64,000 nucleotides of DNA from Streptomyces sp. HNM0574 (GTDB lineage: Bacteria > Actinomycetota > Actinomycetes > Streptomycetales > Streptomycetaceae): assembly GCF_012726235.1 (NCBI RefSeq), contig NZ_JAASAH010000018.1, positions 62,001-126,000 on the forward strand. The letters are read 5' to 3'. Below, one piece after another: positions 1 to 64,000 of the stretch. Within the stretch, counting starts at the first letter, position 1; every line of letters starts with the position of its first letter. The notes beneath the pieces are model-generated. The model made no database searches and was not told where the DNA came from. It was given only the letters and a program-made list of their open reading frames with translations. The translations under genes and the position numbers were made by a program.

Positions 1-1
1 G

Positions 2-208
2 GGCCTCAGTGTCGGGGCGGAGAACCCGGTGGGGGCGGGCGGGAGCGTCGTCCCGGGGGCGGGGCTGGGGCTCGTCGGGCTCGCCGAGCGGGCCGAACTG
101 ACCGGCGGGGAGCTGGAGTACGGGGTGCGGGACGGGGTCTTCCGGCTGCGGGCGCGGCTCCCGTGGACGCGGCCGGAGACCGGCGGCGGGGACGCGCCGG
201 GGGCGTGA
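2..208 (+). CDS. Sensor histidine kinase, C-terminal end (partial)
   Basis: The reading frame is open from base 2 to a TGA at 206-208, giving about 68 residues; the 5' part lies outside the window. It contains GAGLGLVGLAERAELTGG followed by a hydrophobic beta strand ending RLRARLPW. This is the G2 box and last strand of a HATPase_c domain as found in NarL/LuxR-partner (HisKA_3) sensor kinases, and the kinase would phosphorylate a response regulator. A Gly/Pro-rich tail of some 10 residues follows the domain. The assignment to a sensor kinase is firm; its ligand and partner regulator cannot be judged from this fragment. Confidence 0.8.
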   Translation, partial: GLSVGAENPVGAGGSVVPGAGLGLVGLAERAELTGGELEYGVRDGVFRLRARLPWTRPETGGGDAPGA

Positions 209-291
209 GCCCCGTTTCGGGGTCCGGCTGCGCGGTACCCGGCAGCGGAACAGGTCGTCCCCGACGAACCACCGGCAGACCGGGAGGAACC

Positions 292-621
292 ATGCCCGCG
301 GGTGCGAACGCGAAGCGAGAGCGGCAGTACGAGCACATCAAGGAGGGCCAGAAGCGGCGCGGTGCCTCCGAGGGCCGGGCGGAGGAGATCGCGGCCCGCA
401 CGGTCAACAAGGAGCGCGCCCAGGCGGGCGAGTCCCGCAGCGCCAGCCGCACCTCGACGCGGGACAAGCCGGCGCCGGAGCGCGGCGGCGAGCGGTCGGG
501 CAAAGGCAAGGGCCCGGTGAGCCCGACGCGGGACCAGCTCTACAACGAGGCCCGGCAGAAGGGCGTCGAGGGCCGCTCCAAGATGACCAAGGAACAGCTC
601 GCCCGGGCCGTCGGCCGCTGA
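292..621 (+). CDS. Small basic protein, DUF7218-like ('plasmid stabilization protein' of Streptomyces annotations)
   Basis: 109 residues starting at an ATG with GGGAGG five bases upstream. The sequence is highly charged: an N-terminal KRERQYEHIKEG segment, a helix-forming EEIAARTVNKERA, a disordered Ser/Arg/Gly middle, and a C-terminal TRDQLYNEARQKGVEGRSKMTKEQLARAVGR-type module split here as LYNEARQKGVEG and SKMTKEQLARAVGR. The last part resembles the SAP-like/Rho-N helix-extended-helix fold that binds nucleic acid. Homologues are widespread in Streptomyces chromosomes under the name plasmid stabilization protein, for which I know of no experimental basis. A nucleic-acid-binding role is inference. 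Confidence 0.85.
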   Translation: MPAGANAKRERQYEHIKEGQKRRGASEGRAEEIAARTVNKERAQAGESRSASRTSTRDKPAPERGGERSGKGKGPVSPTRDQLYNEARQKGVEGRSKMTKEQLARAVGR

Positions 622-639
622 CCGGGACCCGGGGTCTTC

Positions 640-765
640 GTGCTGCGCGCGCTCGCCGACGTGCTGCGGGCGGCCGGCGCCGCCGTCTCCGGCGCGGCCT
701 CCCTGCCGTTCAAGCTGCTGTCCCGGCTGCTCCGCGGCGCCTCGCGGAGGACCGGCGGACGCTGA
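640..765 (+). CDS. LPFR-motif-type small protein
   Basis: A 41-residue frame with a GTG start, 18 bases after the preceding stop. It reads as one amphipathic-to-hydrophobic helix (LRALADVLRAAGAAVSGAA) followed by LPFKLLSRLLRG and a basic tail. The layout of a short hydrophobic helix, an LPF(R/K) motif and an Arg-rich end is that of the small 'LPFR motif' proteins seen in Streptomyces genomes; here the motif is LPFK. The function is unknown. Membrane association is plausible from the composition only. No strong ribosome binding site is visible, so it may depend on read-through from the gene before it. Confidence 0.5.
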   Translation: MLRALADVLRAAGAAVSGAASLPFKLLSRLLRGASRRTGGR

Positions 766-977
766 CCTGCGCCCACCCCGGCGGAGCCCGGCGGGAGGCC
801 CGGGCCGGGGTGCCGTGCGATGGTCGGGTGGTGGGCCCGCCCGTCCAGCCCGTGCGCGGGGCGTGCCGCCGCCACGCAGGGTGGAGGTGTCGGCGGTGCG
901 GGGCGGGGAACCCGGGCCCAGACCGTTGAAGGGCCGATCTTCCGGCACGCTCCCCGCCGGTCCGAGAGGTGGATGCG

Positions 978-3587
<2,610 letters not shown>

Positions 3588-3606
3588 GGGCCGTCCCGGC
3601 GGAGGG

Positions 3607-3828
3607 TCACAGGCCCGGGAGGCGGTCCTGTTCGACCTCGTGCCCGTCGGGGCGCGGGGCGATGCGGACGGCGAGTTTGGTGCGGCAGTCCGGGCCGAGG
3701 CCCCACATGCGGGAGGTGCGGTCCCGCAGCGGCTGGCCGCACATGCGGCACACGGCGCGGCGTCCCTCCTCGGGGTCGGTGCCGGGGAGGGGCACGGGTT
3801 CCTCGTGCGCGGCGCGCTCGTCGTTCAT
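3607..3828 (-). CDS. Small Cys-cluster protein, DUF6011-like
   Basis: 73 residues. The core is CRMCGQPLRDRTSRMWGLGPDC, a CxxC pair followed by a third Cys about 18 residues later in a GPDC turn. This is the pattern of DUF6011, a putative zinc-binding domain found in small actinobacterial and phage proteins. The function is unknown. It is convergent with the Clp gene, with only 19 bases between stop codons. The ATG at 3828 is the only reasonable start. No membrane segment is present, and the tail is acidic. Confidence 0.75.
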   Translation of the reverse strand: MNDERAAHEEPVPLPGTDPEEGRRAVCRMCGQPLRDRTSRMWGLGPDCRTKLAVRIAPRPDGHEVEQDRLPGL

Positions 3829-3934
3829 GGCGTCCGGTCTATCAGACCCCGGCCGGGGCGCTGCCGGGGTCTGTCCCGGAATGACCGGCTAGTGACCGGT
3901 ATCCGACCGTGATCTCCCGCTCACAGGACGCCGC

Positions 3935-3966
3935 TTGACCGACCGGGCCGGTAGTCGGGTTAACAT
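3935..3966 (+). promoter_or_regulatory. Candidate promoter of the GAPDH gene
   Basis: TTGACC (3935-3940) is followed by TAACAT (3961-3966), a good -10 in the TANNNT sense, but the 20-base spacer is long. The -10 lies 33 bases before the GTG start at 4000. The assignment is by eye only. Confidence 0.35.
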
Positions 3967-3999
3967 GTGAGCGCCGCCTAGCTCGAAAGTTAGATCACT

Positions 4000-5454
4000 G
4001 TGACTGTCAAAGACGACTCGTTCACCAACTGGAAGAACCGCGAGGAAATCGCGGAGTCGATGATCCCGCTCATCGGGAAGCTGCACCGCGAGCGGGACGT
4101 CACCGTCCTGCTGCACAGCCGCTCCCTGGTGAACAAGTCGGTGGTCAGCATCCTCAAGACGCACCGCTTCGCCCGGCAGATCGCCGGTGAGGAACTCTCC
4201 GTCACCGAGACGATGCCCTTCCTGCAGGCCCTCACCACCCTCGACCTCGGTCCCTCGCAGATCGACATCGCGCTGCTCGCCGAGACCTACCGGGCCGACG
4301 AACGCGGCCTGTCCGTCGAGGAGTTCACCGCCGAGGCCGTCGCCGGGGCCACGGGCGCCAACAAGATCGAGTGCCGTGAGCCGCGCGACGTCGTGCTCTA
4401 CGGCTTCGGCCGCATCGGCCGCCTCCTGGCCCGGCTGCTGGTCGAGAAGGCCGGCTCGGGCAACGGTCTGCGGCTGCGCGCCATCGTCGTCCGCAACAGC
4501 GGCGGTTCGGCAGCGGACGACCTGGTCAAGCGGGCCTCCCTGATGCGCCGTGACTCCATCCACGGCCAGTTCCAGGGCACGATCACCGTCGACGAGGCGA
4601 ACAGCACGATCATCGCCAACGGCAACGAGATCAAGGTGATCTACGCGGGCGACCCGTCCGAGGTCGACTACACCGCGCACGGCATCAAGAACGCCATCCT
4701 GATCGACAACACCGGCAAGTGGCGCGACCGCGAGGGCCTTTCCACGCACCTGCGCCCCGGCGTCGAGAAGGTCGTCCTCACCGCGCCGGGCAAGGGCGAC
4801 GTCCCGAACATCGTGCACGGCGTCAACCACGACATGATCAAGCCGGACGAGCAGATCCTGTCCTGCGCCTCCTGCACGACGAACGCGATCGTCCCGCCGC
4901 TGAAGGCGATGGCCGACGAGTACGGCGTCGTCCGCGGCCACGTGGAAACCGTCCACTCGTTCACCAACGACCAGAACCTGCTGGACAATTACCACAAGTC
5001 CGAGCGCCGCGGCCGGTCCGCGCCGCTCAACATGGTGATCACCGAGACCGGTGCCGCCTCCGCCGTCGCCAAGGCGCTGCCGGACCTCCAGGCGAAGATC
5101 ACCGGCAGCTCGATCCGGGTGCCCGTGCCGGACGTCTCGATCGCGATCCTCAACCTCCAGCTGGAGCGCGAGACCTCCCGCGAGGACGTCCTGGAGCACC
5201 TCCGCGAGGTGTCGCTGACCTCGCCGCTGAAGCGGCAGATCGACTTCACCGACTCCCCGGAGGCGGTCTCCAACGACTTCATCGGCTCCCGCCACGCCTC
5301 GATCGTCGACGCGGGCGCCACCAAGGTCGACGGCGACAACGCGATCCTCTACCTCTGGTACGACAACGAGTTCGGCTACTCGTGCCAGGTCATCCGGGTC
5401 GTCCAGCACGTCTCCGGCGTGGAGTACCCGACGTACCCCGCGCCCGCGGTCTGA
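4000..5454 (+). CDS. gap: Glyceraldehyde-3-phosphate dehydrogenase, long (about 480-residue) form
   Basis: 484 residues. The NAD-binding GxGxxG-type motif YGFGRIGRL is at about 134-142, the catalytic site SCASCTTNA at 288-296 with nucleophile Cys292, and the catalytic His in VHSFTNDQN near 327. The C-terminal YDNEFGYS is also canonical. It oxidatively phosphorylates glyceraldehyde-3-phosphate to 1,3-bisphosphoglycerate with NAD(P)+. Classical GAPDH is about 335 residues; here about 128 helical residues precede the Rossmann fold, without any motif I recognise. Streptomyces commonly carries this long paralogue beside a classical one. The GTG start has only a weak ribosome binding site. It is a single gene with its own promoter region and a strong hairpin downstream. 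Confidence 0.92.
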   Translation: MTVKDDSFTNWKNREEIAESMIPLIGKLHRERDVTVLLHSRSLVNKSVVSILKTHRFARQIAGEELSVTETMPFLQALTTLDLGPSQIDIALLAETYRADERGLSVEEFTAEAVAGATGANKIECREPRDVVLYGFGRIGRLLARLLVEKAGSGNGLRLRAIVVRNSGGSAADDLVKRASLMRRDSIHGQFQGTITVDEANSTIIANGNEIKVIYAGDPSEVDYTAHGIKNAILIDNTGKWRDREGLSTHLRPGVEKVVLTAPGKGDVPNIVHGVNHDMIKPDEQILSCASCTTNAIVPPLKAMADEYGVVRGHVETVHSFTNDQNLLDNYHKSERRGRSAPLNMVITETGAASAVAKALPDLQAKITGSSIRVPVPDVSIAILNLQLERETSREDVLEHLREVSLTSPLKRQIDFTDSPEAVSNDFIGSRHASIVDAGATKVDGDNAILYLWYDNEFGYSCQVIRVVQHVSGVEYPTYPAPAV

Positions 5455-5483
5455 TCACCCTCCGGGTGCCACGACGCCGCTGA

Positions 5484-5540
5484 CACCGCCCGTCCTCCGT
5501 ACTACCGCCTCACGTCCGGCGGCACGGAGGGCGGGCGGTG
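5484..5540. terminator. Hairpin between convergent GAPDH and CGNR genes
   Basis: Left arm 5484-5500 (CACCGCCCGTCCTCCGT) pairs with right arm 5524-5540 over 17 positions with a single G-U, around a 23-base loop. It lies between two convergent stop codons, so it can serve both genes. There is no T-run, as is usual for GC-rich actinomycete terminators. Confidence 0.65.
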
Positions 5541-5565
5541 CTCGTCGTACCCGGCCGGCCGCGCG

Positions 5566-6141
5566 TCACGTCGTCGGTGCGGGGCCGGTGCGCCGGCCGG
5601 CGTGGAAGCGCGCCTTCTTCTGGCGGTTCCCGCAGGTGTTCATGTCGCACCATCTGCGGGTGCGGCTCCGGCTGGTGTCGAAGAAGGCGGCCCGGCAGGT
5701 GGGCGACGCGCACAGGGCCAGCCTGCCGTCCCGTTCGCCCGCGATGACGCCGACCGCGTCGGCGGCGATCACGCCGAGGGCGTCCGCCACTTGCGCATCC
5801 GGGCCGAGCCGCCATCGCCGCTCGCCCTCGGGCGTCAGGACCGCCGCGGCCCGCCCCCGGGCACTGTGCTCGTTGATGACGTGGACGGCGGGGGCGGGCA
5901 GAGCCTCCCGGAGCGCGGCCGCCGTCGCGGCGGCGTGGACCGACTCCCGCAGTTCCCTGGCCCGTTCGAGCTGGGCAGCGGTGCAGGAGTCCACGGCGAG
6001 GCCGTACACCGCCAGCCAGTCGACGAGTCGGTGCGGTGCGGGAATGCGTTCCACCGGCTCGCCGTGACGCTCCGACAGCGTCCCCGTGAAGCTGGTCGCC
6101 AGCACGGTGCCGAGGCGGAACTCGGGGAATGCAGCGGACAT
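5566..6141 (-). CDS. CGNR zinc-finger (ABATE-type) transcriptional regulator
   Basis: About 191 residues from the ATG at 6141; an alternative ATG at 6165 has no ribosome binding site. The N-terminal two thirds match the ABATE stress-regulator region (LGTVLATSFTGTL, then VDWLAVYGL). The C-terminus carries CASPTCRAAFFDTSRS and WCDMNTCGNRQKK, the Cys-x4-Cys and Cys-x4-CGNR zinc finger that binds DNA. It is divergent from an epoxide hydrolase gene, and the shared region holds two near-identical 18-base repeats, so it probably controls that enzyme and itself. The TATGGT element six bases before ATG 6141 would give a leaderless mRNA. The inducer is unknown. Confidence 0.88.
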   Translation of the reverse strand: MSAAFPEFRLGTVLATSFTGTLSERHGEPVERIPAPHRLVDWLAVYGLAVDSCTAAQLERARELRESVHAAATAAALREALPAPAVHVINEHSARGRAAAVLTPEGERRWRLGPDAQVADALGVIAADAVGVIAGERDGRLALCASPTCRAAFFDTSRSRTRRWCDMNTCGNRQKKARFHAGRRTGPAPTT

Positions 6142-6142
6142 G

Positions 6143-6160
6143 GAACCACCATAGCCGGTT
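6143..6160. promoter_or_regulatory. Operator-like repeat, copy 1, overlapping a leaderless promoter
   Basis: GAACCACCATAGCCGGTT recurs at 6184-6201 with one change. Each copy is itself a partial palindrome (AACC...GGTT). On the minus strand it contains TATGGT, whose last base is six bases before the CGNR start codon, the geometry of a leaderless -10 element. Confidence 0.55.
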
Positions 6161-6183
6161 GCCATGAACCGAGAGCCAGGGTA

Positions 6184-6201
6184 GAACCGCCATAGCCGGT
6201 T
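6184..6201. promoter_or_regulatory. Operator-like repeat, copy 2
   Basis: GAACCGCCATAGCCGGTT has 17 of 18 bases identical to copy 1, with 41 bases (about four helical turns) between equivalent positions, so both lie on the same DNA face. It ends 36 bases before the epoxide hydrolase start. A binding site for the adjacent CGNR regulator is inferred. Confidence 0.5.
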
Positions 6202-6237
6202 CACGAGTGGCCGGTTCCGCGACGGCCAGGAGGTCTC

Positions 6238-7419
6238 ATGTCCCGCCCCACCGGCGACGTGCACGCATTCGCATCCCACGTGGCGGAAGCCGAACTCGAC
6301 GACCTGCGCGCGCGGCTGGCCGCGGCGCGGCTACCGGAGGCCGAGACGGTCCGCGGCTCGGCACCCGGCGCGCGGCGCTGGGAGCAGGGCGTCCCCCTCG
6401 CCGATCTCGTCGACGTGGTGCACCACTGGCGCACCGGATACGACTGGCGGTCCTTCGAGGAGCGCCTCCACCGGATCGGCCAGTTCCGCACGGTCATCGA
6501 CGGTCTGGGAATCCACTTCCTGCACCGCCGGTCCAAACGCGCGGACGCGACCCCGGTGATCCTGACGCACGGCTGGCCGGGGAGCGTGGCCGAGTTCGTC
6601 GACGTGGTGGACGAACTGGCGGAGCCGGAGGACCCGGCCGCGCCGGCGTTCCATGTCGTGGTCCCGTCACTGCCGGGCTTCGGATACAGCGACAGGCCGG
6701 ACGCCACCGGGTGGGGGGTCGAGAGGATCGCGGCCGCGTGGGTGGAGCTGATGGGAAGGCTCGGGTACCCCACGTTCACCGCCCACGGCGGGGACTGGGG
6801 CGGTGTGATCACCACCGTCCTCGGCAGCAGGTTCCCGGAGCACGTGCTGGGCATCCACTCCACGCTGGCACAGGCACCGCCGGGGCTGACGACGGACGGG
6901 CTGACGGCGGCCGAGCGCCGGTGGGCCGAGGAGACCCGCGACTTCTGGAGCCACCGCGCGGCGTACGCCAAGCAGCAGGCGACCCGGCCGCAGACCATCG
7001 GCTACTCGCTCGTCGACTCTCCGGTCGGCCTTCTCGCCTGGATGCTCGACAAGTTCGCCGAGTGGACGGACACCGAGGACAGCCCGTTCGAGACGCTGTC
7101 GAGGGACCGCGTGCTCGACGACGTCACCCTCTACTGGCTGACGCGGACCGGTGCGTCGGCGGCCCGTATCTACGGTGAGAGCCACGGCGGGATCAACGCC
7201 CTGGACCCCGGCCTCCGGGTCGACGTCCCGACGGCGATCACCGTGTATCCCCGGGACATCGAGAAGTGCCCCCGCCCCTGGGCACAGGAGCGGTACCGGC
7301 GGATCGTCCGCTGGCGGACTCCCGAAGCCGGGGGCCATTTCCCGTCGTTGGAGGTTCCCGGGTACTTCGTCGAGGACCTGCGGGAGGGTCTCGCGGCGGT
7401 GCTGGCCGCTCCTCGGTGA
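6238..7419 (+). CDS. Epoxide hydrolase (EHN domain, alpha/beta hydrolase)
   Basis: 393 residues with AGGAGGT just upstream. The N-terminal EHN domain (about 8-115) precedes the hydrolase core. HGWPG (111-115) is the oxyanion-hole motif. The nucleophile Asp186 lies in GGDWGG, and the late His is in the EAGGHFPSLEVP segment. These features define microsomal-type epoxide hydrolases, which open an epoxide to a diol through an alkyl-enzyme intermediate. The substrate is not predictable, although such enzymes in actinomycetes process xenobiotic or polyketide epoxides. It is controlled most likely by the divergent CGNR regulator through the 6143-6201 repeats. Confidence 0.9.
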   Translation: MSRPTGDVHAFASHVAEAELDDLRARLAAARLPEAETVRGSAPGARRWEQGVPLADLVDVVHHWRTGYDWRSFEERLHRIGQFRTVIDGLGIHFLHRRSKRADATPVILTHGWPGSVAEFVDVVDELAEPEDPAAPAFHVVVPSLPGFGYSDRPDATGWGVERIAAAWVELMGRLGYPTFTAHGGDWGGVITTVLGSRFPEHVLGIHSTLAQAPPGLTTDGLTAAERRWAEETRDFWSHRAAYAKQQATRPQTIGYSLVDSPVGLLAWMLDKFAEWTDTEDSPFETLSRDRVLDDVTLYWLTRTGASAARIYGESHGGINALDPGLRVDVPTAITVYPRDIEKCPRPWAQERYRRIVRWRTPEAGGHFPSLEVPGYFVEDLREGLAAVLAAPR

Positions 7420-7476
7420 GCGCGGCCGTGCCGGAAAGGAGGTGCGGAACAGGTGTGCGGTTGACAGGGTGAGCCC

Positions 7477-8706
7477 ATGAACTCTCCGCACGACCCCGCC
7501 TCCGGCTCCCCCTCCCCCGGATCGGCGGACCTGATCACCACCCCCGTCACCGCCCCGCTCCTGCGCGGCGCCCTGGAGGTGGAATCCACCCCGGACGGGC
7601 TGCTGCCGCACCGGCTCCCCGCGCGGGCCCGCGCCCAGTTCCCCGACGGACAGGTGGCGATGGCCGAGGCCCAGCCCTCGGGCGTCCGGCTGGCGTTCCG
7701 CACCCGGGCCACCGTCGTCGAGCTGGACGCGCACCGCACCAGGAACAGCTACGTGGGCGCCCCGGAGCGCCCGGACGGGCGGTACGAGCTGCTCGTCGAC
7801 GGCCGCCCCGCCGGGGAGGACAGCGTCCCGGGCGGGAACGTGCTGCGGATCGACATGACCGCGGGCACCGCCGAGACCCTGCCCGGGCCGCCCGGCACCG
7901 TCCGGTTCACCGGCCTGCCCGCGCGGAGCAAGCACGTCGAGATCTGGCTGCCGTACAACGAGATCACCCGGCTGATCGCGCTGCGCACCGACGCCCCCGT
8001 GGAGCCCGCGCCGCCGCTCGGCGAGACCGGCCGCCCGGTGTGGCTGCACCACGGGAGTTCGCTCAGCCACGGTTCCGACGCGGCGGGCCCCACCAGCACC
8101 TGGCCCGCGCTGGCCGCCTCGCTGGGCGGCGTCGAGCTGGTCAATCTCGGCCTGGGCGGCGCCGCGCTGCTCGACCCGTTCACCGCCCGCGCCCTGCGGG
8201 ACACCCCGGCCGACCTGATCAGCCTCAAGCTGGGCCTCAACGTGGTCAACGCCGACCTGATGCGGCTGCGCGCCTTCACCCCCGCCGTGCACGGCTTCCT
8301 CGACACCGTCCGCGAGGGGCATCCGGACACCCCGCTGCTGGTGATCTCGCCCGTCCTGTGCCCCATCCACGAGGACACCCCGGGGCCCGGCGTCCCCGAC
8401 TTCAGCGGCATGGACGAGGGGCGCATCCGGTTCCGCGCGGCCGGGGACCCGGCGGAGCGGGCGAGCGGCAAGCTGACGCTGAACGTCATCCGGGAGGAGC
8501 TGGCCCGCGTCGTCGCCCAGCGCGCGGCCGAGGACCCGCACCTGCACCACCTCGACGGGCGGGAGCTGTACGGCGAGGCCGACTTCGCCGAACTCCCGCT
8601 GCCCGACGGTCTCCACCCGGACGCGGCCACCCACCGCCGCATCGGCGAACGCTTCGCGTCCCTGGCCTTCGGCGCGGACGGTCCCCTCGCCCCCGGGACG
8701 GCCTGA
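7477..8706 (+). CDS. SGNH/GDSL-type esterase, SsfX3-like
   Basis: 409 residues, no signal peptide. The N-terminal half (to about 185) is a beta-rich module (VRLAFRTRATVVELDAHRT, YELLVDGRPA). The C-terminal half has the SGNH blocks: GSSLSHGSD with the nucleophile Ser, the NLGLGG glycine block, KLGLN with the Asn, and DGLHPD with the Asp-His pair. This two-part architecture matches SsfX3, an acyltransferase/esterase of the SF2575 tetracycline pathway, and related GDSL proteins. It is a cytosolic ester hydrolase or transacylase; the substrate is unknown. It lies 57 bases after the epoxide hydrolase in the same direction, so co-transcription is possible. Confidence 0.85.
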   Translation: MNSPHDPASGSPSPGSADLITTPVTAPLLRGALEVESTPDGLLPHRLPARARAQFPDGQVAMAEAQPSGVRLAFRTRATVVELDAHRTRNSYVGAPERPDGRYELLVDGRPAGEDSVPGGNVLRIDMTAGTAETLPGPPGTVRFTGLPARSKHVEIWLPYNEITRLIALRTDAPVEPAPPLGETGRPVWLHHGSSLSHGSDAAGPTSTWPALAASLGGVELVNLGLGGAALLDPFTARALRDTPADLISLKLGLNVVNADLMRLRAFTPAVHGFLDTVREGHPDTPLLVISPVLCPIHEDTPGPGVPDFSGMDEGRIRFRAAGDPAERASGKLTLNVIREELARVVAQRAAEDPHLHHLDGRELYGEADFAELPLPDGLHPDAATHRRIGERFASLAFGADGPLAPGTA

Positions 8707-8726
8707 ACTCCCGCCCCCACAGCGGG

Positions 8727-8743
8727 CTTTCCTTTTTGGAAAG
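8727..8743. terminator. AT-rich hairpin after the esterase gene
   Basis: CTTTCC-TTTTT-GGAAAG has a six-base perfect stem, extendable with one mismatch to GGGCTTTCC/GGAAAGTCC, 21 bases after the stop. The T-rich loop stands out against the GC-rich surroundings. It could instead be an operator for the downstream membrane-protein/regulator pair. Confidence 0.4.
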
Positions 8744-8816
8744 TCCTTGAAAGAGTGGCAAGTACGCGGCGGTCGCCGGACCGCCGCGCGCTCCGCTCAC
8801 GAAAGGCCAGGCCCGT

Positions 8817-9341
8817 ATGCCCGCACAGCACGGCGACCCCGCAGCACCCGCACCCGCCGGGGAGACCGACGCCCTGGGAGGGGCGGAGGCGGCGGCCGCC
8901 GCGAGCGGCGACCTGCGGGAGGCCGAGGCGGCGCGCGAACGGGCCCTGCTCCAGGCCCAGTTGTCGCCCGCCTGGTACGGCCCGGCGGGCGCGCTCCTTC
9001 TGTCGGCCTACGGAATCGGCATGGGCGCGGTGTACGACGCGGACGGGATCGGCCTGTGGCCCCTGGTCGGCCTGCCGGTCCTGCTGGCCGCGATCGCGCT
9101 CGGGCGGATACGGCGCCGCCGCTCGGGCGTGCTGGTGCCGCGCTCGCACAGCCGACGGCGGGGGGCCGCGGTGGCCGGGGTCGTGGTGTTCGCCGGAGTG
9201 TGGGGGGTGTGCACGCTGGCCCTGGGCCTCGGCGAGCAGGTGTCGCTCGGGATCACCGGCACGGCGCTCGGGCTGTGGACCTGGGGCCAGTGCGTCCTGC
9301 GGAACGTCACGGTCCGGCGGAAGCTGCGGGAGCTCGCGTGA
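8817..9341 (+). CDS. Four-helix membrane protein
   Basis: 174 residues. An Ala/Glu-rich cytosolic N-terminus (about 55 residues) is followed by four hydrophobic segments in two pairs: WYGPAGALLLSAYGIGMG and GLWPLVGLPVLLAAIALG, a basic loop RIRRRRSGVLVPRSHSRRRG, then AAVAGVVVFAGVWGVCTLALG and ISLGIT-type helix SLGITGTALGLWTWG. I do not recognise the family. Its stop overlaps the GTG of the next gene (GTGA), so it is translationally coupled to a winged-helix regulator, a frequent arrangement in actinomycetes in which the regulator controls the membrane protein's own operon. Confidence 0.8.
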   Translation: MPAQHGDPAAPAPAGETDALGGAEAAAAASGDLREAEAARERALLQAQLSPAWYGPAGALLLSAYGIGMGAVYDADGIGLWPLVGLPVLLAAIALGRIRRRRSGVLVPRSHSRRRGAAVAGVVVFAGVWGVCTLALGLGEQVSLGITGTALGLWTWGQCVLRNVTVRRKLRELA

Positions 9342-9685
9342 CGTCCCCGGCGCCCGGCGCGCTGGACGGGGCGTTCCGGCATCCGACCCGGCTGGCCGTG
9401 GCCGCGTTCCTGTCCGCCTGCGAGGAGGCCGAGTTCGGGACCCTGCGGGACTACTGCCAGGTGTCCGACTCGGTGCTCAGCAAGGCCGCGTCGAATCTCC
9501 AGACCGTCGGCTACCTCGACATCCGCAAGGGGTCCGTCGGCCGGCGCTTCCGTACCTGGCTCTCCCTCACCCCGGACGGGCACGAGGCACTGGCCCGGCA
9601 TCTGGACGCCCTCCAGGAGCTCGCGTCCGCGGCCCGGCAGGCGGGCGCGGGCGCCGTCGACTCCGCCGGGGCGGACGGGAGTTGA
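9338..9685 (+). CDS. Winged-helix transcriptional regulator (MarR/ArsR-like)
   Basis: 115 residues from a GTG overlapping the previous stop. FRHPTRLAVAAFLSACEEAEFGTLRDYCQVSDSVLSKAASNLQTVGYLDIRKG is the helix-turn-helix plus start of the wing, followed by GRRFRTWLSLTPDGHEALARHLDALQEL, the wing strand and dimerisation helix. This fits single-domain winged-helix regulators paired with membrane proteins. It most likely represses its own two-gene operon. No effector pocket is evident. Confidence 0.85.
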   Translation: MTSPAPGALDGAFRHPTRLAVAAFLSACEEAEFGTLRDYCQVSDSVLSKAASNLQTVGYLDIRKGSVGRRFRTWLSLTPDGHEALARHLDALQELASAARQAGAGAVDSAGADGS

Positions 9686-9728
9686 GCCCGGCCGGAGGGG
9701 TGTCCGGCGCCCCGTGGACAATGGGCGG

Positions 9729-10217
9729 ATGAAACGACCTGTGATCGCCGTGGCCGCGTGTGTCCTGCTGTGGGGGCTCTTCACCGTCGGGTCCCCGATG
9801 CTGAAGGAACACAACGAGAGCTTTCCCGACACGTTCAACGACGTGGTTCTGAAGGAGCGCGTCAAGACGTTCCCCACGGCGGCCGAAGCGCCGGAATCCG
9901 GGGACGGCGAGGGCAGGTTCGTCCTCCCCGGCTGGGTCCCGGAGGACGCCACCGAGGTGAAGGTCAAGATCGAGACGACGGGGAACGCGGAGCTCATACG
10001 TTTCGACCTCGGCGACACCCCGCTGGACCCGGGCGAGTTGAAGAAATGCAGGGCCGGCGGCTTCGTCGAGGGCCCGAAGCTGCGCGCCTCCTGGTTCACG
10101 GCGGAGCCGGAGGAGGGCGACGGGCGCGCCGACTGCTCGGAGATGTACGAGTTCCGCGTCCTGGAGAAGGGCGGCCAGGTCTTCGCCTGGAGCAACGGGA
10201 ACTACGCCGGGGAGTAG
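9729..10217 (+). CDS. Membrane-anchored or secreted hypothetical protein
   Basis: About 162 residues from the ATG at 9729. An N-terminal KRPVIAVAACVLLWGLFTVG segment is a signal anchor or uncleaved signal peptide without a lipobox. The remaining roughly 135 residues are extracytoplasmic, acidic and beta-rich, with two Cys (in KKCRAGG and ADCSEMYEF) that could form a disulfide. I do not recognise the family. It is convergent with a 53-residue membrane protein. Confidence 0.75.
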   Translation: MKRPVIAVAACVLLWGLFTVGSPMLKEHNESFPDTFNDVVLKERVKTFPTAAEAPESGDGEGRFVLPGWVPEDATEVKVKIETTGNAELIRFDLGDTPLDPGELKKCRAGGFVEGPKLRASWFTAEPEEGDGRADCSEMYEFRVLEKGGQVFAWSNGNYAGE

Positions 10218-10227
10218 CCCGGCCCCC

Positions 10228-10389
10228 TCAGCCGTCGCCTCCGCCGCTCCTGCCCCTGCCGGGGAGGGTGGTGCGGGGCGCGGCGCCGCTCCCGTCCCCG
10301 GCGTCGTCCTCGTCCTCGGAGCGCCCGTAGCGCCCGGTCAGGTACAGGAGCAGGAGCGCCCCCAGCACCACCACGACGACCTCCGTCAC
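10228..10389 (-). CDS. Small single-pass membrane protein
   Basis: A 53-residue frame with a GTG start and a strong upstream GGAAGGGGG. It consists of one hydrophobic segment (EVVVVVLGALLLLYLTG) followed by an acidic, then Gly/Arg-rich cytosolic tail (YGRSEDEDDAGDG). It is too short for family assignment. The good ribosome binding site and clean membrane segment support it being real; its longer in-frame extension upstream has no such signals. Confidence 0.55.
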   Translation of the reverse strand: MTEVVVVVLGALLLLYLTGRYGRSEDEDDAGDGSGAAPRTTLPGRGRSGGGDG

Positions 10390-10598
10390 GCGGCCCCCTT
10401 CCGCGTCGGGCCGGCGGCACGGACACGCGCGTGCGCCGGCCACCCGATGAACTCCCCGGGACGGGTGGGGCGCCCCGGGGCGCCGCCGTCGCGCGGGTTC
10501 CCCGGAGTCTTCCCGGTTCGCGCCCGCGCCAACTCCCTTTCCGCGCCGGGGTTTTCGGCGTCCCGCAGCCGGGGGTGACAGCCGCCCGCCGGGTCGCG

Positions 10599-10627
10599 TT
10601 GACGCGCCCGGGGAACGGGCGGACACT
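10599..10627 (+). promoter_or_regulatory. Candidate promoter of the aldehyde dehydrogenase gene
   Basis: TTGACG (10599-10604), a 17-base spacer, then GACACT (10622-10627). The operator begins exactly 14 bases after the -10, as at pobA, where TTGACA-N18-GAGACT is likewise followed by 14 bases and the same operator. This matched layout is the main support. Confidence 0.5.
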
Positions 10628-10641
10628 GCGGGCAGGTCCGA

Positions 10642-10670
10642 GTGAACGCGAGTTCACCAGGCGAACAAGG
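10642..10670 (+). promoter_or_regulatory. IclR-type operator in front of the aldehyde dehydrogenase gene
   Basis: GTGAAC, three bases, then AGTTCACCAGGCGAACAAGG. The 20-base part is identical to the pobA operator at 23088-23107 (opposite strand), and the TGAAC half-site is at the same distance. It contains three half-sites: TGAAC, GTTCACC and GGCGAAC. It ends 62 bases before the start codon and lies just downstream of the predicted transcription start, which suits repression. Confidence 0.7.
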
Positions 10671-10732
10671 CCCTGCGGCCGTCGCTCCCGGGCCGCACCG
10701 CACCGCCCCCGCACCCCGAAGGACCCCGTCTC

Positions 10733-12193
10733 ATGACCCTCCAGCGCGAGCTGCTGATCGACGGCAAGGACTCCCCCGCCGCCTCCGGACGCACGGCCGA
10801 GGACGTCGACCCCTACACCGGCGAGGTGTACGCCACCGTGGCCGCCGCGGGACCCGAGGACGTCACCCGCGCCGTGGACGCGGCCCAGGCCGCCTTCGAC
10901 GCCTGGGCAGCGCTCGACCCCTTCGCCCGCAGGAAGATCCTGCTGGACGCCGCCGACCTGCTGGAGTCCCGGGGCGAGCAGGCCGTGGAGCTGATGGCGC
11001 GGGAGGCGGGCGGCGCCCGGCCCTGGGCCCTGTTCAACGTGCGGCTGGGCGCGAACATCCTCCGCGAGGCCGGCGCCGCCGTGACGGCGCCCCGCGGCGA
11101 GGTGCTCAGCTCGCAGGAGACGGGCAAGCTCGGCCTCGCCGTGCGGGAGCCGGTCGGCGTGGTGGCGGCCTTCTCGCCGTGGAACGCGCCGGTGATCCTC
11201 GGGGTGCGCTCGGTGGCCGCCGCGCTCGCCGCGGGCAACACGGTGGTGATGAAGCCCAGCGAGGACGCGCCGCTGGCCTGCGGCCTGTTCGTCGCCGACG
11301 TGCTGCGGGACGCCGGGCTCCCGGACGGCGTGCTGAACGTCGTCACCAACGACCCGGCGGACGCGGCGGAGATCGCCGAGACCCTGGTCGCCGACCCCCG
11401 GGTGCGGGCGGTCAACTTCACCGGCTCGACGCACGTCGGCCGCATCATCGGCACCCACGCTGCGCGCCATCTCAAGCCCGCCGTCCTGGAGTTGGGCGGC
11501 AAGAACGCCGTCGTCGTCCTCGACGACGCGGACGTGGACTACGCGGTGGACGCCGTGACCTTCGGCGTCTTCATGAACGCCGGGCAGATCTGCATGTCCG
11601 GCGACCGGGTCCTGGTGCACGAGTCGCTGGCCGGCGAGTTCAGCGCCCGGCTCGCCGAGAAGGTGAGCGGCCTCCCGGCCGGTGACCCGGGCGAGCCGAG
11701 CACCGTGATCGGCCCGCTGGTCAGCCGGGACGCGGCCCGCCGGGTCGCCGCGCTGGTCGCGGACGCGGTCGCCAAGGGCGCCACCGTCCTCACCGGCGGC
11801 GGCGAGCCCGAGGGCGCGGTGCACCCGGCGACGGTGCTCACCGGCGTGCCGCGGGACGCGGAGCTGTACCACGGCGAGGCGTTCGGCCCGGTGTGCGTGA
11901 TCGACACCTTCGGCACCGACGACGAGGCCGTCGCCCTGGCCAACGACACCGAGAACGGGCTCACCGCCGGCGTCATCACGGAGAACGGCACCCACGGGCT
12001 GCGCGTCGCCCGCCGGATCCGCACCGGGATCGTGCACGTCAACGACCAGTCGGTGGCGGACGAACCGCAGGCGCCGTTCGGCGGGTTCAAGGCCAGCGGG
12101 TACGGCCGGTTCGGCGGGCGCTGGGGCATCGAGGCGTTCTCCAACACCCGCTGGGTCACCCTGGCCACCGAGCAGGCGCAGTACCCGTTCTGA
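10733..12193 (+). CDS. Aromatic-type aldehyde dehydrogenase (benzaldehyde/vanillin/salicylaldehyde class)
   Basis: 486 residues, ALDH superfamily. FSPWNAPVIL is the N-terminal cofactor region, FTGSTHVGR the NAD-binding loop, LELGGKN carries the general-base Glu (about 253), and NAGQICMS the nucleophile Cys (about 287). The ending PFGGFKASGYGRFGG is typical of vanillin, benzaldehyde and salicylaldehyde dehydrogenases. It oxidises an aldehyde to the carboxylate with NAD(P)+. Because its operator is the same as that of pobA, the likely substrate is an aromatic aldehyde such as 4-hydroxybenzaldehyde, delivering 4-hydroxybenzoate to PobA; this pathway link is inference. It is convergent with the alpha/beta hydrolase gene. 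Confidence 0.88.
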   Translation: MTLQRELLIDGKDSPAASGRTAEDVDPYTGEVYATVAAAGPEDVTRAVDAAQAAFDAWAALDPFARRKILLDAADLLESRGEQAVELMAREAGGARPWALFNVRLGANILREAGAAVTAPRGEVLSSQETGKLGLAVREPVGVVAAFSPWNAPVILGVRSVAAALAAGNTVVMKPSEDAPLACGLFVADVLRDAGLPDGVLNVVTNDPADAAEIAETLVADPRVRAVNFTGSTHVGRIIGTHAARHLKPAVLELGGKNAVVVLDDADVDYAVDAVTFGVFMNAGQICMSGDRVLVHESLAGEFSARLAEKVSGLPAGDPGEPSTVIGPLVSRDAARRVAALVADAVAKGATVLTGGGEPEGAVHPATVLTGVPRDAELYHGEAFGPVCVIDTFGTDDEAVALANDTENGLTAGVITENGTHGLRVARRIRTGIVHVNDQSVADEPQAPFGGFKASGYGRFGGRWGIEAFSNTRWVTLATEQAQYPF

Positions 12194-12200
12194 CCCCCGG

Positions 12201-13118
12201 TCAGCCGACGGAGTCGAGGAAGTCCAGGATCCGGCGGTTGACCTGCTCGGCGTGGTCGATCTGCGGCCCGTGCCCGGTGGCGCGGACGATCTCGGCGCGC
12301 GCCCCCGGCACCAGCCGCGGCACCCGTTCCGCCTGGCGCCGGGGGTGCACCAGCAGGCTCCGCTCGCCGAGCACCAGGTACAACGGCGTGCGGAGGGTGC
12401 GCAGTTCGTCCTCGGTGAGCGGGAGCGGCGCCGGGCGCCGGATGCGGTGGGCGCGCACCCCGGCGCGGATCATGGCCCGCAGTTCGGGGACGACGAGGAC
12501 GGGCTGTTCCAGCCAGGCGGCCAGCCGGGGGCGCAGCGCGCGGGGCGCGAAGGTCGCGAAGTAGCCGGCGAAGATCCAGGCGAAGAAGCGGAGGCCGACC
12601 TTCTCCAGCCCGCCGGGATCGAGCAGGGTGACGGAGGCGAGGCGGCCGGGGGCGCGGTGCGCCTGGTTCAGCGCGAGCCATCCGCCGTAGGAGCTGCCGA
12701 CGAGGTGGACGCGGTCGAGACCGAGCCCGTCGAGCGTCTCCTCCAGCCAGGCCGCGGCGCGTTCGGGCTGGTGGACGGCCTCGCGCTGGACGCTGCGGCC
12801 GGGGTCGCCGGGGGTGTCGACGGCGTAGACCGGGCGTTCGGCGGCGAACGCGGGCGTGTTCGGGTACCACATCGCGGAGCAGCTGCCCGAGCCGTGCACC
12901 AGGACGACGGGGGTGCGGGCGGCCGCCGGCCCCTCGGTCGGCCCGTACCGGTAGACGTGGGTGGTGCCCGCGCGGGTCTCCACGTCGGTCTCCGCGACGG
13001 CGGGCGCGCCCAGCGCGTAGACGGCGTCGCAGGCGGCGAAGTAGCGGTCGCGCAGCGCCTCGTCGACGTAGCGGCCGACGTCGGCCGGGACACCCTCGCG
13101 GGTCACGGATTCGGACAC
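12201..13118 (-). CDS. Alpha/beta-fold hydrolase
   Basis: 305 residues from GTG 13118, eight bases after AGGAGG. The oxyanion motif HGSGS, nucleophile elbow GSSYGG, and C-terminal GHGPQIDHAEQVNRRILDFL with the catalytic His define an alpha/beta hydrolase. It resembles carboxylesterases or C-C hydrolases of unknown substrate. A long in-frame extension beyond 13118 is antisense to the tetR gene and is not part of the protein. It is divergent from tetR, with two perfect palindromes between, so expression is probably induced when TetR binds its ligand. Confidence 0.88.
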   Translation of the reverse strand: MSESVTREGVPADVGRYVDEALRDRYFAACDAVYALGAPAVAETDVETRAGTTHVYRYGPTEGPAAARTPVVLVHGSGSCSAMWYPNTPAFAAERPVYAVDTPGDPGRSVQREAVHQPERAAAWLEETLDGLGLDRVHLVGSSYGGWLALNQAHRAPGRLASVTLLDPGGLEKVGLRFFAWIFAGYFATFAPRALRPRLAAWLEQPVLVVPELRAMIRAGVRAHRIRRPAPLPLTEDELRTLRTPLYLVLGERSLLVHPRRQAERVPRLVPGARAEIVRATGHGPQIDHAEQVNRRILDFLDSVG

Positions 13119-13149
13119 GGTGCACCTCCTGGGGAGCGTCACTCTCTCG

Positions 13150-13187
13150 TGGTACGACGGTACCACTGTGGTGGTACGGCGGTACCA
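13150..13187. promoter_or_regulatory. Tandem TetR operators
   Basis: Two copies of TGGTAC-N4-GTACCA (13150-13165 with spacer GACG; 13172-13187 with spacer GGCG), each with perfect six-base arms. Their centres are 22 bases apart, about two helical turns. They sit in the 132-base gap between the hydrolase and the divergent tetR gene, the classic position for a self-regulating TetR repressor. Confidence 0.75.
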
Positions 13188-13250
13188 TCTCAGGGTGCGG
13201 GCCCCGGCGGCCCGCGCGCGCACCGGAGCCAGCGAGGAGGAGACCGGCCG

Positions 13251-13868
13251 ATGAGCAGGCGTGTGGACCACGACGAGCGGCGCGGGGAGATCGCCGCGGC
13301 CCTCGTCCGGGTGGCGGGGCGGCGCGGGCTGCACGCCGTGCGGATGCGGGACACGGCCGAGGAGGCCGGGGTGTCGGTGCGGCTGGTGCAGTACTACTTC
13401 GACACCAAGGAGAAGCTGCTGCACCACGGACTCCAGTACCTCGCCGACGAGTTCGGCCGCCGCGTCGCCGCCCGGCTCGCCGAGGCCGGGGAGGACCCGG
13501 GCCCGCGCGAGAAGATCGACGCGCTGCTCATGGTCTCGCTGCCGGCCGACGAGGAGAGCCGCACCTTCCACCTCGTCTGGACCTCGTACGCGGTGCTCGC
13601 CGTGACGGACGAGGCGCTGGCCGCGCAGCCCTTCCTCAGCAGGCCGGACGCCGCCGAGGACCTGGTCGCCGGGCTGCTGGAGGAGGCGGCCGGGCAGGGC
13701 CTCACCGAGCCGGGGCTCGACGCGCGGACCGAGGCCGTCGCCCTGCTGGCCCTGTCGGCCGGGCTCGGCACCGCCGTCCTCAGCGGCCAGCGGGACCCCG
13801 GCTCCGCCGCGGCCGTCCTCCGCCACCAGCTCGGCCGGCTCTTCCGGGACGGGGAGCGAACGGGCTGA
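13251..13868 (+). CDS. TetR-family transcriptional repressor
   Basis: 205 residues, start supported by GAGGAGGAG. The N-terminal DNA-binding domain reads RRGEIAAALVRVAGRRGLHAVRMRDTAEEAGVSVRLVQYYFDTKEKLL, with the TetR hallmark YYFDTKEKLL. The C-terminal ligand and dimer domain is about 150 residues (PADEESRTFHLVWTSYAVLA). It probably represses itself and the divergent alpha/beta hydrolase through the two palindromes at 13150-13187, and releases them on binding a small molecule related to the hydrolase substrate. Confidence 0.9.
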   Translation: MSRRVDHDERRGEIAAALVRVAGRRGLHAVRMRDTAEEAGVSVRLVQYYFDTKEKLLHHGLQYLADEFGRRVAARLAEAGEDPGPREKIDALLMVSLPADEESRTFHLVWTSYAVLAVTDEALAAQPFLSRPDAAEDLVAGLLEEAAGQGLTEPGLDARTEAVALLALSAGLGTAVLSGQRDPGSAAAVLRHQLGRLFRDGERTG

Positions 13869-13900
13869 CGCGGACGGGGCACAGCTCTCCTCGGCGGGTA

Positions 13901-13920
13901 CGTATCGGGTCGTATCCGGT
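13901..13920. promoter_or_regulatory. Tandem 10-base repeat before the Gfo/Idh operon
   Basis: CGTATCGGGT followed directly by CGTATCCGGT, nine of ten bases identical, in one-turn register, 25 bases before the GTG start. It is a possible regulator site for the three-gene operon; the regulator is not identifiable in the window. Confidence 0.35.
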
Positions 13921-13944
13921 GGACGGACGAGGAGGACGGGTCAC

Positions 13945-15096
13945 GTGACACGCAGGACGGTGCGGATCGCCATGAACGGCGTCACCGGACGGATGGGCCA
14001 CCGCCAGCACCTGGTCAGATCGGTCCTGGCACTCCGCGAACAGGGCGGGCTCGACCTGGGGGACGGCGAGGTGCTGTGGCCCGAACCCGTGCTGGTCGGC
14101 CGGCGCGGCCACGCGCTGGCGGAACTGGCCGGACGGTACGGGCTGGACGAGTGGTCCACCGACCTGGACGCCGTGCTCGCCGACCCGTCCGTCGAGGTCT
14201 ACTTCGACGCACAGGTGACAGTGGCCCGCGAGGAGGCGCTGCGCCGGGCGATCGCGGCGGGCAAGCACGTCTACGCGGAGAAGCCGGCCGCTTCGGACCT
14301 GGCGGGCGCGCTGGAGCTGGCCAGGAGCGCGCGGGCCGCCGGCGTCCGGCACGGCGTGGTGCAGGACAAGCTGTTCCTGCCGGGGCTGCGGAAGCTGAAG
14401 CGGCTGGTGGACGGCGGCTTCTTCGGCCACGTGCTGTCCGTGCGCGGCGAGTTCGGCTACTGGGTCTTCGAGGGCGACTGGCAGGAGGCGCAGCGCCCGT
14501 CCTGGAACTACCGCGCGGAGGACGGCGGCGGCATCGTCGCCGACATGTTCCCGCACTGGGAGTACGTGCTGCACGAGCTGTTCGGCCCGGTCCGCTCGGT
14601 GCAGGCGCTCGCCACGACGCACATCCCGCGCCGCCGGGACGAGCGGGGCGAGCCGTACGCGGCGACCGCGGACGACGCGGCGTACAGCGTCCTCGAACTG
14701 GACGGCGGGATCGTCGCGCAGATCAACTCCTCGTGGGCGGTGCGCGTCGCCCGGGACGAGCTGCTGGAGTTCCAGGTGGACGGCACGGAGGGTTCGGCCG
14801 TCGCCGGGCTGCGCGGGTGCCGCGTGCAGCACCGGTCGGTGACGCCGAAGCCCGTGTGGAACCCGGACCTTCCGGCGGGCGATTCCTTCCGGGAGCAGTG
14901 GCAGGAGGTGCCGGACAACGGGGAGTTCGACAACGCGTTCAAGGCCCAGTGGGAGCACTTCCTCCGGCACGTGGCGCGGGGCACCCCCTTCCCCTGGGAC
15001 CTCGTGGCCGGGGCGCGCGGAGTGCAGCTGGCCGAACTGGCGCTGGCCTCCTCGGCCGGGGGCCGCCGGATGGCCGTCCCGGAGCTGTCCCTGTGA
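13945..15096 (+). CDS. Gfo/Idh/MocA-family oxidoreductase
   Basis: 383 residues, GTG start with GAGGAGGA upstream. An N-terminal Rossmann domain (VRIAMNGVTGRMG), the AEKPA motif at about 111-115 with the family's catalytic Lys, and the second domain with ADMFPHWEYVL complete the family pattern. The reaction is NAD(P)-dependent oxidation or reduction of a sugar or polyol, often at C3. It is the first of three genes joined by GTGA and ATGA overlaps, with a DUF993 protein and a xylose-isomerase-type TIM barrel, which points to a dedicated sugar or cyclitol breakdown route. The substrate is unknown. Confidence 0.88.
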   Translation: MTRRTVRIAMNGVTGRMGHRQHLVRSVLALREQGGLDLGDGEVLWPEPVLVGRRGHALAELAGRYGLDEWSTDLDAVLADPSVEVYFDAQVTVAREEALRRAIAAGKHVYAEKPAASDLAGALELARSARAAGVRHGVVQDKLFLPGLRKLKRLVDGGFFGHVLSVRGEFGYWVFEGDWQEAQRPSWNYRAEDGGGIVADMFPHWEYVLHELFGPVRSVQALATTHIPRRRDERGEPYAATADDAAYSVLELDGGIVAQINSSWAVRVARDELLEFQVDGTEGSAVAGLRGCRVQHRSVTPKPVWNPDLPAGDSFREQWQEVPDNGEFDNAFKAQWEHFLRHVARGTPFPWDLVAGARGVQLAELALASSAGGRRMAVPELSL

Positions 15097-16262
15097 GCGC
15101 GGGCATCCGGCTCCCGGACGGGAACGGGGAGCTGCGTACGTACGTCCCGCGCACCGAACCCGCCGTCGGCCCGACCGAGGTGGCCCAACCGCCCCGTGCG
15201 CGCGCCGTGTTCGCCGCCGCGCACGTGGTCGCCGACCCGTACGCGGAGACCTCGCCGGACGGGCCGGCGCGGCTGGACTGGGAGGCCACGCTCGCGTTCC
15301 GGCGGCACCTGTGGGCGCACGGGCTGGGCGTCGCCGAGGCGATGGACACCGCGCAGCGCGGCATGGGCCTGGACTGGGCGGGCGCGGCCGGGCTGATCCG
15401 GCGTTCGGCGGCCGAGGCGCGGGCCGTCGGCGGCGCCCTCGTCTGCGGGGCCGGTACGGATCAACTCCCGCCCGGCACCGCGGACCTGGCGGCGGTGCGG
15501 GCCGCGTACGAGGAGCAGCTGGAGGTGGTCGAGGCGGCCGGTGCGCGGGCGGTGCTGATGGCGTCCCGCGCGCTGGCGGCCGCGGCGCGCGGCCCGGAGG
15601 ACTACGCCGGGGTGTACGGGCACCTGCTGCGGCAGGCGGCGGAGCCTGTGGTGCTGCACTGGCTGGGGCCGATGTTCGACCCGGCGCTGACGGGCTACTG
15701 GGGCAGCCCGGACCTGGACGAGGCCACCGCCGCCTTCCTCCGCGTCGTCGCCACGCACCCGGAGAAGGTCGACGGGGTGAAGGTGTCCCTGCTCGACCCC
15801 GGGCGCGAGCGGGCGCTGCGGCGCGCGCTGCCGGCGGGGGTGCGCTGCTACACCGGCGACGACTTCCACTACCCGGAGCTCGTCGAGGGCAACGCGGAGG
15901 GCTTCAGCGACGCGCTGCTCGGCGTCTTCGACCCGCTCGCGCCGCTCGCCGCCCGCGCGGTACGCCACCTGGACACCGGCGGGACGGCGGCATTCCGCGC
16001 GGTGCTCGACCCGACGGTTCCCCTGGCCCGGCACCTGTTCGCGGCGCCGACCCGCTACTACAAGACGGGCGTGGTGCTGCTCGCCTGGCTGGCCGGGTTC
16101 CAGGAGCACTTCGTGATGGCGGGCGGCCTCCAGTCGGCCCGTTCGCTCCCCCATCTGGCCCGCGCCTACGAACTGGCCGACGGGATCGGCCTGTTCCCCG
16201 ACCCGGGCCTCGCCCGGCACCGCATGCGGCAGCTGCTCGACCTCCACGGAGTCCGGCCATGA
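15093..16262 (+). CDS. DUF993 family protein (DHDPS-like TIM barrel)
   Basis: 389 residues from a GTG that overlaps the preceding stop by four bases. It matches the DUF993 family, distant relatives of dihydrodipicolinate synthase: ADPYAETSPDGPARLDWEATLAFRRHLW near the N-terminus, LHWLGPMFDPALTGYWGS in the middle, VDGVKVSLLD with a Lys at the position where DHDPS aldolases form a Schiff base, then CYTGDDFHYPELV. It is probably an aldolase or lyase acting on the product of the neighbouring dehydrogenase. This is inference, since no DUF993 reaction is known to me. Confidence 0.85.
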   Translation: MSAGIRLPDGNGELRTYVPRTEPAVGPTEVAQPPRARAVFAAAHVVADPYAETSPDGPARLDWEATLAFRRHLWAHGLGVAEAMDTAQRGMGLDWAGAAGLIRRSAAEARAVGGALVCGAGTDQLPPGTADLAAVRAAYEEQLEVVEAAGARAVLMASRALAAAARGPEDYAGVYGHLLRQAAEPVVLHWLGPMFDPALTGYWGSPDLDEATAAFLRVVATHPEKVDGVKVSLLDPGRERALRRALPAGVRCYTGDDFHYPELVEGNAEGFSDALLGVFDPLAPLAARAVRHLDTGGTAAFRAVLDPTVPLARHLFAAPTRYYKTGVVLLAWLAGFQEHFVMAGGLQSARSLPHLARAYELADGIGLFPDPGLARHRMRQLLDLHGVRP

Positions 16263-17092
16263 CGGGTGACTACGCACGTCTCTCCATCAACCAGCAGACC
16301 GTCAAGCAGCTCCCGCTGCCCGAGCTCACGGAGCACCTCGCCCGGCTCGGCGTCCCCGGCGTCGGACTGTGGCGCGGGCCGGTGCGGGAGTACGGCCCGG
16401 AGCGCGCGGCGCGGCTGGTGCGGGACGCGGGGCTGACCGTCACCTCGCTGTGCCGGGGCGGCTTCCTCACCGACCCCGGCGCGCAGGCGCGCGAGCGGGC
16501 GCTCGCGGACAACCGGCGGGCGCTGGACGAGGCCGCCGCGCTCGGCACCGGCGTCCTCGTCCTCGTCGCGGGCGGTCTGCCGCCGGGCAGCCGGGACCTG
16601 CCGGGCGCCAGGGAACGGATCGCGGACGCGCTGGGCGAACTGGCCCCGTACGCGCGGGAGCGGGGCGTCACGCTCGCCGTCGAGCCGCTGCACCCGATGT
16701 ACGCGGCGGACCGCTGCGCCGTCTCCACCCTCGGGCAGGCGCTCGACCTGGCGGAGCGCTTCCCCGCCGCCGAGGTCGGCGTCGCGGTGGACACCTACCA
16801 CCTGTGGTGGGACGACGGGCTGGCCCGGCAGATCGCGCGGGCCGGACGCGGCGGACGGATCGCGCTGTTCCAGGTCGCCGACTGGGTCACGCCGCTGCCC
16901 GAGGGCGTGCTGACCGGGCGCGGGCAGCTCGGGGACGGGGTGATCGACCTGCGCGGGCTGCGCGCCCAGGCCGACGCGGCGGGCTACGCGGGCCCCGTCG
17001 AGGTGGAGATCTTCAACGAGGGCCTGTGGGCCCGCGACGGCGCGCGCGTCCTGGCCGAGACCGCCGAACGGTACGTGCGGCACGTGCGGTGA
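16259..17092 (+). CDS. Sugar-phosphate isomerase/epimerase family TIM barrel
   Basis: 277 residues, ATG overlapping the previous stop as ATGA. The xylose-isomerase-like barrel is recognisable by LAVEPLHPMYAADRC, VGVAVDTYHLWWD, FQVADWV and VEVEIFNEGLW, where Glu/Asp/His residues (EPLHP, DTYH, EIF) form the metal site. It acts as an isomerase, epimerase or dehydratase on a sugar or keto-sugar made by the Gfo/Idh enzyme. Coupling of all three genes indicates one pathway and one regulator. The exact substrate cannot be read from the sequence. Confidence 0.88.
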   Translation: MTGDYARLSINQQTVKQLPLPELTEHLARLGVPGVGLWRGPVREYGPERAARLVRDAGLTVTSLCRGGFLTDPGAQARERALADNRRALDEAAALGTGVLVLVAGGLPPGSRDLPGARERIADALGELAPYARERGVTLAVEPLHPMYAADRCAVSTLGQALDLAERFPAAEVGVAVDTYHLWWDDGLARQIARAGRGGRIALFQVADWVTPLPEGVLTGRGQLGDGVIDLRGLRAQADAAGYAGPVEVEIFNEGLWARDGARVLAETAERYVRHVR

Positions 17093-17190
17093 GGCAGCGA
17101 CGCCGATGATTCCCGGCGGGTCCGGCGGTCGTTCCCCGTGCACCCCGTGACGCCTCGCGTGACGGCCGACGGAGAACGGAGAGCGGAGAG

Positions 17191-17976
17191 ATGGCACTTC
17201 CCGAGGGAGTACGGCGCCCCGACGTGGTCGGCAGGGAGGAGTGGCTCCGGGCCCGCAAGGAGCTGCTGGCCGAGGAGAAGCGGCTGCGCCGCGCGCAGGA
17301 CGCGCTGAACGCCAGGCGCCGCAGACTGCCGATGGTCCGGATCGAGAAGGAGTACCTCTTCGAGGGCCCCGGCGGCACGGTCGGCCTGCGGGACCTGTTC
17401 GGCGACCGCAGCCAGCTGTACGTGCACCACTTCATGTGGCGGGACGAGGAGGACCGGGGCTGCCCCAGCTGCACCGCGGCGGCCGAACTGCACTTCACCC
17501 CCGCGTTCCTGGCGCATCTTCAGGAGCGGGACGTCACCTTCGTCTGTGTGTCGCGGGCGCCGCTGGCCTCGATCGAGAGCTACCGCGGCGAGCGGGGCTG
17601 GACCTTCCCCTGGTACTCCTCGGCGGGCGGCGACTTCCCGTACGACTTCCACGTCTCGCTGGACGAGCGCGTCGCCCCCGTCGAGTACAACTACCGCACC
17701 AAGGAGGAGCTGTCGGCCTCGGGCTTCCCGGAGGAGGCGATGCGCGGCGACCTGCCGGGCAACAGCGTGTTCCTGCGGGACGGGGACGAGGTCTTCCACA
17801 CCTACTCGGCCTACGCGCGGGGCCTCGACCAGCTCTTCGCCCCGTACCACTTCCTCGACCTGACCCCGTACGGCCGCCAGGAGGCGTGGGAGGACTCCCC
17901 CGCGGGCTGGCCGCAGCGCCCGACGTACGCGCCGGGCCGGCTGACCCCGCGCCCGGGCGGAGGGGAGTGCTGCTGA
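17191..17976 (+). CDS. DUF899 (thioredoxin-like) protein
   Basis: 261 residues with a GGAGAG ribosome binding site. It has the DUF899 layout: an N-terminal helix rich in Arg and Glu (REEWLRARKELLAEEKRLRRAQDALNA in parts), EYLFEGPGGTVGLRDLF, then HHFMWRDEEDRGCPSCTAAAE with CxxC, FVCVSRAPLASIESY, and a C-terminal Gly/Cys end. The fold is thioredoxin-like and the CPSC pair could be redox-active. Its biological role is unknown. It stands alone, followed by the convergent end of a histidine kinase gene. Confidence 0.85.
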   Translation: MALPEGVRRPDVVGREEWLRARKELLAEEKRLRRAQDALNARRRRLPMVRIEKEYLFEGPGGTVGLRDLFGDRSQLYVHHFMWRDEEDRGCPSCTAAAELHFTPAFLAHLQERDVTFVCVSRAPLASIESYRGERGWTFPWYSSAGGDFPYDFHVSLDERVAPVEYNYRTKEELSASGFPEEAMRGDLPGNSVFLRDGDEVFHTYSAYARGLDQLFAPYHFLDLTPYGRQEAWEDSPAGWPQRPTYAPGRLTPRPGGGECC

Positions 17977-17993
17977 CGCCGGTTCGGCCCGGC

Positions 17994-19349
17994 TCAGTTC
18001 TCGGCCGGCACCGGGAGGGTGGCCAGGACCTGGAAGCCGCCGCCGGGGCGCGGGCCGGTGTCGATCGCGCCCCCGGACAGCCGGACCCGCTCGCCCAGCC
18101 CGATCAGCCCGTGCCCGCCGCTGGGCAGCAGGTCCGCTCCCCCGGCGTCCGGACCGTGGCCCTCGGCGGGCCCGTTGGTGACCTCGACGCGCAGCTCCCG
18201 CCGCCCGTAGCCGAGCCGGACCTCGGTCTCCGCGCCGGGCGCGTGCTTGTGCACATTGGTCAGCGCCTCCTGCACCACCCGGTACGCGGCGCGCTCCACC
18301 GGGTCGGGCAGCGTGCGCCGCTCGCCCTCGGCCCGCAGGGTGACGGGCAGTCCGGCGGCGCGCGAGGCGGCCACCAGTCCGCCGGCCTGCTCCAGCGTGG
18401 GCCGCGCCCGCTGCTCCTCGGCGGACGGGGCGTCGCCGGTCCCTTCGGCGGACCCGGTGCCGCGTGCCGGTTCCTCGCCGTCGCGCCGCAGCACACCGAG
18501 CATCTCCCGCAGTTCGTGCAGCGCCTGCCGGCCCGCCGTGCGGATGGTGGCGGCCGCCTGCCTGCTGGTCTCCGGGTCGTGGGCGACGGCCTCCAGCGCG
18601 TTGGCGTGCACGACGATCAGGCTCACCTGGTGCGAGACCACGTCGTGCATCTCCCCCGCGATACGGGCCCGTTCCTCGACGCGGGCGGCCTCCGCAATCA
18701 GCCGCTGCTCCCGCTCGGCGCGCTCGGCCCGCTCCAGCAGCGCGGCGTGCACCGCGCGGCGCTCCCGCACGTACAGGCCGATGAGCAGCGGGACCAGGAG
18801 TTGCACGGCGAAGCGGAACAGCCAGCCGGCCAACTCGCCCAGGGTGAGCGCCGGGAGGCTGTCCCACGGGGCGAAGGCGAGCAGGCCGACGCCCGCCAGC
18901 GCCCAGGTGAGGGCCTGGCTCCTGGTGTGCCGGTAGGCGCCGGCCGCGTAGAAGGCGAAGAGCCCGGCGAAGGGGGACGCCTGGGTGACGGCGCCCGCGA
19001 GCGAGACGAGCGCGACGGCCACGGGGAAGCGGCGGCGCGCGAGGAGCGGCAAGGCGCCCAGCGCGGCGAGGAGATGGTTGCCCCACGGTTCGGGCGCGGG
19101 CCCGAGGTAGGGGTTCTTGGTGCTGGCGTACACCGAGAGCAGGAGCACGAGGGCGGTGGTCCAGCAGTCGGCGGCGACCGGCCTCCGCACCGCCCGCCAC
19201 AGGCTCCGGGACCGCTCCCGGAGGCCGTCCTTCCGCGAGGGGGCCGGGCCGGGGTCCGGGGGCGTGGGGTGTCCGGCGTCCGCGGGGCCGGTTCCCGTCT
19301 GTGCGCCGGGTCCTGGCTTCGTCCGGCCCGCGCGGCTGCTGTCGTTCAT
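17994..19349 (-). CDS. Orphan sensor histidine kinase (HisKA_3 type)
   Basis: 451 residues from ATG 19349. A disordered N-terminus (about 60 residues) is followed by about five membrane helices (VADCWTTALVLLLSVYA to FAVQLLVPLLIGLYV), then a coiled coil, the phospho-acceptor motif EMHDVVSHQVSLIVVHANALE with His in MHDVVSH, and the HATPase domain with N box EALTNVHKHAPG and G box GHGLIGLGERV. This is the NarL-partner class of kinase. Normally a LuxR-type response regulator gene is adjacent; here the neighbours are a DUF899 gene and an iminopeptidase gene, so the partner lies elsewhere. Confidence 0.88.
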   Translation of the reverse strand: MNDSSRAGRTKPGPGAQTGTGPADAGHPTPPDPGPAPSRKDGLRERSRSLWRAVRRPVAADCWTTALVLLLSVYASTKNPYLGPAPEPWGNHLLAALGALPLLARRRFPVAVALVSLAGAVTQASPFAGLFAFYAAGAYRHTRSQALTWALAGVGLLAFAPWDSLPALTLGELAGWLFRFAVQLLVPLLIGLYVRERRAVHAALLERAERAEREQRLIAEAARVEERARIAGEMHDVVSHQVSLIVVHANALEAVAHDPETSRQAAATIRTAGRQALHELREMLGVLRRDGEEPARGTGSAEGTGDAPSAEEQRARPTLEQAGGLVAASRAAGLPVTLRAEGERRTLPDPVERAAYRVVQEALTNVHKHAPGAETEVRLGYGRRELRVEVTNGPAEGHGPDAGGADLLPSGGHGLIGLGERVRLSGGAIDTGPRPGGGFQVLATLPVPAEN

Positions 19350-19461
19350 CGTCCACCGAGGGTAGACACCCCGCGTACGGGCTCTCCGCGCACCCTGCCG
19401 CCCGGCTCCCGGCGTCTGCTTGACTGGCCCGCGCCCCCTAGCCGTCCCGGGAGGTCCGCGC

Positions 19462-20418
19462 ATGGGCACGCTCTATCCGCCGGTCGAGCCGTACGAGACG
19501 GGGATGCTCGACGTCGGCGACGGGAATTTCGTGTACTGGGAGGTCTGCGGCAACCCGGCGGGCAAGCCCGCGCTGGTCGTGCACGGCGGCCCCGGCTCGG
19601 GGTGCGGTCCGGGCGCCCGGCGCTGCTTCGACCCCGAGCGGTACCGGGTGGTCCTCTTCGACCAGCGCGGCTGCGGCCGCAGCACCCCGCACGCCGCCGA
19701 CCCGGCCACGGACCTGCGGCACAACACCACGCGTCATCTGGTCGCCGACATGGAGCGGCTGCGGGAGCACCTGGGCATCGGGCGGTGGCTGCTGTACGGC
19801 GGCTCGTGGGGGTCGACGCTGATCCTGGCGTACGCGGAGGCCCACCCGGAGCGGGTCACGCAGATCGTCGTCCCCGCCGTCACCACCACCCGCCGCTCGG
19901 AGATCGACTGGCTCTACCGGGGCGTGGGCCGGTTCTTCCCCGAGCAGTGGGAACGCTTCCTCGCGGGCGCCGGCACACCCCCGGACGGCGACGTCGTCGC
20001 GGCCTACGCGGCGCTGACCAACCATCCCGAGGCCGCCGTCCGGGAGCGGGCCACCGCCGACTGGTGCGCCTGGGAGGACGCGGTCCTCTCCGGCGAGACG
20101 GGCAACGCCTCCCGCCCGTACGGCGACCGGCCGCCCGCGGCGCGGACGGCGCTGGTGCGGATCGCCGCGCACTACTTCGCGCACGGCGCCTGGCTGGAGG
20201 AGGGCGCGCTGCTCCGCGACGCCGGACGGCTGGCGGGCATCCCGGGCGTGCTGATCCACGGCCGTCTCGACCTGGGCGGCCCGCTGCGCACGGCCTGGGA
20301 GCTGGCCCGCGCCTGGCCGGACGCGGAGCTGACCGTTGTCGAGGACGCGGGCCATCTCGGCACCGACGCCACCGCCGCCCACGTCCTGGCCGCCCTGGAC
20401 CGCTTCGCCGCGCACTGA
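19462..20418 (+). CDS. pip: Prolyl (proline) iminopeptidase
   Basis: 318 residues from ATG 19462. Motifs are HGGPGSGCGPGARRCFDP, FDQRGCGRS, the nucleophile elbow GGSWGS, HGRLDLGGP with the catalytic Asp, and AGHLG with the His. These are diagnostic of serine prolyl aminopeptidases (peptidase family S33), which remove N-terminal proline from peptides in the cytosol. Length is normal for the family. It is divergent from the kinase gene and convergent with the transporter gene, so it forms its own unit. Confidence 0.92.
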   Translation: MGTLYPPVEPYETGMLDVGDGNFVYWEVCGNPAGKPALVVHGGPGSGCGPGARRCFDPERYRVVLFDQRGCGRSTPHAADPATDLRHNTTRHLVADMERLREHLGIGRWLLYGGSWGSTLILAYAEAHPERVTQIVVPAVTTTRRSEIDWLYRGVGRFFPEQWERFLAGAGTPPDGDVVAAYAALTNHPEAAVRERATADWCAWEDAVLSGETGNASRPYGDRPPAARTALVRIAAHYFAHGAWLEEGALLRDAGRLAGIPGVLIHGRLDLGGPLRTAWELARAWPDAELTVVEDAGHLGTDATAAHVLAALDRFAAH

Positions 20419-20440
20419 GGCGGCCCGGACGCGCCCCCGT

Positions 20441-21808
20441 TCAGGCCGGGTTGTCCGCCGGTGCCGGTTCGCGGGCTGCGGGTGCGCGGCCGAGGCGGCG
20501 GACGGCGGGGACGAGGGCGATGGCCAGCGCGCCGACGGCGCCCGCGAGCGCGAAGGTGAGGAAGCCCCACCCGGCGCTGCCGCCCGCGAGGACGACCCCG
20601 CCGAGCCACGGGCCGACGATGGCGCCGCTGCGGCCCACCCCGGTGATCCAGCCGAGCCCGGCGGCCCGCTCGCTCGGCCCGTAGGTGGCGTCGCTCGCCG
20701 CGTAGACCATCGTCAGCGCGCTGAACAGCCAGATGCCGGTGAGGAAGACGACGACGTACGCGACGGCCAGCGGCAGCGGGAAGGTGAGCAGCAGGGTGCC
20801 CGCGGCGGTGAGCACGAACCAGATCGCGGCGACCCGTACCGCGCCGAACCGGTCGGCGGTGCGTCCGGCGATCAGCATGCCGACGATGCCGCCCGCGTTG
20901 ATCACCATCAGGAAGGCGACGGAGGAGGTCGTGCCGTAGCCGGAGGCGCGCATCAGCTGCGGGAGCCAGGTGCTGACGCTGTAGACCAGCAGCAGCCCGC
21001 AGAAGGCCGCGGCCCAGAACAGCGGTGTCGCCCAGCGCAGTTCGCCGCGGAACAGCGCGGCGACGGCGGCGAGCCGGCCCTTTGCCCCGCCTTCGGGCGC
21101 CTCGGCGGCGGCGGGGCGTGCCATGCCGTACCGGTCGGCGAGCGCGTCGGCCTCGGCGCGGCGGCCCTGTGCGAGGAGCACGCCCGGCGACTCGGGAAGG
21201 TACCTGAGCAGCAGCGGCACGGCGACGACGGCGGGCAGGGCGCCGGCCCAGAACACCCAGCGCCAGCCGTGCTGCGGGTCGAGCGGGCCGAGGGCGAGCC
21301 CAAGGCCGGTGGCGGCCATGCCGCCCGCGTGGTACGAGGTCATCAGCAGGCCCATGGCCAGCGCGGCCCGCCGCGGCGGCGCGAACTCGGCGACCATCGC
21401 GAGGCAGGTGGGCATCAGCCCTCCGAGGCCGAGCCCGGCCAGGAACCGTCCGCCGCCGAAGACTTCGGCGGTGGGCGCGAGCGCGCAGAGCGCGGAGCCG
21501 GCGGAGAAGAGGACGATGCTCCACACCAGGACGGGCCTGCGGCCCAGCCAGTCGGTGACGTTGCCCGCGGCGAGGGCGCCGACGAGCATGCCCGCCGTGG
21601 TCCAGCTGCCGATGCTGCCCGCCGCGCTCTCGGTGAGGCCGAGGCCCGGGTCGTCGAGCAGGTGCGGCATGACGGCGCCGTAGATGTTGACGTCCATCCC
21701 GTCGAAGAAGACGGCGAGCCAGCACAGGGCGAGGACGGGGGCGACGGACCTGAAGTCGTGGCCCCGCGCCGGCGGCGCGGCCGAAGGACCGTTCGGGGAC
21801 GGGGACAT
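20441..21808 (-). CDS. MFS aromatic-acid:H+ symporter (AAHS family, PcaK-like)
   Basis: 455 residues, 12 predicted membrane helices. The first loop has FFDGMDVNIYGAVMPHLL, containing the DGxD of aromatic-acid symporters, and the TM2-3 loop GNVTDWLGRRPVLV is the MFS signature. A long cytosolic loop between helices 6 and 7 (YLPESPGVLLAQGRRAEA) is also typical. It probably takes up 4-hydroxybenzoate or protocatechuate by proton symport. It lies 44 bases behind pobA on the same strand, so one transcript from the pobA promoter is likely, giving uptake and hydroxylation together. Confidence 0.85.
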   Translation of the reverse strand: MSPSPNGPSAAPPARGHDFRSVAPVLALCWLAVFFDGMDVNIYGAVMPHLLDDPGLGLTESAAGSIGSWTTAGMLVGALAAGNVTDWLGRRPVLVWSIVLFSAGSALCALAPTAEVFGGGRFLAGLGLGGLMPTCLAMVAEFAPPRRAALAMGLLMTSYHAGGMAATGLGLALGPLDPQHGWRWVFWAGALPAVVAVPLLLRYLPESPGVLLAQGRRAEADALADRYGMARPAAAEAPEGGAKGRLAAVAALFRGELRWATPLFWAAAFCGLLLVYSVSTWLPQLMRASGYGTTSSVAFLMVINAGGIVGMLIAGRTADRFGAVRVAAIWFVLTAAGTLLLTFPLPLAVAYVVVFLTGIWLFSALTMVYAASDATYGPSERAAGLGWITGVGRSGAIVGPWLGGVVLAGGSAGWGFLTFALAGAVGALAIALVPAVRRLGRAPAAREPAPADNPA

Positions 21809-21852
21809 GGCGGCTCTCGTTTCTGCCGGGGACGGGACGGGGTGGAGCTCGG

Positions 21853-23028
21853 TCAGGGCAGGGGCAGCCCGGTGTACTGCTCGGCGAGTTCGGCGCGCGC
21901 GGTGCGGGAGGTGACGACCCGGTCGAGCCGGGCCCGCCGGAGCCGCCGCTCGAAGGGGTCGGCGCCGGGGTCGGTGTGCAGCATCGTCGTCATGCCGTAG
22001 CTGAAGCGTTCGGCCTGCCAGACGCGGCGGAGGCAGTCGGCCGAGTAGCGCTCCAGGCGGGCGGCGGAGCCGGTGCGCCGCTCGTGGGCCAGGGCCCGGG
22101 CGAGGGTGACGACGTCGCCCACGGCGAGGTTGAGGCCCTTGGCGCCGGTGGGCGGGACGATGTGCGCCGCGTCCCCGGCGAGGAACAGGTTCCCGTGCCG
22201 CATCGGCTCGTGCACGTAACTGCGCATCGGGGTCACGGACTTGGCGGTGACGGGCCCGCGGCGGAGGGTCCAGCCGTCGTGGGTGGCGAGGCGGCGGTCG
22301 AGCTCCTCCCAGATCTCCTGCTCGCTCCAGTCCGCGGCGTCGGTGCCGTCGGGCACCTGGAGGTAGAGCCGGGAGACCTCGGGCGAGCGCATGCTGAGCA
22401 GCGCGAAGCCCCGTTCGTGGGCCGCGTAGACCAGTTCGTCGCTGGAGGGCGGCACGTCGGCCAGGACGCCGAGCCAGCCGTACGGGTAGTCGCGGCCGAA
22501 GACGTGGGAGACGTGCGCGGGGACGGCGGTGCGGGAGACGCCGTGGAAGCCGTCGCAGCCGACGACGTAGCGGCACTCCAGGACGTCCTCGCGGCCCTCG
22601 TGGGTGAAGCGGACGCGCGGGGCGTCCGACTCGGCGTCCTCGACGGCGAGGGCGGTGGCGCCGAACAGCAGCGGTCCGCCGTCCTCGGCCCGGAGGGCGA
22701 TGAGGTCCTTCACGACCTCGGTCTGCGCGTACACCATGACGGAGCGGCCGCCGGTGAGGGCGGGGAAGTCGATGCGGTGGCGGGCGCCGTCGACGCGGAG
22801 TTCGATGCCGTCGTGGCGGAGCCCCTCGCGGTCCATGCGGCCGGCGGCGCCGCACTCGCGGAGGACGTCGACGGTGCCCTGCTCCAGGATTCCGGCGCGC
22901 TGGCGCGCTTCGGCGTAGGCCCGGTCGCGGCTCTCCAGGACGACGGAGTCGATTCCGGCGCGGTGCAGGAGGCGGGCGAGCAGCAGCCCTGCCGGTCCGG
23001 CGCCGATGATGCCGACGGTGGTGCGCAT
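21853..23028 (-). CDS. pobA: 4-hydroxybenzoate 3-monooxygenase
   Basis: 391 residues, the usual size. FAD-binding motifs: GIIGAGPAGLLLARLLHRAG (9-28), VVGCDGFHGVSR, and GDAAHIVPPTGAKGLN near 280. RQRAGILEQGTVDVLRE and the VYAQTEVVKDL region are characteristic of PobA. The enzyme converts 4-hydroxybenzoate, NAD(P)H and O2 to protocatechuate, entry point of the beta-ketoadipate pathway. AAGGGGAC lies before the ATG. The downstream AAHS transporter and the divergent IclR regulator confirm the assignment. No protocatechuate dioxygenase genes are in the window. Confidence 0.95.
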   Translation of the reverse strand: MRTTVGIIGAGPAGLLLARLLHRAGIDSVVLESRDRAYAEARQRAGILEQGTVDVLRECGAAGRMDREGLRHDGIELRVDGARHRIDFPALTGGRSVMVYAQTEVVKDLIALRAEDGGPLLFGATALAVEDAESDAPRVRFTHEGREDVLECRYVVGCDGFHGVSRTAVPAHVSHVFGRDYPYGWLGVLADVPPSSDELVYAAHERGFALLSMRSPEVSRLYLQVPDGTDAADWSEQEIWEELDRRLATHDGWTLRRGPVTAKSVTPMRSYVHEPMRHGNLFLAGDAAHIVPPTGAKGLNLAVGDVVTLARALAHERRTGSAARLERYSADCLRRVWQAERFSYGMTTMLHTDPGADPFERRLRRARLDRVVTSRTARAELAEQYTGLPLP

Positions 23029-23087
23029 CGGGGTCGTCCCCTTCCGTGCGGGCGGGTGCGGCGGCGTTCAACTGCCCGGGCACCCCG

Positions 23088-23116
23088 CCTTGTTCGCCTG
23101 GTGAACTTCTGTTCAT
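23088..23116 (-). promoter_or_regulatory. IclR-type operator of pobA
   Basis: On the minus strand: ATGAAC, three bases, then AGTTCACCAGGCGAACAAGG. The 20-base part is identical to that at 10651-10670 and has the same orientation and distance to its gene (59 bases before ATG). It lies between pobA and the divergent IclR gene, so it may control both. Confidence 0.72.
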
Positions 23117-23130
23117 AATGTGCTCGCCGG

Positions 23131-23160
23131 AGTCTCCGTCCACCGGAATTCCGGTGTCAA
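23131..23160 (-). promoter_or_regulatory. Candidate pobA promoter
   Basis: Minus strand TTGACA (23160-23155), an 18-base spacer, GAGACT (23136-23131), then 14 bases to the operator. The layout is the same as in front of the aldehyde dehydrogenase gene. Confidence 0.55.
23141..23156. promoter_or_regulatory. Perfect 16-base palindrome in the pobA/IclR intergenic region
   Basis: CACCGGAATTCCGGTG equals its own reverse complement. It fills most of the space between the pobA -35 and -10 elements and lies 42 bases before the IclR start codon. It may be a second operator, for example for autoregulation. Confidence 0.4.
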
Positions 23161-23197
23161 CGGGTGTGCGCGAAGTTCCAACGGCTGGAGGGGCGCG

Positions 23198-24919
23198 ATG
23201 CCGGGAGGGGAGACCGGGGCGGCCGTACGTCCGCTGGAGCGCGGGCTGGCCGTGCTGCGGGCGATGGCGGACCCGGGCGGGCAGGGGAAGGAACGCTTCC
23301 GTCCGGCCGAACTGGTGCACGCCACCGGCCTGCCGCGCTCGACCGTCGACCGGGTCGTCGCCACCCTCGCCCACCTCGGTTACGTCCACTTCGACGGCGT
23401 GACGGCGGCACCGGCACCCCGGCTGATGGAGCTGGGCAACGCCTACCTCGACGCCTCCGGGCTGCCCGGGGCACTCGCCGGACGGGCCGCCCGGCTGGCC
23501 GACGAGCTCGACGAGTCGGTGTCGCTGGCCGTGCCGGACGGCGACGGCGTCCGGTTCGTCGCGCAGGCCACCCGCCGCCGCACCATGGCCCTCGCCTTCC
23601 GCATGGGCGACCTGCTGCCAGCCGAACGCTGCGCCCCCGGCGCCCTGTTCGCCGCCGCCTGGGACGCCGCCCGGTGGCGGCGCTGGCGCGAGCGGCACGC
23701 GGCGGACCCCTGCGACGCGGGCTTCCCCGCCGTCCCGCGCCGCCGCCCCGGGGCCGGCGGCGGTGAACCGGGCGCGGTCGAGGCGGAGTTCGCCCGGCGG
23801 GCCGGCGCTGCGGGCGCCGACGGGTGGGCCGTGGACGACCAGCTGATAGAGCCGGGGCTGGTCGCCGTCTGCGTCCCCGTGCACGGGCCGGACGGCTCGC
23901 CCGCCTGCGCCCTGAGCGTCGTCAGCCACACCAGCCGGCACGACGCGCCCGGACTGGCCCGCGCGGTGCTGCCCCGGCTGCGGGAGGCGTCGGCGGAGAT
24001 GACGGCGGCGCTCGGCGGACCGGTCCAAGGCCCCGACGGCGGGGGCGGGTTCGCGGACGCCGCCGGCCTGCCCGGTGCCAAGGCGGAACTCGGGGCCGGG
24101 TATCTGCAGTCGCTCGCGCGCGGGCTCGCGGTGCTGCGGGCGCTCGGGCGCGCGCGGGGCGCGGGGCTGCCGCTCACGGCGCTCGCCGAGGCCACGGGCC
24201 TCCCCCGCGCCACCACCCGCCGCATGCTGCACGCCCTGGAGACCCTCGGGTACGCGGCCGCCACGGACCCGTCCTCGCACGGGTCCGCGCGGGCGGCCGG
24301 GCGGCTCTTCCGGCCGCTGCCCCGGGTGCTGGAGCTGGGCCACGCGCGGCTGTCGGGCCTGTCCTTCGCCGACATCGTCCAGCCCCATCTGCGGCGCCTG
24401 GTGGACCGGGTGGACGAGTCCGCTTCCGTCACCGTCCTCGACGAGCCGGAGCGCACCGACATCCGGTACCTGGCCCGCGTCGACTCCAGCCGCGTGCTGG
24501 GCGTCAGCATCGCCCCCGGCACCCGCTTCCCCGCGTACGTGACGGCGATGGGCCGGGTCCTGCTCGCGGGGCTCCCGGCGCCGGAGCGGGCTGCCGCGCT
24601 GGCGCGGGCCCGCCCCAGGGCGCACACCCCGCACACCGTCACCGCGCCGTCCGAACTGGCCGCGCTGGTCGAGCGGGCGGCCCGCGAGGGCAGCGCCGTG
24701 GTGGGCGACGAGCTGGAGGAGGGGCTGCGCTCGGTCGCCGTCCCGCTGCGCGCGGCGGACGGCCGGGTGCTCGCCGCCGTCAACATCGCCCGGCACTCGG
24801 GCACCGGGTCGGCCGAGGACACCCGCCGCGAACTCCTCCCGCACCTGCGGGAGACGGCCGCCGCGATGGAGGCCGACCTCCGCGTCGCGGGCCGCCACCA
24901 GCCGCTGCGCACCTCCTGA
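23198..24919 (+). CDS. Tandem (duplicated) IclR-family regulator, PobR/PcaR-like
   Basis: 573 residues, twice the normal IclR length, from ATG 23198 with GGAGGGG upstream. Two complete units are visible: HTH 1 LVHATGLPRSTVDRVVATLAHLGYV (about 36-60) with an effector domain to about 270, and HTH 2 LAEATGLPRATTRRMLHALETLGYA (about 329-353) with the effector domain SADIV-type segment FADIVQPHLRRLVDRVDESASVTVL to the end. IclR proteins of this group (PobR, PcaU, PcaR) control 4-hydroxybenzoate and protocatechuate genes. The gene is divergent from pobA across the shared operator. Two DNA-binding domains per chain fit an operator with more than two half-sites. Whether it activates or represses is unknown. 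Confidence 0.88.
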   Translation: MPGGETGAAVRPLERGLAVLRAMADPGGQGKERFRPAELVHATGLPRSTVDRVVATLAHLGYVHFDGVTAAPAPRLMELGNAYLDASGLPGALAGRAARLADELDESVSLAVPDGDGVRFVAQATRRRTMALAFRMGDLLPAERCAPGALFAAAWDAARWRRWRERHAADPCDAGFPAVPRRRPGAGGGEPGAVEAEFARRAGAAGADGWAVDDQLIEPGLVAVCVPVHGPDGSPACALSVVSHTSRHDAPGLARAVLPRLREASAEMTAALGGPVQGPDGGGGFADAAGLPGAKAELGAGYLQSLARGLAVLRALGRARGAGLPLTALAEATGLPRATTRRMLHALETLGYAAATDPSSHGSARAAGRLFRPLPRVLELGHARLSGLSFADIVQPHLRRLVDRVDESASVTVLDEPERTDIRYLARVDSSRVLGVSIAPGTRFPAYVTAMGRVLLAGLPAPERAAALARARPRAHTPHTVTAPSELAALVERAAREGSAVVGDELEEGLRSVAVPLRAADGRVLAAVNIARHSGTGSAEDTRRELLPHLRETAAAMEADLRVAGRHQPLRTS

Positions 24920-25021
24920 CAGGCGGGCCCGCGCACGCCGGCGGGCGCACCCTCCGGAATCCCTCGTGAACTACGGGTGAACCGGCTGACGCCGCCCGTG
25001 CGCGGGCGTCATCATGCTCCC

Positions 25022-26833
25022 GTGCCTTCCTGGACGGACCATCTCCGCTTCGCATTCCAGCCCGTCGTCAACCTCGCGACCGGATCCGTGGCAGCGCTGG
25101 AGATCCTCGCCAGACCGGAGACCGGCAACGTCCTCGCCTCGGCCCGCCGCGCCCCCGGCCTCGACGGCGAGATCGCGGCCCTGGGCATCCTGGCCGCCGC
25201 CCGCCAGGAGACCCTGCTGCCGCTGCACGTCAACGTCTACGCCGCGACCCTCGCCGAGCTCGGCGACCTGACGGCCCTGCGCAAGGCCGTCCGGGAGGCG
25301 GGCCGCCGCCCGTGGGAGGTCACCGTCGACGTCGGGGCGCCGTTCACGCACGTCCCGCGCCGGGCGCTGCTGGCCGGGGTGCGGGCGCTGCGCGAGGACG
25401 GCTTCCGGATCAGCGCCGACGGCGTCGGCGACGGCGACCTGCCGCTCACCCTGCTCGCCGACCTCTCCCCCGACATCGTCAAGCTCGACGCCTCCCTCAC
25501 CGCGTCCCTCCCCACCTCCCCCGGGCCCGGCGCGGACGCACGCGTCCCGCAGGACGACGGGCCGCACCCGCACGGCGGGCAGGACGCATCCGAGGAGCAG
25601 TCCGGGAGCCCGGGCCACGAGGCGCGGCGGGCCGCCGTCGCGGCGATGCGGCGGCTGTGCGACGGCGTCGGGGCACTGCTGGCCGTCGAGGCGGTGGAGA
25701 CGGAGCGGCAGTGCGCCGCCGCCAGGGCGGCCGGGGCCCAGCTGGCGCAGGGCCACCTGTTCGCGCCGCCCGCGCGCCGGCCCACGACGGGTGTGCACTG
25801 GCCGACGGGTACCGGTCCCGCCGCGCCGCCGCAGGACCCGGCCGGCCCGCCGGTCTCCCAATTCCTCCAGCCCGCGGCCCTGTTGCCGGTGTCCGTCTCG
25901 GCCGAGGAGGTGCGCGCGCTGCTCACCGGCGCGCCCGAGGTCTCGGGCGTGGTGCTGGTCGACGCGGACGGCGCCCCGGTCCGCACCGTCGACCGGGCCC
26001 GCTTCCTGCTGTCCCTCTCCGGCCGGTACGGGCACGCCCTGCACGCGGACCGTCCCGCGATGCGTCTCGCCGACCCGCCCCGCACCGTCCGCACCGGCGC
26101 GACCGCCTGGGAGGCGCTGGACGTGGTCGCGGCCGACGAGCGGAGCCGCACCGGCGACGACGTCGCCGTGGTGGACGACGAGGGCCGGTGCGTGGGCGTC
26201 GTGCACCTCGCCGACATCGTGCGGGCGCTGGCCGAGTCCCGGGTGGAGGAGGCGGCCGGGCTGAACCCGCTGACCCGGCTGCCCGGTTCGGACTCCGTCA
26301 ACGCGGAGGTGCGGCAACGCATCGCGCAGGGCCGGGCGTTCGCGCTGAGCTGGCTGGACGTCGACGGCTTCAAGCAGGTCAACGACGGCGCCGGGTTCGC
26401 CGCCGGGGACGAGCTGATCCGTGCCGTCGGCAAGGCGCTGGCCACCGCGGCCGAGGGCGACGCCGAGTGCCGGGTGGGGCACATCGGCGGTGACGACTTC
26501 CTGCTGCTCGCCGGTCCCGAGGGGCCCGCCGCGCTGGCCGCGGCCGCGCTGGACACGCCCTGGTCGGCGGGCGGGATGCCGGTCACCATGTCGCTGGCCA
26601 CCGTGCACTGCGAGCCCGGCGGCGTCGAGGGGCCCGCGGACGCGGCGGCCTGCCTGGCCCCGCTGAAGAAGGCGGCGAAGGCGCTGTCCGGGTCGAGCTG
26701 GGTGCGCGGCAGGCCCGGCGAGAGCGGGTACGAGGTGCTGCGCGGGGAGGAGGGCCCCGACCAGGCACGGGTGCCGGGTCAGGCGGCGGGCGACCGGGAC
26801 GGTCCGGCTCGCCCGGTGCGCGCACAATCTTGA
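25022..26833 (+). CDS. EAL-CBS-GGDEF composite protein with degenerate c-di-GMP motifs
   Basis: 603 residues from GTG 25022. The N-terminal EAL domain (about 5-265) keeps EILAR (ExLxR), the Asn of LHVNVYA, VKLD, EAVET and QGHLF, but has VDVG where ELTE is expected and DGVGDG where DDFG-G is expected. A CBS pair (about 290-415) follows (VVLVDADGAPV, DVAVVDDEGRCVGVVHLADIV). The C-terminal GGDEF domain has DVDGFKQVND and GHIGGDDF, GGDDF instead of GGDEF. Loss of metal ligands suggests an inactive phosphodiesterase and a doubtful cyclase, so binding or sensing of c-di-GMP or nucleotides is likelier. There is no membrane segment. It stands alone after the IclR gene. Confidence 0.85.
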   Translation: MPSWTDHLRFAFQPVVNLATGSVAALEILARPETGNVLASARRAPGLDGEIAALGILAAARQETLLPLHVNVYAATLAELGDLTALRKAVREAGRRPWEVTVDVGAPFTHVPRRALLAGVRALREDGFRISADGVGDGDLPLTLLADLSPDIVKLDASLTASLPTSPGPGADARVPQDDGPHPHGGQDASEEQSGSPGHEARRAAVAAMRRLCDGVGALLAVEAVETERQCAAARAAGAQLAQGHLFAPPARRPTTGVHWPTGTGPAAPPQDPAGPPVSQFLQPAALLPVSVSAEEVRALLTGAPEVSGVVLVDADGAPVRTVDRARFLLSLSGRYGHALHADRPAMRLADPPRTVRTGATAWEALDVVAADERSRTGDDVAVVDDEGRCVGVVHLADIVRALAESRVEEAAGLNPLTRLPGSDSVNAEVRQRIAQGRAFALSWLDVDGFKQVNDGAGFAAGDELIRAVGKALATAAEGDAECRVGHIGGDDFLLLAGPEGPAALAAAALDTPWSAGGMPVTMSLATVHCEPGGVEGPADAAACLAPLKKAAKALSGSSWVRGRPGESGYEVLRGEEGPDQARVPGQAAGDRDGPARPVRAQS

Positions 26834-26858
26834 CGGTCCCTCACCTGCGATGAACACT
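26830..26858 (+). promoter_or_regulatory. Candidate glpF promoter
   Basis: TTGACG (26830-26835), a 17-base spacer, AACACT (26853-26858); the -35 overlaps the previous stop codon. This would leave a leader of about 160 bases before glpF. Confidence 0.35.
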
Positions 26859-26960
26859 GCCGTCACGCTCGTCACGGAAGCCGGGCGGAACGGGGCGATC
26901 GCGGGCACGGCAGACAGCCGGCGCGCCGGCCCGTTCCCGGCGCGGCTCCACGCGGTGGGC

Positions 26961-26978
26961 GTTCTCGGATACGCGAAC
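26961..26978. promoter_or_regulatory. Imperfect palindrome before glpF
   Basis: GTTCTCG-GATA-CGCGAAC has seven-base arms with one mismatch pair, 49 bases before the glpF ATG. It is a candidate site for a GylR-like (IclR family) glycerol regulator; the regulator gene is not in the window. Confidence 0.35.
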
Positions 26979-27027
26979 CCGCCAAGACGGCCGGCGCCTC
27001 GGCCCCGGCCGGGGATTAGGAGCCGGC

Positions 27028-27762
27028 ATGGACCAATTCTCCAATGGGGACATCTTCGCGGGTGAGGTGATCGGCACCGCGATCCTGATCCTCTTCGGCG
27101 CGGGCGTCTGCGCCGCCGTCAACCTCCGCTTCTCCAAGGCCCAGGCGTCCGGCTGGATCGTGATCGCCTTCGGCTGGGGGTTCGGCGTGCTCGCGGGCGC
27201 GTACACGTCCCTGCCGCTCTCGGGCGGCCACATCAACCCGGCGGTCACCGTCGGTCTCGCGGCCGACAGCGGCGAGTGGGGCAAGGTGCCGCTGTACATC
27301 GGCTCGCAGCTGCTCGGCGCGTTCATCGGCGCGGTGCTGACCTGGGTCGCCTACTACTCGCAGTTCGGCGCGAACGCCGACCCGGAGACCTCGCAGGGCA
27401 CGCTCGGGATCTTCTCCACCATCCCCGAGGTGCGCAATCCGGCCGCCAACCTCGCGACGGAGACCATCGCCACCTGCGCGCTGGTGCTGCCGATCCTCGC
27501 CTTCGGCGCGACGAAGGCGCTCGCCGAGACCGGCACCCAGGTGCTGATCGTCTCGCTGCTCGTCGTCGGCATCGGTCTGTCCCTCGGCGGTCCGACGGGG
27601 TACGCCATCAACCCGGCACGTGACCTCGCGCCACGGATCGCGCACAGCCTGATGCCCATCCCCAACAAGGGGACCTCGGACTGGGGTTACGCCTGGGTGC
27701 CCGTGGCGGGCCCGATCCTCGGGGCGCTGCTGGCGGCCGGGATCTACCAGCTGGCCTTCTGA
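27028..27762 (+). CDS. glpF: Glycerol uptake facilitator (aquaglyceroporin)
   Basis: 244 residues, six membrane helices and two half-helix loops. The pore signatures are [10 protein letters not shown] and [14 protein letters not shown]; Asp after the second NPAR is the mark of glycerol facilitators over water-only aquaporins. TAGGAG precedes the ATG. Glycerol enters by facilitated diffusion and is trapped by the kinase encoded 56 bases downstream on the same strand. The gylC-A-X-type glycerol-3-phosphate dehydrogenase gene that often follows is not present here. Confidence 0.93.
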
Positions 27763-27818
27763 GGCGGCCGGGCACGTTCCGCGTCCGCCGCATCCCGTCG
27801 AACAAGGGACCTTCCACC

Positions 27819-29354
27819 ATGACTTCCGGCACGACTTCCGGCACGACAGAGCGCTACGTCGCGGCGATCGACCAGGGCACCACCTCCAGCCGCTGCATCG
27901 TCTTCGACTCCGGCGGCGGCATCGTCGCCGTGGACCAGCGGGAGCACCGGCAGATCTTCCCCCGGCCCGGCTGGGTCGAGCACGACGCCACCGAGATCTG
28001 GGCCAAGGTGCAGGCGGTGGTCGCCGGGGCGCTCGCCAAGGCCCGGCTGCGCCCGGACCAGTTGAGCGCGCTGGGCATCACCAACCAGCGGGAGACGACG
28101 GTCCTGTGGGACCGGGCCACCGGCGAGCCGGTGCACCACGCGATCGTCTGGCAGGACACCCGCACCTCCGGGCTCTGCACCCGGCTGGGCGGCGACATCG
28201 GCCAGGACCGCTTCCGGGCCCGCACCGGGCTGCCGCTGGCGAGCTACTTCTCGGGGCCGAAGGCGATGTGGCTGCTGGAGAACGTGCCCGGGCTGCGGGC
28301 GCGCGCCGAGGCGGGCGAGATCGCGTTCGGCACCATGGACAGCTGGCTGATCTGGAACCTCACCGGCGGCCCCGAGGGCGGCGTGCACGTCACCGACGTG
28401 ACGAACGCGGGCCGCACGATGCTGATGAACCTGGAGACCCTCCAGTGGGACGAGTCGATCCTGGAGGCCATGGACCTGCCCGCGGCGATGCTCCCGGAGA
28501 TCAGGTCGTCCTCGGAGGTGTACGGGCGCACCGTCGGGCAGTTCGCCGGGGTTCCGGTGGCGTCCGCGCTCGGCGACCAGCAGGCGGCCGTCTTCGGCCA
28601 GACCTGCTTCGGCGTGGGTGACGCCAAGAACACCTACGGCACGGGCTCGTTCCTGCTGCTCAACACCGGCACCCGGCCGGTGCCCAGCACCAGCGGGCTG
28701 CTGACGACGATGGGGTACCAGCTGGGCGGGCAGGAGGCCGTGTACTGCCTGGAGGGCTCGATCGCGATCACCGGGGCGCTGGTGCAGTGGTTCCGGGACC
28801 AGCTCGGCATCATCGGCGACGCCGCGGAGATCGAGGAACTGGCGGGCAGCGTCGAGGACAACGGCGGCGCGTACATCGTGCCCGCCTTCTCCGGCCTGTT
28901 CGCGCCGTACTGGCGGGGCGACGCGCGGGGCGTGATCACCGGCCTCACCGGGTTCGTCACCAAGGCGCACCTGGCGCGCGCGGTGCTGGAGGCGACGAGC
29001 TGGCAGACCCGCGAGGTCGTGGACGCCATGTACCAGGACTCGGGGGTGCGGATCACCTCGCTCAAGGCGGACGGCGGGATGACGGCCAACAATCTGCTGA
29101 TGCAGCATCAGGCGGACGTGCTGGGCGTACCGGTGATCCGTCCGGTGATCTCCGAGACGACCTGTCTGGGCGCGGCGTACGCGGCGGGCCTGGCCACCGG
29201 TGTCTGGTCCGGCCTGGACGAACTCGCCGCGCACTGGAAGCGGGACGCCGAGTGGACCCCGCGGATGAGCGCCGAGCAGCGGGAGCGGGAGTACGCGCAG
29301 TGGCGCAAGGCCGTCGAGCGCAGCTTCGGCTGGGCGGACGACTCGGCGGGATAG
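27819..29354 (+). CDS. glpK: Glycerol kinase
   Basis: 511 residues, FGGY kinase family. The N-terminal [18 protein letters not shown] phosphate loop, [11 protein letters not shown], the [16 protein letters not shown] substrate segment, the [12 protein letters not shown] and the [20 protein letters not shown]-type ATP region are all canonical (the last is here split by Gly/Met). It phosphorylates glycerol to sn-glycerol-3-phosphate with ATP. It is the second gene of glpFK, and a strong hairpin follows the stop. Confidence 0.95.
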
Positions 29355-29367
29355 GGCCGGTCGCGCG

Positions 29368-29402
29368 GTTCCCCGCGCCCCCTTTTCCGGGGCGCGGGGA
29401 AC
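29368..29402. terminator. Bidirectional hairpin between glpK and cvnD
   Basis: A perfect 14-base stem, GTTCCCCGCGCCCC (29368-29381) with its complement at 29389-29402, around a seven-base loop containing TTTT. It lies between convergent stops. Stems of this GGTTCCCCGCGCC sequence type recur in Streptomyces intergenic regions. Confidence 0.75.
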
Positions 29403-29409
29403 TCGTGTG

Positions 29410-30030
29410 TCAGCCGCCGGCGGGGGCGGGGGCCGGGTGGGTTCCGCTGTAGCGCATGGCGTGCTCGACGACGGAGATGAGCACCTCCCGCACCGAGTCG
29501 CGCTCCCGCGCGTCGCACAGCAGCACCGGCGTCTCCTCGTCCAGGTCGAGCGCCTCCCGCACGGTCTCCACCGGGTAACGCTCGGCGTCGTCGAAGCAGT
29601 TGACGGCGACGGTGAACGGGATGCCCCGGCGCTCGAAGTAGTCCACCCCGGCGAAGCTGTCGGCCAGCCGCCGGGTGTCGGCCAGGACGACCGCGCCCAG
29701 CGCGCCCTGGGACAGCTCGTCCCACAGGAACCAGAAGCGGTCCTGCCCGGGGGTGCCGAACAGGTACAGCACCAGTCCGTCGCTGATGGTGATGCGGCCG
29801 AAGTCCATGGCGACCGTCGTCGTGGACTTCTGCTCCACGCCGTCGGTGTCGTCGACGGGGCGGCCCGCCTCGGTCAGCAACTCCTCGGTCCGCAGCGGCT
29901 TGATCTCGCTCACCGCGCCGACCAGGGTCGTCTTCCCGACGCCGAAGCCGCCCGCGACCAGGATCTTCAGCGTCACCGGTTCGGTGCGCGCGCTCTTTCG
30001 TGCCGCGCGCTTAGAGCGCCCGAAGGCCAT
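29410..30030 (-). CDS. cvnD: Conservon GTPase CvnD
   Basis: 206 residues. The G1 box AGGFGVGKTTLV, G3 FGTPGQDRFWFLWDE and an N(C)FD-type G4 (VNCFDD) mark the small Ras-like GTPase of the conservon. It is the last of four minus-strand genes (CvnA sensor, CvnB roadblock, CvnC DUF742, CvnD GTPase) that resemble a eukaryotic GPCR signalling complex at the membrane. Its start lies inside the cvnC reading frame (20-base overlap). Conservons influence development and secondary metabolism in Streptomyces; the signal for this copy is unknown. Confidence 0.93.
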   Translation of the reverse strand: MAFGRSKRAARKSARTEPVTLKILVAGGFGVGKTTLVGAVSEIKPLRTEELLTEAGRPVDDTDGVEQKSTTTVAMDFGRITISDGLVLYLFGTPGQDRFWFLWDELSQGALGAVVLADTRRLADSFAGVDYFERRGIPFTVAVNCFDDAERYPVETVREALDLDEETPVLLCDARERDSVREVLISVVEHAMRYSGTHPAPAPAGG

Positions 30031-30433
30031 TGATTACCTCTCTGAGGATGCTCTCGTCCGGCAGCTCGGCCGGGGGTACGGGGCGGCTGACGCGGACGAG
30101 TTCCGCGTCGATGAGGTCGCCGACGAGGACACGGACGACCCCGACCGGGAGGTCGAGGTCGGTGGCGAGTTCGGCCACGGACTGGGGGCTGCTGCGGCAC
30201 ATCAGCACGATGTCGACCTGCTCGGGGGCGAGGGTCGTGTCGTGCAGCAGCGCGTCGTCCCCGTCCGCTCCCGCGTCCGGGCCGCCGTCGTCCGGCGCCT
30301 CCGGGTCCTCGGCGATCACGAGAGCGATCAGGTCGAGCCGCTCCTCGTGGGCTCCGCTCCGGGTGCGGCCGCGCGTCATGGCGTACGGCCGCACCACAGG
30401 TCCTGCCGCGTCGTCGAACCAGCGGTCCGTCAT
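30011..30433 (-). CDS. cvnC: Conservon protein CvnC (DUF742)
   Basis: 140 residues. The DUF742 winged-helix-like core is VVRPYAMTRGRT, then LDLIALV..., CRSSPQSVAELATDLDLPVGVVRVLVGDLIDAELVRVSRP, ending ILREVINGLRAL. An acidic Asp/Gly insert (about 45-65) interrupts the usual compact fold. It is believed to be an adaptor between sensor and GTPase; here it is encoded 76 bases after cvnB and overlaps cvnD. Confidence 0.92.
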   Translation of the reverse strand: MTDRWFDDAAGPVVRPYAMTRGRTRSGAHEERLDLIALVIAEDPEAPDDGGPDAGADGDDALLHDTTLAPEQVDIVLMCRSSPQSVAELATDLDLPVGVVRVLVGDLIDAELVRVSRPVPPAELPDESILREVINGLRAL

Positions 30434-30509
30434 GCCTCGTCCTGTCAGCGTCCGGTCAGCGTCTTGTCGGGTCCCGCCGGTCTCCCGGCGGGGTGCCCCT
30501 CTCCACCTC

Positions 30510-30941
30510 TCACCTGCCGTCCGAGCTGCCGCGCGGGGCGGTGCTCAGGTGCGTACCGACCCGCTTGACCAGCAGCGTCATCTCGTAGGCCACGAGGCCC
30601 ACATCGGACTCGGCGTCGGCGAGGACGGCGAGGCAGCTGCCGTCACCGGCGGCGGTGACGAACAGGAAGGCGTCGTCGAGCTCGACGACGGTCTGCCGGA
30701 CGCTGCCCGCGTCGAAGTGCCGGCCGACGCCCTTGGCGAGGCTGTGGAACCCCGAGGCGACGGCGGCCAGGTGCTCGCTGTCCTCCCGGGTGAGGTCCCG
30801 CGAGACGCCACGGGGCAGTCCGTCGCCGGAGAGTACGAGGGCTTTGCGGATGCTGCCGACGCGCTCCACGAGGTCGTCGAGGAGCCAGTTCAGCTCCCCG
30901 GTGCCCGAGGTGTTCTGCGCTGCGGCCTGTGGTGCGGTCAT
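30510..30941 (-). CDS. cvnB: Conservon roadblock/LC7 protein CvnB
   Basis: 143 residues, one roadblock/LC7 domain: LNWLLDDLVERVGSIRKALVLSGDGL, HLAAVASGFHSLAKGVGRHF, and FLFVTAAGDGSCLAVLADAESDVGLVAYEMTLLVKRVG in sequence. By analogy with MglB it could act on the CvnD GTPase as a GAP or scaffold. Its ATG overlaps the cvnA stop as ATGA, so the two are translationally coupled. Confidence 0.93.
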   Translation of the reverse strand: MTAPQAAAQNTSGTGELNWLLDDLVERVGSIRKALVLSGDGLPRGVSRDLTREDSEHLAAVASGFHSLAKGVGRHFDAGSVRQTVVELDDAFLFVTAAGDGSCLAVLADAESDVGLVAYEMTLLVKRVGTHLSTAPRGSSDGR

Positions 30942-33787
30942 CGACCGTCCCCCTCCGGTGTCGTTCCTGGTGCTGTCTCCCCCCGCTGACGCCCGGGGCC
31001 GTTCCCCCGGGTGTCCCGCGCCGCGTCGCCCTCCGGGCCCGCGGCGCCGCCGGTGCCGGCCGAGCTCTCGCCGGTCTCGCTGTTCTTCGCGCGTCCGCGC
31101 TGCCAGCCGCGCTGGAGCGAGGCCATCCGGCTGCGGACCTCGTCCGCGTCCCGGTCCTCCAGCGCGGGCGCCGGCTCCGCCGCGCGCTCGCCCTTCCCGC
31201 CGCCGCTCTCCTGGCCGTCCTTGCGCAGCTGCGGCGCGAGGTTGGCCTGGCGGACGCGGCGCGGCAGGCCGCCGACGGTGGCGGCGGGCTGCTCCTCGCC
31301 GGCGCCCTCGCCCTGGGCCGCCGCGGGCCCGGTGTCCGTGGCGCGGGTGCGCCGGGGTTCCGGGCTCGGGTCCGAGGGGGCCTCGGTCCCGGCGCGGCGG
31401 GTGCGGTCCCGGGCGGCGTCGTCCTCGCGCTCGCCCCGCCGGTCGCCGCCGACGCGGCGGCCGTTGTCGGAGACGAGGACGGGCGTGTTCCGGCGGCGGC
31501 GCGGCAGCGGTGCCGGACGGCCGGACGACTCGTCGGGCTCGCCGCGTGCTTCGCCGCGTCCGTTCCCCGCCGCCGTGACCGGGGGTTCCGTGGACGGGGG
31601 CGAGGGGCGGGGGCCCGCGGGGCGGGAGCGTTCGGTCTCCTCGTCGGCCTGCTGGTGCTGTTCGGCCGCGGCCTTGCCGAAGAGGCCGCCGCCCGCGGGC
31701 GCGTCCAGCTCCGGGAGCGGCGACTCCAGTTCGACGGGGCCCTTCAGCGGGCGCGGCGAACCGCCGCGCTCCAGCGAGGGCTTCGGGTCGCGGCTCAGCG
31801 CGCCGAGGCCGCTGCGGCCCGGGGTCTCGGCGCCCGCGGGCGTGCCCGTCTCCTCCCCCGCGTCGAGCCCGGCGCGGCCGCCGTCGGCGCCGTCCTGCGT
31901 CTCGGTGAGCACGCTGCCGGGGATGAGGACGACGGCGGTGGTGCCGCCGTACGGCGAGGGCTGGAGGGAGACGCGGACGCCCTGCCGCTGCGCCAGCCGG
32001 GAGACGACGAACAGGCCGAGCCGGTCGGTGTCCGACAGTTCGAACTCGGGTGTCTCGGCGAGCCGGAGGTTCGCGTCGAGCAGCGCGTCGGCGGGCATGC
32101 CGAGGCCGCGGTCGTGGATCTCGACGGTGAACCCGTTGGCGACGCGCTCGCCGCGTACCTGCACGGCGGTGTGCGGCGGCGAGAACACCGTGGCGTTCTC
32201 CAGGAGTTCGGCGATCAGGTGAGTGAGGTCGGCGACGGCGGAGCCGTCCACGGCCAGCCGGGGCAGGCGCCGCACCTCGATCCGTTCGTAGTCCTCGACC
32301 TCGGAGACCGCGGCGCGGACGACGTCCATCAGCTGGACGGGCTTGCGCCACTGCCGCGAGGGCGCGGCGCCGGAGAGGATCACCAGGCCCTCGGCGTGCC
32401 GCCGCATGCGGGTGGTGAGGTGGTCGAGGCGGAAGAGGTCGGCGAGCTCGTCGGCGTCCTCGGTGCGGCGCTCCATGGTGTCCAGCAGGGTGAGCTGACG
32501 GTGCAGCAGCACCTGGTTGCGGCGGGCGAGGTTGACGAACACCTCGGACACTCCGCGCCGCATGTCCGCCTGTTTGACGGCCGCTTCGACGGCGGCGCGC
32601 TGGAGGGTGTTGAGCGCCTGCCCGACCTGGCCCATCTCGTCCGGCGGGTACTCCAGCCTGGGCGCCTCGGTCTCGACGTCGACCTCGTCGCCGGCGGCGA
32701 GGCGGCGCATCACGCTGGGCAGCCGCACGCCGGCCGACTCGTTGGCCTCCTTGCGGACGGCGTTGAGGTCGCGGACGAGTTCCCGGCCGACGCGGAAGGA
32801 GATGACGATCGAGCCGACGACGGCGGCGAAGCCGAGCACGCCGATCAGTCCGGCCTGGGTGAGGACCTTGGTGGCCTCCGGCTCGACGCGGCGCTGGTAG
32901 CGGCCGCCCGCCTCGTAGCCGAGCCGCTCCAGCGTGGTCAGCACCGTGGAGGTGGCCTTCTCCCAGCGTTCGCCGCTGACGACGGAGGCGCCGCCGGCGC
33001 CCGCGCCGACGATGGTGTCCTCGTACGCGCGCAGGGTGCGTCCGTCGGTGCTGTTCCAGAACTTCTCGAAGATCTCCCGCTCTTCGGCGGGCAGCGACTG
33101 GAGGTTGATCTCGTAGGTGAGGTTGCGCTCGGCGACGCGGTCGGAGAACGCGCGCCGGTCGCCCTTGGTCATCTGCCCGGAGGCGATGGCGGCTGCCATC
33201 AGCGCGTCCTCGCGGGAGAGGTACTCGCGGGCGCGGGTGAGGCCCACAAGTGCCCGGCCCTGGGTCTCCAGTTCGACGTTCTTGAGGCCGTTGAGCGTGG
33301 TGAGGAAGGAGTAGCAGGGGTCGACGAGGGCGTTGTACGCCTGGAAGGCGCCGCCGCGGGTGATGGTGTTGTCCTCGACCTGGGAGCGGATCTTGTCCAG
33401 GCCCTCCAGGGCGTCGGTCATCTCGTCGAGGCGGCGGCGCGAGTCGGCGGTGAGGTCCGAACGCAGGCCGCTGTCCCGGGCGTTGCTGCGGAGGGTGAAG
33501 ACCTCCTGGTCGGTGTCGCGCTGGAGTTTGCGCAGCCGCGTCAGGGCGTCCGAGCGGCGCGGGTCGGCCAGGTAGACCAGGATCTGGCGGCGCTCGTTCT
33601 GGATGGCTTGTGCGGTGTTCTCGGCGGGGGTGCCGACCTTGTCGACGGTGCCCGAGACGCTCAGCAGGTGACCGGCCTCCTGGCCCGTGAGATAGCTGGC
33701 GAAACCCCAGATGGTGGTGAGGGAAACCAGCGGCACGAGCAGCAGCACCACGATCTTCCGACGGATCGACTTCCCTCGAAAGCGCAT
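30938..33787 (-). CDS. cvnA: Conservon membrane sensor kinase CvnA
   Basis: 949 residues. An N-terminal helix (IVVLLLVPLVSLTTIWGFA), a large extracytoplasmic nitrate-sensor-like helical domain (about 40-310), a second helix (IGVLGFAAVVGSIVISF), a HAMP domain, an atypical dimerisation/phospho-acceptor region FRLDHLTTRMRRHAEG, and HATPase with N box ELLENATVFSPP and DRGLGMP. About 320 disordered, charged residues form the C-terminus. It is first in the cvnABCD operon. A degenerate HisKA makes true kinase activity uncertain; signalling through the partner GTPase is the known conservon model. Confidence 0.92.
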   Translation of the reverse strand: MRFRGKSIRRKIVVLLLVPLVSLTTIWGFASYLTGQEAGHLLSVSGTVDKVGTPAENTAQAIQNERRQILVYLADPRRSDALTRLRKLQRDTDQEVFTLRSNARDSGLRSDLTADSRRRLDEMTDALEGLDKIRSQVEDNTITRGGAFQAYNALVDPCYSFLTTLNGLKNVELETQGRALVGLTRAREYLSREDALMAAAIASGQMTKGDRRAFSDRVAERNLTYEINLQSLPAEEREIFEKFWNSTDGRTLRAYEDTIVGAGAGGASVVSGERWEKATSTVLTTLERLGYEAGGRYQRRVEPEATKVLTQAGLIGVLGFAAVVGSIVISFRVGRELVRDLNAVRKEANESAGVRLPSVMRRLAAGDEVDVETEAPRLEYPPDEMGQVGQALNTLQRAAVEAAVKQADMRRGVSEVFVNLARRNQVLLHRQLTLLDTMERRTEDADELADLFRLDHLTTRMRRHAEGLVILSGAAPSRQWRKPVQLMDVVRAAVSEVEDYERIEVRRLPRLAVDGSAVADLTHLIAELLENATVFSPPHTAVQVRGERVANGFTVEIHDRGLGMPADALLDANLRLAETPEFELSDTDRLGLFVVSRLAQRQGVRVSLQPSPYGGTTAVVLIPGSVLTETQDGADGGRAGLDAGEETGTPAGAETPGRSGLGALSRDPKPSLERGGSPRPLKGPVELESPLPELDAPAGGGLFGKAAAEQHQQADEETERSRPAGPRPSPPSTEPPVTAAGNGRGEARGEPDESSGRPAPLPRRRRNTPVLVSDNGRRVGGDRRGEREDDAARDRTRRAGTEAPSDPSPEPRRTRATDTGPAAAQGEGAGEEQPAATVGGLPRRVRQANLAPQLRKDGQESGGGKGERAAEPAPALEDRDADEVRSRMASLQRGWQRGRAKNSETGESSAGTGGAAGPEGDAARDTRGNGPGRQRGETAPGTTPEGDGR

Positions 33788-34022
33788 GGCCTCCCCTACG
33801 TAATTCCCTCCGTACGAGGGCGTGTTCCGACAGCAAACGGCGTGAGCTTACTACTGGCGGACCACCGGCTCGTAAGAATGGCCGAGCCGGGCAACCGGCG
33901 CACCAGGGTGCCTCATCCTGGGTTGTCCGTCGATGCCCTACACGTGCCCCGAGATTGTGGTGCAGCCCACCCGCGTGGAACCGTGTGCGCAGGGAACGCC
34001 GTGCAGGGGGAGTGAAGAAGTC

Positions 34023-34565
34023 ATGTACGCGAAGCCGCGGTTGCCTGATCCGGTGCGCAGAGCGGCCGTCCGCGCCGTCGTGATCGTCGCGCTGACGCTG
34101 GTCCAGCTGATGGCGGCGGTGCTGTGCTCGCTCGCCGGGGTGTGGCTGGCCTTCCCCATGGGGCTGTTGACGGTGGCCGGCACGATCGCCGCCACCTGGG
34201 GCGTGCTGGACGTGTGGGTCACCCGGCAGGTGTGGGTGCAGCGGCACGGGGTGCTCTCGGAGCCCAGCAGCGTGGCCCGGGACCGCGCGTGGGCCCGGGC
34301 CAGGGCGCGCGGCGCGGAGCCCGGGGCCGGTCCGTCCGCCGCGGGCCCGTCCGCTGCGCCCGCGACGGCTCCGCGGCGGTCGCCGCCGCAGGGCCGTCAC
34401 ACGTCCGTCACATCCCGGGAGCCGGTGCGGGAGACGCCGGAGCGTCCGGCTCCGCTTCCGGGGTCTCCGGTGCCGCTGCGGCAGCCGCTTCCCCGGGCTC
34501 GGCGGGAGCCCGGTGCTCCTCGGCCGGACGGTCCTCGGGGCGGCGGAACATCCGGGTCGCCGTGA
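34023..34565 (+). CDS. Two-helix membrane protein with a basic, disordered C-terminus
   Basis: 180 residues from ATG 34023. Two membrane helices (VRAVVIVALTLVQLMAAVLCSLAGVWL and FPMGLLTVAGTIAATWGVLDVWV) are followed by about 100 residues rich in Arg, Pro and Ala. The last 158 bases run antisense into the 3' end of the SMC-like gene, so the tail is read from DNA that codes on both strands. I do not recognise the family. The gene is divergent from cvnA; a functional link to either neighbour is not shown. Confidence 0.65.
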   Translation: MYAKPRLPDPVRRAAVRAVVIVALTLVQLMAAVLCSLAGVWLAFPMGLLTVAGTIAATWGVLDVWVTRQVWVQRHGVLSEPSSVARDRAWARARARGAEPGAGPSAAGPSAAPATAPRRSPPQGRHTSVTSREPVRETPERPAPLPGSPVPLRQPLPRARREPGAPRPDGPRGGGTSGSP

Positions 34566-37500
34566 TCTCCCCGTGCACGGTCTCGCCCTCCGGGTCCTGC
34601 TGGGGCAGTCCGGGGCGCAGGTGCTCCTCGACGCTGATGTACTTCAGCCCGGCCCGCAGGTCCGCGTCGTTCCGCATCCGGATGACGAGCGGGAACTCGG
34701 CGAGCGCCGTGGTGTCGAACAGGCCCGTGGTGTACAGCAGTTGGACGCCGAGCGCGTCGGCGACGGCGCGCTGGAGCTCCAGCAGGTAGGTGGCGTTGGC
34801 CCGGCCGATGGGGTTGTCGAGGAACAGCGTGCCCGCGTGCCGGTGCTTGTCGTCCCCGCGGTCGTTGGAACGGAGCGCGGCCATCGTGCAGTACAGCGCG
34901 ATCGCGGCGGTCAGCAGCTGGCCGCCGGAGAAGACGTCGCCCATCTGCCCGACGGGGACGCGCTCGGCGCGGAGCACCGCGTCCGGCTTGAGGATCTCCA
35001 CGGCGACGCCGCGCGGCTGGAGCGCGGCGTGCACGCCGCGCAGCAGCAGCGTCATGCCGTCCCGCCGCAGGTCGGAGTTCTTCCGGACGGCCGACCTGGT
35101 GGCCTCGTCGATGACCTCGCCGAGCCGTTCGGTGAGCGTGGACTGGTCCGGGTCGTCCATGCGGATGCGCAGGAACTCCTGGCCCGACCACTCCCCCAGG
35201 CCGCCGGGCAGCCGGGAGAGGCGCTGGGCCGAACGCAGCGTCGCCAGCGAGGACTCGACGAGCCCGCGCAGCCGGTCGACGATGCTGTCGCGGTTGCGCT
35301 CCAGCTGGTCCAGCTCGTCGCTGAGGACGCGCAGCCGGGGCGCGAACGCCTCGGCCCACGCGGCCGCGTGCTCCGGCAGCGCGGCCGCGGGCAGTTCGCG
35401 GATCTGCTGGCGCGCCGGGGTGCGCACCTGTTCGTAGCGGGTGGAGTTGGCGTGCCGGACGAGGACGTCGCTCGCCTCCCGTACGGCCTGCTCGGCGGCG
35501 GAGAGGTCGGCGGCGCAGCCGCGCAGCGAGCGGCGGGACTCGGCCGCGGCCTGCCGGGCCTCGGCGAGGGTCCCGGCGTACGGTTCGGCGCGCTCGGCCT
35601 CCTCCTCGCGGTCGGCCGGCTGCGGGTCGCGCAGCAGGTCGGCGAGGAGGGCCGCGGTCTCGTCGAAGCCGCCCGCGGCGTCCTCGGCGGCGCGGTGGGC
35701 GCGGACCAGCTCGGCGTGCGCGGCGCGGGCCGCCTCCAACTCGTCCTCGCGCGCGGCGAGTTCGGTGTTGGCGGTGCGGAGCAGGGCCTGGGCCTGCTCG
35801 GCGTCGGCCGGTACCCGGTCCTCGGGGAGCGCGGTGTGGGCCTCGCCGTCCTCCGGGGCGAGCCGCTCGGCCTCGCCGCGCAGCCGCCCGAGCCGTTCGC
35901 TGGCTCCGGCGGCGCGGGTCTCCAGCTGCTGCACGAGGGCCTCGGCGCGGGCCGAGGCGGCCTGCCGGGCGGGGCCGTCGGCGCCCTCGGGCCCGTCCAG
36001 GAGCTGGGCGGCGCGGGTGCGGACCTTGTTGGTGAGCCGGTCGAGCGCGGCGAGCGCGGCCGACTCGTCGCTCTCGGCGCGGGCCTGTTCGGCGCGGAGG
36101 TCGGCGCCGACGCCGACCTTGTCGTACACCTGGGAGGCCGTGCGGTACGCCTCGCGCAGCGCGGGCAGCGAGGCGGGTGAGGAGTCCTCGGCGCCCGGCC
36201 GGTCCTCCTCCAGGTCCTCGGGGACGCCCGCGATCTCGGCCCGTTCGGCGCGCAGGGCGCGGGCGGTGCGGTGCGCGTCGTCGGCGGAGCGCTGGGCCGC
36301 GCGGCGGTTCTCGTCGGCGGCGTACGCGCGCTCGACGGCGGAGCTCGCGCGCTCCTCCGCCTCGGCGGCCTCGTCGGCCAGCTCCCGCAGCCTGGAGAGC
36401 CAGGTGGCGCGCTCGCGCAGCCGGAAGGCGAGCCCGGCCAGCGCGTCGGCGCTGCGGCTGGCCTGCTGCGCCATCGCCTGGCGCTCGTCGCGTTCGGCGA
36501 CGGCGCGGGCCGAGACCTCCTCGGCCTCGGCGCGGAGGGCGCGGCACTCCTCCAGGCGCTGCTGCGCCTCCTGGGCCGCGCGGCGCGCGTCGGCCGCGGC
36601 GGCGGCGAGTTCGGGCAGCCGCCCGGCGGGGCAGTGGGCGCGCCAGGAGGAGAGCCGGGCCGCGAGGGCGCGGTCGGCGGAGAGGCGCGCGGCGAGGGCG
36701 CGGATCTCCTCGTCGCGGGCGCTCGCGCGGCCGCGCAGCTGCTGCCGCTCGTCGTCGGCGGCGCGCTCGTCGTGCATGGCCGGGTTCGGCGGGACCAGGA
36801 ACACCTGGGTCTCGTCGGCGCCTTGGCCGGCGGCGGCCGGTGCGGGTGCGAGGAGCGCGGCCGCGGTGCCGACGGCGACGGCGGAGCGCGGCAGCAGCGT
36901 CGCCTCGGCGAGGACCTCGCGGGCGCGGGTGTGGCTGGCCGGGTCGGTGATGACGACGCCGTCGACGAGTTCCGGGCGGGCGGCGAGGACGGCGGAGTGC
37001 TCGGCCGGGTCGACGGACTGGGCGAGGTAGCGCCAGCCGGGCAGGGCGGGGACGCCGTGCTCGCCGAGGTACTCGACGGTGGCGAGGACGTCGGGGCCCG
37101 GCGGCAGCAGGCCGCCGTCGCCGAGCGCGCCGAGCATCCGGGAGTCCTCGGCGGCGGCGGTGCGCAGGTCGAACAGCTGCCGTTCGGAGGCGGCGACGGA
37201 CTCGTCCAGCAGCTCGCCGAGCGCCTCGGCGCTGCGGTCGAGGTCCTCGGCGCCGAGCGGGCCCGGGCCGGGAGCCGGCTCGCCGGTGCGCTGGGCGGGG
37301 AGCGCGTGGCCCTCGGACGGGGCCGACGGGTGCGGCAGGCCGAGGAGTTCGGCAAGCCGTTCCTCGGCGCCCAGTGCCTCGGCGGTGGCGCGCTCGGCGC
37401 CGTACGCGGACTCGGCGGCCTCGGCCGCGTCCGCGGCGCGGGCGGCGGCGAGTTCGGCGCGGGAGTGCTCGGACGCCGCCTCGGACGCGTGGTCGGCGGC

Positions 37501-39204
37501 GGTGCGGGCGCGCTCGCGGGCCTCCTCCCAGGCGGCGGCCGCGGTCTTCTCGGCGTCGGCGGCGGCGAGCGCGGCGCGGGCCGGGTCGGCGCCCTCGCCG
37601 GTGCCGTCGGCCGCGTCCGCCGTTCCGTCGCCGGAGGAGATCCAGCCGGCGCGGACGGCCTCGGCGGTCTCGGCCTCGACCTCGCTGAGCCGCTGGCGGA
37701 GGTGCTCGGTCTCGCTGCGGGCCCGCTGGGCCTCGGTGGCGGCGGCCGTCGCGTCCCGGTGCGCCGCGTCGCTCTCCTCCTGGAGGGCGGCCGAACGGGC
37801 CTCCTCCTCGCCCGCGATCCGCTCGCCGTCGACCGCCGCCTTGTGCAGGGCCCTCACGAGCGCGGCCGCGGCCTTGCCGCGTGCGGCGAGCGCGGGCGCG
37901 GCGTCCCGTTCGGCCTCCTGGATGGCGGCGGAGACGCGGGCCGCGCGGTCGGCGGCCGAGCGGTGCTGGAGCACCGTCTCGGCGGCCTGCCAGGCGGCGT
38001 GCAGGGTGCGCGCGTCGAGCAGTTCGCGGCGCTGGGAGGCGGCCGCCTTCTCGCCGGCGGCGAGCGCCAGCGAGGCGTGCCGGTAGGCGAGTTCGGCGGC
38101 GACGAGGGAGGCGCGGGACCGGGTCTCGCCGGCCCGGGTGACGGCGTGCCCGGCCTCGTCGGCGCGTTCGGCGAGCTCGGCGGCGCGGCCGCGTTCGCGG
38201 GTGCCGCGCGCGGTGAGCTGCCGGGCCAGGGAGCGGGTGCGGGACTCGGCGCCCGCGTGCACGCCGCGGGCGCGCTCGCGCTTCCCGGCCGCCTCGGCGA
38301 TGCGGCGCAGGTGGTCGAGAGAGCCGGCGGTGAAGTCGCGTTCGGCGGTGAGTTCGTCGCGGCGGCCGAGCTTGTGCGCGAAGCCGTGCACGAGGTCGGC
38401 GAGGCCGTCGGTGTCCCGGGTGTCGGTGACGGCCCGCAGCAGCAGGTCGGTGAAGTCGGAGTCGTTCTTGACGGCGAACAGGCCGGCGGCCTCGCCCTCG
38501 TCGGCGTTCATCTCCCGCTGGTAGCGGAAGAGTTCGGGGTCGAGGCCGAGCCCGGTGAGGTGCTCGTTCCAGCGCTCGTGGACCTCTTCCCAGCACACGT
38601 CGAGGTTCGGGTACGCCTTGCCGGTCTCGGTCAGGACGTCCCGGAAGCCCTTCATGGTGCGGCGGCGGCCGCGCGCCGCCGAGGCGCCCTCGGAGGAGGG
38701 CCGCAGCGCCGTGGACTCGGCGACGGGAAGCGAGTCGAGCCCGAGGCCGGGGCCGGGACGGAAGGAGTACCAGGCCTCGGCGAACTTCCGCGGGTCGCCG
38801 GAGACCTGGCGGCCCTTCCACTCGCTGACCTTGCCGACGACGATCGACTCACCGGTGCGGGTGTGCTGCCACTCCAGGGCCACGTGCCCGCAGTCGTCGG
38901 CCAGCAGGAACTTGCGGAGCACGCCGGAGCTGGCCCCGCCCAGGGTGTTGCGGTGGCCCGGCAGCATCACCGAGAAGATCAGCTTCAGCAGGACGGACTT
39001 GCCGCCGCCGTTCTCCAGGAACAGCACGCCGGCGGGCGCGGGGCGGCGCGGCGGGCCCGTCGGCTCGTCCTCGAAGAAGTCCGCCTGCGTCGGCGCGGGG
39101 CTGGGCACCGGCGCGCCGACCCCGCGCAGGTCCAGCACGGTGTCGGCGTAGCGCGCACCGGCGGGCCCGATGGAGTAGAGGCGGATCCGGGACAGCTCGT
39201 ACAT
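34408..39204 (-). CDS. SMC/MukB/JetC-like coiled-coil ATPase
   Basis: 1598 residues from ATG 39204. The N-terminal head has LFLENGGGKSVLLK (Walker A at about 64-70, first Gly of the motif replaced). Two very long Ala/Glu/Arg heptad regions follow, with a globular hinge-like part between them (about residues 680-790, DVLATVEYLGEHGVPALPGWRYLAQ). The C-terminal head has GQMGDVFSGGQLLTAA (ABC signature about 1426) and Walker B GTLFLDNPIGRAN (about 1460-1470), with Asn in place of the catalytic Glu. A Pro/Ala/Glu-rich tail of about 50 residues ends it. It is the third gene of an operon with KITE-like and kleisin-like partners, so a MukBEF/MksBEF/JetABC-type DNA loop-extruding or clamp complex is predicted. 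Confidence 0.82.
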   Translation of the reverse strand: MYELSRIRLYSIGPAGARYADTVLDLRGVGAPVPSPAPTQADFFEDEPTGPPRRPAPAGVLFLENGGGKSVLLKLIFSVMLPGHRNTLGGASSGVLRKFLLADDCGHVALEWQHTRTGESIVVGKVSEWKGRQVSGDPRKFAEAWYSFRPGPGLGLDSLPVAESTALRPSSEGASAARGRRRTMKGFRDVLTETGKAYPNLDVCWEEVHERWNEHLTGLGLDPELFRYQREMNADEGEAAGLFAVKNDSDFTDLLLRAVTDTRDTDGLADLVHGFAHKLGRRDELTAERDFTAGSLDHLRRIAEAAGKRERARGVHAGAESRTRSLARQLTARGTRERGRAAELAERADEAGHAVTRAGETRSRASLVAAELAYRHASLALAAGEKAAASQRRELLDARTLHAAWQAAETVLQHRSAADRAARVSAAIQEAERDAAPALAARGKAAAALVRALHKAAVDGERIAGEEEARSAALQEESDAAHRDATAAATEAQRARSETEHLRQRLSEVEAETAEAVRAGWISSGDGTADAADGTGEGADPARAALAAADAEKTAAAAWEEARERARTAADHASEAASEHSRAELAAARAADAAEAAESAYGAERATAEALGAEERLAELLGLPHPSAPSEGHALPAQRTGEPAPGPGPLGAEDLDRSAEALGELLDESVAASERQLFDLRTAAAEDSRMLGALGDGGLLPPGPDVLATVEYLGEHGVPALPGWRYLAQSVDPAEHSAVLAARPELVDGVVITDPASHTRAREVLAEATLLPRSAVAVGTAAALLAPAPAAAGQGADETQVFLVPPNPAMHDERAADDERQQLRGRASARDEEIRALAARLSADRALAARLSSWRAHCPAGRLPELAAAAADARRAAQEAQQRLEECRALRAEAEEVSARAVAERDERQAMAQQASRSADALAGLAFRLRERATWLSRLRELADEAAEAEERASSAVERAYAADENRRAAQRSADDAHRTARALRAERAEIAGVPEDLEEDRPGAEDSSPASLPALREAYRTASQVYDKVGVGADLRAEQARAESDESAALAALDRLTNKVRTRAAQLLDGPEGADGPARQAASARAEALVQQLETRAAGASERLGRLRGEAERLAPEDGEAHTALPEDRVPADAEQAQALLRTANTELAAREDELEAARAAHAELVRAHRAAEDAAGGFDETAALLADLLRDPQPADREEEAERAEPYAGTLAEARQAAAESRRSLRGCAADLSAAEQAVREASDVLVRHANSTRYEQVRTPARQQIRELPAAALPEHAAAWAEAFAPRLRVLSDELDQLERNRDSIVDRLRGLVESSLATLRSAQRLSRLPGGLGEWSGQEFLRIRMDDPDQSTLTERLGEVIDEATRSAVRKNSDLRRDGMTLLLRGVHAALQPRGVAVEILKPDAVLRAERVPVGQMGDVFSGGQLLTAAIALYCTMAALRSNDRGDDKHRHAGTLFLDNPIGRANATYLLELQRAVADALGVQLLYTTGLFDTTALAEFPLVIRMRNDADLRAGLKYISVEEHLRPGLPQQDPEGETVHGEITATRMFRRPEDRPAEEHRAPAEPGEAAAAAAPETPEAEPDAPASPAPAPGM

Positions 39205-39241
39205 GGCGGGGCTCTCGTCGTGAAGTCGGTGGGGCGTACGG

Positions 39242-40249
39242 TCAGGAGTGGAAGGGGAGGCCGGCGTCGGCGGCGATCTCCAGGTCGTCGGCCTCGTCGG
39301 GCGGGAGCAGGCTCGCGCTGCCGTCGCTGACGGGCACGACGCCCAGTTCCAGCAGCTCGGCCATGGCCGCGTTCCCCGCCATGTCGCGCACCTGCAACTG
39401 GTAGCGGGGGGTGGTGCGGTAGGTGCCGCCCGCGTCGTCGCCGGTGCGCTGGAGGAAGCCGGAGTCGGCGAGGAAGGAGACCGCCTTGGCGATGATGCCG
39501 GTGGTCGAACCGGCCAGCCGCCGCGCGTCCTTGGTCGCGCCGGTGGCACTGCGCCGGGCGTACACCCGCCAGGCCGCCTCCAGTCCGGGCGCGCCCGTCT
39601 CCGGATCGGTGTTCTCGCCGTCCTCCTCGGCCCGCTCCTCCAGCTTCCGGCAGGCCTGCCGGACGAAGGAGTCGACGCCGTTGACGGTGATCCGGCCGAT
39701 GTACGCGTCGTCCGCGAGGTCCTCGGGGCGGGGGAACGCCATGGCCGCGACGGCGAGATGGGCCAGCCCGTGCAGGAAGCGGTCGGCGGAGTCGGCGGTG
39801 GCGCGGCGCGCGTAGTCGCCCATGCGGACGGCGAAGACGGACTCCTCGTCGGCGGCGAGCGCCATCCCGGCCCGTGTGGAGACCTCCAGGACGACGAGGC
39901 CGAGGCCGGTGGCGACGGCGTCCGCGAGGCGCGCGAAGGCGGGTTCGTCGCGGTACCGGCGCAGCAGCCCGTCGTACTCGGCGTCGCGCGCGGGCAGCAG
40001 CTTGGGGTGCAGCCCGAAGGAGACCAGGCGGGCCGCGTCGGAGGCGTCCCCCGGGGTCACGGCCTGGGGCCCGGGGCGGGGCTCGGGCTCGCGTTCCGGC
40101 TCGGGGTCCGGTTCCGCGAAGGGCTCGTCGTCGTGGCCGGACTCCGGTGGTTCCGGGGCCGGTTCGGGTTCCGGGGCCGGTTCCCAGGGCTCGCCGGTGA
40201 CCGCTCCGGGCTCCGCCGGTGCGGGTGCGTCGGGGTGGTGCTCGGTCAC
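39242..40249 (-). CDS. KITE-like (MukE/MksE/JetB-type) winged-helix protein
   Basis: 335 residues from GTG 40249, preceded by AGGAG. The first 70 residues are Pro/Glu repeats (EPEPAPEPPES and EPDPEPEREPEPRP), then a helical and winged-helix body. The segment ARRLAGSTTGIIAKAVSFLADSGFLQRTGDDAGGTYRTTPRYQLQVRDMAG reads in parts as a C-terminal winged helix with wing, as in MukE/JetB. It sits between the kleisin-like and SMC-like genes with 49- and 37-base gaps. Such proteins bind the kleisin and DNA. The assignment rests on operon order and fold pattern, not on a strong motif. Confidence 0.65.
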   Translation of the reverse strand: MTEHHPDAPAPAEPGAVTGEPWEPAPEPEPAPEPPESGHDDEPFAEPDPEPEREPEPRPGPQAVTPGDASDAARLVSFGLHPKLLPARDAEYDGLLRRYRDEPAFARLADAVATGLGLVVLEVSTRAGMALAADEESVFAVRMGDYARRATADSADRFLHGLAHLAVAAMAFPRPEDLADDAYIGRITVNGVDSFVRQACRKLEERAEEDGENTDPETGAPGLEAAWRVYARRSATGATKDARRLAGSTTGIIAKAVSFLADSGFLQRTGDDAGGTYRTTPRYQLQVRDMAGNAAMAELLELGVVPVSDGSASLLPPDEADDLEIAADAGLPFHS

Positions 40250-40298
40250 GGGTGCTGCGCTCCTGGGGTGCGGGGACGGGAGGTTCGGCGGGGGCGGG

Positions 40299-41828
40299 TC
40301 ACGGGGTCTCCGAGCGGTCGGCTGCCATGCCCGCCGCGTCGAGGACGGCGGTGCCGAGGATGAGGTCGGCGCCGCCGAACTCCGGGTCGTCCAGCTGCTG
40401 TCCGTCGTCGACGGCGAACAGCAGCTGCCGCTCGCCCTGCCGGTAGGCGGTGCCGACCGGCGGGCTCGCCGCGTGCACGGCCAGCAGCGCGACCAGGTAC
40501 GGCAGTTCGGGGTCGCGTTCGCGGGCCTCGGCGAGCAGTCCGGAGAGGCGGCGGGGCGCGTCGGCCGGGAGGTCGAGCAGTTCGGTGGCCGACTCCAGCT
40601 GCTCCTCGCTGAACCGGCTGTCGTCCGGGGTGGCGACGAGGTCGGGCTCGGGCATCTCGGCACCCAGGTGCTCGCGCGGCGCGGGCGGGGTGAGCAGCAG
40701 GTCGACGAGGTCGCCGACGCGGACGGCGCCGGGGGTGCGCGGGCCGGTGCCGCGCGCGAACCAGGCGTCGGTGACGCGGGTGGCGTGCTCCAGCGGCAAC
40801 GGCAGGACGGGGGCGAGGAGTTGGCCGTAGACGTCCGTGCCCGTCCGGGCGGCGGGCGGGGCGAAGGACTGGCGGTCCTGCTCGGCCCGGAACAGCGGCC
40901 CGGCCTCCAGCAGCCGGGACTGGAGCTGGGTGTGCCGGCGGATGCAGTCCTTGACGATGTCGACCAGTTCGGCCGCGCGGCGCTTGTGGTCGGCGCCGCG
41001 CTCGGACTCGGCCTCGTCCCTGACCTTGCGGATGTTGGTGAGGATCGCGTTCTCGTGGCGGTACCGCTCGGCGACGTGGTCCAGCGCCTCGGTGATCATG
41101 TCGGGCACGGAGCGGAGCCAGTCGACGGCGCGGACGTTTCGCCGGGTGGACTCCAGGGTGCGGCGCAGGGATTCGGAGTACTGGACGGTGCGGTACCTGG
41201 CCTGCTCGGCGGCGAGCTGCGCGTCGGCCAGCCGGCCGCGGCTGATGAGCACCTCGAGCTTGACCTCGGCGGCGATCTGGGCGCTGGTGACGTCGGTGTC
41301 GAGGGCGCCGACGAGGACGTTCACCGCCTCGTCGGTGGTGCGCAGATAGACCCCGCCGCCGGGCCCGGGGACCTCTTCGACGAGCTTGAAGTCGTAGTCC
41401 CGGCGGACGTAGCCGCCCTCGGCGTCGAAGGTGCCGTACACGGCGCGGAATCCGCGGTCGACGCTGCCGACATTGATCAGGTTCTCCAGCACCCAGCGGG
41501 CCACCCGCTCGTGCTCGGCGCCGGGGTGCCCCGGGGCCTGGGCGGCGGCGCGGGGGACGAGCCGGGCGACTATCTGCTCGTGGTCGGCGCCGGTGTCGAA
41601 GTCCATGTGCAGGGTGACCAGGTCGATCGCGGCGAGCGCCAGCTCGGCCATCGCGTAATGCCCCACCTCACCGGCGAGGTTGGCCTTGCGTACGTCCAGG
41701 TCGTGCAGCGGCGCGGTGCAGGCGAGCGCGCGCAGCCTGCGTGCCAGGCCCTCGTCGGCCGCGGGGCCGGGGGCCGGGGAAGCGAAGGGAGGAGTGCTCA
41801 CCGGGACGTACTCAGTCACGACGGACAC
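40299..41828 (-). CDS. Kleisin-like (MukF/MksF/JetA-type) protein
   Basis: 509 residues from GTG 41828; GTG 41819 is an alternative, and neither has a clear ribosome binding site. The N-terminal part is winged-helix-like (REALACTA-type RRLRALACTAPLHDLD to DFDTGADHE), then YDFKLVEEV and YLRTTDEAVNVLVGAL. A long alpha-helical middle (about 170-310, AEVKLEVLISRGRLADAQLAAEQARYRTVQY, ENAILTNIRKVRDEAE) is followed by a C-terminal winged-helix-like end. This order matches MukF/JetA kleisins, which bridge the two SMC heads. It is the first gene of the operon; the promoter lies in 41829-42105. Confidence 0.65.
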   Translation of the reverse strand: MSVVTEYVPVSTPPFASPAPGPAADEGLARRLRALACTAPLHDLDVRKANLAGEVGHYAMAELALAAIDLVTLHMDFDTGADHEQIVARLVPRAAAQAPGHPGAEHERVARWVLENLINVGSVDRGFRAVYGTFDAEGGYVRRDYDFKLVEEVPGPGGGVYLRTTDEAVNVLVGALDTDVTSAQIAAEVKLEVLISRGRLADAQLAAEQARYRTVQYSESLRRTLESTRRNVRAVDWLRSVPDMITEALDHVAERYRHENAILTNIRKVRDEAESERGADHKRRAAELVDIVKDCIRRHTQLQSRLLEAGPLFRAEQDRQSFAPPAARTGTDVYGQLLAPVLPLPLEHATRVTDAWFARGTGPRTPGAVRVGDLVDLLLTPPAPREHLGAEMPEPDLVATPDDSRFSEEQLESATELLDLPADAPRRLSGLLAEARERDPELPYLVALLAVHAASPPVGTAYRQGERQLLFAVDDGQQLDDPEFGGADLILGTAVLDAAGMAADRSETP

Positions 41829-42068
41829 ACTAAGCGGTCACCCGGACAACGACCGAAACGGCATGGATGTCAGGGTTCGCCGCTCCTGTCCGGTGCACGG
41901 GGTGCGCGCCGCCGCTGCACCCGGACGGCACACCTCACCGCCGACGCGACAGTTTACGCAGCTCAGCGCGGGGACCCGCAGCCGGGTCGGCCTCCGGCCC
42001 GCGGAGTGCCCCGCGCCGCGGACCGGGTGTCATACGGCGGGGCGCCCCGGCTCGTGTACCCGGTGTCC

Positions 42069-42082
42069 GGTACGCGCGTACC
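42069..42082. promoter_or_regulatory. 14-base perfect palindrome before the small secreted protein gene
   Basis: GGTACGCGCGTACC equals its reverse complement, 23 bases before ATG 42106. It could be an operator or chance, since GC palindromes are frequent here. Confidence 0.25.
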
Positions 42083-42105
42083 CCACCGATCCCCGAGGAG
42101 TCACG

Positions 42106-42402
42106 ATGCGAGAGATGTCCGTTCCGCGCCTGGCCGTTCCCTGCGCCCTCGTCCTCGCGGCGGCTGCCGCACCGCTGTTGGGCGGCACCGCGCACGCGGG
42201 CCAGATCTGCACCGTCGTGCACCACGACGCCCCGCGGTACGCGGAGGACCGCGTCGACAGCAGGATCATCGGGACGATGCAGCGGGGCCAGGAGGTCGGC
42301 GTCTCGACGGACGCGAACCTGTACCGCGTCTCCCGCGCCGACAACGGCGCCCCGCTCGGCTTCATGCAGCAGGCCGACGTCGACTGCGGCAACGCGGGCT
42401 GA
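42106..42402 (+). CDS. Small secreted protein, SH3-like
   Basis: 98 residues with GAGGAG upstream. A Sec signal peptide (PRLAVPCALVLAAAAAPLLGG) ends in a TAHA-G cleavage site, leaving a mature protein of about 67 residues with two Cys (QICTVVH and DVDCGNAG) that can form a disulfide. The mature part has small beta-strand pattern GTMQRGQEVGVS, LYRVSRADNGAPLGFMQQADVDC, like a bacterial SH3 (SH3b) domain. It is exported to the envelope or medium. The function is unknown; it is divergent from the kleisin-like gene. Confidence 0.8.
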   Translation: MREMSVPRLAVPCALVLAAAAAPLLGGTAHAGQICTVVHHDAPRYAEDRVDSRIIGTMQRGQEVGVSTDANLYRVSRADNGAPLGFMQQADVDCGNAG

Positions 42403-42409
42403 GCGGCGG

Positions 42410-43267
42410 CTACGGCAGCAGCGCCGCGAGTGCGCCGAGGGTGCGGGCGGCCGGGGCCGGGTCGGTCAGCCACTTGAGGTGGCTGCCCTCCAGGGTGCGG
42501 ACGTCGTAGGGGTTGTCCGGGGTCAGGGCGTCGCCCTCGCGGATCAGCCGGTCCTGTATCGCGAGCGGCATGCTGGTGTCCCCGGCGAGGCGGACGTAGG
42601 TGCGCGGGACGCGGCCCCAGGTGGCGGCCTGCGCCCGGTCGTCGGGGGTGCCGGCGTCCAGGTTCTCGTCGGGCTGGAAGGTGTTGAGGAAGGTGAGGAA
42701 CTCCTCCTCGGTGCCGTCCGCGAGGAAGGCCGCCTTGAGCGCGGCGAGCGCCTCCGGGTCCGCGGTGCGGAAGTTGGCGCGCAGCAGCCCGAGCCGGGAC
42801 GGGTCGGCGGCCAGCAGCGGGGCGAGGGCCGCGGCGTCGACCGTGGCCATCTCCGGTTCGGCGTAATAGTCCTGGACGTCGAGCTCGACCGGGCACCAGG
42901 CGGAGACGTACACCAGGCGGTCGATGAGCTCGGGGCGCGCGTTGGCGGCCGCGGTGGCGGTGATGCCGCCGCGGCTGTGCGCGACGACGATCACCGGGCC
43001 GTTCCGCCGGGCCCGTTCGAGGACGCCGGTGAGGTAGGCGGCGTTGTCGGCGAGGGTGACGCCCTTGATGGCACCGGGCTCGGCGGCGAGGCCCTCCGGG
43101 TCCTGCGGGGACTGGTAGGCGCGCAGGTAGGTGGCCCGGAAGCCGTGTCCCGGCAGGTCGACGGCGACGGACCGGTGGCCGAGGAGGCCCAGTTCGGCCT
43201 GGAGCGGCGCGAAGGAGAAGGAGTTCGCGAAGGCCCCGTGGACCAGGACGTAGGTCGGCTGCGGCAT
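42410..43267 (-). CDS. Alpha/beta hydrolase (esterase type)
   Basis: 285 residues. YVLVHGAFANSFSF is the oxyanion region, VVAHSRGGIT the nucleophile elbow with Ser, and EGSHLKWLTDP carries the C-terminal His. The pattern matches small plant-type methyl-esterase/hydroxynitrile-lyase-like hydrolases found in actinomycetes. The substrate is unknown. It is convergent with the small secreted protein gene, with seven bases between stops, and lies 57 bases behind the GNAT gene on the same strand, so it may be in that transcript. Confidence 0.87.
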   Translation of the reverse strand: MPQPTYVLVHGAFANSFSFAPLQAELGLLGHRSVAVDLPGHGFRATYLRAYQSPQDPEGLAAEPGAIKGVTLADNAAYLTGVLERARRNGPVIVVAHSRGGITATAAANARPELIDRLVYVSAWCPVELDVQDYYAEPEMATVDAAALAPLLAADPSRLGLLRANFRTADPEALAALKAAFLADGTEEEFLTFLNTFQPDENLDAGTPDDRAQAATWGRVPRTYVRLAGDTSMPLAIQDRLIREGDALTPDNPYDVRTLEGSHLKWLTDPAPAARTLGALAALLP

Positions 43268-43324
43268 GTGTCTCCCCCGTGTGCGTGCCCCGGGCCGGCG
43301 GGAGTCCGCGCGGCCGGGGTGAGC

Positions 43325-43839
43325 CTAGCCGAGCCGCCTGCGGAAGCACACGCGGTGCTGGCCGGGCCCGTCGTAGTCGCTGTGCAGCGGCAGCCCCTCG
43401 GCCGACTCCCGGTCCCCGGGCACCGGTTGGAAGCCCATCGCGCGGTGGAAGGCGACGGAGCCGTGGTTCCCCGGCGAGGTGACGGCCCGAACCTCCCGGC
43501 GTCCGGCCCGGGCCGCGCGGCCCAGGAACGCCTCGTACAACTCACGGCCCACGCCCAGGCCGCGCAGTTCCGGGTCGACGCCGACGAAGTGGATGTAGGC
43601 GACCTCCGGGTCGTCCGCCGAGTCGAAGCCGACGAGGAAGGCGCGGACGCCGGTGCCGTCCTCGCGGACCAGGCTGGTGCCGGCGAAGAACTGGAGGAAG
43701 AGCCGGGGCAGCAACAGCGAGAGCTCCCTGGCCTGTTCGGGGGTGCGCGAGTCGCCCCACCACCGCTGTACGCAGGCGACGATGGTGCCGTGGTCGGACT
43801 CCCGCGCCGGACGCGTCGTCGCCGTCTGCTCTCCCGCTG

Positions 43840-43843
<4 letters not shown>
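43325..43843 (-). CDS. GNAT-family N-acetyltransferase
   Basis: 172 residues. [21 protein letters not shown] is motif A, the acetyl-CoA pyrophosphate loop (R-x-x-G-x-G/A), and [18 protein letters not shown] is motif B. It transfers acetyl from acetyl-CoA to an amine; the acceptor is unknown. Its ATG overlaps the 5-oxoprolinase stop as ATGA, so both are made from one transcript, hinting at a small amino compound related to oxoproline or hydantoin metabolism. Confidence 0.88.
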
Positions 43844-47463
<3,620 letters not shown>

Positions 47464-47489
47464 GGCCACCACCTCCGCGGTCCTACGCG

Positions 47490-47508
47490 CCGGACTCCCC
47501 CGGTCCGG
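47490..47508. terminator. Weak hairpin between the HEAT and oxoprolinase genes
   Basis: CCGGAC-TCCCCCG-cGTCCGG-type stem of six base pairs in the 64-base gap downstream of the HEAT gene stop. It could attenuate read-through into the oxoprolinase gene. Support is modest. Confidence 0.3.
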
Positions 47509-47527
47509 AGGAGCCCGGCCCGTAGGG

Positions 47528-49006
47528 TCAGCGTCCGCCGTCGGGGCTGAGCCTGCCACGCACGGCGCTCTGCACGCCCTCTTCCTCGGCCGGGTCGGTG
47601 GCGAGCCTGCGGAGCCGTTCGACGACGCGTTCGTCCCCGGTGGCCGCGTGTTCGGCGGCCACCTCGCGGGTCGTCTCCTCGCAGTCCCACAGGCACTCGA
47701 CGGCGAATCCGGCGGCGAAGGACGGGTCGGTGGCGGCGAGCGCGCCGGCCGCGCGGCCGCGCAGCTGGGAGGAGGCGGTCTCCCGGTAGACGTGCCGCAG
47801 CACGGGCGCGGCGCAGCCGATCCGCAGCCGTCCGGCGCCGTCGACGAGCGGGCGCAGCCGGTCGCTGTCGGGGCCCTCGCGGCGGACGGTGTCCCGCAGC
47901 GCGTGCAGCACGGCCTCGGCGTCGGCCGGTCCGCCGCAGCAGGCGAGCATCTCGGCGGCCGCGGCCGCCAGTCCCGCCGGAAGGGTGCCTTCCGGCACGG
48001 CGCACCACTGCCGGGCCCGGTCGAGCGCGGCGGCGGAGCGCATCCGGCCGAAGGAGGCGCAGGCGGAGCGGGCGACGCTTTCGCACGGGTCGGCGGCGGC
48101 CTCGCGGATCAGGTCGAGCGCCGCCGGGTCGCCGCGTTCGGCGAGGTGGCGGACGGCGGCGGCACGGGCGCCCTCGCGCAGGCCGCGGGCGGCGGCGAGC
48201 AGCTGCGGGCGGTCCCCCGGCCCGGCGACGGCGGCGAGGCAGCGGGCCGCGGGGGCCTCGCGGTGCTGCGGCGGGTGCGCCTCGTACCCGTCCTGGGCCC
48301 AGTCGAGGATCTCGGGGACGCTCCAGCCGGGGCGCGGCCCGGGGGTGCTGAGCTGGCGCTGCCAGCGGTCGAAGCAGCCCTGTTCGCGGACGCGGCGCAG
48401 CCGTTCGGCCTGCCGGGGGCGCTGCGGGTCCTCGGCCCACAGCCGCCAGGGCCGGGGCTCGAAGGCGTCACGCGCGGCGGCGGCGAGGGCCGTGTCGCCC
48501 TCGGGGGTGTGCGGGAAGCGGGCGAGGACGGCGGGGCCGAGGGGACGCAGGCCCTCGTCGTCGTCGCGGACGGCGAGTTCGTCCAGCGCCCACTGCCAGT
48601 TGGCGCCGGCGGCGGCGTACCGGCGGAGCAGGCGCAGGGCCTCCTCGTCGCCGTACCCGACGAGGTGGCCGAGGACGGAGAGGCACAGGCCGGTGCGGGT
48701 CTCGGTGCCGGAGTCGGCACAGGAGGTCCCGTCGTCGACGGGACAGTCGTCGGGATGGAAGAGGTGCTGCTCGAAGGCGTCGAGGCCGGCGTCGAGCTCG
48801 ACTTGCAGCCGCGCGTAGTAGAGGGAGCGGTGCTCCAGCTGCCAGTCGCGGCGCGGGTCGTGCAGGACGCACTGACGAAGCGCGGCGAGCGCTTCGGTGC
48901 GGGGCGCCGCCAGGGCGTGCAGCGTACCGTCGCCGCGGCCTCGCTGAAGGAGGCCGAGCAGGGTGCCGCTGGGCGCTATGTCTGGATCGACGGAATCGAC
49001 GAACAT
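47528..49006 (-). CDS. HEAT-repeat protein
   Basis: About 492 residues from ATG 49006 ([14 protein letters not shown]); ATG 49018 is also possible, and neither has a clear ribosome binding site. The protein is alpha-helical with repeated pairs of helices, for example [31 protein letters not shown] and [27 protein letters not shown], typical of HEAT or PBS-lyase-type repeats. [16 protein letters not shown] near the N-terminus is conserved in Streptomyces homologues as I recall them. It is likely a scaffold or protein-binding protein in the cytosol. The role is unknown. Confidence 0.78.
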
Positions 49007-49018
49007 AAGGGTCAGCAT

Positions 49019-49348
49019 CCGGTGCGGGGTCTTCGACTGGCAACGGGATTTTCCGCTGACCAGCATTCTTTGCCGTTGTCCCCGCTTCTGCTCCCGGCAT
49101 TCCTCCGGCCGTACGGGGGTCGGTGCGGGTGCGGGATCGAGCCTGGCAGCGGGCCCTGGGAGCCTACCGGGAAGTGAACGGGAAGCCACCCCTCGGGGCG
49201 GCTGCGGAGCTCGCCGCTCCGGATGCCCGCCGAAGGGCCCGGGGCATATGACCGCAGCACCACCGGATCGTGTGTTGCCAAATCCCTTACGGGCGCTCGC
49301 ACGCTGTGCAACAGTCTATGAAGTCCTCATCCCGTATCGGAGACTGTC
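49019..49348. other. Divergent intergenic region, HEAT protein / PP2C phosphatase
   Basis: 330 bases with no credible gene. It must hold the promoters of both divergent genes. I see TGTTGC (49273-49278) and its complement GCAACA (49308-49313) near the phosphatase gene, but spaced too far apart for a simple operator; no clear -10/-35 pair stands out. Confidence 0.5.
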
Positions 49349-50884
49349 ATGCCGTCCCACCTCCATGCGGACCGTTCAGTGCCCTGCCCGCCCGACCGCG
49401 GCACGCTGGACGCCCTCATCACGCAGGCCCGCCGCCTCCGCGGCGACCTCGACGCGGTACGCCCCGACGACGTCGCGGACGCGTACGAAGAGGGCGCGGG
49501 CGGTTCGCGGACGCGCTGGCAGCGCGCCCTCTGCGACCTCGCCGCGCGCCACCTCGACAACCTCGGCGGTCACCTCGACCAGCTGCGCGAGGGCGTGCCC
49601 GCCGCGCCGTACGCCCCGCTGCCCGGCGCCTGCGCCCCGGGCGCGGAGGGCGGCGAGCGCGCCGCGTACGGCCCCCTCGCCGACGGCCTCCCGCCGCTCT
49701 CCCCCGCCGGTACCGCGCCCGCGGGCACCTCGCGCGCGGGCCGGGTCGGCAGCGCCGACTGGGACTTCCTCACCGACCGGGTCTCGTGGTCGGAGGAGCT
49801 GTACGCGATCTTCGGCCGGACCCCGGAGGACGGCCCGCTCACCCTCGACGAACTGCCCTCCTGGGTGCTGCCCGAGGACCAGCCCCGGCTGGCCGCCGCC
49901 GTCACCGACTGCCTGGTCGACGGCAGGCCCGTGGACCAGGAGTTCCGCATCGTCCGCCCGGACGGCACCGAGCGCGGACTGCACATGATCGGCGAACCGC
50001 TGCTCGACGCCGACGGCGCCACCGCCTCCATGTGGGCCGTCGTCCGGGACGTCAGCGCGCTGCGCAGCAGCGAGAGCACGGTGCACGAGACCCGCGACTC
50101 GGTGGAGCGCGAGGAACACCTCGCGCGCACGGAGCACCGCGTCGCGGTCGAGCTGCAGGAGACGGTGCTCCCGCCCTGGCGCGGCTCGTTGCGGCTCTCC
50201 GAGGCGTCCGGGGACGGCGGCCCCGCCACCGGCGCGCTCGACGTCGCCGCGCACTACCTCCCCTCCACCACCAGCCCGCTGATCGGCGGCGACTGGTACG
50301 ACGCGCTCGAACTCCCCGACGGCGGCACCCTGTTGTCGGCCGGTGACCTCACCGGGCACGGCGTCGCCGCCACCTCCGGGATGGCGATGCTGCTGGGCGC
50401 GGTGCGCGGGATGGCCGTCGCCGGGATCGCGCCCGGCACGCTGATGGGCCACCTCAACCAGATGCTCGACTCGGCGGCCCAGCCCGCCCTCGGCAGCGCG
50501 CTGTGCTGCCGGTACGAGCCCCGCGGCCGCACCCTGACCTGGGCGCAGGCGGGCCACCCCGCGCCGCTGGTGTTCCGCGGCGGCGGGGGGCACGCGCTGC
50601 GGCCCCCGGAGGGCGTGCTGCTGGGCGTGACCTCGGGGTCCTCCTACGGGGAGTGCACCGAGCGGCTGGAGCCCGGCGACATCCTCGTACTGCACACCGA
50701 CGGGCTGGCCCCGCGCGCGGGCGACGAACCGCAGTCCGGTGCGGCGCACCTGCTGCGGCTCGCCCCCCGCTTCTCCTCGGCCCGCACGGCGCAGGAGTGC
50801 GTCCGCGCGATCGTCGAGGTGTTCGGCGACCAGCCGCGCGAGGACGACGCCTGCGTCCTCGTCGCCCGCGTCAGCGACGACTGA
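49349..50884 (+). CDS. PAS-PP2C (SpoIIE-type) serine/threonine phosphatase
   Basis: 511 residues. The N-terminal helical segment (1-85) is followed by a PAS domain (about 130-235, DWDFLTDRVSWSEELYAIFGRTPED to WAVVRDVSALRS), a short coiled coil with ELQETVLPP, and the SpoIIE/PP2C domain: PLIGGDWYDALEL, LSAGDLTGHGVAATSGMAMLLGAVRG, HPAPLVFR, LVLHTDGLA and EDDACVLVARV, including the metal-binding Asp residues. Such proteins dephosphorylate anti-anti-sigma factors in partner-switching networks in response to a PAS signal. No anti-sigma gene is adjacent. Confidence 0.92.
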   Translation: MPSHLHADRSVPCPPDRGTLDALITQARRLRGDLDAVRPDDVADAYEEGAGGSRTRWQRALCDLAARHLDNLGGHLDQLREGVPAAPYAPLPGACAPGAEGGERAAYGPLADGLPPLSPAGTAPAGTSRAGRVGSADWDFLTDRVSWSEELYAIFGRTPEDGPLTLDELPSWVLPEDQPRLAAAVTDCLVDGRPVDQEFRIVRPDGTERGLHMIGEPLLDADGATASMWAVVRDVSALRSSESTVHETRDSVEREEHLARTEHRVAVELQETVLPPWRGSLRLSEASGDGGPATGALDVAAHYLPSTTSPLIGGDWYDALELPDGGTLLSAGDLTGHGVAATSGMAMLLGAVRGMAVAGIAPGTLMGHLNQMLDSAAQPALGSALCCRYEPRGRTLTWAQAGHPAPLVFRGGGGHALRPPEGVLLGVTSGSSYGECTERLEPGDILVLHTDGLAPRAGDEPQSGAAHLLRLAPRFSSARTAQECVRAIVEVFGDQPREDDACVLVARVSDD

Positions 50885-50961
50885 GGTACGGCGGAAGCGG
50901 GCGCGCGCACGCGAACGCCCTTGCCGGCACGCGTCGTCGGGGCCCGAGGCCGCCCCGCCGG

Positions 50962-52500
50962 TCAGACCGAGCGGAGGCCGCCCCGGGGTACGCCCTTGGT
51001 GGACCTGGCCCCCCGCGGGATGCCCGGGGGCACCTGGCGTTCCGCCGAGGTGCGCGGTGAGCGGGGCAGGGCGGCCTGGATCTCCTGCCGCAGGTCCTCG
51101 ATCTTCGAGTAGCCCGCGTACTGGCCCGTCAGCCGGTACATCTCGCGGAGCCGGTCCCAGGTGCGGTGCGAGGAGTTCTCGCCGATGGCGAGCAGCGCCA
51201 TCCGCGCGTAGCGGTCGGCCTGTTCGGGGTCGTCGGCGATGAAGCAGGCGGAGGCCAGCGAGATGTAGTCGAAGATGTTCGACCGCTGCCGTCCGTCGCC
51301 CCGCAGGTCCAGGGCCCGCTTGGCGTGGTGCTCGGCCGTGGGCGCCGCCTTCGGGTCGTGTTCGGCGAGGGTGCGGAAGGCCAGGGCCTGCATGCCGTGC
51401 AGGTCGGCCTCGTCGAACATCTGCATCCAACTCGGCGGCGGGACGTCGCCGTTGTCCGAGGCGAACAGCTCCTCGGCCTCGCCGAGGGTGCGCCGCATGC
51501 GACGGCCGTCGCCCTTCGTGGCCTGGGCCCACGCCTCGATGGTGTGCAGCATGGCGCGGGTGCGCGGCAGGGTCTCCTCCCCGGACCCCGAGCGGGCCAG
51601 CTTCATCAGGTCCAGGGCGTCGTCCGGGCGGCCCAGGTGCACCATCTGGCGGGCGGCCCGGGAGAGGGCCTCGCCCGCGCGGGGCCGGTCCCCGCCCTCG
51701 CGGGCCGCGTGCGCGGCGATGATGAAGTACTTCTGCGCGGTGGGCTCCATGCCCACGTCGTGCGACATCCAGCCGGCCAGCACCGCGAGGTTCGCCGCGA
51801 CGCCCCACAGGCGGCGCTGGAGGTGGCCGGGGTGGTCGTAGGCGAGCATGCCGCCCACCTCGTTGAGCTGGCCCACCACGGCCTTGCGCTGGAGGCCGCC
51901 GCCGCGTGCGGCGTCCCAGGCGCGGAACACCTCGACCGAGCGCTCCAGCGCCTCGACCTCCTGGGTGCCCACGGGGGCCGCCTCGTACAGGTCGTAGGCC
52001 GCCTGGTCGGTGTGCACGGCGCCGTCGTGGGGGAGCGCGAGCCGGGACGAGGGTTCCGTCCTGAGCCAGTCGTACATGGCAGCGGTGAGTGCTGATCCCG
52101 CGGTGAGCGCGGCACCCGCGCCCACCAAGCCGCGTCGGTTGAGCATGAGGTCCATTCCCGTGAATTCGGTGAGGACCGCGGCGGTCTGCTCGGGCGCCCA
52201 TGGGAGTCCGTCGCTTCCGGACTGCCGTCTCCCGGTGCGCCCTGCCTTGCCGAACCCGAGGTCCTCGATGGTCACGACACGGCCGAGTCGCTCGGTGAAC
52301 AGGGCGGCCAGCACCTTCGGCACCGGATCACGGGGGCTCTCCCCCATGTCGATCCAGCGCCGCACACGCGAGGTGTCGGTCGACAGCTGCGGATGGCCCA
52401 TGGCCGCCGCCTGCTTGTTGACCAGCCGCGCGAGCTCGCCCTTGGACCAGCCGGCGAGGCCGAAGAGGTCCGCGAGGCGGGTGTTGGGTCCCTTGGTCAC
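50962..52500 (-). CDS. NsdA-like TPR regulator
   Basis: 512 residues from GTG 52500. The N-terminus (about 5-75) reads ADLFGLAGWSKGELARLVNKQA, then RVRRWIDMGESPRDPVPKVLAALFTERLGRVVTIEDLGF, a helix-turn-helix-like domain. A short hydrophobic patch RRGLVGAGAALTAGSALTAA precedes about 330 residues of TPR-like helix pairs (LWGVAANLAVLAGWMSHDVG, DRPRAGEALSRAARQMVHLGRPDDALDLMKLARSG). This layout resembles NsdA and NsdB, negative regulators of differentiation and antibiotic production in Streptomyces. The specific paralogue cannot be assigned here. Three helically phased repeats precede the gene. Confidence 0.8.
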   Translation of the reverse strand: MTKGPNTRLADLFGLAGWSKGELARLVNKQAAAMGHPQLSTDTSRVRRWIDMGESPRDPVPKVLAALFTERLGRVVTIEDLGFGKAGRTGRRQSGSDGLPWAPEQTAAVLTEFTGMDLMLNRRGLVGAGAALTAGSALTAAMYDWLRTEPSSRLALPHDGAVHTDQAAYDLYEAAPVGTQEVEALERSVEVFRAWDAARGGGLQRKAVVGQLNEVGGMLAYDHPGHLQRRLWGVAANLAVLAGWMSHDVGMEPTAQKYFIIAAHAAREGGDRPRAGEALSRAARQMVHLGRPDDALDLMKLARSGSGEETLPRTRAMLHTIEAWAQATKGDGRRMRRTLGEAEELFASDNGDVPPPSWMQMFDEADLHGMQALAFRTLAEHDPKAAPTAEHHAKRALDLRGDGRQRSNIFDYISLASACFIADDPEQADRYARMALLAIGENSSHRTWDRLREMYRLTGQYAGYSKIEDLRQEIQAALPRSPRTSAERQVPPGIPRGARSTKGVPRGGLRSV

Positions 52501-52562
52501 GTCAAGCCCCCAGGTTCTCGGCTGAGTTGACACTAACCGTCCCGCGAAGGGGCCTGCGAGCA

Positions 52563-52591
52563 TTCGCCAGGGTTCGCCAGGGTTCGCCAAG
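52563..52591. repeat. Three direct 10-base repeats upstream of the NsdA-like gene
   Basis: On the + strand ATTCGCCAGG, GTTCGCCAGG, GTTCGCCAAG follow each other without gaps, 63 to 91 bases before the GTG at 52500. On the gene's strand this is GGCGAA repeated with 10-base spacing, one per helical turn. It may be a multimeric regulator site. Confidence 0.45.
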
Positions 52592-52815
52592 TGGTGTGCC
52601 ACCCGCGCCGGGGTGTCCTGTAGGAACGCGCCACCCCGGCCCGGACCGGAACCGCTCGCTCCGCACCTTCCGCGTGCGGGAGCGGCGACGGTACGGGCGG
52701 CCGGGCCCGGTACGGCACCGCACTCCCCAGGGTGCTCGTCCGCCGCACCGGTCCCGGCCCCGCCGGGCCGGGGAGCGCACCAACCCGTCGGCGCACGAAG
52801 GGATCCTGCTCGCCC
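52592..52815. other. Remaining divergent intergenic region
   Basis: Between the repeats and the phosphotransferase-fold gene I see no gene, hairpin or clear promoter. The whole non-coding gap, repeats included, is 52501-52815. Confidence 0.4.
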
Positions 52816-54006
52816 ATGTATCCAGCAACGTCCCCCGTGTCCGCAGCGCCCCGGCAGCGCCGCGCGCAGCCCTACGGCGGCGCCGGACCCGGCACGGTCC
52901 CCGTCCCGCCACGGCCCGCCACCCCCTACACCGGGGGGCACGGGCCGCGCGTCGGACAGCCGCGGCGCACCAGCGGCACGAACGGCATCGGGGTCCAGCC
53001 GCTCAGCGGGCGGCTGGACCTGTCCGGGCCGCAGGGGGCCCGGATCCGGTCCGCGATCGCCGCGGTCAACCGGATCTGTCCCGAGTTCCAGCCGGTGCAG
53101 CTGCTGCGGCGGCACGGCCGTACGGTGCTGCTCGCGGGCACGGCGGGACGGAGCCCCGTCGTGGCCAAGTGCCTGCTGGACCACTCGCCCGCCTGGGCGG
53201 AGCGCTTCGAGCACGAAATAGCGGCCTACCGCACGTTCGTCCGGCACCGTCCGCCGGTGCGGGTGCCGCGGCTGGTGGCCGCCGACCCGGAGGCGTGCAC
53301 GCTGGTCATCGAACGGCTGCCGGGCCGGGTCGCCGCCACCCGCCGCCACCCCTTCGACGCGCCGCCGCCCGGCGACCTGCGCGCGGTGCTGACGGCGGTG
53401 GGCAAGGTGAACCACTGGCAGCCGCCGCAGGGCATGTTCGACCGTCCGGTCGACTATCCGGCACGGCTGAACCGCTACCACGAGCTGGGCCTGCTGACCG
53501 ACCGTGACCTGGGCGACCTGCAGAAGCTGCTGCACGGTGTGGCCCGCGCGGGCGGCCGGCAGGGCGTGCCCTGGCAGTTCTGCCACGGGGACGCGCTGCT
53601 GACGAACGTGCTGCTGGCCCCCGCCGGTCCGGCCCTCGTCGACTGGGAGCACGCCGGCTGGTACCTGCCCGGCTACGACCTGGCCACCCTGTGGTCCGCG
53701 CTCGGTGCCGCGCCCGACATGAGACGCCGGATCAGCCAGCTCGCGCAGCTCCAGGGCCCGGCCGCGCGGGACGCGTTCCTGGTGAACCTGATGCTGGTCC
53801 TCACCCGGGAGATCCGCACGTACGAGACCGCCGTGCAGCGCACCATGCGCGAGCCCGCGCCCCCCGGCGCCACGGCTCCCACGGGCGGCGACGAGCGGGC
53901 CGGCGGCATGGCGACGGGCGAGCAGCAGCGGCTGCTGCTGCGGCGCCTGCACGACGACTGCGGGCTCGCCCGGCGTGCGGTACGCGCCGCGGTGGGCACC
54001 CGCTGA
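52816..54006 (+). CDS. Aminoglycoside phosphotransferase (APH)-fold protein
   Basis: 396 residues from ATG 52816. About 65 Pro/Arg-rich residues precede a kinase-like domain with VVAKCLLDH (the ATP-binding Lys), LVIERLPGR, the catalytic loop [14 protein letters not shown] (HGD-x4-N) and [18 protein letters not shown] (the DxD-like metal segment). It belongs to the APH/choline-kinase superfamily. There is no sign of resistance-gene context; the partner gene is a divergent NsdA-like regulator, so a metabolic small-molecule kinase, or a pseudo-kinase, is as likely as antibiotic modification. Confidence 0.85.
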
Positions 54007-54321
54007 GGGCGCCGTCCGGTGACGGGGGCACCAGGGGGATGCGAGCGCCGGGCCACAGTACGCGCGGCCGCGCGGGGGTGGGCACGTGGTGCGACGTGCG
54101 GCGGCCGTGGGCCCCGGGGTGATGCGGTCCCGGGGGCGGTGGCCGCGGGGTGTCGTCGGTCCGGGCCGACGGCGCCCCGCGGACCCGTGCGGTGGGAGGG
54201 GCGCCGGGTACGCGGGTGACGGACCGGCCCGACGCGGGAGATTGACGGGTCATCGGGCAACGGATACCACTGTGATCCGCCCGTGCCCCGCAGGCCCGGG
54301 GCACCCGTACGAGGAGGCCGC
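54007..54321. other. Intergenic region before the amidase gene
   Basis: 315 bases without a supported gene. The only signal I see is the candidate promoter at 54242-54270; the rest is very GC-rich with no distinct hairpin. Confidence 0.45.
54242..54270 (+). promoter_or_regulatory. Candidate promoter of the amidase gene
   Basis: TTGACG (54242-54247), a 17-base spacer, TACCAC (54265-54270), 51 bases before the ATG. The -35 and spacing are good; the -10 lacks the final T of the consensus. Confidence 0.45.
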
Positions 54322-56472
54322 ATGCCTGGATCGTCGTCCGAGTCCCCGGCGGAGCCCGAAAGACCGGCCCCGGGTTCCCGCCACGCCCGCCCGCTCCGTC
54401 GACGCCGTCGCCGCTCCGGAGCAGGAACGGTTCACCGGCGGTCCGTCCCGGTGCGGGGCGCCGTGCTCGCGGCCGCGGCCGGACTGCTGCTGCCGCTGGC
54501 CGTGACGGGGCCGCCCGCCGGGGCCGCGTCCGGGGCCGACGGCGGTCAACAGGGCGCGTTGCAGCGGGCGTTCGCGGAGGCGGCCGAAGCGTACGACGTG
54601 CCCCGCGAGGTGCTGCTCGGGGTCGCGTACCTCCAGTCGCGCTGGGACGGTCACGGGGGCGCCCCAAGCGTGTCCGGCGGCTACGGCCCGATGCACCTGA
54701 CCGACGCCCGCACCGCGCTGGCCGGCCGCGCCGCCGGGCACCCGGGCCACTCGGACCGCGAGGACGCGCGCGGCGACCCGGCCCGCGCCCCGCGCCTCGC
54801 CTCCGCGCCGGCGGGCGGGGGCGCCGAGGCCCGGGGGCGTGAACTCCCGGCGCGGCTGCGGACCTTGGAGCGTGCCGCCCGGCTGACCGGGCTGTCGCGG
54901 GCCGAGCTGCGCTCGTCGCCCGAGGCCAACATCCGGGGCGGCGCCGCGCTGCTGGCGCGGGCGCAGCAGCGGCTGGGGCATCCGCTCAGCTCCGATCCGG
55001 CGGACTGGTACGCGGCGGTGGCGGCGTTCCCGTCCTCGCCCGGGGCCTCGGCCGGGGCGGCCTTCGCGGGTGAGGTCTTCGAGGTGATCCGGAGCGGCGA
55101 GCGGCGGGTCACGGACGCGGGCCAGCGGGTGGAGCTGGCCGCGCGGCCCCGACTGCGGCCGGACGCGGACCAGTCGGGCCGGGCGCGGAAGCTCGCCTCG
55201 GCCTCCTCGGACCGTGCGGACTGTCCGCGGGGGCTGTCCTGCGAGTGGCTGCCCGCGCCGTACGAGGAGTACACAGGCGACGACGGCGAGGCGGACTTCG
55301 GCAACCACGACAAGACGCGGCGGCCCGGCTCGCAGAAGATCGAGTACATCGTCGTGCACGACACCGAGGGCGCCTGGGACGGGGTGATGGACCTGATCCA
55401 GGACCCGAAGTACGTGTCGTGGCACTACACGCTCCGCTCCTCGGACGGCCATGTGGCGCAGCACGTGGCGAACAAGGACGTGGCCTGGCACTCGGGCAAC
55501 TGGTACGTCAACTCCGCCTCGATCGGCCTGGAGCACGAGGGCTTCCTCGCCGATCCGGACGCCTGGTTCACGGAGGCGATGTACCGCTCCTCGGCGCGGC
55601 TGGTGCGGCACCTGGCGGCCGAGTACGACATCCCGCTGGACCGGCAGCACATCCTCGGCCACGACAACGTGCCCGGCGTGACGCCCGCAGCGATCCCGGA
55701 CATGCACACCGACCCGGGCCCGTACTGGGACTGGGCGCACTACTTCGAGCTGCTCGGCGAGCCGTTCACCGGGGAGCGCGGCGGGGGCGCGCGCGGGCTG
55801 GTGACGATCCGCCCCGACTACGCGGCACACCGGCCCGAGTACACCGGGTGCGAGAGCGGCAAGAAGGGCGGGAAGAGCACCAACTCACCCTGTCCGCCGC
55901 ACGGTTCGGGTGCGGTGCGGCTGCACACCGCGCCCCGGGAGGACGCGCCGCTGGTGAAGGACGAGGGGCTGCACCCGGGCGGCGGCGAGTCCACGACGGG
56001 CGTCAACGACACCGGCGCGCGGGCCTCCACCGGCCAGCAGTACGCGGTCGCCGGTGCCAAGAAGGGCTGGACGGCCGTCTGGTACCTGGGCCGGAAGGCG
56101 TGGTTCCGGAATCCGGCGGAGGCGCCGGCCGCGGTCCCCGCTTCCGGCCGCGTGGTGACCCCGCGCCCCGGCAAGGACACGGTCCCGGTGTACGGCACCG
56201 CGTACCCGGAGGAGAGCGCGTACCCGGACGGGGTCGAGCCGCGGAAGCTGACGCCGCTCCCGTACACCGTGCGGGCCGGGCAGCGGTACGCGGCGGCCGG
56301 GCCGGCGGTGCGGGGGACGTACCTGTCCGCGCCGGACTTCGACCCGGAGGCGGAGAAGTTCCGGGTGGTGCGGGGCGGCCTGCGGTACGTGCAGATCCAG
56401 CTCGGGCACCGGGTCGCCTTCGTCAGGGCGGACGACGTGCGGATCACGGAGGTGGGTGACGGCGGGCGCTGA
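54322..56472 (+). CDS. Secreted N-acetylmuramoyl-L-alanine amidase (PGRP/amidase_2)
   Basis: 716 residues, GAGGAGG upstream. A long twin-Arg/Arg-rich N-terminus ([11 protein letters not shown]) and hydrophobic RGAVLAAAAGLLLPLAV serve as signal for export. The mature protein has a lytic-transglycosylase-like helical region (VLLGVAYLQSRWDGHGG to GGAALLARAQQRLG), then the amidase domain at about 335-490 with zinc ligands in VVHDTEG, HILGHDNVPG and HTDPGP. The C-terminus has SH3-like cell-wall-binding repeats (RLHTAPRE, WYLGRKAWFRNP). It cleaves the amide between MurNAc and L-alanine in peptidoglycan. It is a single gene with a strong terminator. Confidence 0.92.
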   Translation: MPGSSSESPAEPERPAPGSRHARPLRRRRRRSGAGTVHRRSVPVRGAVLAAAAGLLLPLAVTGPPAGAASGADGGQQGALQRAFAEAAEAYDVPREVLLGVAYLQSRWDGHGGAPSVSGGYGPMHLTDARTALAGRAAGHPGHSDREDARGDPARAPRLASAPAGGGAEARGRELPARLRTLERAARLTGLSRAELRSSPEANIRGGAALLARAQQRLGHPLSSDPADWYAAVAAFPSSPGASAGAAFAGEVFEVIRSGERRVTDAGQRVELAARPRLRPDADQSGRARKLASASSDRADCPRGLSCEWLPAPYEEYTGDDGEADFGNHDKTRRPGSQKIEYIVVHDTEGAWDGVMDLIQDPKYVSWHYTLRSSDGHVAQHVANKDVAWHSGNWYVNSASIGLEHEGFLADPDAWFTEAMYRSSARLVRHLAAEYDIPLDRQHILGHDNVPGVTPAAIPDMHTDPGPYWDWAHYFELLGEPFTGERGGGARGLVTIRPDYAAHRPEYTGCESGKKGGKSTNSPCPPHGSGAVRLHTAPREDAPLVKDEGLHPGGGESTTGVNDTGARASTGQQYAVAGAKKGWTAVWYLGRKAWFRNPAEAPAAVPASGRVVTPRPGKDTVPVYGTAYPEESAYPDGVEPRKLTPLPYTVRAGQRYAAAGPAVRGTYLSAPDFDPEAEKFRVVRGGLRYVQIQLGHRVAFVRADDVRITEVGDGGR

Positions 56473-56479
56473 GCGACGG

Positions 56480-56517
56480 CGAGGGCGGTGGCACGGTCGT
56501 CCGTGCCACCGCCCTCG
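56480..56517. terminator. Strong bidirectional hairpin after the amidase gene
   Basis: A 17-base perfect stem (arm 56480-56496; complement 56501-56517) with a TCGT tetraloop, eight bases after the amidase stop and before the convergent SseB-like gene. It is among the longest stems in the window. Confidence 0.8.
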
Positions 56518-56540
56518 TGCTGTGCCGGGGCCGTGCGGGC

Positions 56541-57038
56541 CTACTGCTGGAACATCTCCGCCGGCAGCGGTTTGAGCAGGGCGTACAGGTCGCTGGTGAT
56601 GGGGCGGTCCCAGCTGGCGATGGTCACCAGGACGCCGTCGCTGCGGTCGAACTGGACGCAGGAGATGCGGTCTTCGGACAGCTTGACGCGGCGGACGATG
56701 AGGAGGTTGTCCTCGTGCATCACCGGGTCGTCCTCGACGCCGAGCACCTCGACCGGCTCGTCGTTCTCCAGGGCCTCCAGCAGCTGCTGGACCTCGAAGG
56801 GGGCCTGGCCCTCGTCGACCTCGCGGGCGGGCGAACCCTCGGGGAGGTTACCGATGATCATGGCGGGGCCGCGCCCGCCGAAGAGGTCGTACCGGAGGAA
56901 GACGCCCTGGCAGGTGCCGTCCGGAGCGGGCAGCAGGCCCGCGCCCAGATTGCCCGGCCAGTCGGTCGGGTCCATGGCCAGGACGTCGAAGTCCGGACCT
57001 GCGGGCACGGCGGCGCTGCGGCGGCGGAGGAACGACAT
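56541..57038 (-). CDS. SseB-like / conserved small actinobacterial protein
   Basis: 165 residues from ATG 57038; ATG 57047 is alternative. The sequence is acidic and globular (DFDVLAMDPTDWPGNLGAGLLPAPDG, GVFLRYDLFGGRGPAMIIGNLPEGS, CVQFDRSDGVLVTIASWDRPITSDLYALLKPLP). I know homologues as conserved hypothetical proteins of Streptomyces and the SseB label is tentative. TACCAT ends seven bases before ATG 57038, which would allow a leaderless mRNA. It faces the amidase gene. The function is unknown. Confidence 0.72.
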   Translation of the reverse strand: MSFLRRRSAAVPAGPDFDVLAMDPTDWPGNLGAGLLPAPDGTCQGVFLRYDLFGGRGPAMIIGNLPEGSPAREVDEGQAPFEVQQLLEALENDEPVEVLGVEDDPVMHEDNLLIVRRVKLSEDRISCVQFDRSDGVLVTIASWDRPITSDLYALLKPLPAEMFQQ

Positions 57039-57075
57039 GACCTCCATGGTACGTGGCACCCGCGGTGACCTGCCG

Positions 57076-57106
57076 CCGGGCCGGACCGCCGCAGCGGGCG
57101 GCCCGG
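57076..57106. terminator. Hairpin after the DUF397 gene
   Basis: CCGGGCCG (57076-57083) pairs with CGGCCCGG (57099-57106), 15-base loop, just downstream of the DUF397 stop on the minus strand. The stem is short, so confidence is moderate. Confidence 0.35.
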
Positions 57107-57118
57107 GGCCGTACCGGC

Positions 57119-57424
57119 TCAGGTCAGGTCGAAGCGGCCGTCGCGGGCGCCGTGCACGAAGGCGTTCCACTCCCCCGGGGCGAAGATCACGGCGGGGACG
57201 TCGGGCGTCCCCGCGTTCCGCATCGCGATCCAGCCCTCGACGAAGGCGATCTCGACGTCTCCCCTGCCCTGGCTGCCGGACTGCCAGCGGGCGCCGCTGA
57301 GGTCGAGGTCGGGCCGCGGCGCCGGCGTCCGCACCGCGGTGCCCGTCGCTGCGCTTCCGGTCGCTGCCGTACTGGTCACGGGCGTGCCGGTCACTGCCGT
57401 GCTCGTGATGGTGCGGTCGGCCAC
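57119..57424 (-). CDS. DUF397 protein with a low-complexity N-terminus, orphan
   Basis: 101 residues from GTG 57424 behind GGGAGGAG. The C-terminal 55 residues are a DUF397 domain (GARWQSGSQGRGDVEIAFVEG, then DVPAVIFAPGEWNAFVHGARDGRFDL). The first 40 residues are a Thr/Ala/Val repeat (TSTAVTGTPVTSTAATGSAATGTAV in sequence), made by an approximate 21-base DNA repeat and unlike the short N-termini of most family members. DUF397 proteins normally sit beside a helix-turn-helix gene whose product they antagonise. No such partner adjoins it here. Confidence 0.85.
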   Translation of the reverse strand: MADRTITSTAVTGTPVTSTAATGSAATGTAVRTPAPRPDLDLSGARWQSGSQGRGDVEIAFVEGWIAMRNAGTPDVPAVIFAPGEWNAFVHGARDGRFDLT

Positions 57425-57560
57425 GTGCGTGCTCCTCCCGGTGGGCGTGACGGCGGCCAGCGTAACCACCCGGAGCGGTCCGGGGACAGGCCGCGTACGG
57501 GACTGTCCGGAGCGCTCCGCGCGGGCGCGCGCCCCGGGGGCCACGCGGCGCCGATTCCCG

Positions 57561-58742
57561 TCAGGACGTGGGCGGTTCGGCGCCGACGAGCCACATGGCG
57601 AAGAACTGCGAGCCGCCGCCGTACGCGTGCCCGAGCGCCCGTCGCGCGCCCTCGACCTGGTGCTCCCCCGCCTGCCCGCGCACCTGGAGCGCGGCCTCGG
57701 CGAAGCGCAGCATCCCGGAGGCGCCGATGGGGTTGGTGGAGAGCACCCCGCCCGAGGGGTTGACGGGCAGGTCGCCGTCGATCTCGGTGGCTCCGGACTC
57801 GGTGAGCTTCCAGCCCTCGCCCTCGGCGGCGAAGCCCAGGTTCTCCAGCCACATCGGCTCGTACCAGGAGAACGGGACGTACATCTCGACGGCGTCGATC
57901 TCCCGCCGGGGGTCGGTGATCCCGGCCTGGCGGTAGACGTCGGCCGCGCAGTCGCTGCCCGCGCGGGGCGAGACGGCGTCCTTCCCCGCGAAGAGTGTCG
58001 GCTCGCTCCGCATCGCCCCGCCGTGCACCCAGGCGGGCGGGCGCGGGGCGCGCCGGGCGCCGTCGCGGCCCGTGAGGACCATGGCGCAGGCGCCGTCGGA
58101 GGAGGGGCAGGTCTCGGAGTAGCGGACCGGGTCCCACAGCATCGGCGAGGAGCGCACCTTCTCCAGCGTGATGTCGTGCTCGTGGACGTGCGCGTAGGGG
58201 TTCTTCAGCGCGTTCCTGCGGTCCTTGTAGGCGACGAGGGAGCCGACGGTGTCCGGTGCCCCGGTGCGCCGCATGTACGCGCGCACGTGCGGCGCGAAGA
58301 AGCCGCCGGCGCCGGCGAGCAGCGGCTGCTGGAAGGGGACGGGCAGCGACAGGCCCCACATGGCGTTGGACTCGGACTGCTTCTCGAAGGCGAGGGTGAG
58401 GACGGTGCCGTGCACCCGGGCGGCGACGAGGTTGGCCGCCACCAGCGCGGTGGAGCCGCCGACGGAGCCCGCGGTGTGCACGCGCAGCATGGGCTTCCCG
58501 GTGGCGCCGAGGGCGTCGGCGAGGTAGAGCTCGGGCATCATGACGCCCTCGAAGAAGTCGGGCGCCTTGCCGATCACGACGGCGTCGACGTCGGCCCAGT
58601 CGAGCCCCGCGTCGTCGAGCGCCCGCCGGGCCGCCTCGCGGACGAGTCCGGCGAGGGAGACGTCCCGGCGGGCCGAGGCGTGCTGCGTCTGGCCGATCCC
58701 GACGACGGCCACGGGCTCCTTGTGCGTGGTGCTGCCGCTCAT
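57561..58742 (-). CDS. Thiolase-fold protein, lipid-transfer/Ltp type, no nucleophilic Cys
   Basis: 393 residues from ATG 58742. The thiolase fold is clear (VAVVGIGQTQHASARR, VNPSGGVLSTNPIGASG, ALGHAYGGGSQFFAMW). At the site of the nucleophilic Cys the sequence is TAGSVGGSTAL, with Ser or Gly instead of Cys. In the second motif His is replaced by Asn (STNPIG). A normal thiolase reaction is therefore unlikely. Relatives work as aldolases in steroid side-chain cleavage (Ltp2 with a DUF35 partner). It is the last of a minus-strand series with a second thiolase-fold protein, a DUF35 protein and probably the crotonase. Confidence 0.85.
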   Translation of the reverse strand: MSGSTTHKEPVAVVGIGQTQHASARRDVSLAGLVREAARRALDDAGLDWADVDAVVIGKAPDFFEGVMMPELYLADALGATGKPMLRVHTAGSVGGSTALVAANLVAARVHGTVLTLAFEKQSESNAMWGLSLPVPFQQPLLAGAGGFFAPHVRAYMRRTGAPDTVGSLVAYKDRRNALKNPYAHVHEHDITLEKVRSSPMLWDPVRYSETCPSSDGACAMVLTGRDGARRAPRPPAWVHGGAMRSEPTLFAGKDAVSPRAGSDCAADVYRQAGITDPRREIDAVEMYVPFSWYEPMWLENLGFAAEGEGWKLTESGATEIDGDLPVNPSGGVLSTNPIGASGMLRFAEAALQVRGQAGEHQVEGARRALGHAYGGGSQFFAMWLVGAEPPTS

Positions 58743-59803
58743 TCCGCCTCTCCCCCTTCGAGGACCGCGACGAGGTTCTGCTGGAGGCACGGCCCCGAGG
58801 TGGCGTGTGCCAGTGCGCGCCGGGACTCGCCCCGGTGGATGCGGGCCGCGGCCTCGCCGATGCGGATGAGCCCGGCGGCCATCATCGGGTTCGCGCCGAG
58901 GGCGCCGCCGGACGGGTTGACGGTCACGTCCGGCTGTCCGTCCAGCCGGAGGGCCTTGCGCAGGACGAGTTCCTGGGCGCTGAACGGGGCGTGCAACTCG
59001 GCGGTGTCCACGGGCCGTTCGAAGGCTCCGGCGCGTTCGGCGGCGAGCCGGGCGGAGGGCGAGTCGGTGAGGTCGCGGACGCCGAGGCCGTGCGCCTCGA
59101 TGCGGTGGTCCATGCCCGTGATCACGGCGGGCCGCTCGCAGAGCCGGCCGGCGACGTCCCCGGCGGCGAGGATCACGGCGGCCGCGCCGTCGCCGACGGG
59201 CGGGCAGTCGGCCGCCCGGAGCGGTGCCACGACGTAGTCCTCGGAGGCCGGCGCGGCGCTCCGCTGCGCGTACGGGTTGGCCCCGGCGTCCCGGTGGCTG
59301 CGGGAGGCGACGCCGGCGAACGCGGCCTCGTCCGCCTCGCCGGTGTCCATCAGGGCCCGGGCCTGGAGGGCGGCGAGGGAGACGGAGTCGGGCCAGAGCG
59401 GCGCCGTGTAGTACGGGTCGAGCTGGCGGGTGAGGACGTCGCGGAGCTCGCCGGGCGAGGACTTGCCGTAGGAGTAGACGAGTGCCGTGTCGGCCTCGCC
59501 GGTGAGGATCTTGACCCAGGCCTCGTACAGCGCCCAGGCCCCGTCCATCTCGACGTGCGACTCGGAGACGGGGGGCCAGGCGCCGACGCCGTCGAGGGTC
59601 ATGGTGAAGGAGAAGGCGCGGCCGGCGAGATAGTCGCAGGAGCCCGAGCAGGTGAAGTCGATCTCGCCGGTGGTGAGTTGTGTGCGCTCGAGGACCTCGC
59701 GGAGGACGGGCATGAGCATCTCGACCTCCGAGAGCTCGTCCGCCGCCCGCACGTGCCGGGTCTGGGCGAAGGCCACGACGGACACCTCGCGTGCGGGCCG
59801 CAT
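58739..59803 (-). CDS. Thiolase-like protein, second subunit, no nucleophilic Cys
   Basis: 354 residues from ATG 59803 behind GGAGGTG. The fold is again thiolase-like (VSVVAFAQTRHVRAADE, VNPSGGALGANPMMAAG, ALAHATSGPCLQQNLVAVLEG). The Cys position reads SHVEMDGAWAL, with Glu in place of Cys, the sequence typical of Ltp-like partners. A C-terminal Cys in SGPCLQQN is kept. Its stop overlaps the next gene's start (ATGA) and its ATG overlaps the DUF35 stop by one base, so the three proteins are made in equal amounts and probably form one complex. Confidence 0.85.
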   Translation of the reverse strand: MRPAREVSVVAFAQTRHVRAADELSEVEMLMPVLREVLERTQLTTGEIDFTCSGSCDYLAGRAFSFTMTLDGVGAWPPVSESHVEMDGAWALYEAWVKILTGEADTALVYSYGKSSPGELRDVLTRQLDPYYTAPLWPDSVSLAALQARALMDTGEADEAAFAGVASRSHRDAGANPYAQRSAAPASEDYVVAPLRAADCPPVGDGAAAVILAAGDVAGRLCERPAVITGMDHRIEAHGLGVRDLTDSPSARLAAERAGAFERPVDTAELHAPFSAQELVLRKALRLDGQPDVTVNPSGGALGANPMMAAGLIRIGEAAARIHRGESRRALAHATSGPCLQQNLVAVLEGGEAE

Positions 59804-60771
59804 CACAGCACCTCCTTGTAGTCGTCCCAGTCGGCGTCGGGTTCGCCGGTGGGGCGGTAGTGGTCGGGGAAGCGGCCGTCCTCGGTCCACACGGGTTCGA
59901 CGCGCAGCCCCATCCGCACCTGTTCGTAGGGGATTCCGGCGACGCGGCCGTGCAGCGCGAGCCCGGCGCCGTCGAGGGCGATGTGGGCGTAGACGTAGGG
60001 GACTTCGATGTCCAGGTTCTTCGCCTTGATGTTGACGACGCAGAAGGTGGTCACCGTGCCCCTGGGCCCGCACTCGACGCGCTCGCCGGTGGGGACGCCG
60101 CAGGTGGGGCAGGCGCCGCGGGGCGGTACGTAGACCTTGCGGCACTCGGGGCAGCGTTCGCCGACGATCCGGCGCTCGGCGAGGGCGTGGATGTACCGGG
60201 TCTGGGCGCGGCCGGGGGTGTAGGTGTAGTCGAGCCGCGCGGGGGCGACGATCCCGGTGACGGGGTCGGTGAACTCGCCGCTGTGCGCGCGGGGTCCGGC
60301 GTCCGGGGGGCCTTCCGCGTCCGCCGGTTCGAAGCAGGCGATGTCGGTGATGGCGCCCTGCCGCTCCCCGGCCCAGCGGACGCGGACCCGCATGCCGGTG
60401 CGCACGGCCTCGGGGCCCGGTGCGTCGAGGGCGTGCAGGAGCGCGGTGTCGGCGCCGTCGAGGCGGACGAGGACCCAGGCGAAGGGGGTGTCCAGGGGCT
60501 GTCCGGCGCGGGGCCGCGGGTTCCAGGCCCAGGTGGTGACGGTGCCGGTGGGAGCGACCTCGACGAGTTCGCTCAGCTCCTCGGCGGTGTCCGGGTCGTA
60601 CTCGGCGGGCGGCACGAGCACCCGGCCCGACGTGCCGCGCACGCCCAGGACGGTGCGCTCGCGCAGGCCGGTGAGGAAGGCGCTCTGGACGGACCCGAGG
60701 GAGCGGGTGAAGGGGAACTCGACGACCAGGGGTGCGCTGAGGGTCTCCGGCGGGGAGGCGTGCGACGTCAT
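59803..60771 (-). CDS. Tandem DUF35/OB-fold protein with one zinc ribbon
   Basis: 322 residues, GGAGATC upstream. Two OB-type halves: the first (about 60-150, TGTVTTWAWNPRP, FAWVLVRLDGADTALLHAL) has no zinc ribbon, the second has CPECRKVYVPPRGACPTC (about 206-223) and then GTVTTFCVVNIKAKN, VPYVYAHIALDGAGLALHGRV. DUF35 proteins bridge thiolase-fold partners, as in Ltp2-ChsH2, PhlACB and the archaeal thiolase/HMG-CoA synthase complex, and shuttle CoA substrates. It is therefore predicted to hold the two thiolase-like proteins encoded directly behind it. Confidence 0.87.
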   Translation of the reverse strand: MTSHASPPETLSAPLVVEFPFTRSLGSVQSAFLTGLRERTVLGVRGTSGRVLVPPAEYDPDTAEELSELVEVAPTGTVTTWAWNPRPRAGQPLDTPFAWVLVRLDGADTALLHALDAPGPEAVRTGMRVRVRWAGERQGAITDIACFEPADAEGPPDAGPRAHSGEFTDPVTGIVAPARLDYTYTPGRAQTRYIHALAERRIVGERCPECRKVYVPPRGACPTCGVPTGERVECGPRGTVTTFCVVNIKAKNLDIEVPYVYAHIALDGAGLALHGRVAGIPYEQVRMGLRVEPVWTEDGRFPDHYRPTGEPDADWDDYKEVL

Positions 60772-60813
60772 CTCGGGGATCTCCGTTTCTGGCCGGGTGC
60801 CGGGGCGGGCGCG

Positions 60814-61614
60814 TCAGGCGCGGCGGTAGACCGGGGGGCGTTTCTCGGCGAAGGCGCGGGCGCCCTCCTTGGCGTCCGCGGTGCCGAACACGGGCCAGCC
60901 GCGCTCCAGTTCGGAGGCGAGCGCGTCCTCCTCGGTCATCCCGGCGGTCTCGTAGACGGACGCCTTGACGGCCTCGACGGCCAGTGGGGCGCAGGCGTTG
61001 ACGCGCTCGGCGATCTCCAGGGCGCGCTCCAGCGCGGCGCCCTCGGGGACGACGTGCCCGACGAGTCCGATCCGCGCGGCCTCCTCGGCGCTGTAGGGGC
61101 GTCCGGTGAGGAGCATCTCCAGGGCGTGGGTGCGCGGGATCTGGCGCGGGAGCCGGACGGTCGAGCCGCCGATGGGGAAGAGTCCGCGGCGTACCTCGAA
61201 GAGTCCGAAGGTGGCGGTCTCGGCGGCGACGCGGATGTCGGTGCCCTGGAGGATCTCGGTGCCGCCGGCCACGCAGTGGCCCTCGACGGCCGCGATGACG
61301 GGCTTGCGCGGGCGGTGGTGCCGGAGCATCGCCTTCCAGTGCAGGTCGGGGTCGGCCTTGAGGCGGTCGCGGTACTGCTCGCCGGCCATGCCGTCCCCGG
61401 CGAGGGCCTTGAGGTCCATGCCCGCGCAGAACACTCCGCCGGAGCCGGTGAGGACGACGGAGCGGACGGCGTCGTCCTCGTCGGCCTCCTCCCAGGCGTC
61501 GTGGAGTCCGACGAGCATGGGGAGCGACAACGCGTTCTTGGCCTCCGGACGGTCGAGGGTGAGGACGAGGGTCGCGCCCTCGCGCCGTGTCGTCAGGTGT
61601 TCCGTACCGCCCAT
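60814..61614 (-). CDS. Enoyl-CoA hydratase/isomerase (crotonase family)
   Basis: 266 residues from ATG 61614 with AAGGA upstream. LDRPEAKNALSLPML, GSGGVFCAGMDLKAL (oxyanion hole), AAVEGHCVAGGTEILQGTDIRVAAETATFGLFEVRRGLFPIGG (second oxyanion hole and substrate Glu positions, shown in parts) and EARGAFAEKR-type end ARAFAEKRPP are crotonase hallmarks. It hydrates or isomerises an enoyl-CoA. It lies 42 bases before the DUF35 gene and is divergent from an acyl-CoA synthetase, so it is a step between activation and cleavage of a CoA-bound acid. Confidence 0.9.
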   Translation of the reverse strand: MGGTEHLTTRREGATLVLTLDRPEAKNALSLPMLVGLHDAWEEADEDDAVRSVVLTGSGGVFCAGMDLKALAGDGMAGEQYRDRLKADPDLHWKAMLRHHRPRKPVIAAVEGHCVAGGTEILQGTDIRVAAETATFGLFEVRRGLFPIGGSTVRLPRQIPRTHALEMLLTGRPYSAEEAARIGLVGHVVPEGAALERALEIAERVNACAPLAVEAVKASVYETAGMTEEDALASELERGWPVFGTADAKEGARAFAEKRPPVYRRA

Positions 61615-61688
61615 GGGGTGTCCTTCCGGTACGCGCGGCTCCAGACCTGGAACAGGTTGCAGTAGCGCCGTCGGTACTTCAAGAGCTT

Positions 61689-61705
61689 TCTGACAGGCAG
61701 TCAGA
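61689..61705. promoter_or_regulatory. Palindrome in the crotonase/acyl-CoA synthetase divergent region
   Basis: TCTGAC-AGGCA-GTCAGA has perfect six-base arms, flanked by T-rich stretches (TTTCTGAC and CAGATTTTTC), a contrast to the GC-rich surroundings. It lies 74 bases upstream of the crotonase start and 142 upstream of the synthetase start. A TetR-like repressor of acyl-CoA genes would be expected to bind such a site. Confidence 0.5.
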
Positions 61706-61846
61706 TTTTTCTGCCGCGGCCCTTCCCGCCTCACGCGCCTGATGCTCTGATGACGGCCAGGCGGCGTCCCGCGCCGGTCACGGGCCCGGTGCGCGCGGGC
61801 GGCGGGAGGCGCCGAGGACGCGGACACCCTGGGCTGGAGGAGAGCC

Positions 61847-63475
61847 GTGGAGTACAACCTTGCCGACCTGTTCGAGTCGGTCGCCGACACCGTCCCGGAC
61901 CGCGAGGCGCTGGTGTACGCCGACCATCCGGGCACCGGCGCCGAACGGCGCCTCACCTACCGGCAGCTGGACGCGGCGGCGAACCGGATCGCCCACCATC
62001 TCGCGGACAGCGGGGTGCGTCCGGGCGAGCACGTCGGGCTGCATCTGTACAACGGCGTCGAGTACCTCCAGACGGCGCTCGCCTGCCTGAAGATCCGCGC
62101 CGTGCCGGTGAACGTCAACTACCGCTACGTCGAGGAGGAACTGGTCTACCTCTACCGGGACGCCGACCTGGTGGGGCTCGTCTTCGACGGCGAGTTCACC
62201 GGGCGGGTCGCCGCCGCGCTGCCCCGCACCGAGCGGCTGCGGCACCTGGTACGGGTCGGCCCGGCGCCGGAAGGGGCGCCCCAACCGGCGCTCGCGCCCG
62301 TGGACTTCGCCGCCGCCGAGGCGTCCGGCTCGCCGGAGCGGGGCTTCCCGCGCCGCTCCGGGGACGACCAGATCATCATCTACACCGGCGGCACCACCGG
62401 CATGCCCAAGGGCGTGATGTGGCGGGCCGAGGACATCTTCTTCTCCGGGATGGGCGGCGGCGACCCCACGGGGACGCCCGTCTCCCGGCCCGAGGAGCTG
62501 GCCGAGCGGGTCGCGGCCGGCGGTGCGGGCCTGGTGTTCTTCCCCACCCCGCCGCTGATGCACGGCACCTCGACGCTGACCGCGTTCATCGGCCTGCACT
62601 TCGGCCAGAAGCTGGTGCTGCACCGGAAGTTCGTGCCGGAGGAGGTGCTGCGCACCGTCGAGCGGGAGCGGGTCACCGCCGTCTCGCTGGTCGGCGACGC
62701 GATGCTGCGCCCGCTGACGGACGCGCTGCGCGGCCCGCTCAGGGGCACCGACTGCTCCTCGCTGCTGGCCGTCTCCAGCTCCGGCGCCGTCCTCTCCGAG
62801 ACCGTACGGGCCGGCTTCGCCGAGCTCGTGCCGCACGCGATGCTGATCAACAACTTCGGCTCCTCGGAGTCCGGCTTCAACGGCACCGCGACCGCCGACT
62901 CCGGCCCCGAGAAGGGCTTCCGCATCCAGGTCAACTCCGGTACGGCGGTGGTCGATCCGGCCACCCGGCGCCCGGTGGAACCGGGCGGCACGGGCCGGGT
63001 CGCGCTGCGCGGGCACGTCCCGCTGGGCTACTACAACGACCCGCAGAAGACGGCCGAGACCTTCTTCGAGGCGGACGGGGCCCGCTGGGTGCTGCTGGGC
63101 GACATGGCGACGGTCGGCGAGGACGGTGTCGTCACCGTGCTCGGGCGCGGCTCGCAGTGCATCAACACCGGCGGCGAGAAGGTCTTCCCCGAGGAGGTCG
63201 AGCAGGCGCTCAAGGCGCACCCCGATATCTACGACGCGCTGGTCGCCGGGGTGTCCGACCCCCGCTGGGGCTCGCGGGTCACGGCCGTCGTCCAGCCCAG
63301 GCCGGGCGCGGCGCCGCTGACGGAGGACGCCGTGCGCGCGCACTGCCGCGGGCGGCTGGCCGGGTACAAGGTGCCGCGCACGGTGGTGCTCAGCGACCAC
63401 ATCCAGCGCTCCCCCAGCGGCAAGGCCGACTACCGCTGGGCGAAGGCCGTCGCGGAGCGCGGCTCCGGTGCCTGA
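61847..63475 (+). CDS. Acyl-CoA synthetase (AMP-forming)
   Basis: 542 residues, GTG start. The AMP-binding signature IIYTGGTTGMPKGVMW, the NNFGSSESGFN acyl-adenylate region, LGDMATVGEDG (hinge with Asp), NTGGEKVFPEEVE and the C-terminal PSGKADYRWAKA with the catalytic Lys are all present. It activates a carboxylic acid as acyl-CoA via acyl-AMP. It is divergent from the crotonase gene and followed, with an eight-base overlap, by a reductase gene. Together they suggest the start of a degradation route for a branched, cyclic or steroid-like acid. Confidence 0.92.
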   Translation: MEYNLADLFESVADTVPDREALVYADHPGTGAERRLTYRQLDAAANRIAHHLADSGVRPGEHVGLHLYNGVEYLQTALACLKIRAVPVNVNYRYVEEELVYLYRDADLVGLVFDGEFTGRVAAALPRTERLRHLVRVGPAPEGAPQPALAPVDFAAAEASGSPERGFPRRSGDDQIIIYTGGTTGMPKGVMWRAEDIFFSGMGGGDPTGTPVSRPEELAERVAAGGAGLVFFPTPPLMHGTSTLTAFIGLHFGQKLVLHRKFVPEEVLRTVERERVTAVSLVGDAMLRPLTDALRGPLRGTDCSSLLAVSSSGAVLSETVRAGFAELVPHAMLINNFGSSESGFNGTATADSGPEKGFRIQVNSGTAVVDPATRRPVEPGGTGRVALRGHVPLGYYNDPQKTAETFFEADGARWVLLGDMATVGEDGVVTVLGRGSQCINTGGEKVFPEEVEQALKAHPDIYDALVAGVSDPRWGSRVTAVVQPRPGAAPLTEDAVRAHCRGRLAGYKVPRTVVLSDHIQRSPSGKADYRWAKAVAERGSGA

Positions 63476-64000
63476 CGGTCCCGCGGGCGGGGCGCGGCCG
63501 CTGCCCGCGCCGCCCGACCCGTTCGCCCCCGCCCGGCTCGGACCGCTGACGCTGCGGAACCGGCTGCTGAAGGCCGCGACCTTCGAGGGACGCACCCCGG
63601 AGGGGCTGGTCACGGACGAACTCGTCGCCTTCCACCGGGACATCGCCGCGGGCGGCGCCGCGCTGACCACCGTCGCGTACTGCGCCGTCGCGCCGGAGGG
63701 CCGCACCGAGCGGCGGCAGATCGTGATGCGGCCCGAGGCGGCGCCGGGGCTGCGGGAGCTGGCCCGGGCCGTGCACGGCGAGGGCGCGGCCGTCGCGGCG
63801 CAGCTCGGGCACGCGGGCCCGGTGGCCGACGCGCGCTCCAACCGGGCGCAGGCGCTCTCCGCCTCGCGCCGGCTGTCGCCGCTCAGCGGGCGGTTCGCGC
63901 GGGCGGCGACCGAGGACGACTTGGCGCGCGTCGTACGGGGGCACGCGGACGCGGCGGAGCTGGCCGCCGAGTGCGGATTCGACGCGGTGGAGCTGCACTT
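63468..64000 (+). CDS. NADH:flavin oxidoreductase, Old Yellow Enzyme family (5' part)
   Basis: 177 residues are visible, cut by the window end. The start GTG 63468 lies eight bases inside the previous gene. PFAPARLGPLTLRNRLLKAATFEG, then YCAVAPEGRTERRQIVM and VAAQLGHAGPVAD are the first strands of the FMN-binding TIM barrel; FDAVELHF is the beginning of the motif that continues with the substrate-binding region. It probably reduces an activated alkene such as a 2-enoyl or dienoyl compound made in this pathway. Confidence 0.85.
   Translation, partial: MPDGPAGGARPLPAPPDPFAPARLGPLTLRNRLLKAATFEGRTPEGLVTDELVAFHRDIAAGGAALTTVAYCAVAPEGRTERRQIVMRPEAAPGLRELARAVHGEGAAVAAQLGHAGPVADARSNRAQALSASRRLSPLSGRFARAATEDDLARVVRGHADAAELAAECGFDAVELH

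Follow-up and report, generated by a model that had tools for sequence, protein, structure and literature searches.

On the minus strand of the window (the whole stretch of 64,000 nucleotides of Streptomyces sp. HNM0574 DNA that was analysed), we found the jetABC operon of a type III Wadjet motor without its nuclease. We propose, at a probability of about 60%, that this motor has been domesticated as a second condensin beside Smc-ScpAB, probably regulated by DNA damage. The best functional clue, beyond the reach of the initial annotation, is the promoter of jetA, which by its sequence is of the DNA-damage type. An initial annotation of this DNA had described the operon as a candidate for an undescribed system. 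Our results support the SMC trio and the missing nuclease and do not support novelty at the family level: PADLOC already models JetA3 and JetC3, and complete JetABCD relatives are present in other Streptomyces. The features discussed below are as follows.

29410-33787, minus strand: cvnABCD-like conservon, directly after the operon (names from sequence resemblance)
34408-39204, minus strand: jetC, SMC-like ATPase of the DUF3584 type, 1598 aa
39242-40249, minus strand: jetB, KITE-like, 335 aa
40299-41819, or to 41828, minus strand: jetA, kleisin-like, 506 aa from the GTG at 41819 or 509 aa from 41828
41827-41849, minus strand: PafBC/RecA-NDp-type promoter of jetA, TTGTCCG-N10-TAGTGT, with the apparent +1 at the start codon at 41819

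ORF calling in the window gave three co-directional minus-strand reading frames of 509, 335 and 1598 aa, as the initial annotation had described, and a codon-usage gene caller trained on the window recovered all three. Because the intergenic gaps are only 49 bp (jetA-jetB) and 37 bp (jetB-jetC), the genes are compatible with a single operon. Their codon usage is typical for genes of the host genome. They are not chance ORFs, since JetA is mostly 74-87% identical across the family and dN/dS is 0.07-0.30. A small gene on the plus strand (34023-34565), with probable membrane helices (MYAKPRLPDPVRRAAVRAVVIVALTLVQL...), is convergent with jetC and overlaps the end of that gene; about 240 bp of this region are conserved as a block at roughly 70-80% in Streptomyces.

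From sequence comparison, the operon corresponds to JetABC of Wadjet type III, and this identity is well supported, since JetA and JetC match the PADLOC models JetA3 (617.7 bits, E=4.7e-186, residues 22-507 of 509) and JetC3 (1378 bits, E=0), and JetB and JetC resemble those of a complete JetABCD operon, L041, of Streptomyces genome G112 (jetA 7248-8819, jetB 8816-9631, jetC 9657-14114, jetD 14111-15172). The identities to L041 are 40% for JetA, 41% over 245 aa for JetB and 31% in an end-to-end alignment for JetC; the JetD of L041 scores as JetD3 with 409 bits in PADLOC. For JetB itself, PADLOC gave nothing, and Pfam and NCBIfam nothing meaningful. No PADLOC model recognises JetB of this type III lineage, not even in L041, where JetA, JetC and JetD match. 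Pfam and NCBIfam searches were likewise without a useful match for JetA and JetC, and sequence and profile searches of the PDB returned no significant match to solved MukBEF chains.

The kleisin, KITE and SMC assignments proposed earlier agree with this homology to JetA, JetB and JetC, and the suggested kinship to Wadjet, Muk and Mks is borne out by the JetA3 and JetC3 matches and, with weak scores, by structure comparison. The AlphaFold2 models are of low confidence (pLDDT 60.8 for JetA and 55.7 for JetB). With the JetA model, the best five PDB matches in Foldseek were all MukBEF, MukE-MukF or Wadjet chains (best E=1.4e-3, probability 0.97), and with the JetB model the best two were chains of MukE-MukF complexes (E about 0.1). 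These matches agree with the kleisin/KITE assignment, are insufficient alone, and leave the folds weakly supported. In JetC, the Walker A motif LENGGGKSV (residue 63), the signature VFSGGQ (1424) and the Walker B motif TLFLDNP (1459) lie near the two ends of the protein, and the alignment shows identical ATPase motifs in relatives with and without the nuclease. The Walker B region (residues 1459-1470) reads LDNP, with Asn after Asp, in every type III JetC of the alignment, whether or not its operon has JetD. At the position of this Asn, the catalytic Glu is found in other SMC proteins. JetB has an acidic, proline-rich N-terminal tail of about 65 aa; the tail varies in length in the nuclease-less form, and several JetD-bearing relatives have a short one or none. 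The N-terminus of JetB contacts JetD in type I Wadjet, as stated in a review (PMC10586767).

The initial annotation had noted the absence of an adjacent nuclease, and in the window no JetD-like gene adjoins the operon; the next gene downstream of jetC is a histidine-kinase-like CvnA (30938-33787, named from sequence resemblance). In the host genome, no Pfam JetD_C match was obtained up to E=1. Pfam can miss type III JetD, as in genome G204, which was negative although its locus L083 shows JetD. Because Pfam overlooks some of these proteins, we built a custom profile from 13 type III JetD proteins, and this profile also found no match in the host genome. Among 150 Streptomyces genomes, the same profile gave strong JetD3 matches (E below 1e-50) in 11, all of which belong to the 13 genomes with at least two JetA matches. 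In the regions examined, all divergent operons whose jetC is intact and whose downstream DNA is long enough have jetD directly 3' of jetC, and no core operon has jetD there; contig ends truncate L087 and L089, and in L091 jetD and an intact jetC are both missing. No JetD was found beside the operon in 80 named loci from Streptomyces, Yinghuangia, Actinacidiphila, Frankia, Parafrankia and Pseudofrankia, 15 of which end inside or right after the operon and are hardly informative. A tblastn search for a JetD remnant in the 1.5 kb after jetC gave chance-level matches only (best E=0.16).

The initial annotation had proposed a neighbourhood survey for a fourth gene. Beyond the conservon lie genes for a glycerol kinase and then a glycerol facilitator (names from sequence resemblance). 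The neighbourhood of the operon is kept within Streptomyces, the conservon adjoining it in most Streptomyces loci examined, and is different in Frankiaceae. Comparison of the flanks found no fourth gene conserved beside jetABC across Streptomycetaceae and Frankiaceae. Two candidate partners were rejected: an upstream GntR-like gene is common in Streptomyces and absent from the window, and the conservon is absent beside the operon in Frankiaceae. A downstream ORF of 1296 aa was also discarded as a fourth gene; it cuts through the conservon genes out of frame, and these genes score higher when read in their own frames.

The DNA upstream of jetA is strikingly conserved, with a core of TTGTC[A/G/C]G-N10-TAnnnT followed after 6-7 bp by a GTG that opens the conserved jetA reading frame. 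Since this GTG sits so close to TAnnnT, the jetA message is apparently leaderless. The protein probably starts at GTG 41819 with 506 aa, and not at 41828, because the conserved -10 element (41827-41832) overlaps the longer start. The window copy, TTGTCCG-GGTGACCGCT-TAGTGT, is the sole match to TGTCVG-N10-TANNNT in 64 kb, where 0.19 were expected. Of the 72 Streptomycetaceae loci for which upstream DNA is available, 67 have the motif at jetA, and both strands of the 1.4 Mb scanned contain no match besides these 67; among the other five loci, at least four have near matches. An ordinary -35/-10 pair would need a longer spacing than that between the TTGTC block and TA. For PafBC, the motif has been published as TGTCGG-10xN-TA-3xN-T, with TGTCAG and TGTCAC as variants (PMC8151990), and the TGTCCG of the window is one base off TGTCAG and TGTCGG. 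In a control of 400 kb of the related Streptomyces G018, the TGTC[A/G]G form occurred five times, with one site 43 bp ahead of recA and another 9 bp ahead of a gene for a DinG/XPD-like helicase. RecA-NDp promoters have been reported upstream of a UV-inducible S. coelicolor gene (PMC5087735); on the contrary, an initial search suggested that the PafBC motif of M. smegmatis is not conserved in S. venezuelae (PMC9380542). By motif, direction and position, the jetA promoter is of the PafBC (RecA-NDp, RecA-independent) DNA-damage type, in agreement with the published consensus, and its induction is predicted from these features. Among the open-licence papers listed, we found none that joins Wadjet with PafBC.

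Four JetD-bearing operons of other Streptomyces (L041, L094, L095 and L096) have the canonical form, TGTCAGTG-N8-TAnnnT, upstream of jetA. Because complete JetABCD operons also carry the motif, damage control of Wadjet type III may predate the loss of JetD, and for the same reason the promoter alone cannot tell maintenance from defence. Furthermore, since the nuclease-less copies of Frankia are mostly without the motif, damage control would not be common to all nuclease-less members.

JetA of this kind was found in 148 of 150 Streptomycetaceae genomes, covering 17 of 17 genera, and in 147 of 150 genomes of the genus Streptomyces; in a few cases (G311, G725) the match is to a distant copy only, and of the five JetA-negative genomes of the two surveys together, three are less than 85% complete. 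The Streptomycetaceae proteins are mostly single copy. In a class survey of 198 genomes, JetA occurred only in Streptomyces and in one other family, Frankiaceae (identified from named loci), where 19 of 35 genomes have it and which forms a second nuclease-less group. A phylum survey added few other matches, 28-40% identical, and JetD is present wherever their operon is intact and the DNA reaches far enough. Complete type III JetABCD operons are separate from the core operon and are present in a minority of Streptomyces, so that nuclease-bearing and nuclease-less forms coexist in one genus and even in one genome (G112). The dN/dS values of 0.07-0.30 are for Streptomyces pairs and reach 0.36 for one pair of the Frankia group. 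As judged from these comparisons, the operon is under purifying selection, core in Streptomycetaceae and conserved in position. It is damaged in two Streptomyces genomes, either really or by assembly error: in L098 jetB and jetC were not found beside jetA, and in L099 jetC lies in two frames.

A tree built from the concatenated JetA, JetB and JetC sequences supports both the Streptomyces group and the Frankia group at 100/100 and places the latter with JetD-bearing operons at 97/98, which would imply two losses of JetD. In the AU test, a single nuclease-less clade was not rejected (p=0.115). JetD was lost once or twice.

The absence of JetD can be explained in several other ways. The type III scores of JetA and JetC would agree with an ordinary type III Wadjet whose JetD is encoded elsewhere in the genome, a case that the initial annotation had tied to strict co-occurrence with a distant JetD gene. 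However, both JetD searches of the host genome were negative, and among the 150 genomes strong JetD3 matches accompany only a second JetA copy, which where examined is a separate complete operon; by these searches, this reading is already contradicted, and we consider it very improbable. The operon could also be a decaying, functionless remnant of Wadjet, in line with the loss of JetD and with the truncated or frameshifted operons of single genomes (L098, L099). The low dN/dS between Streptomyces pairs, the intact ATPase motifs, the strongly conserved promoter and the near-universal presence already contradict decay, and it receives next to no weight from us.

Two further explanations keep a defence function. 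One is that JetABC serves as a Wadjet with a different, unlinked nuclease as effector in the place of JetD. JetABC is otherwise complete, with intact motor motifs, and thousands of other core genes are possible effectors. However, no fourth gene is kept beside the operon, whose flanks differ between Streptomycetaceae and Frankiaceae; JetD itself was not found in the host genome, and jetD directly follows jetC in those complete type III operons that were examined. We consider this arrangement quite unlikely. Another possibility is DNA immunity without a nuclease, in which JetABC would find small circular foreign DNA by loop extrusion and silence, compact or sequester it uncut, as proposed for eukaryotic Smc5/6. 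The closest characterised kin are defence systems, JetD-bearing relatives in the same genus have the same DNA-damage-type promoter, the JetC motor motifs are unaltered, and silencing of circular DNA by SMC complexes without cutting is discussed in a review (PMC10586767). On the other hand, a near-universal, mostly single-copy operon with 74-87% identity and conserved synteny is unlike defence genes, which are readily gained and lost, as JetABCD is in Streptomyces. We regard such immunity as unlikely, though worth keeping in mind.

The second condensin is the preferred reading. For relatives, the same review describes JetABC as a presumed DNA-extruding motor, with cutting by JetD once a small circle is fully extruded (PMC10586767). 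Under our proposal, single-stranded DNA arising in DNA damage would activate PafBC, which together with the housekeeping RNA polymerase would raise JetABC. The complex would load on DNA and extrude loops on the cell's own chromosome, and without JetD a completed loop or a collision would lead to no cutting. From the damage-type promoter we infer that this action on the chromosome would take place under genotoxic stress. ScpA is encoded elsewhere in the host genome (G000:C34), which fits the option, already raised in the initial annotation, of a condensin distinct from Smc-ScpAB; JetABC would be a second, stress-regulated one alongside it. In multi-genomic hyphae it may, for example, compact, tether or align sister chromosomes while DNA is being repaired.

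Among known systems, Wadjet type III (JetABCD) has homologous JetA, JetB and JetC in the same order with the same ATPase motifs, and some complete Streptomyces operons share the promoter type. The window operon differs from it in that JetD was found neither beside it nor in the genome and in being core, not accessory. MksBEF of Pseudomonas aeruginosa is likewise an SMC/kleisin/KITE trio without a nuclease; it is thought to be derived from JetABCD via loss of JetD and contributes to chromosome organisation, and the section of the review that treats it describes no DNA-damage-type promoter (PMC10586767). It probably belongs to another Wadjet lineage, and the likeness seen here is one of architecture. 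MksBEFG/EptABCD of corynebacteria and mycobacteria is also an actinobacterial SMC complex of Wadjet type, but retains its nuclease (MksG/EptD) and defends against plasmids (PMC10123090; PMC10586767). MukBEF has kleisin, KITE and SMC subunits too, and its chains are among the top Foldseek matches of JetA and JetB, with weak scores; however, jetABC has no significant sequence match to its solved chains. MukBEF replaced Smc-ScpAB, as noted in the review (PMC10586767), whereas the jetABC genome also encodes ScpA. In the part of an actinobacterial defence survey that deals with Wadjet, the system is enriched towards the ends of Streptomyces chromosomes and a core form is not mentioned (PMC10482375). 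Although the family is known, a nuclease-less, core form with a damage promoter was not found described in the open-licence literature searched.

The same review proposes an origin of MukBEF and MksBEF from defence systems through nuclease loss, but calls it unresolved (PMC10586767). Tentatively, and with rather less assurance than even odds would give, we suggest that an anti-plasmid Wadjet was disarmed by nuclease loss, perhaps twice independently (in Streptomycetaceae and in Frankiaceae), and became a genome-maintenance SMC complex, which in Streptomycetaceae would be a core, damage-controlled second condensin functionally comparable to eukaryotic Smc5/6. The presence of forms with and without JetD in one genus, and in one genome, makes such a change from defence to maintenance directly testable. 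Nearly all Streptomycetaceae genomes have the operon, which bears no Pfam or NCBIfam name and is flagged by a defence database despite the missing effector. If the damage control is true, the chromosome biology of this major antibiotic-producing group would gain a second condensin and a link to DNA damage, and this might help to explain the viability of smc deletion mutants in Streptomycetaceae.

Follow-up and report, generated by a model that had tools for sequence, protein, structure and literature searches.

Ltp3 and Ltp4 reportedly go back to an original description by Wilbrink in 2012. Both are described as aldol-lyases that are essential for branched side chains (PMC6273163), the breakdown of such side chains being mediated by the two aldol lyases (PMC8708139), and the wording "heteromeric aldol-lyase (Ltp3-Ltp4)" is found in PMC6678751. 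No third subunit of this pair is named in the literature found. Here, we compare with these enzymes a group of three genes (hereafter the trio) from Streptomyces sp. HNM0574, lying in a stretch of 64,000 nucleotides (the window).

Gene organization of the locus

The trio encodes two thiolase-fold proteins, thA and thB, and a DUF35 protein, and is accompanied by genes for a crotonase and a divergent acyl-CoA synthetase (Table 1).

Table 1. Features of the locus, in coordinates of the window.
Feature	Position	Strand	Details
thB, large thiolase-fold subunit, Ltp3-type (NF006180/PRK08313)	57561..58742	-	393 aa; 710 bits vs cut-off 514
thA, small thiolase-fold subunit, Ltp4-type (NF005924/PRK07937)	58739..59803	-	354 aa; 547 bits vs cut-off 419
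DUF35 protein, Rv3521-type	59803..60771	-	322 aa; PF01796 twice, PF12172 once
EchA19-type crotonase, opening the operon	60814..61614	-	NF005864 410 bits vs cut-off 316
Putative operator palindrome TGAC-N5-GTCA, fadD19/echA19 divergent promoter	61691..61703	.	76/76 relative intergenic regions
Acyl-CoA synthetase, FadD19-type, divergent	61847..63475	+	NF005863 732 bits vs cut-off 543

A gap of 42 nt separates echA19 from the DUF35 gene, and the overlaps of four bases and one base reported in the initial annotation are borne out: the thA stop and the thB ATG overlap in ATGA (58739-58742), and base 59803 is common to the DUF35 stop and the thA ATG (TGATG). An alternative GTG start of thA at 59806 would give a DUF35/thA overlap of 4 nt. 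In a scan of genome contigs, the best 80 loci were nearly all from Streptomyces, the others belonging to Microtetraspora, Streptantibioticus, and "Actinobacteria bacterium OV450". All five genes, fadD19-echA19-DUF35-thA-thB, occur together in each of the 68 full-length relative loci (68/68), so the gene set goes beyond chance.

The palindrome, with the extended form CTGAC-N5-GTCAG at 61690-61704, is a 13-bp element present in the fadD19/echA19 promoter in every delimited intergenic region of the relatives. Its pattern occurs at 28 places in the HNM0574 genome, against one for a control pattern, and other side-chain-type genes are among the sites. Near the trio in mycobacterial-type or Tsukamurella loci it was not found, with one shorter match inside each of the loci L136 and L137; for this reason, the element does not serve to mark the family as a whole.

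The two OB parts and the single CPEC-CPTC ribbon that had been noted in the DUF35 protein are recovered by the OB model PF01796 and the zinc-ribbon model PF12172 (residues 196-226), both over cut-off, as for a DUF35/ChsH2-type OB protein. The N half is degenerate and has no ribbon Cys, and the C half consists of the zinc ribbon and an OB fold. Because the halves are homologous (32% identical, BLASTP E 2e-14) and the ribbon Cys was lost in the N half, this architecture stems from an old duplication. The best PDB match of the protein is the ChsH2 DUF35 chain 6ok1_B (2.7e-9), and in other lineages the two halves are encoded as two genes.

Orthology to the Ltp3/Ltp4 set

Both thiolase-fold proteins score above the cut-offs of their sub-family models, NF006180 and NF005924, which were tied to Ltp3 and Ltp4 via the gene order in L137, a mycobacterial-type locus of genome G038. 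There, the order is FadD19 (-), EchA19 (+), CYP142 (-), x (+), LLM (-), DUF35 (+), thA (+), and thB (+), with KshA (+) further along, and it equals the order from Rv3515c to Rv3523 given in PMC6429209. The CYP142 of this locus matches Mtb CYP142 in the PDB (4e-200), and its KshA matches 2zyl and 4qck (2e-220). The model NF005863, which hits the synthetase of the window, also matches the gene at the FadD19 position in L137; the crotonase reaches 375 bits with the EchA19 equivalog model, slightly below the cut-off of 400. Moreover, on a plasmid of Tsukamurella tyrosinosolvens, the trio adjoins genes for a "steroid 3-ketoacyl-CoA thiolase", a P450, and a CoA-transferase. Gene order in genomes such as G038 and this Tsukamurella record form the basis of the Ltp3/Ltp4 identity.

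The trio is, thus, probably the counterpart in Streptomyces of Rv3521-ltp4-ltp3 and would encode a heteromeric retro-aldolase that acts in the breakdown of sterol side chains; its cleavage targets would most likely be the C24-branched side chains of plant-type sterols. It is not new in kind, its sub-family models, gene order, and strands fitting those of mycobacterial fadD19, echA19, Rv3521, ltp4, and ltp3. The initial annotation had proposed an aldolase and not a thiolase, working with the adjacent CoA-ligase and hydratase, and orthology to Ltp3/Ltp4 with FadD19/EchA19 supports it well; the sterol substrate it guessed at appears right and is narrowed to the C24-branched side chain, while the acyl-transfer function offered as an alternative finds no support. 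Also, a three-subunit complex of thA, thB, and the DUF35 protein is plausible because of the translational overlap, the DUF35 partners of Ltp2 and Sal, and the split DUF35 halves elsewhere.

Steroid genes in the genome and across the genus

Elsewhere in its genome, Streptomyces sp. HNM0574 carries a chsE-chsH2-chsE-chsH1-Ltp2 operon with the YDHF motif (gene names by our own reading), its Ltp2 scoring 654 bits against a cut-off of 469. A CYP125 gene (PDB match 1e-158) adjoins that of a steroid 3-ketoacyl-CoA thiolase (683 bits, above the cut-off of 515), and an IpdA-like gene is present. A search of this genome for the ring-opening KshA and for HsaC at an identity of at least 65% found neither; with ring-opening genes missing, growth of this strain on sterols is doubtful.

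Across 150 Streptomyces genomes, thA is present in 105 and tracks the unlinked genes for Ltp2 (104 genomes with both), CYP125 (103), and IpdA (103); for Ltp2, only two genomes are discordant (phi 0.97). Before this count, 19 of 124 genomes with weak matches only (E 2e-9 or worse) were dropped, and of 107 genomes G465 and G529 were dropped, their sole match being a weaker paralogue; the genomes with thA in two pieces (G451, G453, and G516) or with an internal TAG (G485) were counted as present. The only phylogenetic control on the co-occurrence, a single-gene rpoB tree, gives 22-25 presence changes per gene. It covers 100 of the 150 genomes, namely all 45 that lack thA plus 55 selected carriers; G396 was left out for its partial rpoB. 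This repeated joint presence and absence of the trio with CYP125, Ltp2, and IpdA genes is new here, and so is the contrast with the ring-opening KshA, which occurs in nine of the 150 genomes. HsaC (identity of at least 65%) occurs in eight, and most Streptomyces seem unable to open sterol rings. A survey of steroid pathways from 2016 counted Streptomyces mostly as non-degraders (PMC4810484), and no report of a Streptomyces side-chain module without ring-opening genes was found in the literature searched.

The absence of KshA from 96 of the 105 trio-bearing genomes could also mean that, with the same fold and retro-aldol chemistry, the Streptomyces enzyme acts on a non-sterol substrate, such as another branched isoprenoid or terpenoid acid, for which steroid-type enzymes were recruited. 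In the HNM0574 genome, the putative operator also precedes genes for amidohydrolase and LLM proteins and additional DUF35/thiolase genes, none of which has an evident part in breaking down sterols. However, that genome keeps CYP125, the steroid 3-ketoacyl-CoA thiolase, the igr-type operon, and IpdA, the trio co-occurs with CYP125, Ltp2, and IpdA, and cholesterol is reported to be hydroxylated by CYP125A13 of S. peucetius (PMC9728343), which makes a non-sterol substrate unlikely.

Catalytic columns of the thiolase-fold subunits

At the position of the nucleophilic Cys, thB carries HTAGSVGGSTAL and thA carries SHVEMDGAWAL, and the GHP-type His is replaced by Asn in both (STNPIG and GANPMM). These Cys-less motifs, already pointed out in the initial annotation, hold up in the relatives, the Asn (N337 in thB and N305 in thA) being invariant in 16 diverse relatives of each, as is the TAGSVGGST motif in those of thB. 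The third catalytic Cys (CxG) is missing too, with Tyr374 in thB and Thr in thA. Neither protein therefore has the thiolase/SCP-x thiolase signature of nucleophilic Cys, GHP His, and second Cys. The two subunits match each other profile to profile over 335 columns (E 1.6e-26). No close solved structure is among the PDB matches found, and AlphaFold2 monomers of thA and thB, built on alignments almost all from Streptomyces, have pLDDT values of 48.8 and 38.4, too low for the models to be used.

The aldolase Tyr of the Y-D-x-F/Y motif is kept in thB (Tyr288) and not in thA. Tyr288, Asn337, and Tyr374 of thB are invariant in all 16 diverse and all 32 close sequences, and we infer that thB is the catalytic subunit, with Tyr288 and Tyr374 as the candidate acid/base pair. 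The opposite assignment would place catalysis on thA through Glu85, which stands opposite the nucleophilic Cys and is Glu in 15 of 16 diverse relatives, Asp in the remaining one, and invariant in 34 close sequences; moreover, ESHVEMDGAWALYEA ranks with the most conserved blocks. Nonetheless, the pairing of Cys and Glu85 was read from a single HMM alignment, the aldolase-Tyr column varies in thA (His, Gln, or Tyr), and thB is the more conserved subunit (75% versus 67% mean column identity, 16 diverse relatives each), so a catalytic thA is improbable. A thiolase or acyltransferase akin to PhlC in PhlACB, suggested by the thiolase fold with DUF35 and by PhlC and BbsB as detectable relatives, is hardly credible, the nucleophilic Cys, GHP His, and CxG Cys all being missing and their replacements conserved.

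Proposed mechanism and implications

With thB as the catalytic subunit, CYP125 would oxidise C26, FadD19 would make the CoA ester, and the double bond would be hydrated, EchA19 being the candidate hydratase. The Ltp3/Ltp4-type pair would break the C24-C25 bond of the β-hydroxyacyl-CoA through retro-aldol cleavage, releasing a short acyl-CoA. Tyr288 of thB, in the column of TcLtp2 Tyr294 and CtSal Tyr302, would take the hydroxyl proton, and Tyr374, in the column of the thiolase CxG Cys, would protonate the enolate. thA would be a partner subunit without residues of the Tyr288/Tyr374 type, and the DUF35 protein would, like its equivalents in Ltp2-ChsH2 and Sal-Shy, bind the thiolase-fold subunits and give the cleft its shape.

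More tentatively, most Streptomyces may hold a pathway for steroid side chains whose genes are scattered yet inherited together and in part regulated together (CYP125, FadD19, Ltp3-Ltp4-DUF35, and the igr-type Ltp2 operon, with IpdA acting on rings C/D), while lacking the enzymes for opening rings A/B. They could remove the side chains of sterols to gain carbon or signals, with C19 steroids as the released products, or live on steroids that are already partly broken down. The branched-chain aldolase would here be a complex of three gene products with the Tyr288/Tyr374 pair on a thiolase fold, unlike both known steroid aldolases. If true, sterol shortening that leaves the nucleus undegraded is widespread among Streptomyces. 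Ltp3/Ltp4 are industrially relevant for the conversion of phytosterols into steroid synthons, and the trio offers a compact three-gene system for expression.

Comparison with known systems

The closest likeness is to Ltp3 (Rv3523), Ltp4 (Rv3522), and Rv3521 of Mycobacterium and Rhodococcus, which share with the trio the sub-families, gene order, strands, FadD19/EchA19 neighbours, and the fused two-half DUF35 protein. Identity to the class relatives carrying the Ltp3/Ltp4 block is 64-69% for thB and 48-56% for thA. In contrast to that block, no cyp142 or kshA lies beside the Streptomyces trio, and ring-opening genes are missing from most Streptomyces genomes.

The trio would work like the Ltp2 and Sal steroid aldolases but belongs to neither clade because the second catalytic residue differs; in the sequence tree, the Ltp2 of the same genome groups with neither the thA nor the thB clade. 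The Ltp2-ChsH2 aldolase (PDB code: 6OK1) is likewise a thiolase-fold aldolase with a DUF35 partner, and its YDHF Tyr is kept in thB, whereas its second catalytic Tyr344 (in the GHP-His column, by our reading) is replaced by Asn337, and it has one thiolase subunit instead of two different ones. For Sal-Shy from Comamonas, the Tyr302 column is also kept, and further likenesses are that thB has Gly at the nucleophile position and a non-His residue in the GHP column; however, the catalytic Cys304 of Sal corresponds to Pro290 in thB, and Sal has a single partner protein, which contains a MaoC domain. Finally, the BbsAB benzoylsuccinyl-CoA thiolase, the archaeal thiolase/HMG-CoA synthase/DUF35 system, and PhlACB share the fold and the DUF35 partner with the trio, but these are true thiolases, synthases, or acylases with a catalytic Cys, which the trio lacks.

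Correspondence to Ltp3 and Ltp4

The DUF35 protein and the two thiolase-fold proteins, thA (small, Ltp4-type) and thB (large, Ltp3-type), are a known enzyme set, correctly observed in the initial annotation, whose coordinates and motifs proved right on re-reading the window sequence, as did the overlaps of one base (DUF35/thA) and four bases (thA/thB). The cut-offs of models NF005924 and NF006180 are passed by thA and thB, respectively. In a class relative (locus L137) this trio is flanked by a CYP142 gene, whose top PDB match is at 1e-219 (4e-200 for Mtb CYP142), and by a KshA gene (2e-220 to PDB 3-ketosteroid 9alpha-monooxygenase), with FadD19- and EchA19-type genes beyond, the latter passing the EchA19 equivalog model (429/400 bits). 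The suffix c in Rv names denotes the other strand, and Rv3526 is kshA. Order and strand of the L137 block equal those of Rv3515c-Rv3523 in M. tuberculosis, listed in PMC6429209 as Rv3515c, Rv3516, Rv3518c, Rv3519, Rv3520c, Rv3521, Rv3522 (ltp4) and Rv3523 (ltp3). The review PMC6678751 describes Ltp3-Ltp4 as a heteromeric aldol-lyase that acts after FadD19 and cleaves the C24-C25 bond in the side chains of campesterol and sitosterol. PMC6273163 and PMC8708139 report that ltp3 and ltp4 are essential to, or mediate, the degradation of branched side chains. The points of interest here are the candidate catalytic pair of thB, the unnamed third subunit and a ring-less Streptomyces module.

The trio is plasmid-borne in two records, L153 (Streptomyces clavuligerus) and L151 (Tsukamurella), so it may move between replicons; the Tsukamurella trio adjoins steroid 3-ketoacyl-CoA thiolase, P450 and CoA-transferase genes.

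Features of the window and of fetched loci (L-numbers)
Feature	Position	Strand
echA19-type crotonase	61614-60814	minus
DUF35 protein	60771-59803	minus
Small thiolase thA	59803-58739	minus
Large thiolase thB	58742-57561	minus
fadD19-type ligase	61847-63475	divergent from echA19-trio operon
CTGAC-N5-GTCAG sites	61690-61704; L157:7866; L158:1254, 7885; L156:7144, 8450, 8474; others	
Neighbour gene downstream of trio	56541-57170	minus
Old-yellow-enzyme-like flavoprotein	63468-64000; L155:469-1695	
Other thiolase-fold genes near DUF35 domains, same genome	L158:7956-9140, 9175-9627; L156:4996-6168	
Ring-opening cluster, genome G417	L173:8557-19210	

The downstream neighbour gene is conserved in 67/68 full-length relative loci. 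The flavoprotein gene, named by inspection, adjoins the fadD19-type gene, and none like it lies beside the trio in the best 80 relative loci (0/80).

The DUF35 subunit

The halves of the DUF35 protein, products of an old internal duplication, share 32% identity (E 2e-14, half against half), and the zinc-ribbon Cys are in the C half only. Of 30 loci examined, one was partial; in the other 29, DUF35 is fused in 21, including the window, and split into two adjoining genes in 8, an arrangement that would fit one DUF35 half per thiolase subunit. The ribbon Cys are eroding in split lineages (C halves in L025, L026, L027, L032-L035), and only L024 among the 8 split loci keeps a complete CxxC-CxxC pair.

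Steroid genes in the genome and genus

The genome of the window carries, on another contig, a chsE-chsH2-chsE-chsH1-ltp2 operon with a YDHF motif, and also an IpdA-like CoA-transferase and a CYP125 gene (1e-158 to Mtb CYP125) adjoining a steroid 3-ketoacyl-CoA thiolase. Among its other thiolase-fold genes near DUF35 domains, the C7 one has a YDAF motif and scores above the cut-off of NF005892 (574/469 bits), the model that Ltp2 also passes. Across 150 genomes of the genus (Streptomyces, judging from named relatives), thA is present in 105, Ltp2 in 105, CYP125 in 104 and IpdA in 103, agreeing with thA in 148, 147 and 148 genomes for Ltp2, CYP125 and IpdA, respectively. In this genome the four genes are spread over different contigs, and in closed genomes most of them are distant from one another (thA-IpdA ~39 kb in G407). 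An rpoB tree of 100 genomes calls for 22-25 changes per gene versus ~33 for shuffled labels, so a single clade does not account for the joint pattern.

KshA occurs in 9/150 genomes and HsaC (query matching PDB 2zi8 at 2.5e-93) at >=65% identity in 8 of these, the ninth having a 50% match, all within the thA-bearing set; the searches found neither in Streptomyces sp. HNM0574. G417 holds, by inspection, a whole ring-opening cluster (KshA, HsaA, HsaC, HsaD, KstD-like), as do few genomes of the genus. Of more than 50 Streptomyces considered in PMC4810484, 1 had the cholesterol pathway, and in PMC9728343 S. peucetius CYP125A13 hydroxylates cholesterol, ring-oxidation genes still being sought there.

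A putative operator

TGAC-N5-GTCA is present in the fadD19/echA19 divergent promoter of 76/76 delimitable loci (of the best 80 relatives), with arms kept and spacer variable. The longer CTGAC-N5-GTCAG occurs at 28 places genome-wide versus 1 for the backward control. Apart from the trio promoter, sites mark the igr-type operon and the C17 thiolase region. Others precede a second locus of Ltp2-like thiolase and DUF35, which includes an amidohydrolase, as well as genes of the following types: MaoC-like, ligase, LLM oxidoreductase, DUF35-like and acyl-CoA dehydrogenase. These names are by inspection, only some having been searched against models, and the MaoC-like and LLM genes had no match at the limit used. 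The remaining places have no such link to side-chain-type genes, and the stretches examined around CYP125 and IpdA showed no site. Sites of this kind, many before acyl-CoA-type genes, likely form a regulon, whose putative regulator would be TetR-type.

Catalytic residues and known aldolases

Homology between thA and thB is full-length (335 columns, E 1.6e-26). The nucleophile region reads TAGSVGGST in thB and SHV-E/D-M/A-DG/A in thA, with Asn in the GHP-His column, and no reversion to Cys or His was found among 16 diverse relatives of each subunit, which bears out the earlier claim that neither is a thiolase. In an alignment with the steroid 3-ketoacyl-CoA thiolase beside CYP125, a genuine thiolase from this genome, thB has Tyr288 for the NEAF Asn, Asn337 for the His and Tyr374 for the CxG Cys, all invariant in 16/16 diverse and 32/32 close sequences; thA has His/Gln/Tyr, Asn and Thr. 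With the nucleophilic Cys, GHP His and CxG Cys absent, thiolase identity is very unlikely.

Other heteromeric enzymes of the steroid pathway probably include inert partner subunits, and by likeness to these thA would be the partner of thB. The opposite assignment, with thA catalytic and thB its partner, would be less likely, the acidic Glu85 of thA speaking for it. The residues of thB can be set beside two well-described aldolases: PMC12329534 assigns the base role to Tyr294 and the acid role to Tyr344 in Ltp2-ChsH2(DUF35), and names Tyr302 with Cys304 in Sal-Shy(DUF35). The first Tyr is common to thB, Ltp2 and Sal, and thB, like Sal, has Gly in the nucleophile column (pairing read from the alignment); thB differs in having neither Ltp2 Tyr344 nor Sal Cys304, and its invariant Tyr374 would, judging from sequence, be the natural candidate for the acid role.
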